In this document: positions 1 through 46,441 of the stretch, piece after piece | Layout of the letters: the number at the start of each line of letters is the position of its first letter | Numbering within the stretch: the stretch's first letter is position 1 | Source: a virus | DNA: 46,441 nt | Virus record (IMG/VR): IMGVR_UViG_3300025849_000065 | Span: 1 to 46,441 of that record | Reading direction: 5' to 3' (one strand) | The notes under the pieces: model-generated | Databases searched by the model: none | The model's input: only the letters and a program-made list of their open reading frames with translations | Told to the model about the DNA's origin: nothing | Position numbers and translations under genes: made by a program

Positions 1-3000
1 TAAAGACCGTTAACTGTTGTTGTATTAAATCTTGAATCACCAGAGCCTGAACCGAAGTAAAAAGCAGTATTATTTCTGTCGTAGAAAATATTAGCTCTTA
101 CATCATTCATATACGAAGTAGAAGCAAAGTTACCATAATAATTAGTATCGTTTCTATCGTAATAAATGTCAGCTTGTACTGAGCCGTTAACGTAAGTTGT
201 TCCACCTACATACCATTGTAAGTATAGGTTATTACCTGAACGAGAATCTAAGTGTAAGTTACCGTTTGTAGTCGCAACTGAAGCTTCGTTACTATATCGA
301 CCATTTGTACCAACAGCAAGGTATCTGCCCCAAGTTGGGTTAGGTCCGTGTAATGCGCCACCTCTAATTCTTAAAGCAGCATTAGAAGTTGAATTAGGAT
401 CTAAGTAATAAGTAGTATCATTGTTGTCGTAGAAGATTGGAGCACGAGAAGAAGTAGTGGAGAAGTTGTTACCACCGCTATCCGTTCTGAAGTTCCAGCT
501 TCCAGCTTGGTTAAGGAAACCAATATTGTTACTGTTATCAGCGTATACATAACCACGAATGTTATTACCCGTAGTCGCAAACATAATCTCAGCAGTTGAC
601 TGAGTAGAATACAATCTGAAACGACGGTTACTATCAGAGTACCAATGCATCGCTGTTGCTTGGTTATATAAACCTTCACCACTGTTATCATTTCTGAACC
701 AGTTTCTTGCATAGAATTCAGTAGCACGAACAGATGTATTGAGATTAGAAGCACCGGCCGGATCTAAATAATAACCTGTGTTATTATAATCGTAGAACAA
801 TGTACCACGAACATCTGATGAGAATACAGCTCTGCTTGAAATAGCAGCTCTAAATCCGCCGTTGTTAATAATCAATAAACCGTGATCGTTTAGATTGTTT
901 GCACCACCAAGACTACCTGCGTTTGGATGTGACCAATATAAACCGTAAGCATTCTGCGTTGCAGTACCTGCGGCATTAATCGAATACTGATCATCCATAT
1001 TAAAGATTGTTTGTAATCTTGTAGATGCGTAAGTACCTGTCATGCCTAATCCATAATTCATGAATCTTACGGTTCCATTAATCTGAACCGTATTCATATT
1101 GGATGTAGAGGCAAAGTCTCCATAATAACCAGTATTATTTGTATCGTAGAATATTGGTGAACGAATACTATTATAGTTAAAGAAATCTGTCGAAGATGTT
1201 GCTACCTGTCTCCAACCTGGACTATAACCAGATCCTTGGTTGTTGTAAATATAAACTGAACCGCCACCATTACCAGTTGTTGGCCTAATGACTAAAGATG
1301 TATAATAAGAACCATCATGCCAAGTAGCAATTGAAGTACCTGCCATCTCAATATTCTGAATGCCTGTATTTACATCAGAGTTACCAGCGTATGACCATGG
1401 AACCTTTTGAGCAGTAAAACCAGTTGCTAAATGTTCGTTATCTCCTAGGTCACCAATAAAGTTAGCGGTTGAAGTACCGTTATTAAAGTATCCTGTGCTC
1501 CATCTGAACCTACCGAAGTTATCAGGTTGGTAACCATTTAAAGTTTCGGTAATCGTTAGTCTTCTAAATATGGAAGTACTATTAGGATCAGCATAATAAC
1601 CAGTATCATTTCTATCGTAATAAATCGGCGAATCAATTCTACTGTTAATTAGAGTTTGACCATTACCTCTAATGATCATATTCCAAGTACCACCTAGACC
1701 ACCATCTCTAAATGATATATCTTCGTTACCTGATGTAGCAATAATTAAATGCGCGTCATTTGTGTCTGTTGCTTGTATATAACCACGAAGGTTACCAGCA
1801 CTAGTATACCAATAAGAAGCCTGACCAGATTGATGTCTGGCCGTACCATAGAAATCTACTGTATCTAATCTACCATTTCGCATTCTGAAATCACCTTGGC
1901 TTGAACCAAAGTAATAAGCGGTATTTTCGCGTTCGTAGAATATGTTAGCTCTTACATCATTCATATAAGATGTAGAAGCAAAGTCACCGTAGTATGAAGC
2001 GTTATTTAAATCGTAATAACGTGGTGAACGCATATGTCGAGAACCGCGGAATACTTCTGTTGCCAATTCTGCATTCTCTGCAATGCCATCGCCGTAGAAT
2101 ACAAATGTTGCACCTGTACCATCAGGGTTAGAATCCGATACTCTTATCTCTGCATCAAACGATGTATTAACAAATCCTAATCTATTTCCACGAAGGACCA
2201 TTGTACTAAACTGAGATGTACCATTAGGATTAGCGTAATAACTAGTATCATTTGAATCGTAGAAGATTGGAGCTCTCCAATCCTGAGAACCTGTACCACC
2301 AACACCGTGTAATCTACCATCATTAGCAATATAAGACCTATCAGAACCATTTTGTCTGAACTGAACAATTCTATTTGAGTTTCCGTTAGATACAATGTAC
2401 CAACGGTTACTGTGCATCTGAATCTTACCTACACCACTACCTGGGTCTCCTGTCCAGTTTGAGCTTCCGTTAGAACGAATATCAGAACTTGTAATCTCAA
2501 TCGCACCTGCACCACCGTCGAAGTTAACATCTCCAACAAATTGTGCTGTATTAAATCTTGAATTACTTGCTGGGTTTGCGTAGTAATTAGAGTCGTTACG
2601 ATCGTAGTATACATTGAAGTATGCATTAGTACCATACAAGTTATTTCCGATGAATACTTCACCGCTTGTATTAATTCTGAATCTCTCAGTACCCCAACCG
2701 CCATTTATATGACCGTGATCTTGTTTGATTCTGAAATCATTATCTACATAACCAAAACCAACTGACCATGTTGTTGCATTATATCCAGTTGAGAATAAAA
2801 TAGAAGGTCTATCAGTACCGCTTGGCACACTTTGAGCCGATTTATCACCAATTCTAAACTCAGCAACAATACCCCAAGAATGGTTACCATATTGGTTTAT
2901 AAATCTTGATCCAGTATAGTTACCAGGTGCAGAACCTGTTCTATAAACAGAAAGAATGTCTTGAGAAGCAGTGTCTTGAATATCTAATTGCTTAATTCTT

Positions 3001-6000
3001 GATAATGCGTTAGGATCTACATACCAAGCAGTATCATTTCTATCATACATTAACGTAGGACGAATATCACCTACGAATTCAGATCTGCTTGCATATGTTC
3101 TTTGTTGCCAATCATTAACTCGACGAGTTTCTAATCTATCAGAGTATCCTAAGATTGAAGTAGCAGGTGCACCTGCAGTTCCTGTAGCACTAAATGCAAT
3201 TACAGAAACTCCATTTGATGCATTAAATAATCGAATGTTTTCGTTGTATGAGTTAACCTCATTACCATCATTAATCCAAATAGATGGGTTTTGAATCACA
3301 CCACGAACATTTACTGATGTACCTGTTGAAGCAGGATCTACATAATAAGCAGTGTTGCCACGGTCTCTAAATATATTTGCATCGATTACATCAGCGGTAA
3401 TATCATCTACTGTTAAGTCACCTGTAATAAACGCATTGCCATCAACATTCAGTTGATCTGCTACTCTTAAATCGTCAACTAATAAATTAGATTCAGCATT
3501 ACGTCTCTTCAACATAACACCGCCGATTTCTCTAAGAGCACCGCCTGTGTTATAGTTAACTAATAAAATTAATCTTACGAATCTACAAGCGCCACCATCT
3601 GAACCATTATAAGGTGTATGTGTTGCTGGGATTGTTGTGTGGGCTCTTAATGTTTCCCAGTTAGTACTTGTTCTGTTTGAACCGCCAACTACGAAATATG
3701 TAATACCGGCGTTTCCAGCGATTGGATTCTTATCCTTATCGTAACGACGAACACCCATGTAAAGTAAACCACCAGAACCTGAGATTCGTCTTGTAGAAAC
3801 TTCACCGTAAATATCTTCACCAGGAGAAACTGGAATATAATCAGAATCGAAGCTTCTATATGCAGCAGTTCTTAATACATAACTACCCGCGAATGGACCA
3901 TCACTATTTTTAACATATTCACTTGTTGTTGTCGTCAAGGAATTTTCAGAACCTGATAAACCTTGAATAACTCGAGCTTCAAAGTATTTGGTCATATCGA
4001 ATAGAACAAGATCTGCTCCACCTGAACCATAAGCAGGATTCAATGATATGTTTTCGTTACCACCATTTAGTGCAAAGTCTGAAGCAGATACTTCGCCTTG
4101 GAAGTATGCATTACCGTCATCGAGATCAATACTTGCTCTTACATTGCCTGAACCAACAAATACATATTCATTAGGATTACTTGAACCAAAGTGTTGATAC
4201 GCAGCGTTGTTATTACCTGCCCAGAATGTACCCCAATTACTAGCAGTATTCCAAATCCAATGTGAATAATCTTGTGCTTCTATTACCTTGTTTGTATCAC
4301 CGTTACCTGATGTATCGAAACCTTGTCGGAATATTCTACCGTTAATCATTAATGAACGGCTTGTATTACCCGCGGCAGGATTTAAATAATATGCTGCGTC
4401 ATTCAAATCATAGAAGATTGGAGAACGCATTTGGTTAGTTGCTTCAAAGTAACCGTTTCGAGTTGAAGCTTGTTCTACTCCATTATAATACAGTTCTACT
4501 TCTGCGTTTCTTCTTGCTATCAGTGACCATTCGTTATCTGTATCGTTGTAAATACCAGAGGTGTTAGGGCCATCTGACATAAAGTTCCATTGACCAGCAA
4601 TAGAATAACCAGCCCAACCACCTTTAGTACCGCCAACTTCCATTGAACCGTAATCACCAGAAGCAGCATCAGCATAATATGTAGTTGCATGGTTAAAGTA
4701 ATAACGCAATGCTTGAATCGTATTTAATCTTGTAGTAGCTGCTAAATCAGCATAATAACCAGTACTAACACTATCATAAAAGATAGGTGAACGAACTTGA
4801 TTCTGACCAAGGAAGAAACCATTTTCAGCACTCGCCTGTTGAGTTCCATTGTAATAGAAGTAGTTTCCTTGACCATGAACGGTGCGTATTAACCATTGAT
4901 TATTTACATCGTTGTAAATACCAGTTGTTGATGAACCGTCATGCATGAATACGGCGCGGTCATTAATAGAGAAGCCTTCGTATCCACTTCGTCCTGTACC
5001 AGAAACCGTTAATGAACCAAACGTACCATTAGGTGATCTTAATATAACACCATCTTCGAGTTTGATTGTTGCTAATCTTGATTCACCAGCAGGATCTGCA
5101 AAGTAAGCAGTATTGTTTGTATCAATAAACTTATCTGCGTAAAAGTCGTTACCTGTGCCTGGGTTAACATTATATAATGGGAAGTCAACATAATTAGAAT
5201 AGGCAGTGCCTGAGTTCCAAGTTTGTTGCCATAGTCTCATTCCAAGACCAGACTTCTTAATCATTAATAAGTTATCAGAACCACCTGAAGAATCAGTGTA
5301 AGATCTAAAGTGTAAGTAATCAGCGTAAGGTGCAGTATTATCGTTATTCCAAGATGTGAAACCGAATCTTAATCTTCCTGATGTATCTTCGTTAGGAATA
5401 ATAATACGATTATCTCTAGACTTCAGATAGTTTGCATATCCTGAAACGCCTGGAGCTTGAATCTCATTTGTTACTGTTAAGTTAACAAAATCACCTGAAG
5501 TAATATATGAATTGCCCCAACGATAAGTTGATAAACCTAAATTACCTTGAGCATTAACTCTTGGTATTACAGTTGCACCAACAGTACCGTTACTTTCACC
5601 GAATACATAATGGGTTGAAGCTTCAGACGAATCAAATACCATTGCCAAGCCAGCACCAGTGGTAACTGAGTTATCAGAATGCCAAACTTTAATAGATGCT
5701 TGTTGTTTTCCACTTAATCCGGCTAATTCACCAGATTGGTCGGTCATTGTAATACCGACACCACCACCATTAGTAGGCTTTTGTAATTCTATTCCTGAAC
5801 CGTAAACTTCAAGCTTGTTTCTAACTCTTGTTCTTGTATTGTTAATTTGGCCTCTAATACCACCGCCAGTTGTAAGTTCAATCTGGTCAGCAGCAGGGAA
5901 TCCCATATAAGTATTTGTGTCACCACGATGTCTTACATAATCATCAATGTCTACAGTATTTAATTGTGAGTCACCATCTGGGTCAACATAGTATGCTGTA

Positions 6001-7690
6001 TTGGTAGTTGAACGGAATTGATTAAAGTCAGCATTACCTGTAGAATAAAGTGTTGTGTTATTTCTAATTCGTAGATAAGTAGCATCTGCCATATACAGAC
6101 CACTACCCCAACCGAAGGCTAATTCTTCATCCTTAAGGAATGAGGCTGTACCACGACCAAATATAATTGCATCGTTACTACCATTTAAGTATATTGAACC
6201 ACCAACGTGTAGTTTAGGATTGGAAGGAGTTGTAGTAAGAGCTGTATTATCACCGCCGTCAGTATATGTTGGTGCGCTTCCAGATGCGACCATAACATTT
6301 GCGTTATCATCTACAATTAATGCTTCTGTGTATGCTGAATTCCAGAATCCCCAAGTTGTTCCTGATTTCAATACTTGATATAGGTTGCCTGAACTATCAC
6401 CACGAATAGAACCGCCGTCTACTCCATCGTGATAGAAGTGAATATATCTTTGACCGTTTCCTACTGGGTTAGGAGACGAATCAATTAGATTCAGATACAT
6501 TAATGAATAACCACCAGAAACGTTACCACTAATTCCTACTGTAGTATTTTGTCCTGATGCATATGAACCATGTGGCATTAATGAAATACCACCGTTTCCT
6601 GTATTATCATCCCATCTTGCTGCGTCAGATATATTACCTAATAATGCTCTACCTGCGAATGCAGCGGATGTTGTCGTATCTCCTGGGTGAGTATAATAAC
6701 TTGTAGCATTTCTATCAACAAATCTATCTGCTTGAGCATCACCATGAACAATAAGAGGTTGGAATATATTTGTGTTGGTTGTGGTTGTTCTTATCTCGGT
6801 TGCATTTCCAACAACAACATCAAAAGTGTTAGCTGCAGAGAATCCAATCCACGTATCAGTGTCTCCGCGATGTCTAATATATGAATCAATATCAATTTGC
6901 GACATCTGTGAAGTGCCAGCAAAGTTACCATAATAGTTTGTATTATCTGAATCGTAGAATATTGGTGAACGAACTGATCCTGACGCTGTTGTGAACGTTG
7001 TTACTTGTAATCTTTGAACTCCGCCTGTGACAATTTCAAAACTGTCAGCCGCGTTAAAGTTCAAGTAAGTATTTGTATCTCCATCATGGAAGATAGTACC
7101 AACAAGACCAATACCAGACATTCTTGAATTGCTTGCCGGGTCAACATAATATGTTGCGTTATTTAGATCGTAGAATCTTCCTGCGTATACATCTGGGAAG
7201 ATTGCATCAACAGTACCTGTAATATTAGTTGCATTGATTTCTAATCGTTCAACTGCGTTTGTGGTAAAGATAATGTTATCGTTAGAATCAAAACCGAAGA
7301 ATGTATTTGTATCATCGTTGTGTTGAATGTAATCGTTAATACCAATACGATTCATTATTGATGTTGAAGCAGGATCCGCATAATATGTATTATTATCGGA
7401 ATCTAAGAATCTTGAGGCTGATAGATCACCACTGAACGTACCGTCTACTGCTGTAAGATTACCAGTTACATCAAGATCACCTGTAACAGTTACTCCTGAA
7501 TTATTAGCAGTTAATCTTGTTACGGAATCAGTGACAAGCTTAATTGTGTCATCTTCAAATGCAATAGCCGTACCAGTATCGCCATTATGAGTAATTGCGT
7601 TATCAATTCCGACGGTGTTCATGAGGGAAAGGCCAGCAGGATCCGCATAATAAGCATTATTGTCTGCGTCAACAAATCGTTTACCAATTA
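1..7690 (-). repeat. YYxDP motif repeats in left-edge fibre
   Basis: About 22 copies of [FY]xDxN[ND]TxYYx[DN][PF]xxxS[RN] were read, for example near 70, 140, 400, 770, 1120, 1590, 1910, 1970, 2240, 2580, 3030, 3345, 4390, 4675, 4755, 5100, 5990, 6690, 6930, 7150, 7385 and 7650. Spacing varies from about 60 to 900 nt, so the motif marks junctions between different inserted domains. Confidence 0.85.
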
Positions 7691-9383
7691 CATCTGTTCC
7701 TGCGGTTACAGTTGTACTTGCACTTACAGAACCAGCAGTGGCCGATATATTACCCGCAGTTGCTGTAATATTGTTTTGAGCAGTAACATCATCGCCTGCG
7801 ATAACATCTCCTGCAGTTGCAGTAACGTTTCCTGTTGTTGCCGTAACACCAGTTCCACCGGTTACAGTTGTTCCTGCAGCGACTGAACCCGCCGTTGCTG
7901 CAATATTACCTGAGGTTGCCGTGATATCATTTTCAGCAGTTATACTATCACCAGCAATTACATCACCGGCAGTTGCTGTTATATCGCCTGCAGTTGCCGT
8001 TATGTCTTGGGCAGCAGTTACATCATTGCCTGCAGTTACGTCACCGACTGTCGCTGATACATTGCCTGTCGTTGCGATTACACCTGTTCCACCAGTTACC
8101 GTGGTTCCTGCCGCGACTGTTGTTCCTGCAGTAACTGAACCTGTGGTTGCCGCAATATTACCAGATGTTGCCGTTATATCATCCTCGGCGATAACGTTAC
8201 GACCTGCTTCTACATCTCTATCAACATTCCAATCGCCGTCGGTATCTGAACTTGCATTCCAGCCAGAGTTATCTGATTTTAAGAAACCTACTGTACCATT
8301 ATTTCCATATAGTACTCTATCTTGGCCGGTTGTGGCAAAATTGATTTGTGCAGCACCAACACCATCACCTACAGTAAGATCGCCTTCTATTGTTATATTA
8401 CCTGTGGCAGTATCATCAGCATCACTACGAAGGAACTGAGCAGCTTCTAAACCATCTACGGTATCAGCATCGAATCCATTTCCTGAACCTTCATCTGCTG
8501 TTGTAATAACTCTACCAAGAACCGCATTGTCAACTTCTAATTGCCAATAGTCTGACGTTTCATTCCATACAAGTTTAGGATTTGCTAATGTACCACGCTC
8601 AACTTCAATACCTGCATTCTCTGAAGGAGTAGAGCCTGTATAGTTAGCATTAAGAGTAATGATATTATCAGAAAGTAAAATCTCTTCGGTATTTACATAA
8701 GTAGTATTACCTGATACCGTAAAGTCTCCGCCAACTGTTAGATCACCGGCAACCTGGGCATTTGCTTGAGCATCAAGTAAAGCTTTAATAACTGCTTGGC
8801 CATCAATCGTAATGTTGGTATCAATTTGTGCAGAACCAGTTACATCAATATCCTGTAAGAAAGATATTGTTCCTGCTGCAGAATCTGCAACATCGGATCT
8901 TAGGAATTGACTTGCTTCTAAACCATCAACTGTATCTGCATCAAGGTTATTACCTGAACCTTCGTCTGCAGTTGTGAGTATACGATTATCATCAATCGTC
9001 GTTGTGGCAACACCTGTAAAATTAATTCCCGTAGATGTAAAGGCTGCTATTTCAGTGCCTGCATAATTAATAACAATACCAGCAGTATCGTCATGAAACT
9101 CAATGCTGTTATCAACACCAGGATTTGTTATTTTATAATCGCCTGCAGAGATGTTGCGAATCTGGAGTGAATCAGAATCACCTTCAAACGCTGCAATTAT
9201 TGTTCCTGCTGAATGGCCACCAGAATTGGTAACTTTTAAAGTTGGAGTGGCCTGTGTTCCTTGTGTAAGGACCGAATCACCGGTAACCTGGAGTTTTTCT
9301 CCAGTATCGGTTGTGCTGCCTATTACGGCATTTTCGGGTGTTAAGAGACCATTCTTAACTATAAACTTTTTATCATTTGCCAT
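1..9383 (-). CDS. Giant tail fibre, C-terminus beyond left edge (partial)
   Basis: One frame opens at ATG 9383 (ANDKKFIVKNGLLTPENAV) and is still open at base 3, giving at least 3127 residues. Frame continuity was checked at bases 1-60, 2579, 5099 and the first 3.4 kb, all in one phase. GGGGAG lies 13 nt before the ATG. Order: beta N-terminus; a QFLRSD module twice (near 8905 and 8430) flanking a TTYVNTEEILLSDN module shared with the previous gene; Thr-Ala-Gly short repeats (about 8205-7700); five H.GDT.T..GF repeats (7600-5900); then about 22 FYDxNNTxYYxDPxxxS motifs to the edge. A jelly-roll-like segment (YIPVSPGEDIYGE...YDKDKNPIAGN) lies near 3830-3600. NNIGFLNQAGSWNFR near 530 is a common fibre motif. 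Whether an S74 domain ends it cannot be seen. Confidence 0.85.
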   Translation of the reverse strand, partial: MANDKKFIVKNGLLTPENAVIGSTTDTGEKLQVTGDSVLTQGTQATPTLKVTNSGGHSAGTIIAAFEGDSDSLQIRNISAGDYKITNPGVDNSIEFHDDTAGIVINYAGTEIAAFTSTGINFTGVATTTIDDNRILTTADEGSGNNLDADTVDGLEASQFLRSDVADSAAGTISFLQDIDVTGSAQIDTNITIDGQAVIKALLDAQANAQVAGDLTVGGDFTVSGNTTYVNTEEILLSDNIITLNANYTGSTPSENAGIEVERGTLANPKLVWNETSDYWQLEVDNAVLGRVITTADEGSGNGFDADTVDGLEAAQFLRSDADDTATGNITIEGDLTVGDGVGAAQINFATTGQDRVLYGNNGTVGFLKSDNSGWNASSDTDGDWNVDRDVEAGRNVIAEDDITATSGNIAATTGSVTAGTTVAAGTTVTGGTGVIATTGNVSATVGDVTAGNDVTAAQDITATAGDITATAGDVIAGDSITAENDITATSGNIAATAGSVAAGTTVTGGTGVTATTGNVTATAGDVIAGDDVTAQNNITATAGNISATAGSVSASTTVTAGTDVIGKRFVDADNNAYYADPAGLSLMNTVGIDNAITHNGDTGTAIAFEDDTIKLVTDSVTRLTANNSGVTVTGDLDVTGNLTAVDGTFSGDLSASRFLDSDNNTYYADPASTSIMNRIGINDYIQHNDDTNTFFGFDSNDNIIFTTNAVERLEINATNITGTVDAIFPDVYAGRFYDLNNATYYVDPASNSRMSGIGLVGTIFHDGDTNTYLNFNAADSFEIVTGGVQRLQVTTFTTASGSVRSPIFYDSDNTNYYGNFAGTSQMSQIDIDSYIRHRGDTDTWIGFSAANTFDVVVGNATEIRTTTTNTNIFQPLIVHGDAQADRFVDRNATSYYTHPGDTTTSAAFAGRALLGNISDAARWDDNTGNGGISLMPHGSYASGQNTTVGISGNVSGGYSLMYLNLIDSSPNPVGNGQRYIHFYHDGVDGGSIRGDSSGNLYQVLKSGTTWGFWNSAYTEALIVDDNANVMVASGSAPTYTDGGDNTALTTTPSNPKLHVGGSIYLNGSNDAIIFGRGTASFLKDEELAFGWGSGLYMADATYLRIRNNTTLYSTGNADFNQFRSTTNTAYYVDPDGDSQLNTVDIDDYVRHRGDTNTYMGFPAADQIELTTGGGIRGQINNTRTRVRNKLEVYGSGIELQKPTNGGGVGITMTDQSGELAGLSGKQQASIKVWHSDNSVTTGAGLAMVFDSSEASTHYVFGESNGTVGATVIPRVNAQGNLGLSTYRWGNSYITSGDFVNLTVTNEIQAPGVSGYANYLKSRDNRIIIPNEDTSGRLRFGFTSWNNDNTAPYADYLHFRSYTDSSGGSDNLLMIKKSGLGMRLWQQTWNSGTAYSNYVDFPLYNVNPGTGNDFYADKFIDTNNTAYFADPAGESRLATIKLEDGVILRSPNGTFGSLTVSGTGRSGYEGFSINDRAVFMHDGSSTTGIYNDVNNQWLIRTVHGQGNYFYYNGTQQASAENGFFLGQNQVRSPIFYDSVSTGYYADLAATTRLNTIQALRYYFNHATTYYADAASGDYGSMEVGGTKGGWAGYSIAGQWNFMSDGPNTSGIYNDTDNEWSLIARRNAEVELYYNGVEQASTRNGYFEATNQMRSPIFYDLNDAAYYLNPAAGNTSRSLMINGRIFRQGFDTSGNGDTNKVIEAQDYSHWIWNTASNWGTFWAGNNNAAYQHFGSSNPNEYVFVGSGNVRASIDLDDGNAYFQGEVSASDFALNGGNENISLNPAYGSGGADLVLFDMTKYFEARVIQGLSGSENSLTTTTSEYVKNSDGPFAGSYVLRTAAYRSFDSDYIPVSPGEDIYGEVSTRRISGSGGLLYMGVRRYDKDKNPIAGNAGITYFVVGGSNRTSTNWETLRAHTTIPATHTPYNGSDGGACRFVRLILLVNYNTGGALREIGGVMLKRRNAESNLLVDDLRVADQLNVDGNAFITGDLTVDDITADVIDANIFRDRGNTAYYVDPASTGTSVNVRGVIQNPSIWINDGNEVNSYNENIRLFNASNGVSVIAFSATGTAGAPATSILGYSDRLETRRVNDWQQRTYASRSEFVGDIRPTLMYDRNDTAWYVDPNALSRIKQLDIQDTASQDILSVYRTGSAPGNYTGSRFINQYGNHSWGIVAEFRIGDKSAQSVPSGTDRPSILFSTGYNATTWSVGFGYVDNDFRIKQDHGHINGGWGTERFRINTSGEVFIGNNLYGTNAYFNVYYDRNDSNYYANPASNSRFNTAQFVGDVNFDGGAGAIEITSSDIRSNGSSNWTGDPGSGVGKIQMHSNRWYIVSNGNSNRIVQFRQNGSDRSYIANDGRLHGVGGTGSQDWRAPIFYDSNDTSYYANPNGTSQFSTMVLRGNRLGFVNTSFDAEIRVSDSNPDGTGATFVFYGDGIAENAELATEVFRGSRHMRSPRYYDLNNASYYGDFASTSYMNDVRANIFYERENTAYYFGSSQGDFRMRNGRLDTVDFYGTARHQSGQASYWYTSAGNLRGYIQATDTNDAHLIIATSGNEDISFRDGGLGGTWNMIIRGNGQTLINSRIDSPIYYDRNDTGYYADPNSTSIFRRLTITETLNGYQPDNFGRFRWSTGYFNNGTSTANFIGDLGDNEHLATGFTAQKVPWSYAGNSDVNTGIQNIEMAGTSIATWHDGSYYTSLVIRPTTGNGGGSVYIYNNQGSGYSPGWRQVATSSTDFFNYNSIRSPIFYDTNNTGYYGDFASTSNMNTVQINGTVRFMNYGLGMTGTYASTRLQTIFNMDDQYSINAAGTATQNAYGLYWSHPNAGSLGGANNLNDHGLLIINNGGFRAAISSRAVFSSDVRGTLFYDYNNTGYYLDPAGASNLNTSVRATEFYARNWFRNDNSGEGLYNQATAMHWYSDSNRRFRLYSTQSTAEIMFATTGNNIRGYVYADNSNNIGFLNQAGSWNFRTDSGGNNFSTTSSRAPIFYDNNDTTYYLDPNSTSNAALRIRGGALHGPNPTWGRYLAVGTNGRYSNEASVATTNGNLHLDSRSGNNLYLQWYVGGTTYVNGSVQADIYYDRNDTNYYGNFASTSYMNDVRANIFYDRNNTAFYFGSGSGDSRFNTTTVNGL
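7700..8205 (-). repeat. Short-period Thr-Ala-Gly repeats in left-edge fibre
   Basis: About 168 residues made of near 7-residue units such as ITATAGD, VTAGND, ITATSGN, VAAGTT and VTGGTG. Cys and aromatic residues are absent. The pattern resembles the left-handed parallel beta-roll of trimeric adhesin head repeats, but the consensus is different. Confidence 0.8.
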
Positions 9384-9431
9384 TCGGTTCACTCTCCCCA
9401 GATAGGCGGTTTAAAATTAATTGTATACCTT

Positions 9432-9439
9432 TATTTATA
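9432..9439 (-). promoter_or_regulatory. T4-type late promoter motif upstream of left-edge fibre
   Basis: An exact TATAAATA on the minus strand, starting two bases after the TAA of the 1188-aa gene and 48 nt before the ATG at 9383. It is followed by AAGGTATA, close to the sequences after the other copies. Confidence 0.72.
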
Positions 9440-9441
9440 AG

Positions 9442-12400
9442 TTATGATTCGGTGTATGTTGCGAAAACTGTAAAAGTAGTACTTGTAGCGGAGGCAGGAG
9501 TACATCTTAATCTTGATAATCCTGAGGCGTTATCTATTTCATAAGTAGCAAGTTCACTACCTGATGTTATTCGGCCGAATTCTGTTCCTAAGAAATCAGA
9601 TCCTGTATCAATTGCCAATATTTTAGTTACATCAATATCAGAGCCTGATTTTGCCGTAATCATATATTCAACGCTTTTAAATTGACCTGATGCATATTGG
9701 TCAATACTTACTTGAGTTGTTGCTGTTGTTATTGTTTCTTTAGTTGTAATTCGTCCATGTTCAAAGTTTAAATTGCCATCAAGACTAACATTATTTGTAG
9801 CAGTAAGATTAGGAACCGTCAAGTTCCCTGTCATTGTATCTCCAGTTACATTAACATATCTTGCATCAGCAGTTGCGATTGTTAATACCGCAAGATTACC
9901 TTTCGTAAATCCTACAACATGACCAAACTCATCGAAGTCCATACTCTCAATAACTTCGGCATTTGGTAGATCCAACACGCCAGTATTCGCAACGCTTGAA
10001 GTATCACCATGAGTTAGTGTAACATCACCACTTAGTGCTCCGCCGCCTGCTAATCCAGTTCCACCTAATACGCTTTGAGTTTTATCAACCTTAAGTCCTA
10101 AAGCAGTAGTAACTTCAGTTTCAGTAAAGTATCTGTTATCAAGTTGACCTGCATCTAATTCTGTTTCTGTGTAATACTGATTATCTAACTGACCTGCGTT
10201 TAATTCTGTTTCGGTATAGTATCTATTGTCTAATTGACCTGCATCTAATTCTGTTTCTGTATAATAACGATCATCGAAATCAACCTGGTCAAGACCTGTG
10301 ACATGACCATAAGTATCTAATACGACATCTTGTATTACTTGACCGCCACTTCCTAATACACTTGCTTGTGAACTTGTGTCAGCGTGATTAATTGTAATTG
10401 AGCTATTAGCTGTTTGGTTAACGGTAAATGTTCCACCACCGTCAATTGCATTTCCTGCTGTGACTGTAATTGTTGCGTCATTAATATTATTAGAAGCCGC
10501 GGCAGATGCACTTGAAATAATATCTGAGGCATGTTGTCCGTCAAGTAAATCGGCATCAAGTCCTGATCCTGTACCGTCCACTGTTTTGATTGCCGTTAAT
10601 ATTTCGGCAGCAGTTTGATCTGCGGTTGCACTAGCTTCTATAAGATCAAGTTTTGCACCATCAGTTGATACATCACGACCATCAACCGTACCAGAGATCG
10701 TAATATTACCATTAATATCAAGTTCACCAAACTGATGTATGTCCGCATTAAATACCGAACCATCATTTGTTGTTAATTGTAATGTTGTATTAGCAGAATG
10801 CCAATCAAGATCCGATACACCAAGTACCGCTGCAGTCGAAGCAAGAGTGATACGACCATCTTCATCAATTGTTATGACAGGAATCGCAGAAGAACCACCA
10901 TACTGTCCTGCCGTAACGGCGGTATTAGCAAGCTCTGCTGTAATTGATATTGTTCCATTACCTAGGTCCGTAAGTGTTGTAGTACCTGTACCAGTGACCT
11001 TACCGGTTATTGCTACATCAATCTGTGGGTCAGGCAAATTAGTTGCGTTTGTAAAATCAAGGTAATATGTACCTTCTTGACCGTCTAATAAATCTGCATC
11101 AAATCCATTACCCGAACCTTGAACTATACCATCAAGCTTTGTTCCATCGGCTGCAATATCACGACCATCAACAGTTCCTGTGACAGTAATATTACCTCCA
11201 AAATTAGCACCAGCATTAAATGTAGCCTCTCCTGCTTCTGACATATCAAGTGTAAGGGCTGTAATGACTGAACCGCCATCATTACCTTGAAATATAGTAT
11301 CTCTGTCTGATAAATAAGACCGAAGAATAAAATCTGCGTTACCAGTTTTGCTTATTTGTCCAAAAAGAAGTCCCGAACCTCTAAATTTAATATCTGAACC
11401 ACCAGCATCAAGGGTAATATCTCCTACCGAGTCTATAGTAAAATCTGAGCTCGTAGTCATTGTTCGACTAGCTAAATTAAGAGTTTGACCACCACCTAGT
11501 ACATTTATACCTGCACCAAAGTTGACATTTGCATCAAAGTCTGATATAATAGTATTAAATGCGCTTCCATCACCAGTATTAAGTTGGAAAGTATTATTTG
11601 CAGAATACCATTCTGTATTAGAGATACCAGCTACTGCTGCAGTTGTAACAGTTGTTAATCGACCATCAGCACCAACTGTAATAACTGGAATTGAAGTACC
11701 ACCACCATAAGAACCAGCAGATACGCCCGAAGCTGCAATATCAGCAGTAAGTGTAGCGTTTCCTAAATCTGTGAATGTAGCTGAACCAGTAACATCTCCA
11801 CTTAATGTTAATTCTGGGTCGGGTAAATTTGTTTGGTTTGTAAAGTCAGTATAGTATGCACTGTTTGCACCATCAAGTAAATCAGCGTCTAATCCAGAAT
11901 ATTCTCCATCAACTGTTTTAAGTAATGTTAATATTTCAGATGCTGTTTGGTCTGCGGTTGCGCCTGTCTCTATACCATCAAGTTTAGTACCATCTGCAAG
12001 AACATCACGACCATCAACGGTTCCTGTAACGGTAATATCACCAGTGACATCAATTCCTGCGCCGAAATCAACATTAGCATCAAAGGCAGAAACATTTGTT
12101 TGAAATAAACTTCCGTCAACCGTTGAAATCTCAAAAGTATTATTTGCAGTATACCAATCAACTCCATCAACACCTGCGACCGAAACATCAGCGGCTGCTG
12201 TAATACGGCCATCTTCGTCAACTGTGAATGTTGGTATAAGAGAAGCTGAACCGTAAGAGGCTGCGGTAACTGCTGTATTCGCAAGTTCTGCTGTAATAGC
12301 AATCGTGCCGTTACCAAGATCAGTTAAAGTGGTCGTCCCTGACCCGGTGACCTTCCCTGTTATATTGACATCAATCTGTGGATCTGGTTTGTTCGTTGTA

Positions 12401-13008
12401 TTAGTAAAATCTAAATAGTACGAACCTTCTTGTCCATCAAGTTGATCGGCGTCAAATCCATTCCCTGCGCCTTCATCACCAGTGGTAATGATTCTTCCAA
12501 TTGTTCCACCCGAAGCAACTTCCCAATAATCATTTGCTTCATTCCATTGTAGAACTACGTTACTGCTTGTTCCTCTTTCGACTTCGAGTCCTGCATCTTG
12601 AGAAGGAGTACCTGCCTCGTTTGCGTTAAGAGTAATAATATTATCGGATAACTGAATTGTTTCCGTATTGACATATGTGGTATTACCCGATACGGTAAGG
12701 TTACCTGATACGACAAGATTACCATTAAAGGTATCATCTTCATCGGATCTTAAAAATTGTGCGGAAGATATTCCGTCTAATAGATCTGCATCGAGACCTG
12801 AGCCTGCTCCGTCGACTGTTTTAAGTAACGTAAGTAGGTCATTGGCATCTGCACTAAACTCAACAATGGATTCTACTCCACCGGTTTCTTGTTTAATGTA
12901 GATTTTACCGTCAGCAGTGTTTATGGCGAGTTCGCCTAACTCCAGATTCGAGGTAGTAGGTATTCTGCCTGCTACGGCACTACGTTTTAACTTAATTAAT
13001 GTCGACAT
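9442..13008 (-). CDS. Tail fibre with Mtd-like N-terminal module
   Basis: An 1188-aa fibre. Residues 1-45 (KLKRSAVAGRIPTTSNLELGELAINTADGKIY) match the N-terminal module found in the major tropism determinant and many other fibres. Residues about 91-188 form a TTYVNTETIQLSDNIITLNA...VERGT module also present in the next gene. Three large repeats follow, each opening YY[LT]DFTNxTNxPDP, passing through TVDGRDxxADGTKLDGI and ending GLDADLLDG. Residues about 914-965 carry 14-aa repeats (YYTETELDAGQLDN). The C-terminus (SRLRCTPASATSTTFTVFATYTES) is a small beta domain with no S74 signature. An AAGGA ribosome site precedes the ATG. A virion fibre is the best reading; the ligand is unknown. Confidence 0.83.
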   Translation of the reverse strand: MSTLIKLKRSAVAGRIPTTSNLELGELAINTADGKIYIKQETGGVESIVEFSADANDLLTLLKTVDGAGSGLDADLLDGISSAQFLRSDEDDTFNGNLVVSGNLTVSGNTTYVNTETIQLSDNIITLNANEAGTPSQDAGLEVERGTSSNVVLQWNEANDYWEVASGGTIGRIITTGDEGAGNGFDADQLDGQEGSYYLDFTNTTNKPDPQIDVNITGKVTGSGTTTLTDLGNGTIAITAELANTAVTAASYGSASLIPTFTVDEDGRITAAADVSVAGVDGVDWYTANNTFEISTVDGSLFQTNVSAFDANVDFGAGIDVTGDITVTGTVDGRDVLADGTKLDGIETGATADQTASEILTLLKTVDGEYSGLDADLLDGANSAYYTDFTNQTNLPDPELTLSGDVTGSATFTDLGNATLTADIAASGVSAGSYGGGTSIPVITVGADGRLTTVTTAAVAGISNTEWYSANNTFQLNTGDGSAFNTIISDFDANVNFGAGINVLGGGQTLNLASRTMTTSSDFTIDSVGDITLDAGGSDIKFRGSGLLFGQISKTGNADFILRSYLSDRDTIFQGNDGGSVITALTLDMSEAGEATFNAGANFGGNITVTGTVDGRDIAADGTKLDGIVQGSGNGFDADLLDGQEGTYYLDFTNATNLPDPQIDVAITGKVTGTGTTTLTDLGNGTISITAELANTAVTAGQYGGSSAIPVITIDEDGRITLASTAAVLGVSDLDWHSANTTLQLTTNDGSVFNADIHQFGELDINGNITISGTVDGRDVSTDGAKLDLIEASATADQTAAEILTAIKTVDGTGSGLDADLLDGQHASDIISSASAAASNNINDATITVTAGNAIDGGGTFTVNQTANSSITINHADTSSQASVLGSGGQVIQDVVLDTYGHVTGLDQVDFDDRYYTETELDAGQLDNRYYTETELNAGQLDNQYYTETELDAGQLDNRYFTETEVTTALGLKVDKTQSVLGGTGLAGGGALSGDVTLTHGDTSSVANTGVLDLPNAEVIESMDFDEFGHVVGFTKGNLAVLTIATADARYVNVTGDTMTGNLTVPNLTATNNVSLDGNLNFEHGRITTKETITTATTQVSIDQYASGQFKSVEYMITAKSGSDIDVTKILAIDTGSDFLGTEFGRITSGSELATYEIDNASGLSRLRCTPASATSTTFTVFATYTES
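10120..10269 (-). repeat. 14-aa TETEL tandem repeats
   Basis: Three full 42-nt units (RYYTETELDAGQLDN type) at 10269-10228, 10227-10186 and 10185-10144, with a fourth partial unit to about 10120. Most differences between units are synonymous. Confidence 0.85.
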
Positions 13009-13046
13009 ATATATGTCCTTTTTATCATGTACCTATGAAGGCAAAT

Positions 13047-16000
13047 TTAAAAGGTTCCTCCATCTAATTCTGTGACCGTAACATCTCCACTCGCAACTGT
13101 AAAGTTACTTGTGTTAAACGAAGCAACACCAATATTGGTATCACTTGCTAATTCACCGGCAATTAATATTTGGTTATTACTAACCGTTGTGTTGATTCCT
13201 TCACCTGCGGCAAAGATAATTGTTTCACCTAATGCAATTGTATCCGCAGTTCCAGTCTCGGCTGATATAGAAATACCACCCGTTGTTAGATTATTTATGG
13301 ATAAATCTAAAAATTGTTTATTTACTGCATCTAAACCATTGACAGGGTTAAGTAAACCTGTTATAATATTGTTATCAACATTTAAACTACCAGTAGAAGA
13401 TATCGTGATATCGCCTGACGAATTACTAATTGTGTTGTTCGCAACCGTTAGATTACCACCTACAATCAAACTTTCATCTAAACTTAATCCGAGGAATCTC
13501 GAATCTCCACCCGCAGGGTTGAGGAGATATGACTGATTTTGATAATCAATAAATGATCGAGAATAAACGTCTCCATCTTTTACATACCAACTATCATCTG
13601 ATCTATCAAAGTAAGTACTAAAGTTAAACGAACTACTTAAGAAACCAGCTTGCGTACCCAAAGCGTAGAAATACATATTTCCACTGCCTGTGCCCATAAT
13701 GATCTGAGATACATTTTGTTGATAACCAATATGCATGTTCTTAAATCGAGAAGTACCCGATGGATCGGCATAGAATGATATGTTATCTTTACTTACAAAT
13801 TTTGTTGCTCTTAAATCACCGTTAGATGTATCACCACCTTCCGCATTAATATACCTTGCATCAAGATCAACATAATCAAATGTTGTTGTGATAGAAACAT
13901 TAGAGTTGTTTTGAACAGTGCCGCTACCAGAAACAGCACCTGTTAACTCAACATCAAACGGGTTCGTATAGAAGTTTAATTTCTGATTTGGATTATCAGC
14001 AATAACTTGAATACCATTTTCAACGTTATTTCTAACCGCGTCTTCAAGAACACCGTAAATAGAAGGTACGAAGTCAACAACTGCGTTGGATGATACCGAT
14101 AATGGAATATCGACAATAGAACGAATGCGTCCATAAATGTCAAACTCAAAGTTTGGAATAAATCCTTCTGCACCAGCTTCTCTTAAACCATTAAACGAAT
14201 CCCATACAGTATCCAAAGCAAATGCAGCAACGTTATTTGCTGAATCATAACTTTCAATTGTAAGACCAGTTCCAACTTCAAGACTTGGCGTATTCGTTGT
14301 ATTGAATAAATCTAATACATAAGTATTAGCACCTTTCGTTACATGGAAGTCTCTATCAAAAGTATTCTCTACATAAAACTTAGTGACCGCATCTGAGTTT
14401 GCGATTGGTTCAGCAAGGCCTGTTATAACAGTATTACTTACATTGATGTTTCCACCAATATCAAATACGAGGTTTGTAGTACCGTCTGTTTTAATTGCTT
14501 GGTTATTATCAACCTTAAACGCAGTAACACCGGCAGTAACAAATCTTAATTCATCGTTATCAGCGCCGGCGCTCGATTCTGCTTCAATAAAGGTATCTTG
14601 GTCAACATCTTTAACTCCGCCAAGACTTGCCCACGCAGTTCCAATGTAACCTTCAAATACTCCATCTGAACTATTGAACCGAACCATACCTGCAGAAAGC
14701 GAAGAAGGCCTATCTGCGGTTGCTCCCGTAGGTAATACAATTGCACCGGGTGTATCGAAAGTAACAACACCAGTGTCACTATCAATTGTTCTTACGTGTA
14801 ATTGATTCCAATTAGAACCAGTAGCACCAAGATTATAAGTAGCGTCTGTCTGCGGTATTAAATTACTCGAGAAATCAGCAACAACATTAATTGAATCTGT
14901 TACTTGATCACCAAGAGTTAAATTACCCGCGATTGTTAGATCACCAGTAAACTCACCGTCACCGTCAACTCTAAATAATGTTCCGTCCCAAGTTAGCCCT
15001 GCATCATCAGTTAATGCACCAGATGGACCTGCGACCACAACTCGATTATCTGTTAAGCTTGAAACTGTTAATACATTGGTTGTTGAATTATATGTTAATC
15101 CATCATCACCTTGTATTTGCCCATTTGCGCCCGCGACAAATACTTGGCCTTGAGAAACTGTTTCAATTGTAGGTGCAACTAAGAACTCAGAAGTTGCATT
15201 CACGGTCATATGTGAACCGTCAAACTGGATATTATTATTTGATGATAAAGCACCAGTATCTGATACGAACATCATCGTGTTCGCTTGTAAGTTACCTACT
15301 GATAAACTGTCACCAGATAAACCACCCGACGTACTAAAGTCTCCATCAACCGTAATACCACCAACAATTGTTAAATTAGTACCATCCCACGAAAGGTTTG
15401 CTTGGCCTACTAATGCTCCACCCGCTTCAGTATAAACAACCGACCCAGCAGGAATTGCTGAAACAGCAGCAGACCCAAATGTTGCTTTGCCTGTATCAAA
15501 ATCAAATACAACCTCATCATTAGGTCCGTATTTTAAATCACCATCGGCTTCGAGCGACATTCTTTGAACGCCTGCTGTCTTGAATTTTAATTGATCGTTA
15601 TCTGAGCCAGGAGAATCTTCAGCAGTAATTAATGTATCTTTATCGACGTCTTTTACTGAACCTGCTAGTTCTGACCAACCTACGCCGTCATAACCTTCAA
15701 ATCTTTCGTCTGAACTGTTATAACGAATCATACCAACTTCGTTGTTATCGGGACGATCTGCAGTTCCACCTACAGGTAATACAAATGCTCCTGTTTCATC
15801 AATTGAAACAACACCTGAAGAACTCTTTAAGGAAGGAGTAAATATTCTACGCCATTCTTTAGTAGGAGTACCTAGGCTGTATGTATTAGAAGCATCGGGA
15901 ACAATATCAGAAGTAAAGTCGGCAACAACAGTTATCGTATCAACTTCATTATCACCAAGAGTAAGATTGCCGCCAATTGTTACATTGCCTGTAATATCGG

Positions 16001-17090
16001 CGTCACCAGTAACTGTAAACGTTGATCCGTCAAATGTTAACTTATTACTATCAGACAATTCACCGTCAGCACCTGCGAAAGTAATTCTGCCTGATGTTAA
16101 ATCAGTAACATTAACTGAACCTAAAGTCGTTTGGCCAGGAACTCGAAGTATATCTAAGAATACACCACCGCTTGCCGTAATAGAAACATCATCAAAAGTA
16201 AGGTTAGCGGAATCAATTAATTCGCCATTTGCACCAGCGTACATGATTCGACCTTGAGTCAAATCTTTAATGTTAACACTACCTAATGTTGCTTGTCCTG
16301 AACTAACATCAAGGGAATCTAAAAATACACCGCCTGTTGCGACTATACTTGTTCCGTTATATGTCAATCCTGCGTTATCAACTAATTCTCCGCCAGCTCC
16401 TGCATATACAATACGAGTAGGTGTAAGATCAGATACATTTAAACTATCTACATCAGCTTGACCGTCAACTTGTAATCCATCAAGGAATACACCACCCGAA
16501 GCAATTAACGAGGTACCATCAAACGTTAATCCTGCACTATCAGATACAAAGCCATTCGCTCCAGCAAATAATATTCTGCCGTCAGTAATGTTTCGTATAG
16601 ATAACGTATTTGATAATACTGGACCGCCAACATCGAGAGATGTAAGTCCTGTAAGAGTTGAGGTTGATTCACCGAGTGTAAGTGAAGTAGTACCAATTGT
16701 AATATTATCAGAAGATATAACTGTTGAATTGGCTGAGAAGTTTAACGGATTTAAAGTTACATTCTCGAAACTTGTAATATGCCCAAAAGTATCAATTGCG
16801 ATATTTTTTGGATAACTTAAATTTGGATTTGTTGTACTTACAGCGTTTGAAGTATCAGCATGACCAATAACAACATTTGCTGCTTCATCAACAATAGTTT
16901 GTGTAATAACAATTCCGTCACCAGGATTAACCTGTTGAACATAACCGCCTATAGTATCTATACCTAAGACAACGGAATCTGGAACGATTTGAGGCTTTCG
17001 TTCGGCAGGAGCTACAATAGAAGTAGATTGGCCTTGTTTCGGGACGGCCTTAATCGTTCGGCCGCCTCCGACCTTAACTTTTATTGACAC
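13047..17090 (-). CDS. Beta-repeat tail fibre (GTG start)
   Basis: A 1347-aa fibre. The start is GTG directly after the upstream TAA, chosen because GGAGG lies 8 nt before it. The N-terminus is basic (SIKVKVGGGRTIKAVPK). Residues about 165-730 carry eight copies of a 35-60 aa repeat (GRIxFAGAxGELxDxAxLTFDGTS). A longer block of about 160 aa (GNLTLGD...VVADF...TADRP...GMIRYNSSD...FEGY...VKDVD) occurs twice, near 15990-15490 and 14930-14450. The C-terminal part has AVNKQFLDLSINNL and ends TNIGVASFNTSNFTVASGDV, a finish I associate with phage fibre proteins. There is no S74 domain, so folding may need a separate chaperone or none. Probable trimeric fibre; receptor unknown. Confidence 0.82.
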   Translation of the reverse strand: MSIKVKVGGGRTIKAVPKQGQSTSIVAPAERKPQIVPDSVVLGIDTIGGYVQQVNPGDGIVITQTIVDEAANVVIGHADTSNAVSTTNPNLSYPKNIAIDTFGHITSFENVTLNPLNFSANSTVISSDNITIGTTSLTLGESTSTLTGLTSLDVGGPVLSNTLSIRNITDGRILFAGANGFVSDSAGLTFDGTSLIASGGVFLDGLQVDGQADVDSLNVSDLTPTRIVYAGAGGELVDNAGLTYNGTSIVATGGVFLDSLDVSSGQATLGSVNIKDLTQGRIMYAGANGELIDSANLTFDDVSITASGGVFLDILRVPGQTTLGSVNVTDLTSGRITFAGADGELSDSNKLTFDGSTFTVTGDADITGNVTIGGNLTLGDNEVDTITVVADFTSDIVPDASNTYSLGTPTKEWRRIFTPSLKSSSGVVSIDETGAFVLPVGGTADRPDNNEVGMIRYNSSDERFEGYDGVGWSELAGSVKDVDKDTLITAEDSPGSDNDQLKFKTAGVQRMSLEADGDLKYGPNDEVVFDFDTGKATFGSAAVSAIPAGSVVYTEAGGALVGQANLSWDGTNLTIVGGITVDGDFSTSGGLSGDSLSVGNLQANTMMFVSDTGALSSNNNIQFDGSHMTVNATSEFLVAPTIETVSQGQVFVAGANGQIQGDDGLTYNSTTNVLTVSSLTDNRVVVAGPSGALTDDAGLTWDGTLFRVDGDGEFTGDLTIAGNLTLGDQVTDSINVVADFSSNLIPQTDATYNLGATGSNWNQLHVRTIDSDTGVVTFDTPGAIVLPTGATADRPSSLSAGMVRFNSSDGVFEGYIGTAWASLGGVKDVDQDTFIEAESSAGADNDELRFVTAGVTAFKVDNNQAIKTDGTTNLVFDIGGNINVSNTVITGLAEPIANSDAVTKFYVENTFDRDFHVTKGANTYVLDLFNTTNTPSLEVGTGLTIESYDSANNVAAFALDTVWDSFNGLREAGAEGFIPNFEFDIYGRIRSIVDIPLSVSSNAVVDFVPSIYGVLEDAVRNNVENGIQVIADNPNQKLNFYTNPFDVELTGAVSGSGTVQNNSNVSITTTFDYVDLDARYINAEGGDTSNGDLRATKFVSKDNISFYADPSGTSRFKNMHIGYQQNVSQIIMGTGSGNMYFYALGTQAGFLSSSFNFSTYFDRSDDSWYVKDGDVYSRSFIDYQNQSYLLNPAGGDSRFLGLSLDESLIVGGNLTVANNTISNSSGDITISSTGSLNVDNNIITGLLNPVNGLDAVNKQFLDLSINNLTTGGISISAETGTADTIALGETIIFAAGEGINTTVSNNQILIAGELASDTNIGVASFNTSNFTVASGDVTVTELDGGTF

Positions 17091-17429
17091 TTACGAAACC
17101 TCCGTAATAGTATCAACTACGATCGCCAAGCCTTCTACTATTTTTGTCAGTTCTCCTGTTTGTTTTTCCATTACGACATCATATTGATATTTACCAGGAG
17201 CAAGTAAATCTGTCTGCTGATCTGTTAGCACCAATGTGATATCATTGTTTGCGACTTCGACTGTAAAATTGGCTGAGGCGGTAGAAGAATATACCTTTCG
17301 TATGCTACTATAGAAGTTATAAACTGAAATAGTTGCGTCATCATATTCGACACCTTCATCATTAAACAGATTCAATTCTGTTCTGAAGTCCAATCCTTTA
17401 TCGATGTATATGTTAGCTCTTGATGCCAT
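17091..17429 (-). CDS. Small fibre-associated beta-sandwich protein
   Basis: A 112-aa protein of a type I have seen in marine phage structural loci: an N-terminal ASRANIYIDKGLDFRTELNLF strand pair, a middle YSSIRKVYSSTASANFTVEV segment, and a C-terminal GKYQYDVVME...KIVEGLAIVV. The pattern suggests an Ig-like beta sandwich similar to attachment domains of fibres. Its TAA is directly followed by the GTG of the 1347-aa fibre, so the two are translationally coupled and the proteins may bind each other; the partnership is inferred. It is the first gene after a terminator and late promoter, with an AAGG ribosome site. Confidence 0.75.
   Translation of the reverse strand: MASRANIYIDKGLDFRTELNLFNDEGVEYDDATISVYNFYSSIRKVYSSTASANFTVEVANNDITLVLTDQQTDLLAPGKYQYDVVMEKQTGELTKIVEGLAIVVDTITEVS
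17099..17103 (-). promoter_or_regulatory. Strong ribosome site that decides a GTG start
   Basis: GGAGG on the minus strand lies inside the last codons of the 112-aa gene, 8 nt before GTG at 17090. It is one of the strongest Shine-Dalgarno matches at any gene start in the window and supports the rare GTG start. Confidence 0.8.
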
Positions 17430-17466
17430 TGTGATGAAACCTTTTATTTTTTATATATTATTACCT

Positions 17467-17474
17467 TATTTATA
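17467..17474 (-). promoter_or_regulatory. T4-type late promoter motif upstream of 112-aa gene
   Basis: An exact TATAAATA on the minus strand, 37 nt before the ATG at 17429 and just after a terminator hairpin. It is followed by AGGTAATA, close to the sequence after the promoter at 34645. Confidence 0.75.
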
Positions 17475-17489
17475 ATATCCGGTCCCACA

Positions 17490-17518
17490 AATAGAAAAGG
17501 ACATTATAGAAATGCCCT
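17490..17518 (-). terminator. Rho-independent terminator after collagen-like fibre
   Basis: On the minus strand an 8-bp stem (AGGGCATT with AATGTCCT, one G-T pair) closes a 5-nt loop and is followed by TTTTCTAT. It lies 55 nt past the stop of the collagen-like fibre and before the late promoter at 17467, so it would separate two transcription units. The whole gap 17430-17573 holds nothing else convincing. Confidence 0.6.
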
Positions 17519-17573
17519 TATCGTTAACCATTATCTTTTCTAATGTCAAGAGCACGTTTTTTACATAATATAA

Positions 17574-20500
17574 TTATTTTTTGAGTTCTTCAATCTCTGC
17601 TTTCAGTTCTTTGATTGCTTCAATCAGTAATCCAACAACGTTACCATAAGCTACATGTTTGATACCATTATCATCTTCTGATACAACCTCTGGAAGGACC
17701 GCTTCAATTTCTTGTGCAATAACACCAGTTGCAGATTTGCCTGAATCTATCCAGTCAAAATTAACACCGCGTAATTGAGTTACTTTATCGAGCGCTCTGG
17801 TAATTGTTGTTACATTTTCTTTAAGAGATTCATCAGACGTTGAGTTAAAGTTAACTGCGGACATATCTCCACTTGCGTTTACGTAGCCAGCAACCGTTAT
17901 ACCTGATGGGTTCCATTTTAGAGGAACATACGTTCCACCTGACCAATTACTTCGAAGTTCTCCGTAAGGAACACCAAACGCTGTACTACCGCCTACGCTA
18001 GCAAACTCCAAGCTGCTAGCATCCGATGAAGTTGGGTGGAATATAGGAGCGTGAACTATTCCTTCACTTGCATTCCAATAGAAGTCCAAGGAAGCCTGAT
18101 AGTTATTACCACCAGCCGCGCCAATCGTTGGAGCCACAGCAGCAATATAATAATCAACATTTTCGTTAGTTCTTTCTGTCGTTGCCAGTGTTGATGCATT
18201 GCCTCCGCCAGAAATGGTGATTGTCTTAGTATCACCAGTACCTGTTGCCGTTACTCCAGCACCCACAAAGTTTAAAAATTCGGCAGCTGTTGCTAATGGT
18301 GTACCTTCATCTAATACTGTTACCGATGCACCACCGCCACCTGTTGGCCATGATGTAATAGTTGCACCGTCTAGAGTGGCACCGCCAACAATGTTGATAT
18401 TCTCAACTGTAACCAAATCGGTTGATGCTGTATAGAAGAAGTTAGTTTGGTTACCAGTAGCAGGCAAGTTACTATGGTCAAAGTTAGGCCCTGTGGTACC
18501 ATACAGCGGTCTTGCGCCTGATCCACCTTGAACCATTGTAATAAACATATTAGTTGTTTGTAAGGCAGATGCGTTAATATCATCAACCTCAACTTCGTCA
18601 GTTGAGCCAGAAGTCCCTTGGAATCCTTGAATACCTTGAATACCTTGTGCACCATCTTCACCATCATCACCAGCTGGTCCTTGTACAGTACTATCAGCAC
18701 CATCAAATCCTTGAAATCCTTGAGTACCTTGGTTGCCTTGAATACCCTGGTCACCTTGAGTACCCTGAATACCCTGAATACCTTGGTATCCTTGAAAACC
18801 TTGGGAACCTGCGGGTCCCGGTCCACCCTCTCCACCATCAGCTCCGGGATCCCCTTGAGCACCAATTGCACCCTGAGCACCTACAGAACCGTCACCACCG
18901 GCCGGTCCAATAGCACCCTGTGGTCCCTCAGGTCCTATACCACCATCTCCACCAGTGAAACCCTGTGGTCCTGAGCCACCTGTATCTCCAGTAAATCCTT
19001 GAGTACCTTGTGGTCCTTGAATACCAGGATCGCCCGAAACAGATTGACCTTGAGTACCTTGAATACCTTGAGTACCTTGTGGTCCTTGAATACCTACACC
19101 ATCAGCACCATCAAATCCTTGAGTACCTTGGTCGCCTTGAGTACCTTGAACTCCTTGAACGCCAACGCCAGCATCTCCGGTAAATCCTTGAGTACCTTGG
19201 TCTCCCTGAATACCTAAGTCACCTTGAATACCGTCTCCACCAGCTCCGCCTTGTAATCCTTGAATACCCTGAACACCTTGGTCACCTTGAGTACCTTGTG
19301 CCCCTTGAGGACCAGTTCCACCAGGACCGTCGTTACCTTGGAAACCTTGAGTTCCTTGAACACCTTGAGAACCAGTTCCATCAAATCCTTGAGTACCCTG
19401 ATCTCCTTGAGTACCTTGAGCACCTTGAGTGCCGCCTGAACCTTGAGCACCGACTCCGCCAACATCACCTTGAATACCTTGAGTACCCTGTGGTCCAAAT
19501 CCATCAGCACCCTGAGAACCAAATCCCTGAGTACCTTGTACACCTTGAATACCTTGATCACCTTGAACACCTTGCTGACCTTCTCCGCCAGGTTGTCCGT
19601 CGTCACCAGATCCGCCTTGAACACCTTGTGTACCTTGAACACCTTGAGAACCGGCACCAGCAGGTCCTTGTGCACCGTCATTGCCTTCACCACCAATAAT
19701 ACCTTGAGTACCCTGATCTCCTTGGACACCTTGAATACCTTGGTTACCGTCGCCTGAAGCTCCTTGGAATCCTAACTCGCCTTGTTCGCCTTGTGTACCC
19801 TGGACACCTTGAATACCTTGGTTACCTTGAGCTCCGCCAAGACCAGTGGTACCTTGGTCACCTTGCGTTCCTTGAACACCTTGAGTACCTTGAGCACCTT
19901 GTCCTGTATTACCTTGTAGACCTTGGTCACCTTGAGTTCCTTGAACGCCTTGTGTACCTTGAACACCTTGACTACCTGTTGAACCTATATCACCTGTACG
20001 AGCAAACGTAATAGTAACATCTTCATCGTTAATAAAAGTTCCGTTGCCGCTTACAAACGCGCAAGATATAATAAAGTAACCAGTAACTTCAGTAAGAGCA
20101 GATATTGTAAATATTTGGAATGTTTCTGGGGCGCCTTTCTTTGTAACTCTAAAGTGGCCTTTCACAGGACTTGTAGAATCATCAATTGTTCTTAAGAATG
20201 GCTGAATATCAACAAAGTTATCGTCTCTATCACCAATATACATTGCCGTAACAGAAGAATAAGAAGCATTATTGAATTTTAATCCGCCGATGCCAGGAGA
20301 GTTATTAACTACATCTGTCTTAAAGGTATAATCAAAGGTAATACCACCAAACGATCCAGCTTCCCCTTCATCGCCTTGAATACCTTGCGTTCCTTGTGGT
20401 CCTTGAGTACCTTGACCTGTTAAACCTTGATTACCTTGGAATCCTTGCGTACCCTGTGGTCCTTGAATACCTTGTGGTCCTTTAGGAATAAAGGTAAGTA

Positions 20501-23192
20501 ATGTTTCAACACCATGAGTAGCAGTAACTGTTGTCCAACTTGAAGCATTACCATCAATATAAACAACATCAAAGAAACCGTAGTTCTTTGCACCAGAATC
20601 CCATGTCCAATCTGTAATTTCGTATACTAACCAATGATGGCCGCCAGGACCGGGATCTCCACCTGCGCCTACCTGAATTTTTAAATAGCCTTTTGGAGTA
20701 CCTGGTTGAGATGCAATCCAATCAAGTAAAGCATCAATCTCCGTGTCGTATTGGTCATTAGGAATATCGTCTAATGTAATTAATGTAGCAAGAGTAGGAT
20801 TACTGTTATTGAACTTAAAGTTATTTGTACCTGGGTCAGTACCGCCAACAACGTTACTTGAGTAATTCCATACGAATGTTAAACCACCGTATTCGCCTTG
20901 CTCGCCTTGTAAACCTTGAAGACCTTGTAATCCTTGCGCACCTTGGTTACCAGTTAAACCAGTAAATCCTTGAGTACCTTGATCGCCTTGTAATCCTTGG
21001 TTGCCCTGAATACCCTGAGTTCCTTGAACACCTTGATTACCCTGAATGGCTTCTCCTTGTAAACCTTGGAATCCTTGAACACCTTGAGTACCTTGGTCGC
21101 CCTGTATACCTTGAGTTCCTTGAACACCTTGAATACCTTGGTCGCCCTGTATACCTTGAGTTCCTTGAACACCTTGAATACCACGATCACCATTTCTTGA
21201 AAATGTTAATCTAACATCTATTCCGTTAGTAAATGTTGTTGAACCGTTAAGTCTTTCAACATCAAATTCCCAGAAACCGGTTCTATCTGTTATTGATATG
21301 ATTTTAAATAATGCTTGGTCGTAAACATCAGCTGCATTAATAATACGAACATAACCTTTAGGACTTCCAACAATACCATCAAGCTCTGCGGCAACGCCGT
21401 CCATTACATTAACTGCACCGTTATCTAAATCATCAACCCATAATTTTAAAGGATCGGATACGAGACTAGTATCACTGAATCTTATTTGACCTTGGCCAGG
21501 ATCTCCGTCTGTTGTATTATTATCGTAATCGTAATCATACGTAATACCACCAAAGTCACCAATCGAACCCTGAGTACCTTGAGTTCCTTGTACACCTTGG
21601 TCGCCTTGTAATCCTTGAAGACCTTGGTTACCTTGAATACCTTGAGTACCTTGACTTCCCTGAGAACCTACTTCACCTTGGGCTCCAGTAAATCCTTGAG
21701 TACCTTGATTTCCCTGAGTTCCTTGGTTACCTTGAATACCGGTAAAACCTTGAGTACCCTGAACACCTTGAGTACCAACTCTTCCAAACGAAAGTATAAA
21801 CGCGGGGTCAGCCGCAGCATTAGTAAGTACGGCAGCTGTATTTGCTAACCATGTAATTTGTAATGTTAACCAACCAGTGTTGTCAGTTACATCGTTAATT
21901 TCAAAAGTAATAAACTCTTGATTATTAGAAATTCTTGTAAGTTGAATGTAGCCTTTCTTTGGACCTGCTACAAGATCAATACTATTTAATAACGCAGATA
22001 CATCTTTATTTGATTTTGCTTCTTGGTCAATGAATAATGCAGTTGCGAGGGAAGGATCAGCATTGTTAATTGCGAACTTACCGGCGGTAGGATCTTGTGC
22101 AATTGTTGATAGATCAATATCAAACTCAAACGATACTCCACCATAAGTTCCTACAAATCCTTGGTTGCCTACATCACCCTGAATACCGGTGAAACCTTGC
22201 GTACCTTGATCGCCTTGTAATCCCTGAGTACCCTGGAAACCTAAGTCACCTTGAATACCTGTAAAGCCTTGGGTGCCTTGAACGCCTTGATCGCCTTGTG
22301 TACCTTGAATACCCAAGTCACCTTGAATACCTTGAGTACCTTGCGTTCCTTGGAATCCTTGAAAACCACGGAAACCTCTTTCGCCTTGAATACCTTCGTA
22401 ACCTAATTGTCCTTGAACGCCTTGGTCGCCTTGAACTCCTTGTAAACCTTGAACTCCACGGAATGTACCGAGGTTAATCCAAACAGATCCATCGTATACC
22501 CAGATTTCTTCATCTGTGTCATCAACAACAGCATTACCAACAACAGCTGAAGGGAACGCGGTATTTAAAGTAGCTTGTGGATCTCCGCCAGAATCGACAT
22601 CAGGCACTGAACCAATAATATCAAAACCAGGACCGTAATCACCTTGAGTACCTTGAGTACCTTGTGCACCAGTTGTACCTTGAACACCTGCACCAACTTG
22701 AGTAACAGGATCTGAAGCAAATACCATAACAGTAAACGCTTCTGTTGGATTTGGTGTTACAACAGCTCCATTTCCGTCATATAATGCAATCTGAAATCCA
22801 TTTACTGTTTTATTGTTAACTGATACAAATCTTGTATCATCTTGGAACTCACCGTCAGTAACAACTGTATAATCAGTGTCAGGTTGAGGAGAAACAAATG
22901 TAAGATCTAAAGTACCTGCACCAGATTGCCAATTTGAAGCAGTAACACTTGTTCCTGTTGGAGTTGTACCATCAACTCTCATGAAAGCAAATGGTAAAAT
23001 AGCAGACTGCGTTACACCAGAATCACTTAAGAATTCCTTCCACGCGACACCGTCGGAAAAATATACCTTATCATTTTCGGCATATATGAGTGCACCCTCA
23101 TAGACAACGGGGTCAAGCGTAATAGGAAAAGGCTGTGGTGTGCCGTAACCAAGTAATTGATTCTTTCCTGTTATTGTACCAAATCTGGACAT
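17574..23192 (-). CDS. Collagen-like tail fibre with four globular modules and S74 chaperone
   Basis: An 1872-aa fibre. An N-terminal domain (SRFGTITGKNQLLGYG, later YFSDGVAWKEF) is followed by collagen-like Gly-X-Y arms dominated by GxQ triplets (GIQGVQGTQG). Four related globular modules of roughly 120-140 aa interrupt the arms at about 347-472, 547-669, 763-902 and 943-1067. Each begins GG[IVL][ST][FY] and carries a K-K/P-KGY or KGH segment. The longest arm is about 1067-1530. After a beta stalk, residues 1786-1872 are an S74 domain with SDESLKENV (Ser1786/Lys1791), GVIAQEIEAVLPEVV and a final coiled coil, which would release 87 residues. It should form a long trimeric fibre. An AAGGAA ribosome site precedes the ATG and a hairpin terminator follows the stop. 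Confidence 0.9.
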   Translation of the reverse strand: MSRFGTITGKNQLLGYGTPQPFPITLDPVVYEGALIYAENDKVYFSDGVAWKEFLSDSGVTQSAILPFAFMRVDGTTPTGTSVTASNWQSGAGTLDLTFVSPQPDTDYTVVTDGEFQDDTRFVSVNNKTVNGFQIALYDGNGAVVTPNPTEAFTVMVFASDPVTQVGAGVQGTTGAQGTQGTQGDYGPGFDIIGSVPDVDSGGDPQATLNTAFPSAVVGNAVVDDTDEEIWVYDGSVWINLGTFRGVQGLQGVQGDQGVQGQLGYEGIQGERGFRGFQGFQGTQGTQGIQGDLGIQGTQGDQGVQGTQGFTGIQGDLGFQGTQGLQGDQGTQGFTGIQGDVGNQGFVGTYGGVSFEFDIDLSTIAQDPTAGKFAINNADPSLATALFIDQEAKSNKDVSALLNSIDLVAGPKKGYIQLTRISNNQEFITFEINDVTDNTGWLTLQITWLANTAAVLTNAAADPAFILSFGRVGTQGVQGTQGFTGIQGNQGTQGNQGTQGFTGAQGEVGSQGSQGTQGIQGNQGLQGLQGDQGVQGTQGTQGSIGDFGGITYDYDYDNNTTDGDPGQGQIRFSDTSLVSDPLKLWVDDLDNGAVNVMDGVAAELDGIVGSPKGYVRIINAADVYDQALFKIISITDRTGFWEFDVERLNGSTTFTNGIDVRLTFSRNGDRGIQGVQGTQGIQGDQGIQGVQGTQGIQGDQGTQGVQGFQGLQGEAIQGNQGVQGTQGIQGNQGLQGDQGTQGFTGLTGNQGAQGLQGLQGLQGEQGEYGGLTFVWNYSSNVVGGTDPGTNNFKFNNSNPTLATLITLDDIPNDQYDTEIDALLDWIASQPGTPKGYLKIQVGAGGDPGPGGHHWLVYEITDWTWDSGAKNYGFFDVVYIDGNASSWTTVTATHGVETLLTFIPKGPQGIQGPQGTQGFQGNQGLTGQGTQGPQGTQGIQGDEGEAGSFGGITFDYTFKTDVVNNSPGIGGLKFNNASYSSVTAMYIGDRDDNFVDIQPFLRTIDDSTSPVKGHFRVTKKGAPETFQIFTISALTEVTGYFIISCAFVSGNGTFINDEDVTITFARTGDIGSTGSQGVQGTQGVQGTQGDQGLQGNTGQGAQGTQGVQGTQGDQGTTGLGGAQGNQGIQGVQGTQGEQGELGFQGASGDGNQGIQGVQGDQGTQGIIGGEGNDGAQGPAGAGSQGVQGTQGVQGGSGDDGQPGGEGQQGVQGDQGIQGVQGTQGFGSQGADGFGPQGTQGIQGDVGGVGAQGSGGTQGAQGTQGDQGTQGFDGTGSQGVQGTQGFQGNDGPGGTGPQGAQGTQGDQGVQGIQGLQGGAGGDGIQGDLGIQGDQGTQGFTGDAGVGVQGVQGTQGDQGTQGFDGADGVGIQGPQGTQGIQGTQGQSVSGDPGIQGPQGTQGFTGDTGGSGPQGFTGGDGGIGPEGPQGAIGPAGGDGSVGAQGAIGAQGDPGADGGEGGPGPAGSQGFQGYQGIQGIQGTQGDQGIQGNQGTQGFQGFDGADSTVQGPAGDDGEDGAQGIQGIQGFQGTSGSTDEVEVDDINASALQTTNMFITMVQGGSGARPLYGTTGPNFDHSNLPATGNQTNFFYTASTDLVTVENINIVGGATLDGATITSWPTGGGGASVTVLDEGTPLATAAEFLNFVGAGVTATGTGDTKTITISGGGNASTLATTERTNENVDYYIAAVAPTIGAAGGNNYQASLDFYWNASEGIVHAPIFHPTSSDASSLEFASVGGSTAFGVPYGELRSNWSGGTYVPLKWNPSGITVAGYVNASGDMSAVNFNSTSDESLKENVTTITRALDKVTQLRGVNFDWIDSGKSATGVIAQEIEAVLPEVVSEDDNGIKHVAYGNVVGLLIEAIKELKAEIEELKK
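18605..22700 (-). repeat. Gly-X-Gln collagen-like repeats
   Basis: Gly-X-Y arms lie at about 22700-22630, 22480-22155, 21780-21560, 21185-20905, 20490-20360 and 19990-18605. Gln fills the third position of most triplets and Pro is rare, as in phage collagen-like proteins. At DNA level these are 9-nt period repeats (plus-strand CCTTGAGTA-type units). Confidence 0.92.
21089..21178. repeat. Perfect 45-bp tandem duplication
   Basis: Bases 21089-21133 and 21134-21178 are identical over 45 bp (five Gly-X-Y triplets). The rest of the arm is only degenerately repetitive, so this pair looks recent. Confidence 0.9.
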
Positions 23193-23229
23193 GTTTTCTT
23201 ATTTCCTTAATTCAACCTAATTAATAATA

Positions 23230-23237
23230 TATTTATT
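23230..23237 (-). promoter_or_regulatory. Possible late promoter (one mismatch) upstream of collagen-like fibre
   Basis: The minus strand reads AATAAATA, one base from the late consensus TATAAATA, 37 nt before the ATG at 23192. The spacing matches the exact copies elsewhere in the window, which is the main support. Confidence 0.4.
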
Positions 23238-23238
23238 C

Positions 23239-23664
23239 TTAGACAACATCGTCTTCTTCAGATTGTCCCTGCGTAAATGATAGTGTTGCATGAATAGCAA
23301 GATTGGCAGAAGCCTTAACCTCTAGTGTATCACCACTCTTTAAAAACTGTCCGTTAAGTGGAATCGGTGTTGTTTCATATGCAGTTACCGGCATGTTCCT
23401 TAATACATAAAACTCTGCATTAGCTTCATCTCTATGGAATCTCAAATCAATCATAACCGTTGAGTTTGTTGTATTACACAACACAAGTGGTGATATAATT
23501 TCACCAACTCCAGGTTCGACTGTTTCAGATCCACCGAAAACTAATTCAGGAACTTTATAATTAGGTACATCGGCAATCACTTTCCAGTTTGTAGTTACGA
23601 TTTCATTAATCGCAACTGGTTTTGCATCTGGAGCTTGGCTCGTTGTAATTGTTGTTACGCTCAT
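23239..23664 (-). CDS. Small virion-locus protein of unknown function
   Basis: A 141-aa protein with alternating hydrophobic and polar residues and several likely beta strands (STVMIDLRFHRD, EFYVLRNMPV, ANLAIHATLSF), ending in an acidic tail (EEDDVV). It has one Cys and no signal peptide or membrane segment. It lies 23 nt after the giant adhesin and 46 nt before the collagen-like fibre, with an AAAGGG ribosome site. Its position between two fibre genes suggests a beta-sandwich adaptor or cap, but the sequence does not prove this and I do not recognise the family. Confidence 0.7.
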   Translation of the reverse strand: MSVTTITTSQAPDAKPVAINEIVTTNWKVIADVPNYKVPELVFGGSETVEPGVGEIISPLVLCNTTNSTVMIDLRFHRDEANAEFYVLRNMPVTAYETTPIPLNGQFLKSGDTLEVKASANLAIHATLSFTQGQSEEDDVV

Positions 23665-23687
23665 TTCTTTTATTCCCTTTTAAATAT

Positions 23688-26600
23688 TTAAACTACCGCT
23701 CTCGAGTTCGAAGCACGTCTTGCTAACTTACGAACTGATGAGGTAAATGGTCGGCCTTCAATACGACCTGTTCTACCGTTAATTCTTAGACCTCTTGCGA
23801 AGTACTGGTTATTCAATTCATCAGCACCTGACCAACGAATTCTACCACCACTTTCATTTAGTACCGAAGCGATAGCAGATATAGCAGCACCTAAGTTTCT
23901 GAAGTTCAGAGGTAATGCGTTTCTGTTAACACCAGCCGATGCACCGTTGAACTGGTGAGCAATAGATTCAACCAACGATCCGAAGATCAATGTTTCTGGT
24001 CTCAATACATTGTCCTTAAGACAATCATCGAATAAACCGTTAATCATTGCTGTATGTTCAGCATCTGGAGTTACATTAGTTGTGATGTATGTTTTCATCC
24101 TATCCCATGCACCAGTAAAGGCATCAAGCAGATCAGTATTGTTTGCACCTTCTAAGGTCCATGCAGAACCATTCCAATAATATATATCGCCGGCGTAATG
24201 ACTCACTGTATAATCAGATGCAACAATATAAGCCCAATTTGGTTTCATTCCTGTTACTGAACTTAGATCAGCATATGCATTAACCGAACCTTTATACTTC
24301 AGTCCTTGCATTGTTGGATTAAAGACTGGGAATACATGAGTTCCGTCATAGTTAAAGAACGAAGCAGCATATGTTCTTACAGCGTTCTGTGAACCATTAT
24401 CACTGTATGTCGGTTGTGGGATATCAGGATTAAACTTATCATATGCAAAGTCATTATAAACCGCAGTTAGTAAGTTTCTAGCATCTCTTCGAGTTAAGTT
24501 AATATCAATGAAGTTATAAGCAGAGTTAACGTGTCTTACAGTATCTTTCTGTAATTGCTTTCTTCTCTGTTGAATAATTGCTTGAGCATCTGTAAATATA
24601 GCATTACTGTAAGTGTAATCCGGCTCTTCCTTAACTGGTAAGTACTTAGTGTCATTATACAATTGAGTGTTGTAGAACATGTTGGCCAATTTCTCAACCT
24701 TCTTGCTTTCAACTTCTGTTGCCAATTCACCGAGTATTACCTGTCCTGGGTATTCTCCTAATACGATATCTTTACAAATTCTACCTAACTGACGATATGA
24801 TTTAGCAGTTGGTATTCTCTGACCTTCAGGTAATCTGTAAACTGAATTCCAGAAGTAGAAATCTGCGTTCCATCTTGAAGCAGAATTACCACCGAAGTTC
24901 AAGTCGAAGCTGAATGCGTCAAGTAAGTATCCAGTATCTCTGATACATTTTGCCTTATTATAATCAAGTACCTTAAAGCTACTGTTAATATAATCTGTTA
25001 CATCGGAAGCAAGTTCTTCTGTATTATTATCAATCTTAATACCTGCAGCTGATAGTTCAGAAGGAATCCAAGTTGCTGTTGATACAGGTCTTGGTAATTC
25101 ATCGGTATCGTTAGCAGTTATAACACCTTCAATAATTCCTACTAAGTCATGGACCGTAGTACCTTCAGTTGCCGTAGCAGGATCGCCTATTAGACTCTGC
25201 GGAGTTAATGTATATGTACTTGCGTTCGTTACAGGAGTTTCCTGAACTACTTGCTCAACTATATCACCTAAGAAGTTATAAATCGCCGCTGTTTGCGCTC
25301 TTGTATCAACCGGAAGTACTGATACTCCATTTTCGAAGTAAATACCTGCAGCAAGTCTTGTGGCAGAGTTAGTTTGATATTGAACATCATGAGAGATTGC
25401 ATCAACTAAGAATCCGATATCTCTTCTGCATTTTGCATCAGGGAAACTTAGAGCATTGTGAGTACTTGACAGGTAAGTAATAACAGCTTCTGATAAGATA
25501 GCAGATTTTCTTTCTACAATTTCCTTAGCAGTAATATAGTTAGCACCCATCCAAGTTTGTAATACATCAATACGATCAGGTATTGTATTTCTTGATTCTA
25601 TTGAATCATCAACCGCGTTAGCAACAATTTCTGTAAGCTTACGAGCAGCAATACAAGTATCAGGGTTTGCACCAACTGCAGACATATCTTGAGCAACAGT
25701 TGTTTGATATGAAGGAATTCCATTCCAGTATTCGTATTTCGTTACAATATCACCAGTATAATATTTTCCTGTTCTTGGGTACAATGTAGTTGTGATTGAC
25801 TTACCACCTACAACATGTTCAACGATTTTGGCAAGGTGTAAGAATGCATCTCTTGTGCCCATTCTTTGTTCGATTTGTAATCCAGTATTTACCGCATTCT
25901 CAAAATACATTCCTGCAGTTTGAACTGTTGCCGCATTACCACCGTATTGAATATCGTGACAAAGTGCATCGATGATATAACCTGTATCTCTTCGACATTT
26001 TGCTTCACTGTAAGGTAATACCTGGAAGAACTCTGACAGATGAGCAAGTAACGAAGTAGAAACTGAATCCTTAATTGCGTCAAGTGCAAGGTAAGCAGCA
26101 GTTGCTTCCGCACCCCATACTGCGTTTGTTTCATCAGGCATTACAACCTTAGGAGCAAGTAACATTGTGTTGTTAGTAATTGAATTAGCAACAATATCGA
26201 ATAAGGATTCTACTTCAGCAGATACTGCAGCCTGCGCCGATCCACCTGCGAACGATTGAGTTTGAGAATTGCCTGCTGATTTCAATCCAGCAATATCAGT
26301 ATCTAAACAAATAAGTTCAGCACAATCACCAAGGTGAGCAAATGCAGCGGCTGTTGCTTCTCTTTGACTCGCAGGTAATACTGATACCGCATTTTCAAAA
26401 TAAAGTTTTGCGTCGTTCAGTGTAGAGAAGTTTCCGCCGTATTGAGCATCGGCCGCAATTGCGTCAATTAAGTAACCAGTATCTCTTTCACATTTTGCGA
26501 TGTCGTAAGTAACTGATGGTCTGTTTGCTGCAAGCCATGCTGTAATCTCAGCCTGTAAGAATACTTTGTTATTCTGTAACTGAGATCTTGCATTAATTCT

Positions 26601-29600
26601 TTCAGTTGAAGGTGAAGTATTAGTATATGTAATTGCATCAGCATTACCAGAACCGTTAGTCATTATATCAATAACTTCGTTAAACGCATTTTCTGTTCTA
26701 AGCTTCATTGTTCCGTCAACAACAGCTTCAATTGCTTTATCTCTTGCGAACTCAATACCTTTAACTGTTTCTGTTAATTGTTCATTGATTGATCTGTTAG
26801 CGCCAACCGTTCCAATCCTGTAAGCAAGACCGTTAAATACCGCTGATTGATTACCACCCGTTAGTACATCAGTTCTTACCGCATCAATAATAAACCCAAC
26901 ATCTCTCTTACATTTGTCGCCGTCAAATACGTAGTAACGATCTTTGAGGTATCCTTGTAATTCTTCGACGATGAAGTCTCTGTTGTTAACCAATTGCTTT
27001 CTTGCCAATGTTCTATTAGGATCAAAGGAAGCCTTAACCAATGTTGGCATTTCAGATTCTTCGATATTAGTGTTATCAATTAAATCAGCAATTGCGTATA
27101 TCAAGTTAACAGCTTCTGTTGACTTGGCAGTGCTTGCCGCAGTTCCATCTAGAATATGATATGGGCCTGTACTAATTGCACCTGCATCAGCAGTTACGAA
27201 TGTATGTGGTTGTTGTCCTGAACCGCCTGTTCCTACATTCATTGAGATTGTTGTAGCAGTTGTAGCAATAATAGTTACAGGAGCATTATAATAAGGATGA
27301 TGTTTCTGTGGTGAAGTATGGTTAGCAGCACCTGAACCCATATCACAACTAAATGTTACCCCGTTTGGTTTCAGATATACTTGAGCATTAACATCAAGAT
27401 TGTGAGCACCAATATCAGCAACATAAATTCCTGTGGCAGGATCGTAAGTTGCAGTTGAAACTCCGAACTGAGTACCTAATGCAGTTTGTTGAATAGCCGA
27501 AGTGATAGGACCAACCAGACTAGCGAGCCTTCTAAAGGCAAGTTGAGTTGGCAGCCGCTGTTCGTAAGGCAATACGTTGATTGCTTCTCTTAAACCTGAA
27601 ACGTTAGCAGTATCTTCGTAATTAGATAATGTTTTAAATTGACCTTTTACTTCAATTGGTAAAACGTTAGTTGATCTTTGCTGTTCGTAATCAGCAGATT
27701 GTCCATCAAACTTACGGAAGTAATAATCAAATACTTCTAATAGATTTTCGTTTCCGCCGTATTCAATATCACGAGATAAAGCATCAACCATAAGACCAAC
27801 ATCTCTTTCACAAGTTGCTTTCTTAAATGGTAATCCATTATGTTCGTCTCTTAAGTAATCAATTACAGAAGCAGAAAGATTTTCTGTCATACCATCAATT
27901 GCAGCATGAGCTTCAATCATTGGACCTTCAACAGCAGGCTCGATATATGCAGGTAAGTAATCTAATGTGTTGTCGCTGATTACTTGAGTTACAATATTAA
28001 CTCTATCTCTTGCTAGGTTAGCAACTTCGATTCCGTAATCAGTTCCTGAAACATCCTGAGCTTGGCCGTTTCCTGTTGTAGGAGTAATGGTAATATCACG
28101 TACGATATTCCAAACAACCTCAGCAATATGTTCCCATGTTTTGTATGTTGGCAATACTTGATCTGCAGGTAATACTGATACCGCATTTTCAAAATACAAT
28201 CTTGCGAAGTTAACTGAACATGTATTTCCACCAAACTTAACATCTTGTATTAAACCATCAACAAGATAACCTGTATCTCTTTCACAAGCAACAGTATCAT
28301 ATGATAGTGCAGGATATTCTGCAGCAATATAAGCAGTAGTTTCAGCAATAATAAATTGTCTGTTTAAAATAAGTTGATTACCAGCATCATTGTGATTAGC
28401 ACTTAAAGCAGCAGTTGAACCCCATTGTTTTGTACCAATGTTTGCTGAACCATTTTGCATGATATCAATGATCTTATCAAAATGTTGATTTGTTCTTGTT
28501 AACGCAACTCCTGTTATTGAAGGATCTGCGGCAACTTGAGCTTTAAGATAATTAACTGCTGCAACTGTTTCAACTAACTGATCGTTGATTACCTTGTTAG
28601 CACCTACAGAACCGGTTCTATATCCTAGACCCATGAACTGTGAGTTCCAAGTAGAGTTCGTTGCCATATCACGTCTTACTGCATCAAGAATGAATCCTGA
28701 ATCTCTTGAACATTTTTCTCCATCAAACGTAAAGTATTGTGTATCAAGGTAAGCAGAAACATCTTTTGCCAAGTATTCTTTGTTTTGTTGTAATTGTTCT
28801 CTTGCGTATTGACCTTGAGACTTGTAAGTTACTTTTGATACGCCTTCTTTAATAACATTTACAAAAGTATGAACTCCGCCTGCAGATCCAGTGACACCAA
28901 TATCAACCGTAACATCATCGCCAACGATGGCAGTAATATTCATTGGTTGCATATAGTTAACATCACCTTTTCTTGGGTAGGAATGTTCTGTTGCATTTGA
29001 ATCTTGATCGCAAGTAAATGTAAATGCGTATGGAGCAAACTCAATATAATCTTCAGTAGTTAAATCATGTCCTGGTATTGTTAAAGTACTTAACCCAGAA
29101 GCAGGAAGGAATGTTGCTGTAGTTGGAGTATAATGCTTAACATAAGAAGCAGGATCTGTAAAGAACAGACCGTCCGTATCAATTGCCCCAACATCCGCTC
29201 TAACAAACGTATGAGTACCACCAGTACCTGTTCCGATGTTCATTGTAATTGTATCGGCAGTAACAGAAGTAAGTCTTACAGGGGTTTTATATGCAGGATG
29301 GTGTTTAGCCGGCGCAGCATGTTCTGTAACATCACCATCTAAAGTACAAGTAAAGATAACTGAATTTGGTTTAATAACAATCGTATCACCAGCTTGCAGA
29401 TTATGTTTTCCGATGGATGCTACAAATACACCAGTTACTGGGTTATACGTTGCATCGTATGGAGTATATGTTGAATTGTACTTAGCAGTTTTAACACTGT
29501 CTGATGTAGCAGAAACAAATGTATGAACAGAAGTATCTGAACTTGGTCCTACATTAACTGTAAAAGAAGTTGCTGTTGTTGCCGCAACCACAACTGGCTT

Positions 29601-32600
29601 CTTATAAGCAGGGTGAGCGTGTTCACCTTTAATTGCACCAGTGATAGCAGATACAAATGTATGGGTTCCACCGCCGTTAGCAACCGCACCAACATTACAA
29701 CCAATTACGTTTCCATTCACTGAAGTAATTTTAACTTTCTTCTTATAGAACGGATGATGTGGTTCAGGCGCAGAGTGATTTGTTAAATTGCCATCTAACA
29801 GACAAGTAAATGTAATACCGCGAGTTGCGAATTCAATCTCATCTCCAACTATCATTTTGTGAGTACCGATGTTAGCAGTAAATTCGCCGGTTTCTGGTAC
29901 ATAACTTGCAGCTGTTGGAGTAAAGCTTGCGATTGTTGTTGTTGGGTAAGTATGTTGAGTAGCGTTACCGTCAGTTGCACAAGTAAATGTTAAACTGTCA
30001 GGCGCAAGTAATACTTCTTCACCAACTTGTAAATCATGAGCACCAACTGTAATAACCGTTAGGCCAGTTACAGGATCGTAAGTAGCATTAGATGGAGTAT
30101 AGATTTTATTACCAGAATTTAATATATCCTTGACTTTATTAATATTCTCTACTGCTCTATGTCTTGATGCTTCGTCAGACAATGCCTTAACTTCTGTAAT
30201 TGAGTTAGCAGCCGCAGATACAAACGTATGAGCGTTTGTTCCGCCTTTACCTACATTCAGTATAATAGTTGTAGATGTTACTGCTTCAATTGGGCAAGGA
30301 TGATTATAATAAGGATGTCCTGCTGCAGGTACAGAATCGTTTTGAACTCCGCTTCCTGTATCACAACTAAATACAATACCGCCTGCTGAGAATCTAACGT
30401 ACTCTCCAGGTAATAAACTATGTTGACCAATCGTCGCTTCGAACTTTCCTGTTGTAGGATCGTAACTTGCGGTTGATGGAGTAAACTGATCTCCAGGTAC
30501 TGTACTAATAAGATCTTGTTTCAATGTTTCCATTGAACCTAAGGTTTGCACTAACTGATTGTTAATAACATTATCAGCAAGTGTAGTACCTGCTCTGTAA
30601 GCAATACCTGTTTGAATTGCGTTATAGTTTGAACCTGTTAGAATATCTCTTTCAACCGCGGGCAAAATATATTGAGTTACATCTCGACGGCACTTGGTAG
30701 AATCATATCTATAATAAGTATTTTCGATATATCCTTCAATCATGTCTTGAATGAATTCTTTGTTTCTTTGTAATTGCTTTCTTGCATTTCTATTAGCAGC
30801 AGGAATCGCCACAGCATCACTCCAAGCAATATCATCTCCTAGAGTAGATACAGCGTTAGGTAAAGCAACTACGAAGTTATGCTTATCGACAATTGCCGAC
30901 TTACCAACATTGATTGTGATTCGATTAGGTGTTGCTCCTAATACCTCAATTGGAGTACCTGCAGCCGGGTCAGAAGCTCGAGGATATCCTGTTCTTGTTT
31001 TATTATTATCTCTATCACAAGTAAATACCAAACCACCTGTTTTAAGTAATACATAACGGCCTGCAGATAATCCATGTCCTGCTGTTAGTGCGTTAGGTGT
31101 TGCCGAAACAAACGTATGAGGTACTTGACCCGTTCCGCCTGTACCAACATTCATACGAATCGTTGTGGTGGTTGTTCCTATAATAGGACAAGGTTTGTTA
31201 TAATAAGGGTGGTGAGCCTGTGGTGATGAATGATTAGCAACACCTGAACCCATATTACAACTGAATATGATACTTTCAGGTTTGAACCATATATGATCGC
31301 CAACTTCGAGTGTATGTGAACCTACAGTTGCTTCCATGATTCCTGTGGCAGGATCGTAGGTTGCGTTTGATACCGTAAGTCCAGTTTGTGGCTGAAGTGT
31401 GATAACTGATAAACCAGTAGATGGATCATAAGTAGCAGCCGTAGGTGTAAACTGTTTTCCTTTATTCTCAAGGATTTCTAAAATATTATCGTAAGCATCA
31501 TCGAGACGATCTGAAGCAAGGAATGAATCCCCGTCAATCAATTCGTTAGTCTGATCTTTTAATCTCTTATAAGCAGCAACTGTTTCGTTGTTCTGATTTT
31601 CCATAACAGTTTTTGCAGCAGCCATGTAATATGCACGACCTGCAGTAACAGAGTTATAGTTTGTGTCAAACATCATGTCGTTCTTAACAGCGGGTAGAAT
31701 ATAATCAGATACATCTCTACGACAAGCTTTACTATCGTAAGCATAGAACTCATCGTTATTCTCTATCCAATCAATAAGACCATCTGAAATTACTTTTTTG
31801 TTGTCTTGTAGAAGTTGTCTGGCTGAGGTATAAGGAACAGAAGTATCTTTCCATATAATCGGGTTGATGTTCTCTTCGCCGTACTCCAGGACATTCAGAA
31901 GTTCACCAAAGGACGTTTCGATGCGTTCGTTGATTTCAATATTACCAGTTGCGAATACTCGCTTTGTTTGATCTCTTAAGTATTCAAGTGCGCCTTTTGT
32001 TTCTTCAAGCTGTTCACCTGGGACAACATAACTGATTGGTGATCTATAAGTAATACCACCAAGTCTTCCCCAATAGTTCGTATCGAGTGCAATGTCATAA
32101 CCTGTGCCATCAAGTACAATACCTGAATCTCTTAAACATTTTTCAGAATCATACTCTTTATAACCTAAACCGGAATTTGCTGTATTGGCTGTTAAGTAAC
32201 CAACCATATCATCAATAATATCATCAGCAGCGTAATCAATTGATTCTGCAAACGCAGTGTTACCAATAATATCTACGGACGTTGATTTTGGAGCAAAGAA
32301 CTGAGTTGTTCCTTTTGCTCTCATTGAGATGTCACCGAACTGAGTACCTGAGTTGTTCAATGTCATCTGACCACCGTTCAAGGCATAGAATGCACAACGA
32401 ACGAAGATAGATAGAGAACCAATACCGTTAACACCAGCACCATCTCTAGCAACATATCCTAAACCGTTTTGAGTACGAGGTGTAAAACCAAAACAAAGTA
32501 CGTAGGTATATAATGAATCGGTATCAAGTACTCTTCTGTCTGCAAGTACACAACCACCACCACGACCAACCGCTCTGTTAGGGAAATCGTCGATTCCGAT

Positions 32601-34613
32601 AGAAGCAATTGTTGCTGTACCACCAGATTCAGTAGTTATTGTATCACCTACTTTAAATCCTTGACCATTCTTAAGGTTACGAACTCGAATTGTGTTTAAC
32701 GCGTTTACATCACCAGGTACTATACCTTTCAGTGCATCTAATGAATCATCCCAAGAAAGGTAACCAATAGCACCAGATGAGAATACCACTTCATCATCAA
32801 TTTTCCATAATGATGTAACTGGGTTTGAAGTATTACCTGTAACTCCTGATAGTACAAATGTTTGACCAAGGTCAGCAAGAGTACCTTTTGAGTTATAAGG
32901 ATTAAGAGGTGGTTCAACATCTTGACGTAAGAAGTTAGATAACTGAGTACTATCTCTTAAGTAAGGTGAACGTAATAACTTGGCACCAGGTCGATAAGCA
33001 ATTGCGAATCCACCTTCTGGGAAGTCAAAGTTATCAACCTTAAAGTTCTGATAACCAAATCCTTGAACATAACCACCAGAACCAACTAAGATTCCGTTAT
33101 TGTTTTCGTAGCCAGGAAGTAGTTCGATAACTGTAGCATACTGACCTGCAGTTGAAGTACAAGAACAGTCATCAGGCAACATTAAGTTACCTTTTGTATA
33201 ATAAGTACCAGGACCTACTGAAATATGAACAGCGTTGTTAATTGCGTTACGATTTAATTCGCCGCCTGCTTTTTCTAAACAAAGTTCAAATGCTCTTTCC
33301 AGTGTTCTTACTGGTTGCATCATTGTACCTGGGTTATCATCGTCACCAGAACCGGCATCTACATTAACTTTGAGTGCTTGTGCTGTTTTCTTTGATACTT
33401 CAGAGAATAGTTGTCCGAAGTTAATTTGTTCTGTATCACCTGTCTTTTCGTTACGAATTGCGAAGTAACTTTCATCATCGATTGGAGCCTCAAACTCTTT
33501 GCTGAGATTCATATCAAAGTCGACAAGTTTAGATTTATCAACTATGCCTGTAAAGGTTGATCCTGATATTGTTCCATTATCGAACGATGATCCGTTTGCA
33601 CTCAAGCCTTCAGCAGTTGAACTACCAATTGACATGTTAGTGGCAACAACATTATCCATCGTACCAGTGTATGTACTGCCACTTATGACACTATCTGTAA
33701 TACTTGAATCATCAATGGTTGAATTAGTTAGGACAACATTGTTGCCTGTACCGTCATTAAATTCAGATTGTGTTATGACAATATTATTGGCAGTAGAATC
33801 TGTAATGACACCATCAGAGAAATCAGAATTAATGATTGTTGCATTATCAATATCGCCATCGTCAAAATTTGAATTGGTAATGTCTACATCGTCTGCAGTA
33901 CCACCAGTGATATCGGATTCATCAATTGTACCAGTATTAAACTCTGAATCGCTAATGACAACATTATTTGCGGTAGAATTTATAATCGCTGAGTTATCAA
34001 TTGTAGAATTGGTCAGGACAACATTATTTCCTGTACCTTCATTGAACTCGGAATTTGTTATGACAACGTTGTTAGCAACACTATCAAATAATCTTGAAGA
34101 CGTAATCGTTACATTGTTAGCAGTACTATCGAGAAGTTCTGAACTTGTAATGACAAAGTTATTTGCGGTACCATCAAGTAAGTCTGTATTGGTAAAGATA
34201 TTATTATTACCAGTGCCTGATGAGAAATCAGAGAACGTGATTGTTACGTTATTTGCTGTGCCGTTAAATATTTCACCGTCTGTAAAAGTTGATGCAGCAA
34301 TAGCAATATTGTTGGCGACCGAGTTGGTCATGATCGTATCGTCGATCGTACCACGGACAAAGTTAGTATCTTCGATTTCAGAATTATCTATGTCAACGTT
34401 GTTTAGGCGTGAATCAGACATTCTCACACCAGAGATAGTTCCTCCAGTGATCGTTATTCTAGAAAAGATTTCATATTGAATTGCTTCAACTAATTCCTTT
34501 CTAGTTATATTACTTGTACCGTCGTCACCTTGGACTAGGTTAACAATAACGAACAGGTCTTCTGTTCTGGTATTGGCACCAGTAATCGGAGGTAGTTCTG
34601 AAATTTTTGCCAT
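23688..34613 (-). CDS. Giant virion adhesin with beta-helix head and alternating repeat modules
   Basis: At 3641 aa this is the longest complete gene. The N-terminus (AKISELPPITGANTRTEDLF) is an adaptor type I associate with marine phage fibres. Residues about 50-360 are pentapeptide-like repeats (NNVVITNS, NNVVLTNSTIDNS), predicted to form a beta solenoid. Residues about 410-790 look like a pectate-lyase-type right-handed beta-helix, opening with GDDDNPGT...PVRTLERA. From about 800 to 3430 two module types are strung together: a helical one with C-x-R-D and a spaced Asp (11 Cys-bearing copies), and a beta one with YDPxTG, FTC or FSC, and HTFVSA (about eight copies plus a half). The C-terminus is basic and has no S74 domain. 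The likely role is a long host-contact or spike fibre. No enzyme active site could be confirmed. An AAGGA ribosome site precedes the ATG. Confidence 0.85.
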   Translation of the reverse strand: MAKISELPPITGANTRTEDLFVIVNLVQGDDGTSNITRKELVEAIQYEIFSRITITGGTISGVRMSDSRLNNVDIDNSEIEDTNFVRGTIDDTIMTNSVANNIAIAASTFTDGEIFNGTANNVTITFSDFSSGTGNNNIFTNTDLLDGTANNFVITSSELLDSTANNVTITSSRLFDSVANNVVITNSEFNEGTGNNVVLTNSTIDNSAIINSTANNVVISDSEFNTGTIDESDITGGTADDVDITNSNFDDGDIDNATIINSDFSDGVITDSTANNIVITQSEFNDGTGNNVVLTNSTIDDSSITDSVISGSTYTGTMDNVVATNMSIGSSTAEGLSANGSSFDNGTISGSTFTGIVDKSKLVDFDMNLSKEFEAPIDDESYFAIRNEKTGDTEQINFGQLFSEVSKKTAQALKVNVDAGSGDDDNPGTMMQPVRTLERAFELCLEKAGGELNRNAINNAVHISVGPGTYYTKGNLMLPDDCSCTSTAGQYATVIELLPGYENNNGILVGSGGYVQGFGYQNFKVDNFDFPEGGFAIAYRPGAKLLRSPYLRDSTQLSNFLRQDVEPPLNPYNSKGTLADLGQTFVLSGVTGNTSNPVTSLWKIDDEVVFSSGAIGYLSWDDSLDALKGIVPGDVNALNTIRVRNLKNGQGFKVGDTITTESGGTATIASIGIDDFPNRAVGRGGGCVLADRRVLDTDSLYTYVLCFGFTPRTQNGLGYVARDGAGVNGIGSLSIFVRCAFYALNGGQMTLNNSGTQFGDISMRAKGTTQFFAPKSTSVDIIGNTAFAESIDYAADDIIDDMVGYLTANTANSGLGYKEYDSEKCLRDSGIVLDGTGYDIALDTNYWGRLGGITYRSPISYVVPGEQLEETKGALEYLRDQTKRVFATGNIEINERIETSFGELLNVLEYGEENINPIIWKDTSVPYTSARQLLQDNKKVISDGLIDWIENNDEFYAYDSKACRRDVSDYILPAVKNDMMFDTNYNSVTAGRAYYMAAAKTVMENQNNETVAAYKRLKDQTNELIDGDSFLASDRLDDAYDNILEILENKGKQFTPTAATYDPSTGLSVITLQPQTGLTVSNATYDPATGIMEATVGSHTLEVGDHIWFKPESIIFSCNMGSGVANHSSPQAHHPYYNKPCPIIGTTTTTIRMNVGTGGTGQVPHTFVSATPNALTAGHGLSAGRYVLLKTGGLVFTCDRDNNKTRTGYPRASDPAAGTPIEVLGATPNRITINVGKSAIVDKHNFVVALPNAVSTLGDDIAWSDAVAIPAANRNARKQLQRNKEFIQDMIEGYIENTYYRYDSTKCRRDVTQYILPAVERDILTGSNYNAIQTGIAYRAGTTLADNVINNQLVQTLGSMETLKQDLISTVPGDQFTPSTASYDPTTGKFEATIGQHSLLPGEYVRFSAGGIVFSCDTGSGVQNDSVPAAGHPYYNHPCPIEAVTSTTIILNVGKGGTNAHTFVSAAANSITEVKALSDEASRHRAVENINKVKDILNSGNKIYTPSNATYDPVTGLTVITVGAHDLQVGEEVLLAPDSLTFTCATDGNATQHTYPTTTIASFTPTAASYVPETGEFTANIGTHKMIVGDEIEFATRGITFTCLLDGNLTNHSAPEPHHPFYKKKVKITSVNGNVIGCNVGAVANGGGTHTFVSAITGAIKGEHAHPAYKKPVVVAATTATSFTVNVGPSSDTSVHTFVSATSDSVKTAKYNSTYTPYDATYNPVTGVFVASIGKHNLQAGDTIVIKPNSVIFTCTLDGDVTEHAAPAKHHPAYKTPVRLTSVTADTITMNIGTGTGGTHTFVRADVGAIDTDGLFFTDPASYVKHYTPTTATFLPASGLSTLTIPGHDLTTEDYIEFAPYAFTFTCDQDSNATEHSYPRKGDVNYMQPMNITAIVGDDVTVDIGVTGSAGGVHTFVNVIKEGVSKVTYKSQGQYAREQLQQNKEYLAKDVSAYLDTQYFTFDGEKCSRDSGFILDAVRRDMATNSTWNSQFMGLGYRTGSVGANKVINDQLVETVAAVNYLKAQVAADPSITGVALTRTNQHFDKIIDIMQNGSANIGTKQWGSTAALSANHNDAGNQLILNRQFIIAETTAYIAAEYPALSYDTVACERDTGYLVDGLIQDVKFGGNTCSVNFARLYFENAVSVLPADQVLPTYKTWEHIAEVVWNIVRDITITPTTGNGQAQDVSGTDYGIEVANLARDRVNIVTQVISDNTLDYLPAYIEPAVEGPMIEAHAAIDGMTENLSASVIDYLRDEHNGLPFKKATCERDVGLMVDALSRDIEYGGNENLLEVFDYYFRKFDGQSADYEQQRSTNVLPIEVKGQFKTLSNYEDTANVSGLREAINVLPYEQRLPTQLAFRRLASLVGPITSAIQQTALGTQFGVSTATYDPATGIYVADIGAHNLDVNAQVYLKPNGVTFSCDMGSGAANHTSPQKHHPYYNAPVTIIATTATTISMNVGTGGSGQQPHTFVTADAGAISTGPYHILDGTAASTAKSTEAVNLIYAIADLIDNTNIEESEMPTLVKASFDPNRTLARKQLVNNRDFIVEELQGYLKDRYYVFDGDKCKRDVGFIIDAVRTDVLTGGNQSAVFNGLAYRIGTVGANRSINEQLTETVKGIEFARDKAIEAVVDGTMKLRTENAFNEVIDIMTNGSGNADAITYTNTSPSTERINARSQLQNNKVFLQAEITAWLAANRPSVTYDIAKCERDTGYLIDAIAADAQYGGNFSTLNDAKLYFENAVSVLPASQREATAAAFAHLGDCAELICLDTDIAGLKSAGNSQTQSFAGGSAQAAVSAEVESLFDIVANSITNNTMLLAPKVVMPDETNAVWGAEATAAYLALDAIKDSVSTSLLAHLSEFFQVLPYSEAKCRRDTGYIIDALCHDIQYGGNAATVQTAGMYFENAVNTGLQIEQRMGTRDAFLHLAKIVEHVVGGKSITTTLYPRTGKYYTGDIVTKYEYWNGIPSYQTTVAQDMSAVGANPDTCIAARKLTEIVANAVDDSIESRNTIPDRIDVLQTWMGANYITAKEIVERKSAILSEAVITYLSSTHNALSFPDAKCRRDIGFLVDAISHDVQYQTNSATRLAAGIYFENGVSVLPVDTRAQTAAIYNFLGDIVEQVVQETPVTNASTYTLTPQSLIGDPATATEGTTVHDLVGIIEGVITANDTDELPRPVSTATWIPSELSAAGIKIDNNTEELASDVTDYINSSFKVLDYNKAKCIRDTGYLLDAFSFDLNFGGNSASRWNADFYFWNSVYRLPEGQRIPTAKSYRQLGRICKDIVLGEYPGQVILGELATEVESKKVEKLANMFYNTQLYNDTKYLPVKEEPDYTYSNAIFTDAQAIIQQRRKQLQKDTVRHVNSAYNFIDINLTRRDARNLLTAVYNDFAYDKFNPDIPQPTYSDNGSQNAVRTYAASFFNYDGTHVFPVFNPTMQGLKYKGSVNAYADLSSVTGMKPNWAYIVASDYTVSHYAGDIYYWNGSAWTLEGANNTDLLDAFTGAWDRMKTYITTNVTPDAEHTAMINGLFDDCLKDNVLRPETLIFGSLVESIAHQFNGASAGVNRNALPLNFRNLGAAISAIASVLNESGGRIRWSGADELNNQYFARGLRINGRTGRIEGRPFTSSVRKLARRASNSRAVV
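24480..32150 (-). repeat. Helical C-x-R-D modules in the giant adhesin
   Basis: A recurring unit runs YDxxKCxRDxGYxxDAxxxDxxYGGN...YFENAVSVLP. The Cys codons lie near 32140, 31723, 30690, 28712, 28285, 27813, 26912, 26492, 25996, 25430 and 24947. A twelfth copy near 24490 keeps RRD but has lost the Cys (NLTRRDARNLLTAVYNDF). Copies fall into two subtypes, one with the YGGN...YFENAVSVLP tail and one with an AYR...INxQLxET tail. I do not recognise a named family. Confidence 0.8.
27160..31420 (-). repeat. Beta modules (YDPxTG...FTC...HTFVSA) in the giant adhesin
   Basis: Units of about 90-100 residues open with TPxxATYDPxTG, contain GxHxLxxGDxI and F[TS]C near the middle and close with NVGxGGxxHTFVSA. 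FTC or FSC lies near 31258, 31018, 30362, 29985, 29806, 29346, 29010 and 27345, with an extra half unit near 29610. Seven are clustered between the third and fourth C-x-R-D copies or just before them; one sits alone at 27345. Confidence 0.8.
33530..34470 (-). repeat. Pentapeptide-like solenoid repeats in the giant adhesin
   Basis: About 310 residues built from short units such as TANNVVISDSEF, GTGNNVVLTNST and IDNSAIINS. Asn, Ser and Thr alternate with aliphatic residues at near-constant spacing, as in right-handed beta-helical solenoids. Codons repeat too, so opposite-strand frames stay open by chance. Confidence 0.8.
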
Positions 34614-34644
34614 CTTTAGTCTTTTCCTTGTGGTATTACCTTAT

Positions 34645-34652
34645 TATTTATA
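34645..34652 (-). promoter_or_regulatory. T4-type late promoter motif upstream of the 3641-aa gene
   Basis: An exact TATAAATA on the minus strand, in the gap after the S74 fibre gene and 31 nt before the ATG of the giant gene. It is followed by AATAAGGTAATA, a downstream sequence close to that at 17467. Confidence 0.75.
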
Positions 34653-34667
34653 AGACCAATACATCAA

Positions 34668-35975
34668 TTACTCTTTGTTATTAAGCTTGTTTTCTAAAAC
34701 ATTTACTTTTTCACTTAAATCTTTTATTGCATTTATTAGCAATGGCACTAATTGTTGGTATCTTACTGCTTTATAAGTACCAGCTTCCATTTCAATATCA
34801 TAGACTACTTCAGGAACCAACTCTTCGATCTCCTGAGCAATAACGCCAGGATGCGTATCTTGAGGTCTTTCTTTATAGTTAAACGTATATGTCTTTATTT
34901 GTTCTATCGTTTCCAAACCTTTTTCAAGAGGCTTTATATTTTCTTTTAATCTTTCGTCTGAGAAGGATCCGTTTGTTGTTACGTCGCCAACAAATACTGC
35001 ACTTCCTGTATCTCCATCAATTTGGGCTTTAATAGTTGATCCGCCCGAGTAGTATGTAGATGTATTTAAACTTACATCATGATGATAGGTTAGGTTGCCG
35101 CCGTTAGAAACATAATTGTATGTATCACCAAAAGTATAGATTGCACTATACACATTCATGTTTGCTGCAAAATCAACTAACCGCGTGTCAGTACCACCGA
35201 CGTATCTAGAAATTCTTAAATAACCTTGACCACCTCCAGCTCTGCCTTCCATATAGCCATAGTTATCAGCGTCAACATAACCGCCTGTTCCAATAAACTT
35301 ATTACCTTTATAAGTATCGAGTTCACCGTTTCCATCAAATGATATAACGCCTGAGGCAGAAAGGTTAATACCGTCTCCACCAGAAAACGCAGCTCTTGCT
35401 CTTGTATCGGTATAATAAAGATTTGTTGAACCTTCTGATATATCATCGGTGCTTAATCCACCGCCACCGCTTCCAATTGATAATGTACCTACTGTTAATG
35501 TACCAGTAACTTCAGCATCTTCTGCAATGTTAATATTTGGAACTGATAGTGTACCTGCAGTTGATAATGAAAACTTATTAGGTGCAACACCAGTATTAAT
35601 AATAAAGTTACCAGGATTTGAATTTTCTAATCCTACATCCCAAGATAAAGAACCGTTTGTGTATCGTGTTTGTGCACCAGCACTATTTAAAAAAGTTGTT
35701 GTTAATTGAGCACTACCTGTAACTTTAAAAGCACCGTTAACATTAACCGGAGTATTACTCGAGATTGCTTCAATTGTATTGGTACTTATTTTCGTGGAAC
35801 CGATTACATTGCCCGCGGTAAGGTTCCCTGTAAGAGTTGCACTACCTGTTGTTGTGCTACCGCCAGCAGCCGCAGTCACCACATTGGAAGCCAATAAGTC
35901 AACTATATCGTTCGTCTTGTTAAACCAATTTTGAAAGGTTTGCGAAGTTGTTATATTACCTAGATCCTGAGCCAT
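34668..35975 (-). CDS. Tail fibre with C-terminal S74 intramolecular chaperone
   Basis: A 435-aa fibre. The N-terminus (QTFQNWFNKTNDIVDLLASN) is a type I associate with marine phage fibres and probably attaches to the virion. The middle is Gly/Ser/Thr-rich beta repeat, with an EGSTNLYYTDTRAR segment near residue 180. Residues 339-435 form an S74 peptidase domain: SDERLKENI with the expected Ser339/Lys344 dyad (Ser and Lys five apart, as in endosialidase), then GVIAQEIEELVPEVV and a closing coiled coil. In this family the chaperone drives trimer folding and then cuts itself off before the Ser, here releasing 97 residues. The ATG directly follows the stop of the 60-aa gene, so the two are probably coupled. 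Confidence 0.88.
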   Translation of the reverse strand: MAQDLGNITTSQTFQNWFNKTNDIVDLLASNVVTAAAGGSTTTGSATLTGNLTAGNVIGSTKISTNTIEAISSNTPVNVNGAFKVTGSAQLTTTFLNSAGAQTRYTNGSLSWDVGLENSNPGNFIINTGVAPNKFSLSTAGTLSVPNINIAEDAEVTGTLTVGTLSIGSGGGGLSTDDISEGSTNLYYTDTRARAAFSGGDGINLSASGVISFDGNGELDTYKGNKFIGTGGYVDADNYGYMEGRAGGGQGYLRISRYVGGTDTRLVDFAANMNVYSAIYTFGDTYNYVSNGGNLTYHHDVSLNTSTYYSGGSTIKAQIDGDTGSAVFVGDVTTNGSFSDERLKENIKPLEKGLETIEQIKTYTFNYKERPQDTHPGVIAQEIEELVPEVVYDIEMEAGTYKAVRYQQLVPLLINAIKDLSEKVNVLENKLNNKE

Positions 35976-36158
35976 TTATTTTTCTTCCAGTTTTTCTATT
36001 CTTTCGTAAATATCAAGAATACTCTTTTTAATATCCACTAAGTCATTTTGTATTCGGTCTACTTTGCGATAATAGTTCCGTTCTATTTTATATTTATTGA
36101 GAGCGGCAGCATCAGTACTAAGAATTGCTCCAGTTGTCTTATCTCTATTAATATTCAT
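35976..36158 (-). CDS. Small coiled-coil protein of unknown function
   Basis: A 60-aa, charged, mostly helical protein. From about residue 24 to the end it shows heptad-like hydrophobic spacing (YYRKVDRIQNDLVDIKKSIL...IYERIEKLEEK), which predicts a coiled coil. It sits 8 nt after the DUF4815 gene, with an AGGAA ribosome site overlapping that gene's TAG stop, and its own TAA is directly followed by the ATG of the S74 fibre gene. The tight packing on both sides supports a real gene. It could be a small trimerising or connector protein for the adjacent fibre; this is only inference. Confidence 0.7.
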   Translation of the reverse strand: MNINRDKTTGAILSTDAAALNKYKIERNYYRKVDRIQNDLVDIKKSILDIYERIEKLEEK

Positions 36159-36166
36159 TATAGTTC

Positions 36167-39100
36167 CTATGTCAATGCGAGACCGCGATAATCTTTTAGC
36201 GTTGGGGCATTGTGTATGTTTGGCGAGAGTAAATCAATACGAATTTGGAATCTCTTGAATCCTTCAAACACTCCGCTTTGTGATGTATAAGTTAGAGGAC
36301 CACTTACAACACCGCCTGTTTTATTTACGTCTTTAATTCTATATTTAAATTCTCGGTAATCACGCAAGTTTGATATTGTAGAATAAGATCCTACTCCTTC
36401 AAACTTTTCTAATTCAGTCCATGATAATCTATCGAAATCATCGAAGTCATATTGATTCTGAGCTTTAATATAAACTTTAATATCTGTTCCTGCTGGACGA
36501 TATGCAGAAAGGATTAAGTTGAAATCTTCAGCATCAAGATCTTCTGCCAATTCAATTTTCTTACTGATATATTTTGCAGTTGTATCAGAGTCATTTGTAA
36601 TCTTATATTGATAGGCAATAAGTTTAGATGCTTCAATATCAATGAATGGAGTAGATGTTACATTACTTCCGTTAGACATTGCTACATCTATCGTGAATGC
36701 TTTAACACCGGCAGGATCATTTGATTTACTGTAAAGAACTACGCCTTTCTCTGCGAAATAGTTGTTATCATTAAACTGCATTGGCTTCAAGTAAGTAGTT
36801 GCTGTATCACTAGGAGGTACAAAAGTTCCTGATAGTGTAGTTCTTGAAGTTGAATCATTAGCCTTCATAATCATAGGTTGGATATAACTTAAATTAATAT
36901 CGTTAATAGCAGAAACATTTGCTGTTGAAGCACTATCAAGACCAACTAAGTTTGTACTAACACTAAATTGTTTTGATGTAGTTGCAGAAGAATGAGCAAT
37001 ATGACATTCGTAAGGATTTCTTTGAACATCATATAAATCCAATTCACCAGCAACGACAGGCATATGAGTACCTGCTCCAGAGAACGAAGGCGGAGTTTCT
37101 AATATAGCCGTAGTGGCATTTGTGATTGAGGCAATCTTATGTATTTGTATTTTAGCAGTAGAAGTATTTACAATTCTTATATAATCACCAGCAGCATAAA
37201 CTGTATCGAGCGCTTGGCCACCTGTTATTGTTTTAGAACCTGCGGCAGTAGTAATACCAGTATCAGCAGGTGTGGATAATAATTGATAAACTAATTCACC
37301 AGGTGTAAACCTTCCTGTAATATTACTTAATGTAAGGAACTCATGATTTGCGTTTGTTAATTTAACAGTACCTGATGAGGAATTAAAGTTATGTCTTCTT
37401 ATAGTAAATTTAATATCTTCGTCTTGATATGATTTCCAAGCAGAGTTATTAGTTGAAGTAAATAGAACACCGTCGCCCCAATCCTGAGTGATAGCAGAAC
37501 CTTTTGTTGCTCCAGGTGTTAAATCAATTCCACCAACTTTAGAAGTATAAATTAAGTAATTAGGATCTGATGCATCAGGTTGTACTACAATTGCGTATTC
37601 TTTTTCTACATCTAATCTTACAGGCGCCTCAAAGGTAAACGTTGTTGCCGAAGAAGCATCTTCAGAAGTATTTACATCAGCAGGTAATTTATGAACATTT
37701 GCGAATGGCAAGATTCTGTTTGTTGGGTAACCATTTACAACTTCTCTGATCTGTAATGATACACCATTTAATGGAGATGAATCATCACTACCTGAACCTG
37801 TTTGAGTTGGTTTACGACGGAAGTATACATCAATATTAGATAAGTAAACTGAGTTAGAACCTGCACCCATACCTTTCTTAACGAAGAATGTTTGTGCAAG
37901 TGGATCTCTACCTCGAATACGTCGAGCAACGTTTCTTGTTGTTACTGTTGTATTCACATCAAAGTTTGGAGATCTTGTTGAAGTTGTTAAACTTGTTTTC
38001 TCAACACTGAAGTTATATGCTCGATAAGTAACAAATCCTTTACTTGTTGAAGCAGAATCAATACTGTTATAAGCAGATACATCGGCAATTTCTAATACTC
38101 TATCACCTACATAGAATGTTTCGGCAGGCAAGTGGAATACAGCTCTTAGTACACCGTTTGCGTCCGTAGTAACTGTAGCACCTTTATCACCGTACCTACC
38201 AACTTCTCCAACTGAATCAGCTGTAATTGATCCTGGCATTACGTGTGCATTTACATCAACGCCATCAAAGAAGAAGTAATGTCTTTGATTAGGTCTTAAT
38301 CCTGACATATAAACTTTGATATCTCTCGATGCCATATAAGGTTGGAATCTAAAGTCGGAAACAAATTCACCAACGAACGATTCTGTTGTTCTTGAACTAT
38401 CAATGGTAATTTCGCTTGATCTTGTTGTGATAGTTGTTACTTCAGTTCCTGCACCACGTCTTCCTCGACGACCAGGATCACCTTCAAACACTCTTGACGA
38501 AGATGTATCGGTCATAGGTAAGAATGCTTGAATCTCATCAATAAATTCTTGGAACGGAGTAGTTAGATCAATATCAATAGAAGCAGGATTAACTGTTGTA
38601 TCATAAGCAGCATCGTAAGGTGGAGATATAACTCCATCACCTACATACTTATAGAAGTTACTTACACAGTTTCTAAAGTTCGATGCATACGGTTGATTAA
38701 TAACCTCAACGTTTGAATTCCTTCCTACAGTTGCTACCTTAGCATCAGAAGTAGATGGGAATATTGAAGAACCTGTTGCTGAATCATATACCAAATCTAA
38801 TGGGAATGTTTTCAACGAAGGAGTAAGTATCTTTTGATTAAATGGTACCGCAGCATTAAACTGTGGATGACTGATTTCTGATAACTGTAAATTGTTAAAA
38901 GGATCTACAACGAAACCATTCTTGAATCTGTTTAAACCATTCTCATCGCGCACAACTAAGTTATCAGTTTCTGATTCTAATTGATTCAATGAAATATAGT
39001 ATGCCATGTTATCAATCTTCTTTTCAAGATCGTGCATATCTTTCATTGTATAATTCTTAATACCTGTTGCTCTTGGTTTAATTGCATAACCAGGTTTACG

Positions 39101-41599
39101 AAGAACATCAGACTGTTTCTTAGACAGCGCAGGATAAGTTGGAATTTCTACATTTGCGATTGCCAACTGATCTGTTGTAAGCTTTGGTGGTACAGGATTT
39201 TTCTGTTCTTCACCTTTAATGATAACAATATCACCATAAGAATCGCAAGCAATTGTATCAATTCTTGATAGGTAATGTTCTATACTTGTTTGTAATGATT
39301 GCTGTGCAGCAGGAACCAACGCAGCTCCTTTGTCACTAAACGATAGACTATTGAAACCAACCTGAGTTGAAATCGTTGGAGCATTACCTGAATTCGCCAA
39401 ATAATTTGCAGCTGCATCTTTATTAACATGTGGTCTGAAGTCAAACGAATCTCTTAAGTTATATACTTGGCCTGACTCTGACGTGTAAGAAGGAATATCA
39501 AACTTACTTAAAGTATTTGGATAACTATTAATTGTAAAGAAGTATTTACCAGTTGAAGTATTTACCTCAAAGCATTGCAGATTAACCGTCATAACACCAC
39601 TTGGCTCAGGACGTCCTTCAATATATTCTACATAAGATAGATCGTAATAAGTATCTTTCTGATTCTCTTTTAATCTAAAGCTACTTGTAAAATCTTCTCC
39701 TGCTGCATCTGTAATACTTACAATTTTAAATACATCTGGGAAACCTAAACTATATTGTGTTTTAACGTTTGAGTAACTAAACTTAACATAAGTATCACGT
39801 AATGTTTTAGCATAAGGTGAAATACCACCCGATGAACCAACCTGTCTTTTATTATAAAATACTTCTACTGAACCACTCAAACCACTATCACAAATAATAT
39901 TAAGTTGTGAATTATTCAAAGCAGTAGTAGTACTTATAACAGGATATGTTGTTCCTGCCAAGTTAACTCGAATATCGTCGTTAAGACAATTAAAATCTTC
40001 GCCTGGTCCTGCGGTTAATGTGATCGTGCCTGTTGTCGCAGTTCCTGTATTTTGAAATCTACAAGGAATAAGAGTATTTGATGTTGCGAACGTTCCATTA
40101 ATACCAGAATCAAAGATTAATGCCTTTCTTCCTGTTTCTTTAATAACAGGTGAACCGATACCATTTGTTCTTATAGGTACATCACCACTACCATCTGATA
40201 ATTTGGTAATGTCTTTAATAGCTTGAGCACCGTTATATACAGCAGAGTGAATATAGATTCTTTTGTCTGTTATGTTTTGTACTGCAACTCCACCAACTGA
40301 AGCACTTCCTGATGTTTGCGCATCTGCGGTTGAAAGAATGCCTAAATTCAAATAACCTTGCGAATTACTTGTGGTGTCAATCTCAAAATAGTTTCCATAT
40401 TCCATTGAAACGTTTTGATTATTAACTGTTTCGGTTTGTCCTATTTGATCTATTTGGAATGAACGTTCACCAGAATTTTCTACTCTATAACCTTTTACAT
40501 ATGCTGTACCAGGCCCGACGACACATTGTACTTCACTATTGGCAGCACCACTAGGAATACGATCATCAGTAGTTATTGGGAATGTTTCTAAAATATAATT
40601 ACCAGATTCTTCATAGGTACGTCGAGCCATCTCTTCGCCCAATACGTTGTATTGAGAAACGTCTCTTACAGTAATTGCATTACCATTTTGATAACGAGCC
40701 AATGTAAAGAAGTCTGAATTCTGAGTTCCGTCTGAAGTTTCCAATACTGTTAATGTAGGAACAAGTTTTAATCTGTCTGCACCTGGGGCATTTTCATTCT
40801 TAGAACCGTTTGCATTATCGTATAGGCTGTTATCTTGTAGGTTATTAATTAATCTTTCTGCTACTAAATAACCAACTGATTTATTATCGGCAACGTTAGT
40901 ATACTTTTCAACAACTAATCTTTGTTCTGCTGTAAATATAAAATGGCCTTTCTGAAATATAATGCCAGGAGCAGCTTCGATACCGAATGCTCTACCAACA
41001 TGTGGATTTCCTACTGAAGGTGAACCGTATACCGCAAGACCTGTATTAATAACAGTGTCAATAGATAAGGCTTCGTTTGTGGTTCCTCTTAAATATTTGA
41101 ATCTTGTTACAACTAACGCTTCACCAGCTTGAAATTGAGTTTGACCTGCCAAACCAATGTTAGTGTAGTTAATAAAGAAAGTATTTAGATTTGGTGGTCT
41201 TGTTTGAAATCCTTTAGAAGCCTGAACGATTTCTGCTTTCAGTCCGGACGATTGTCCTTTTACCTGATAAACATAGTCAAGTTCTACTTCTTGACCTGCT
41301 AATACTTCAACCGCAGGTGTGCTGATATATGACTCTGCGTTAAATCCAGTTGGGCCGTCATTTAGTTTTACAAATTGAAGATCATCAAGTTCTGTAAAGT
41401 TACATCCTTTTACAATTGAACCTTCTTTGAAAATATTATCTCCAAATGACTCAACCTGATTTTGAAGCATAGTCTGGAGTTGTGTAAGTTCTCTTGCCTG
41501 TATCGCGTACCCAGGCTTGAACATAACTCGATAGAATTGCTTCTCGGCATCATAGTCATCGAAGTATGGTGCTTGGTTTAAGTTTTTATTAATAGGCAT
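36167..41599 (-). CDS. DUF4815-domain virion structural protein
   Basis: An 1810-aa protein with the typical DUF4815 opening: PYFDDYDAEKQFYRVMF, then a GYAIQARELTQLQTMLQNQ segment and FKEGSIVKGC. This family occurs in T4-like marine phages beside baseplate genes and is thought to be a baseplate or fibre-attachment component. DUF4815 appears to fill roughly the first third. The second half has a beta-rich region with the DPLAQTFFV motif near residue 1231, followed by NGVSLQIREVVNGYPT and an EYAIVVQPD segment, a combination I associate with virion structural proteins of cyanophages. An AAGGA ribosome site precedes the ATG, and only 15 nt separate it from gp8. The precise position in the particle is not shown by the sequence. 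Confidence 0.8.
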   Translation of the reverse strand: MPINKNLNQAPYFDDYDAEKQFYRVMFKPGYAIQARELTQLQTMLQNQVESFGDNIFKEGSIVKGCNFTELDDLQFVKLNDGPTGFNAESYISTPAVEVLAGQEVELDYVYQVKGQSSGLKAEIVQASKGFQTRPPNLNTFFINYTNIGLAGQTQFQAGEALVVTRFKYLRGTTNEALSIDTVINTGLAVYGSPSVGNPHVGRAFGIEAAPGIIFQKGHFIFTAEQRLVVEKYTNVADNKSVGYLVAERLINNLQDNSLYDNANGSKNENAPGADRLKLVPTLTVLETSDGTQNSDFFTLARYQNGNAITVRDVSQYNVLGEEMARRTYEESGNYILETFPITTDDRIPSGAANSEVQCVVGPGTAYVKGYRVENSGERSFQIDQIGQTETVNNQNVSMEYGNYFEIDTTSNSQGYLNLGILSTADAQTSGSASVGGVAVQNITDKRIYIHSAVYNGAQAIKDITKLSDGSGDVPIRTNGIGSPVIKETGRKALIFDSGINGTFATSNTLIPCRFQNTGTATTGTITLTAGPGEDFNCLNDDIRVNLAGTTYPVISTTTALNNSQLNIICDSGLSGSVEVFYNKRQVGSSGGISPYAKTLRDTYVKFSYSNVKTQYSLGFPDVFKIVSITDAAGEDFTSSFRLKENQKDTYYDLSYVEYIEGRPEPSGVMTVNLQCFEVNTSTGKYFFTINSYPNTLSKFDIPSYTSESGQVYNLRDSFDFRPHVNKDAAANYLANSGNAPTISTQVGFNSLSFSDKGAALVPAAQQSLQTSIEHYLSRIDTIACDSYGDIVIIKGEEQKNPVPPKLTTDQLAIANVEIPTYPALSKKQSDVLRKPGYAIKPRATGIKNYTMKDMHDLEKKIDNMAYYISLNQLESETDNLVVRDENGLNRFKNGFVVDPFNNLQLSEISHPQFNAAVPFNQKILTPSLKTFPLDLVYDSATGSSIFPSTSDAKVATVGRNSNVEVINQPYASNFRNCVSNFYKYVGDGVISPPYDAAYDTTVNPASIDIDLTTPFQEFIDEIQAFLPMTDTSSSRVFEGDPGRRGRRGAGTEVTTITTRSSEITIDSSRTTESFVGEFVSDFRFQPYMASRDIKVYMSGLRPNQRHYFFFDGVDVNAHVMPGSITADSVGEVGRYGDKGATVTTDANGVLRAVFHLPAETFYVGDRVLEIADVSAYNSIDSASTSKGFVTYRAYNFSVEKTSLTTSTRSPNFDVNTTVTTRNVARRIRGRDPLAQTFFVKKGMGAGSNSVYLSNIDVYFRRKPTQTGSGSDDSSPLNGVSLQIREVVNGYPTNRILPFANVHKLPADVNTSEDASSATTFTFEAPVRLDVEKEYAIVVQPDASDPNYLIYTSKVGGIDLTPGATKGSAITQDWGDGVLFTSTNNSAWKSYQDEDIKFTIRRHNFNSSSGTVKLTNANHEFLTLSNITGRFTPGELVYQLLSTPADTGITTAAGSKTITGGQALDTVYAAGDYIRIVNTSTAKIQIHKIASITNATTAILETPPSFSGAGTHMPVVAGELDLYDVQRNPYECHIAHSSATTSKQFSVSTNLVGLDSASTANVSAINDINLSYIQPMIMKANDSTSRTTLSGTFVPPSDTATTYLKPMQFNDNNYFAEKGVVLYSKSNDPAGVKAFTIDVAMSNGSNVTSTPFIDIEASKLIAYQYKITNDSDTTAKYISKKIELAEDLDAEDFNLILSAYRPAGTDIKVYIKAQNQYDFDDFDRLSWTELEKFEGVGSYSTISNLRDYREFKYRIKDVNKTGGVVSGPLTYTSQSGVFEGFKRFQIRIDLLSPNIHNAPTLKDYRGLALT

Positions 41600-41614
41600 C
41601 TTTACTTACGTTCC

Positions 41615-43594
41615 TTAAAATTCCAGTACAAATTTAAATTCTTCTCTTGAGAGGTCGGTTCTTGCTAATGGGAAGAAGTCCTCCATGAAGTACACTTCGC
41701 CTGTTCTCTGTTTGTAATCCGAATAGATAACATTATCTGCTATAGGATTATTTATTGTTATTCTCTGACCAGTATTTGAGGTAATTGCCAGATTTGGATT
41801 AAATGATGTATCTCCATTACCAACCAGGGCATTATTTCTATATGGTCCTACGTATTCTGCTAAAAATACTGTATTTGAAGTTTCATCAATCTCGTGTATT
41901 TGAGCTTGGAATACAATATCGTTATTTACATCAACTTGCGTGATTGTACTATTTGCGTTTAATCTTCCATAATCATCTGTTATAATCGCAATTCTATTAT
42001 CGAAGACATCAGGTTCAGTTGCGGTATTTGCTTGTCCGCTTCTCCATGTTGGTATACCTGACATATCTTTAAATGTTGGACTTCTTACAATACCAATACA
42101 GCCGTATGTATTCTTATCACCAATTTTTGTATTGTCGTCTGCTGTAATATAAGCATACATTGAAAAATGTTTACATCTAAATTCATCTAATAAATTATAA
42201 GCATGGCCACCTTTCGGTTCAATGATAGGTTGAATGGTTGCTCTTACATCTGCTGATTCAGTACCACCTGGGTTGAAATCAATAAGAGGATCCACAACTT
42301 CCGCAATAGCGTTATTATATCCTGTGCCTTTATTTAAAAGAATAATTTTATTAATACCACCATTATCAATTTCAGGTACTGCTACCGCCCCATCTCCATC
42401 ACCGCTTATTTTAACGCGTGGGAAGATTTTAATATTTGCATTAATCGTTGCTGTTGATACCATGAAGTCTGTTAAACCTTTCCATGTACCACCTGACACA
42501 TATCCGCCAAAACCAGTGCCATCAAGATCTGTTGTTAATAATGCATCTGATTTCAATTGAAATGTATCTGCGTTCACAACTTGTACATAAAAAGTTGTTG
42601 CAGCAAGTGTATCTGTGTCTGCTTCATTTACATTTAATTCTGACATACCAACAACATTTCTAAATGTAATTGGTTGACCATTCACTAAGTTATGAGATGT
42701 TGATGTAATTACGACAGGAGATGCTTGAGTTGCATTCTCTACGTTACCACGTCTTGGATTTGATAATTCTTCGCCAACGGTAATTTCCGCTAGGCCATTG
42801 CCTTGAATTAGTTTATAAGCTTTGATTTCAAATAGATTCGTAACACTTGAACTTGGGTTTGTAGCATAGAAGAATTGACCTGTATAGTAATTTTCTGTTG
42901 CTTGCCAATCTTGCTCCTTTGGATCAATTTCTAATTTAACATTACCGTGAGAATTGGCTCCACCAACTCTGCCAGGAATTGACTTTATAAGGCCGTTCTT
43001 TTCTTCATATCCATTATTGACAATAGCATTAGTAACTTGAATCTCAGATATACCACCGCCGTAAACCTCCGCTGGGTTAACAGCTGCAGTAGGATCAATT
43101 GGAATATAACCTAAAGCATTATAGGCCTCGAATTGTAATGTAGTGAGACGATACATATACTTCCATACATAACCGTCGGCAGTTTCATAAATTTGATTTA
43201 CGTTGGCTGCATCAAAAGTAGGTGGTGCTTGTGAACCAACACCTTCGTTATTATTAAGGCACTTATAAACTCTGTAATCATCAGTGTCGTTATCGTTAGG
43301 TCCGACTACGGCATAAAAGTTTAAACCATCAAGATCTATTTTATCATCGTATTCAGAATATACAACACCTCGTTGCCAAGGGTAATACTTTATCATAAAG
43401 TTAATATCTTGATTACGTATCTTTTTAGCAAATAATGTTTTTTCTAGAAACTCATTTTGAGAAGTAGCAGAATCAATTGGCTCTATACCACCAATGCTAG
43501 AAACAAACATATAATAGTCATCGTTAGCCTTTGCGTCAGCTATGAATAACTTATTAATGTCTTGGTTAAAATTGTTTGTTAAAATTTCAGGCAT
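41615..43594 (-). CDS. gp8: Baseplate wedge protein, gp8-like
   Basis: This 659-aa protein would be the wedge subunit that links gp10/gp7 and gp6 in the T4 baseplate. Support comes from features I recognise in gp8: a VYKCLNNN segment near residue 110, the following ADGYVWKYMYRL segment (near 140), and a C-terminal end with GEVYFMEDFFPLAR followed by an EEFKFVLEF finish, equivalent to the GEMIYMENR...NILFTF end of T4 gp8. T4 gp8 is 334 residues; this one is about twice that, with extra beta-rich material in the middle, as I recall for marine T4-like phages. It starts with ATG 28 nt after a late-promoter motif and ends just before the DUF4815 gene, whose ribosome site overlaps its stop. Confidence 0.75.
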   Translation of the reverse strand: MPEILTNNFNQDINKLFIADAKANDDYYMFVSSIGGIEPIDSATSQNEFLEKTLFAKKIRNQDINFMIKYYPWQRGVVYSEYDDKIDLDGLNFYAVVGPNDNDTDDYRVYKCLNNNEGVGSQAPPTFDAANVNQIYETADGYVWKYMYRLTTLQFEAYNALGYIPIDPTAAVNPAEVYGGGISEIQVTNAIVNNGYEEKNGLIKSIPGRVGGANSHGNVKLEIDPKEQDWQATENYYTGQFFYATNPSSSVTNLFEIKAYKLIQGNGLAEITVGEELSNPRRGNVENATQASPVVITSTSHNLVNGQPITFRNVVGMSELNVNEADTDTLAATTFYVQVVNADTFQLKSDALLTTDLDGTGFGGYVSGGTWKGLTDFMVSTATINANIKIFPRVKISGDGDGAVAVPEIDNGGINKIILLNKGTGYNNAIAEVVDPLIDFNPGGTESADVRATIQPIIEPKGGHAYNLLDEFRCKHFSMYAYITADDNTKIGDKNTYGCIGIVRSPTFKDMSGIPTWRSGQANTATEPDVFDNRIAIITDDYGRLNANSTITQVDVNNDIVFQAQIHEIDETSNTVFLAEYVGPYRNNALVGNGDTSFNPNLAITSNTGQRITINNPIADNVIYSDYKQRTGEVYFMEDFFPLARTDLSREEFKFVLEF

Positions 43595-43621
43595 TGTTAT
43601 ATAATTCTCTATATTTTAGTT

Positions 43622-43629
43622 TATTTATA
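43622..43629 (-). promoter_or_regulatory. T4-type late promoter motif upstream of gp8-like gene
   Basis: The minus strand reads TATAAATA, an exact match to the T4 late promoter -10-like element read by the phage sigma factor gp55. It lies in the gap after the subtilase stop and 28 nt before the ATG of the gp8-like gene. Position and exact match support a late promoter; activity is inferred. Confidence 0.7.
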
Positions 43630-43638
43630 TCCATTGGA

Positions 43639-46281
43639 CTAACCTCTCTTTCTTATTCTTGGCCTTGGATACACCAGTCCACTTGTAGGTCTTGCTTTTG
43701 CATTTACTTTTGGAAAACTCGCACCAGATTCTGGTCTTTGATTCTTCCACATTAATATTTTATTTGGGGCGCCTTGTAAACTTTCAAAGTCAGTACTACT
43801 ATCAGTTCCAGTATCGTACATTTCACCAGTTGTTGCGTTTGCTTCAAGCCAAGCATTTGCATCAGTTTGAGTTAACCCGGGATTGCTTTCTGCAAGTAAT
43901 GCAACAACTCCAGCTACTTGTGGTGACGCCATGCTTGTTCCGCTAATCTTACTGAGATAATACGAACCGTTTCTAGGATCTTGTACACCGCCAAAACTAC
44001 CTGTTAAAGTTGAACTCACAATACCGCCACCAGCCGCAAAAATATCAACTGCATTACCACAAACTGAGCTCGCTCTTTTGCGGTCATTTTTTTCAATATT
44101 GAGCGCGCCAACATTTAAAGTGGCCGCTTCAAGACCAATGTTTGTGGACCTATGACTTGGTGCACTGGCGGCGGACGTATTTGACCCGCTTCTGAAATAG
44201 ATGTAATTTTCATAATCTTGATCACCAGACTTGACAGTTTTTTGATATGTATTTCCTGCCGAAGTAACTATAATAATACCATCGGCTATTGCATCAGCAA
44301 TATCTGCTCCCCAAGAAGACCCTGCGTATGGAATTTTCCAATTACCATCTGCTGGTACATTTATGCCTCTTGCTTCTAATTCAGCATTAGTTAAATCACT
44401 ACCCTCATCACCGTACTTATCAAAGGTTACTCCTCTATATTTAAATTGTCCAATTCCATCATAACCAGCGTAACCATTAGCGGGCCCGGAGATGTAAACG
44501 TCTTTACTGAGGTAACTACCATAACTGTGATTACTTATTGTAGGATTTCTTCTACCAGTTTCTGAGTTAATTGGTTTTGTATTATGCCATTCACGAATAT
44601 AATCCCAGATAGTTCCAGACTGTAATCCACTTTGACCATGATTCGTAGTGCCACTTAAGGGAGCTTCTAAACTATAAATATTTGCTTCTCTGGCCCAACC
44701 TAACGTATTTCCTGCTACAGTCCCAGCAACATGAACACCATGATTAGTATCAGTCTCATTGCCCATTGTACCATAATTATAAGTTGCGTTTGGGCCTAAT
44801 CCTAATTGATTCGCGAGCGAGAACCAATTAAACGCCTGTACTCTACTTCCGCCAGTTCCATCAGCATTAACGGCAAACTCTGGGTGGGCTTGAGCAGTTG
44901 TTGTAATATGCCCATCAACAATTAATACATCAACATTCTTTCCTGAAGCGGTAATTGTGAGTGGGTTTGTCGCTACAAAAGAATCTCCATCAGAACCCCA
45001 ATTTTTTCCTGTAGTAACATAACCTGATGAGCCTGCTTGTGTAGGATCACCTGAATCACCATCTTGGAATATATTTCGTATTGTTGTTAATGAAGGTTTA
45101 CTAATTACTGGTTTAATGTATGTGTTATGGAATGCATAACCTAATGGATTGTTTGATTGTATACCAGCTTCGGTACGCATATCGTCTGTCCATTCTGGAG
45201 CAAGACTTCCACCATCCCATAAAGCTGTATATTCAAACATACAGAAATTCAATAAGTATAAGTATTCTTTAGCTGCTACTTCAAAAGCATCTGAATCTGT
45301 TTTCCAAGCGTTGGATGGACTTTGATAACCTGAAGGATCCCACTTGCCTGCGTCATAGGCTTCTTCCATTGCCGCATATAAATCACCTGAAGCCCAATCA
45401 CTTGCTAAGTATGCATACAGTTTTATATCGTCTGCTGGTAATCCATGCATATGAAGTGTATGCATTATGTGTTCAATAACTTCCCCTGCGTCTAAATCTC
45501 CATCACCTTGAGTACCAGATGAATTCAAATACCAAACCATATCGTTAGCAACGTGTGTATCAAATAAGTTTGTTAGGTTCCAACTAATAATTCCTGAGTC
45601 AGTTAAAAAGTTTGGAGTATAATCACCCCCACCACCTCTTGCTACTCGTTGTAGTGTTGGTTTGCCTTCATGCCAAGTTCCAGATAAACCTTTTAGATTT
45701 CGTATAAGATTCCTTTGGAGTGTATCATTGATTTGTGACTGGTACTGATTTGGTATTAAAAACAATTCATACATTCGAGCTATTTTTTCTATCCACGCGT
45801 CAGGTACAGCACTTTGACCACCTACAGCACCAGCCGCCATAATTCTTGTACCATTAACAGTAACTTCACGTTTGAAGAAATCACTACCATCGCCAGTCAC
45901 ATCTGCAATTGAGCCACTATAAAGATCTGTGCTAGGAATATCATCGCCTAACACATGTTTATATAAACCCCAATTCTTATCTGTAGTATTTGGAATAAAG
46001 TTATCTCTTTCAAAAGTTCCGCCTACTCCAAATCCATCATAACTACCTTGCGCTGATCTAATATGGTTTGCCGATTTAACATCCCATACTCGCGGATCTT
46101 GTTTTAATTCAATCACCTCTTCAGGTGTTAACATATAATGAGTATTACGACTTATTGGTCTTCTTAATTCTACATTAACTGCTCTATCAGGAATATAAAG
46201 ATCGCCACCAGGCGTTTCCATATCATTATAGAAATCGTCTAGGTCTTCCTTATTGTGAAGAGTGATCACATATTCTTGCAT
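43639..46281 (-). CDS. Subtilisin-like serine protease (S8 family), large N-terminal insertion
   Basis: An 880-aa protein with the full subtilase signature: Asp456 in IVDGHI, His514 in HGVHVAG, oxyanion Asn677 in TSAGNTY and nucleophile Ser783 in SGTSMASPQVAG. Residues 1 to about 75 resemble an I9-type propeptide, ending in a DPRVWDV segment like that of known inhibitors. Between this and the catalytic domain lie some 330 residues I do not recognise, with a His cluster at 271-279 (EHIMHTLHMHG) and an acidic GDGDLDAGE stretch just before it. The C-terminus is basic (RPRIRKRG). No signal peptide or membrane segment is evident. It sits directly upstream of the gp8-like gene, so it may be virion-associated, processing structural proteins or acting on host surface protein; that role is inferred. 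The protease assignment is firm, the substrate unknown. Confidence 0.9.
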   Translation of the reverse strand: MQEYVITLHNKEDLDDFYNDMETPGGDLYIPDRAVNVELRRPISRNTHYMLTPEEVIELKQDPRVWDVKSANHIRSAQGSYDGFGVGGTFERDNFIPNTTDKNWGLYKHVLGDDIPSTDLYSGSIADVTGDGSDFFKREVTVNGTRIMAAGAVGGQSAVPDAWIEKIARMYELFLIPNQYQSQINDTLQRNLIRNLKGLSGTWHEGKPTLQRVARGGGGDYTPNFLTDSGIISWNLTNLFDTHVANDMVWYLNSSGTQGDGDLDAGEVIEHIMHTLHMHGLPADDIKLYAYLASDWASGDLYAAMEEAYDAGKWDPSGYQSPSNAWKTDSDAFEVAAKEYLYLLNFCMFEYTALWDGGSLAPEWTDDMRTEAGIQSNNPLGYAFHNTYIKPVISKPSLTTIRNIFQDGDSGDPTQAGSSGYVTTGKNWGSDGDSFVATNPLTITASGKNVDVLIVDGHITTTAQAHPEFAVNADGTGGSRVQAFNWFSLANQLGLGPNATYNYGTMGNETDTNHGVHVAGTVAGNTLGWAREANIYSLEAPLSGTTNHGQSGLQSGTIWDYIREWHNTKPINSETGRRNPTISNHSYGSYLSKDVYISGPANGYAGYDGIGQFKYRGVTFDKYGDEGSDLTNAELEARGINVPADGNWKIPYAGSSWGADIADAIADGIIIVTSAGNTYQKTVKSGDQDYENYIYFRSGSNTSAASAPSHRSTNIGLEAATLNVGALNIEKNDRKRASSVCGNAVDIFAAGGGIVSSTLTGSFGGVQDPRNGSYYLSKISGTSMASPQVAGVVALLAESNPGLTQTDANAWLEANATTGEMYDTGTDSSTDFESLQGAPNKILMWKNQRPESGASFPKVNAKARPTSGLVYPRPRIRKRG

Positions 46282-46286
46282 TTAAT

Positions 46287-46441
46287 TTAAGCCTCTAATT
46301 GAAGTATTTCTACGGCTACTGTAATTGCTGCAGCACTACCACTTTTATTTCTTACTGTAACTGGAATATTTGTTGTTGGTGTTGATTCTAAATTATAACC
46401 GATTGTTCCAGGAGATAGTTTTACTGTTTGAGCACCTGTTG
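46287..46441 (-). CDS. C-terminal end of a small unknown protein (partial)
   Basis: An open frame enters from the right edge and ends at TAA (46289-46287), giving the last 50 residues of a protein whose start lies outside the window. The visible part is rich in Thr, Val and Ser, with alternating hydrophobic residues (for example NIPVTVRNKSG and AITVAVEILQLEA), which suggests a small beta-rich structural protein. Five bases separate its stop from the ATG of the subtilase, and the subtilase's likely ribosome site (GAGGC) lies inside its last codons, so the two are probably translationally coupled. No family is recognised. It is called a gene because the frame stays open and the spacing to the next gene is tight. 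Confidence 0.6.
   Translation of the reverse strand, partial: TGAQTVKLSPGTIGYNLESTPTTNIPVTVRNKSGSAAAITVAVEILQLEA

Follow-up and report, generated by a model that had tools for sequence, protein, structure and literature searches.

In the window, by which is meant the whole stretch of 46,441 nt analyzed here, positions 23688..34613 of the minus strand are occupied by a single open reading frame specifying a protein of 3641 aa with the N-terminus MAKISELP. This giant gene is located among baseplate and tail-fibre genes encoded by the same strand, namely a gene annotated as tail-fibre-type immediately upstream (34668..35975), a homologue of VrlC (phrog_358; 36167..41599), which marks the tail/host-recognition region, and a gene for a baseplate wedge subunit (phrog_438; 41615..43594). 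In related phages the host recognition cluster is bordered by VrlC (PMC7029224), and cyanophage structural proteins as a group have been covered by published proteomics (PMC3037559, PMC6224464). The PHROG profiles matched by the giant protein are those of tail-fibre and virion-structural proteins, while among BFVD structures the named matches at E<1e-3 are tail or structural proteins of phages, or are uncharacterised. On the basis of this homology and of the gene neighbours, the product is very probably a virion protein of the tail or baseplate, encoded by an uncultured, T4-like marine phage, in agreement with the original prediction of a phage structural protein. The protein is encoded by the minus strand and runs about 800 aa further N-terminally than had been indicated. 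A repeat region near its N-terminus (aa ~58-340; 33594..34442, minus strand) gives pentapeptide-like matches (Pentapeptide_4, E 4e-8, under the Pfam cut-off) and contains ANNV/GNNV motifs at a spacing of mostly 15 aa; the first 800 aa gave no tblastn match in phage isolates.

The remainder of the protein is largely built from two types of module, as had been predicted, the span concerned corresponding to aa ~805-3455. Scoring with module HMMs along the protein yielded twelve helical domains of 90-150 bits each and, instead of the predicted eight and a half or so beta copies, seven full and two half beta domains, thereby confirming the module itself and amending its count. The order from N- to C-terminus is HHBBHBbBbBBHHHBHHHHHH (H, helical; B, beta; b, half beta), and is indeed not periodic. 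All modules being on the minus strand, the series starts with helical modules H1 (Cys 826; 31872..32282) and H2 (Cys 964; 31455..31850), followed by beta modules 1 (31077..31382) and 2 (30840..31088), and by H3 (Cys 1308; 30426..30818). Next are beta module 3 (30189..30488), a half module (29931..30104), beta module 4 (29622..29927), a second half module (29484..29627), and beta modules 5 (29172..29471) and 6 (28830..29135). H4 (Cys 1968; 28443..28838), H5 (Cys 2110; 28014..28418) and H6 (Cys 2268; 27408..27944), the latter with a long insertion, precede beta module 7 (27165..27470). The chain is completed by H7 (Cys 2568; 26646..27038), H8 (Cys 2708; 26217..26624), H9 (Cys 2873; 25719..26129), H10 (Cys 3062; 25155..25562), H11 (Cys 3223; 24696..25079) and H12 (24060..24620). 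Eleven helical modules thus carry C-x-R-D at the cysteines indicated, and the twelfth has T-R-R-D at aa 3375 and no Cys, exactly the twelve copies, one of them Cys-less, that had been foreseen; a further literal C-x-R-D at 1199 is part of a beta module. The whole protein contains 35 Cys, with 28 in the module region, 19 of these being module Cys.

With the same modules present in 76 IMG/VR loci, and matches to the module region in 293 phage records, the pattern is far beyond chance. Across the 57 proteins that have a chain of 12 helical modules, the helical copies hardly vary in order or in Cys pattern, H12 being Cys-less in 57/57, while beta modules appear, vanish and change position. Because of this variability against a nearly fixed helical chain, the beta modules are best regarded as inserts; strict alternation of the two types was rejected, and instead of the predicted 'alternating' arrangement, a fixed chain of helical modules into which beta modules have been inserted is the better description. 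By mutual identity, roughly five helical copies (H1-H4, H7) are of one type and the rest of another, without alternating. The number 12 had brought to mind an (alpha-beta)6 phycobilisome disc with its units covalently linked; this model was dropped, given that the types do not alternate and that three relatives have 10 helical modules.

The near-invariance of a Cys in each module type, noted in the original prediction, was borne out, and had led to the proposal of intra- or interchain disulphides, or of a metal bound by these cysteines. In relatives L078, L080 and L083, which have no beta module, Cys-bearing helical modules are kept; conversely, the beta Cys is kept in cyanophage proteins that are rich in beta modules and in which helical ones are few or undetected. 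With each Cys occurring independently of the other, a bond from helical to beta Cys is unlikely, and a cross-module disulphide was rejected. The helical Cys is moreover flanked by R and D, as at bilin sites, and altogether the disulphide or metal proposal appears improbable. What speaks for it, besides Cys conservation, is the beta module, in which 49 diverse copies all share G16, H25, C44, P56 and H89. Given this (near-)invariance of one Cys and two His, a candidate Cys/His/His metal site is conceivable from conservation, and for the beta module mainly. No identity is claimed for this module from the weak or doubtful matches obtained, i.e. in Foldseek with a BBHB model (e.g. the phi92 endosialidase, E 0.06) and in the beta profile search (an iota-carbonic anhydrase stretch, E 0.003).

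Searches of the whole 3641-aa protein against Pfam and NCBIfam returned no family naming either module, and a PDB sequence search with it returned nothing on the modules. The description 'unnamed' still applies to the beta module; for the helical module, fold and motif point to phycobiliproteins. An AF2 model of the H7-H8 pair (pLDDT 88.9, pTM 0.85) was compared with the PDB by Foldseek, and most matches were to phycobiliproteins, with a probability of 1.00, a TM by target of 0.5-0.7 and E-values of 0.009-0.5, none being <0.001. The best match was smURFP, whose own alignment to allophycocyanin alpha starts at about residue 39. The helical-module alignment begins near CpcA residue 38, leaving the N-terminal helices without aligned counterpart; in phycobiliproteins the N-terminal X-Y helices serve alpha-beta assembly, and the model has only two helices ahead of the Cys helix. 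The near-invariant motif KCxRDxGY is shared with phycocyanin alpha, and its C, R and D are retained in 281/290, 288/290 and 290/290 non-redundant helical copies, respectively. In phycobiliproteins the bilin is held by C-x-R-D (PMC10151467), and eleven helical modules of the giant protein carry this candidate bilin-attachment triad, Cys-x-Arg-Asp, intact.

Profile matches to phycobiliproteins are weak but specific. An H-pair profile retrieved nine weak PDB matches, eight being phycobiliprotein chains, and those listed align through C-x-R-D; with the single-module profile A4, no PDB chain was retrieved. PF00502 (phycocyanin, allophycocyanin, phycoerythrin and the ApcE domain) was the commonest Pfam match among members (34/111; best E 8.6e-6, in copies of relatives), and matched neither the full 3641-aa protein nor its H7-H8. 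A phycocyanin beta sequence taken from general knowledge served as a search query only, its best match, from Synechocystis salina, being 96% identical. With hhalign, the helical module scored 86-92% against phycobiliprotein profiles, compared to 0.1-1.2% for reversed and column-shuffled controls, and masking of the five motif columns reduced this to about 1%, or 3-7% for one subset (overall 0.3-7%). The case for homology thus rests on fold and motif, profile similarity almost vanishing once the motif is masked. A globin-type, phycobiliprotein-like fold of the helical module is likely from the model, and common descent with phycobiliproteins is probable; bilin binding is a candidate property, for which the prospects that it actually occurs seem just short of even. 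The phage modules differ from phycobiliproteins in being arranged in tandem inside a tail protein.

That similarity beyond the motif is not significant would also suit a purely structural role, in which the helical modules are a globin-like spacer or adhesion scaffold, perhaps derived from a bilin-binding globin, and C-x-R-D is a structural or helix-capping element without ligand. A fixed module number and order would likewise fit a function in length or geometry. This explanation, which we consider rather unlikely, leaves unaccounted for both the retention of Cys in nearly all copies and the presence of the exact phycobiliprotein motif in a matching fold, and it turns the gene associations described below into coincidence.

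No bilin gene is seen in the window, which is a fragment. In both relatives' contigs that reach the gp59/gp32 region (2/2), heme oxygenase and FDBR genes are located beside gp59 and gp32, tens of kb away from the giant gene. Pairs of this kind are encoded by IMGVR_UViG_3300020056_002227 and IMGVR_UViG_3300035184_001394. Among 24 isolates, the occurrence of H modules follows that of CpeT, a bilin lyase (17/18 versus 1/6, phylogeny being uncontrolled). Five strong CpeT genes are situated upstream of an H-module tail gene, at a distance of up to about 2 kb. In these 24 isolates H modules do not track FDBR (9/12 versus 9/12), a point in favour of the structural role, so that a strict link of H modules to bilin reductase was rejected; P-SSM2, Mosig and AG-345-F15 possess FDBR, with H modules undetected. 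FDBR was absent from 15 further H contigs, and 20 further FDBR contigs were without H. Thirteen of the latter that were tested contain no VrlC, and so stop short of the tail region, for which reason the FDBR-to-H search in viral contigs is uninformative.

Taken together, we lean slightly towards a virion protein with a chain of bilin-binding-globin-like modules. Its backbone would be the fixed chain of twelve phycobiliprotein-like modules, with beta modules inserted at a few tolerated joints, and each Cys-bearing module would attach an open-chain tetrapyrrole, presumably made in this clade by heme oxygenase and bilin reductase of the phage itself, and obtained from the host in Synechococcus phages. 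The virion tail would thereby become a biliprotein, in which the pigment might stiffen the modules, shield from light or permit docking to a tetrapyrrole receptor. A distinct version of docking, for which the 'Ferrojan horse' idea is a precedent, is that the modules bind heme or bilin as bait, through which the tail docks onto host heme/tetrapyrrole uptake receptors. The position of the giant gene within the host-recognition cluster and a motif that could hold a tetrapyrrole are compatible with such bait; no heme-ligating His was seen among the conserved positions, and we regard the bait reading as highly improbable.

What is new is that the helical module resembles the subunits by which pigment is carried in the light antennae of cyanobacteria, attachment site included; this suggests that bile pigments may be borne by the virus particle itself. 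In two relatives, the pair of heme oxygenase and FDBR genes next to gp59/gp32 resembles the phage hemO-pcyX/pcyA cassettes (Ledermann et al. 2016, cited in PMC11480375), whose purpose in the virocell is called enigmatic (PMC11480375), as is the reason why phages, including those of hosts without phycobilisomes, have heme oxygenase and bilin reductases; in the parts of that article considered here, no virion acceptor is proposed for the bilins. With as many as eleven predicted attachment sites intact, the tail protein would be a candidate acceptor inside the virion, which makes the phage-bilin question testable by one protein expression experiment. Tentatively, in marine T4-like phages the CpeT lyase and the phage-encoded production of bilins (hemO with pcyX or pebS) could, at least partly, load linear tetrapyrroles onto the phage's own giant tail-protein modules and not onto host antennae. 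If so, phage-made pigments without apparent purpose would gain a destination, and bilin-binding globins would extend from cellular pigments to viral structure.

Phycobiliprotein relatives outside photosynthesis are represented by the bilin biosynthesis-associated globins (BBAGs), some with C-x-R-D, which are linked to heme oxygenase and FDBR genes and bind bilins without lyases (Rockwell et al. 2023, PMC10151467); these are cellular globins as opposed to viral repeat arrays, and are likened here by description only. Both module types, often within one protein, are found in giant structural/tail-fibre proteins of Kyanoviridae already annotated as structural, tail or baseplate, including P-SSM4 gp7, S-TIM4 ORF_101, P-RSM6 CPXG_00128, the S-WAM2 tail protein, T4-GC 734 of S-PM2 and Syn1, and PHROG 701, 5342, 18802 and 4527. 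The present reading offers a predicted fold and a hypothesis for a module that recurs in numerous giant structural proteins of cyanophages. The genomes listed differ in having 1-13 detectable H matches and several proteins with many more beta modules, whereas the fixed 12-module helical chain dominates in the giant protein described here.

The module copies of the giant protein (3641 aa) were aligned and converted into HMMs, which were then searched back against the proteins. For the window protein, this search bore out the original prediction of a chain built from two repeat modules, yielding 12 copies of the helical C-x-R-D module (H1 to H12, hereafter H) and seven full plus two half copies of the FTC/HTFV beta module (B). 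Comparison was performed with 57 proteins carrying a 12-module chain, namely that of the window and its IMG/VR relatives; since the latter were picked by similarity, the count of 12 characterises this particular clade. Three divergent, shorter relatives contain 10 H modules and no B module, and cyanophage genomes contain 1-13 H matches. Within the 57 proteins, the best-matching H copy has the same ordinal as the window copy in 649 of 672 cases, while a B module is located after H2 and after H3 in every case, often after H6, sometimes after H5, H7, H9 or H10, and never after H1, H4, H8 or H11. H12 lacks the Cys and retains R-D in all 57 proteins, and C-x-R-D is present at the other H positions in 57/57, with the exception of H7 (52/57). 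The H modules thus make up a fixed backbone whose last copy differs from the rest, and the B modules are insertions.

AlphaFold2 assigns B a beta fold (pLDDT >85 for several copies), for which neither structure nor sequence searches retrieved a convincing relative. Across 49 diverse B copies, one Cys, two His, a Gly and a Pro do not vary (sequence order G, H, C, P, H). This pattern is compatible with a putative Cys/His/His metal site; a role in surface adhesion is likewise possible.

For H, an AlphaFold2 model of the H pair (the H7-H8 type tandem), based on 111 aligned pairs, reached a pLDDT of 88.9 and a pTM of 0.85, and is all-helical with the Cys close to the start of a 21-residue helix. 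In the PDB, Foldseek matched this model mostly to phycobiliproteins (allophycocyanin, phycocyanin, phycoerythrin, the ApcE bilin domain and smURFP) at probability 1.00 and a TM (by target) of ≈0.5-0.7, with E-values of 0.009-0.5 and none below 0.001. The highest TM was obtained for smURFP, a protein that can be aligned in sequence to allophycocyanin alpha starting at approximately residue 39; a few engineered haemoglobin chains were also matched, at a TM of just 0.28.

At the sequence level, PF00502 (Phycobilisome) is the commonest Pfam match both of H pair members (34/111, best E 8.6e-6) and of single H modules (11/120, best 0.004). Phycobiliprotein chains represent eight of the nine PDB matches of the H pair profile (E 0.06-0.87), and those printed align through C-x-R-D. 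When 290 H copies were compared by hhalign with 51 non-redundant cyanobacterial sequences, values of 86-88% were obtained (up to 92% for one subset), against 0.07-1.2% for reversed and column-shuffled controls, with GDKCKRDVGFIIDAVRTDVLTGG of window H7 being the counterpart of the phycocyanin alpha motif. Masking of five motif columns lowered the value to ≈1%, the best masked comparison (one subset versus allophycocyanin) giving 7% and E 0.005 over 109 columns. The case therefore rests on fold and motif jointly, not on homology outside the motif, and H is not assigned as a member of PF00502. In the 290 non-redundant H copies, Cys is retained in 281, Arg in 288 and Asp in 290. In phycobiliproteins, C-x-R-D is the motif by which the bilin is held (Rockwell et al., PMC10151467). 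Bilin binding is the best-supported function of H modules, as a prediction. No account of a phage tail protein with modules resembling phycobiliproteins was found in the open literature (subscription papers and preprints being outside this scope), and to our knowledge the phycobiliprotein-like nature of the backbone was previously unrecognised within the literature searched.

Adjacent heme oxygenase and bilin reductase (FDBR) genes are present on two of the 20 contigs with the giant gene (169,742 bp and 77,450 bp), where they directly adjoin the gp59/gp32 replication genes (L090, 7855-9210; L091, 4437-5689). A gp32 search of 17 H contigs retrieved this gene on just those two, the others stopping short of the region; thus, both informative genomes carry the pair, though diverged (gp59 identity of 55%). 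Both FDBRs score highest against the PcyA model, yet under its cut-off. A published study (PMC11480375) describes the role of hemO/FDBR genes in phages whose hosts have no phycobilisomes as enigmatic. In a set of 24 T4-like isolates, the presence of H modules did not follow that of FDBR (9/12 against 9/12) but did follow that of the bilin lyase CpeT (17/18 against 1/6; Fisher p 0.0008, or p 0.04 when restricted to cyanophages), without control for relatedness. The five strong CpeT genes (S-WAM2, ACG-2014j, S-PM2, Syn1 and S-H9-2) are each located ≈2 kb or less upstream of an H-module tail gene, which may represent a single inherited arrangement. A phage CpeT has reportedly been shown to bind PEB without passing it directly on to a phycoerythrin subunit of the host. 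Within the H-module tail fibre CDS of S-PM2, 16 tRNAs are annotated on the same strand (L203, 13557-18384), probably an annotation artefact.

The 46,441-base virus record covers part of a cluster of tail genes, encoded on the minus strand. At its upstream end lies an 880-aa subtilisin-like serine protease ORF (43639-46281; HGVHVAG, GTSMASP), and the gene list further includes a baseplate wedge subunit (phrog_438), a VrlC homologue (phrog_358), a short tail-fibre-type gene between the latter and the giant, the giant itself, a 141-aa gene, an 1872-aa collagen-like fibre (17574-23192; 106 GxQG motifs, 38 G-x-x triplets in one run and a fibre-type C-terminus), a 112-aa protein with likeness to a tail-fibre-assembly factor, and three more large ORFs, two of which match tail or virion profiles. 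An ORF of >3136 aa running off the contig end (3-9410), with ≈16 YYxDP copies, many preceded by FYD, is probably another giant tail protein. The giant belongs to an already known type of very large structural proteins of phages; in pelagimyophages and cyanomyophages, a host recognition cluster with tail fibres sits after VrlC (PMC7029224). The VrlC homologue of the window has its best coverage and identity (33%) with Sinorhizobium phage phiN3/phiM12, followed by Caulobacter Cr30 and then by pelagiphage and cyanophage copies.
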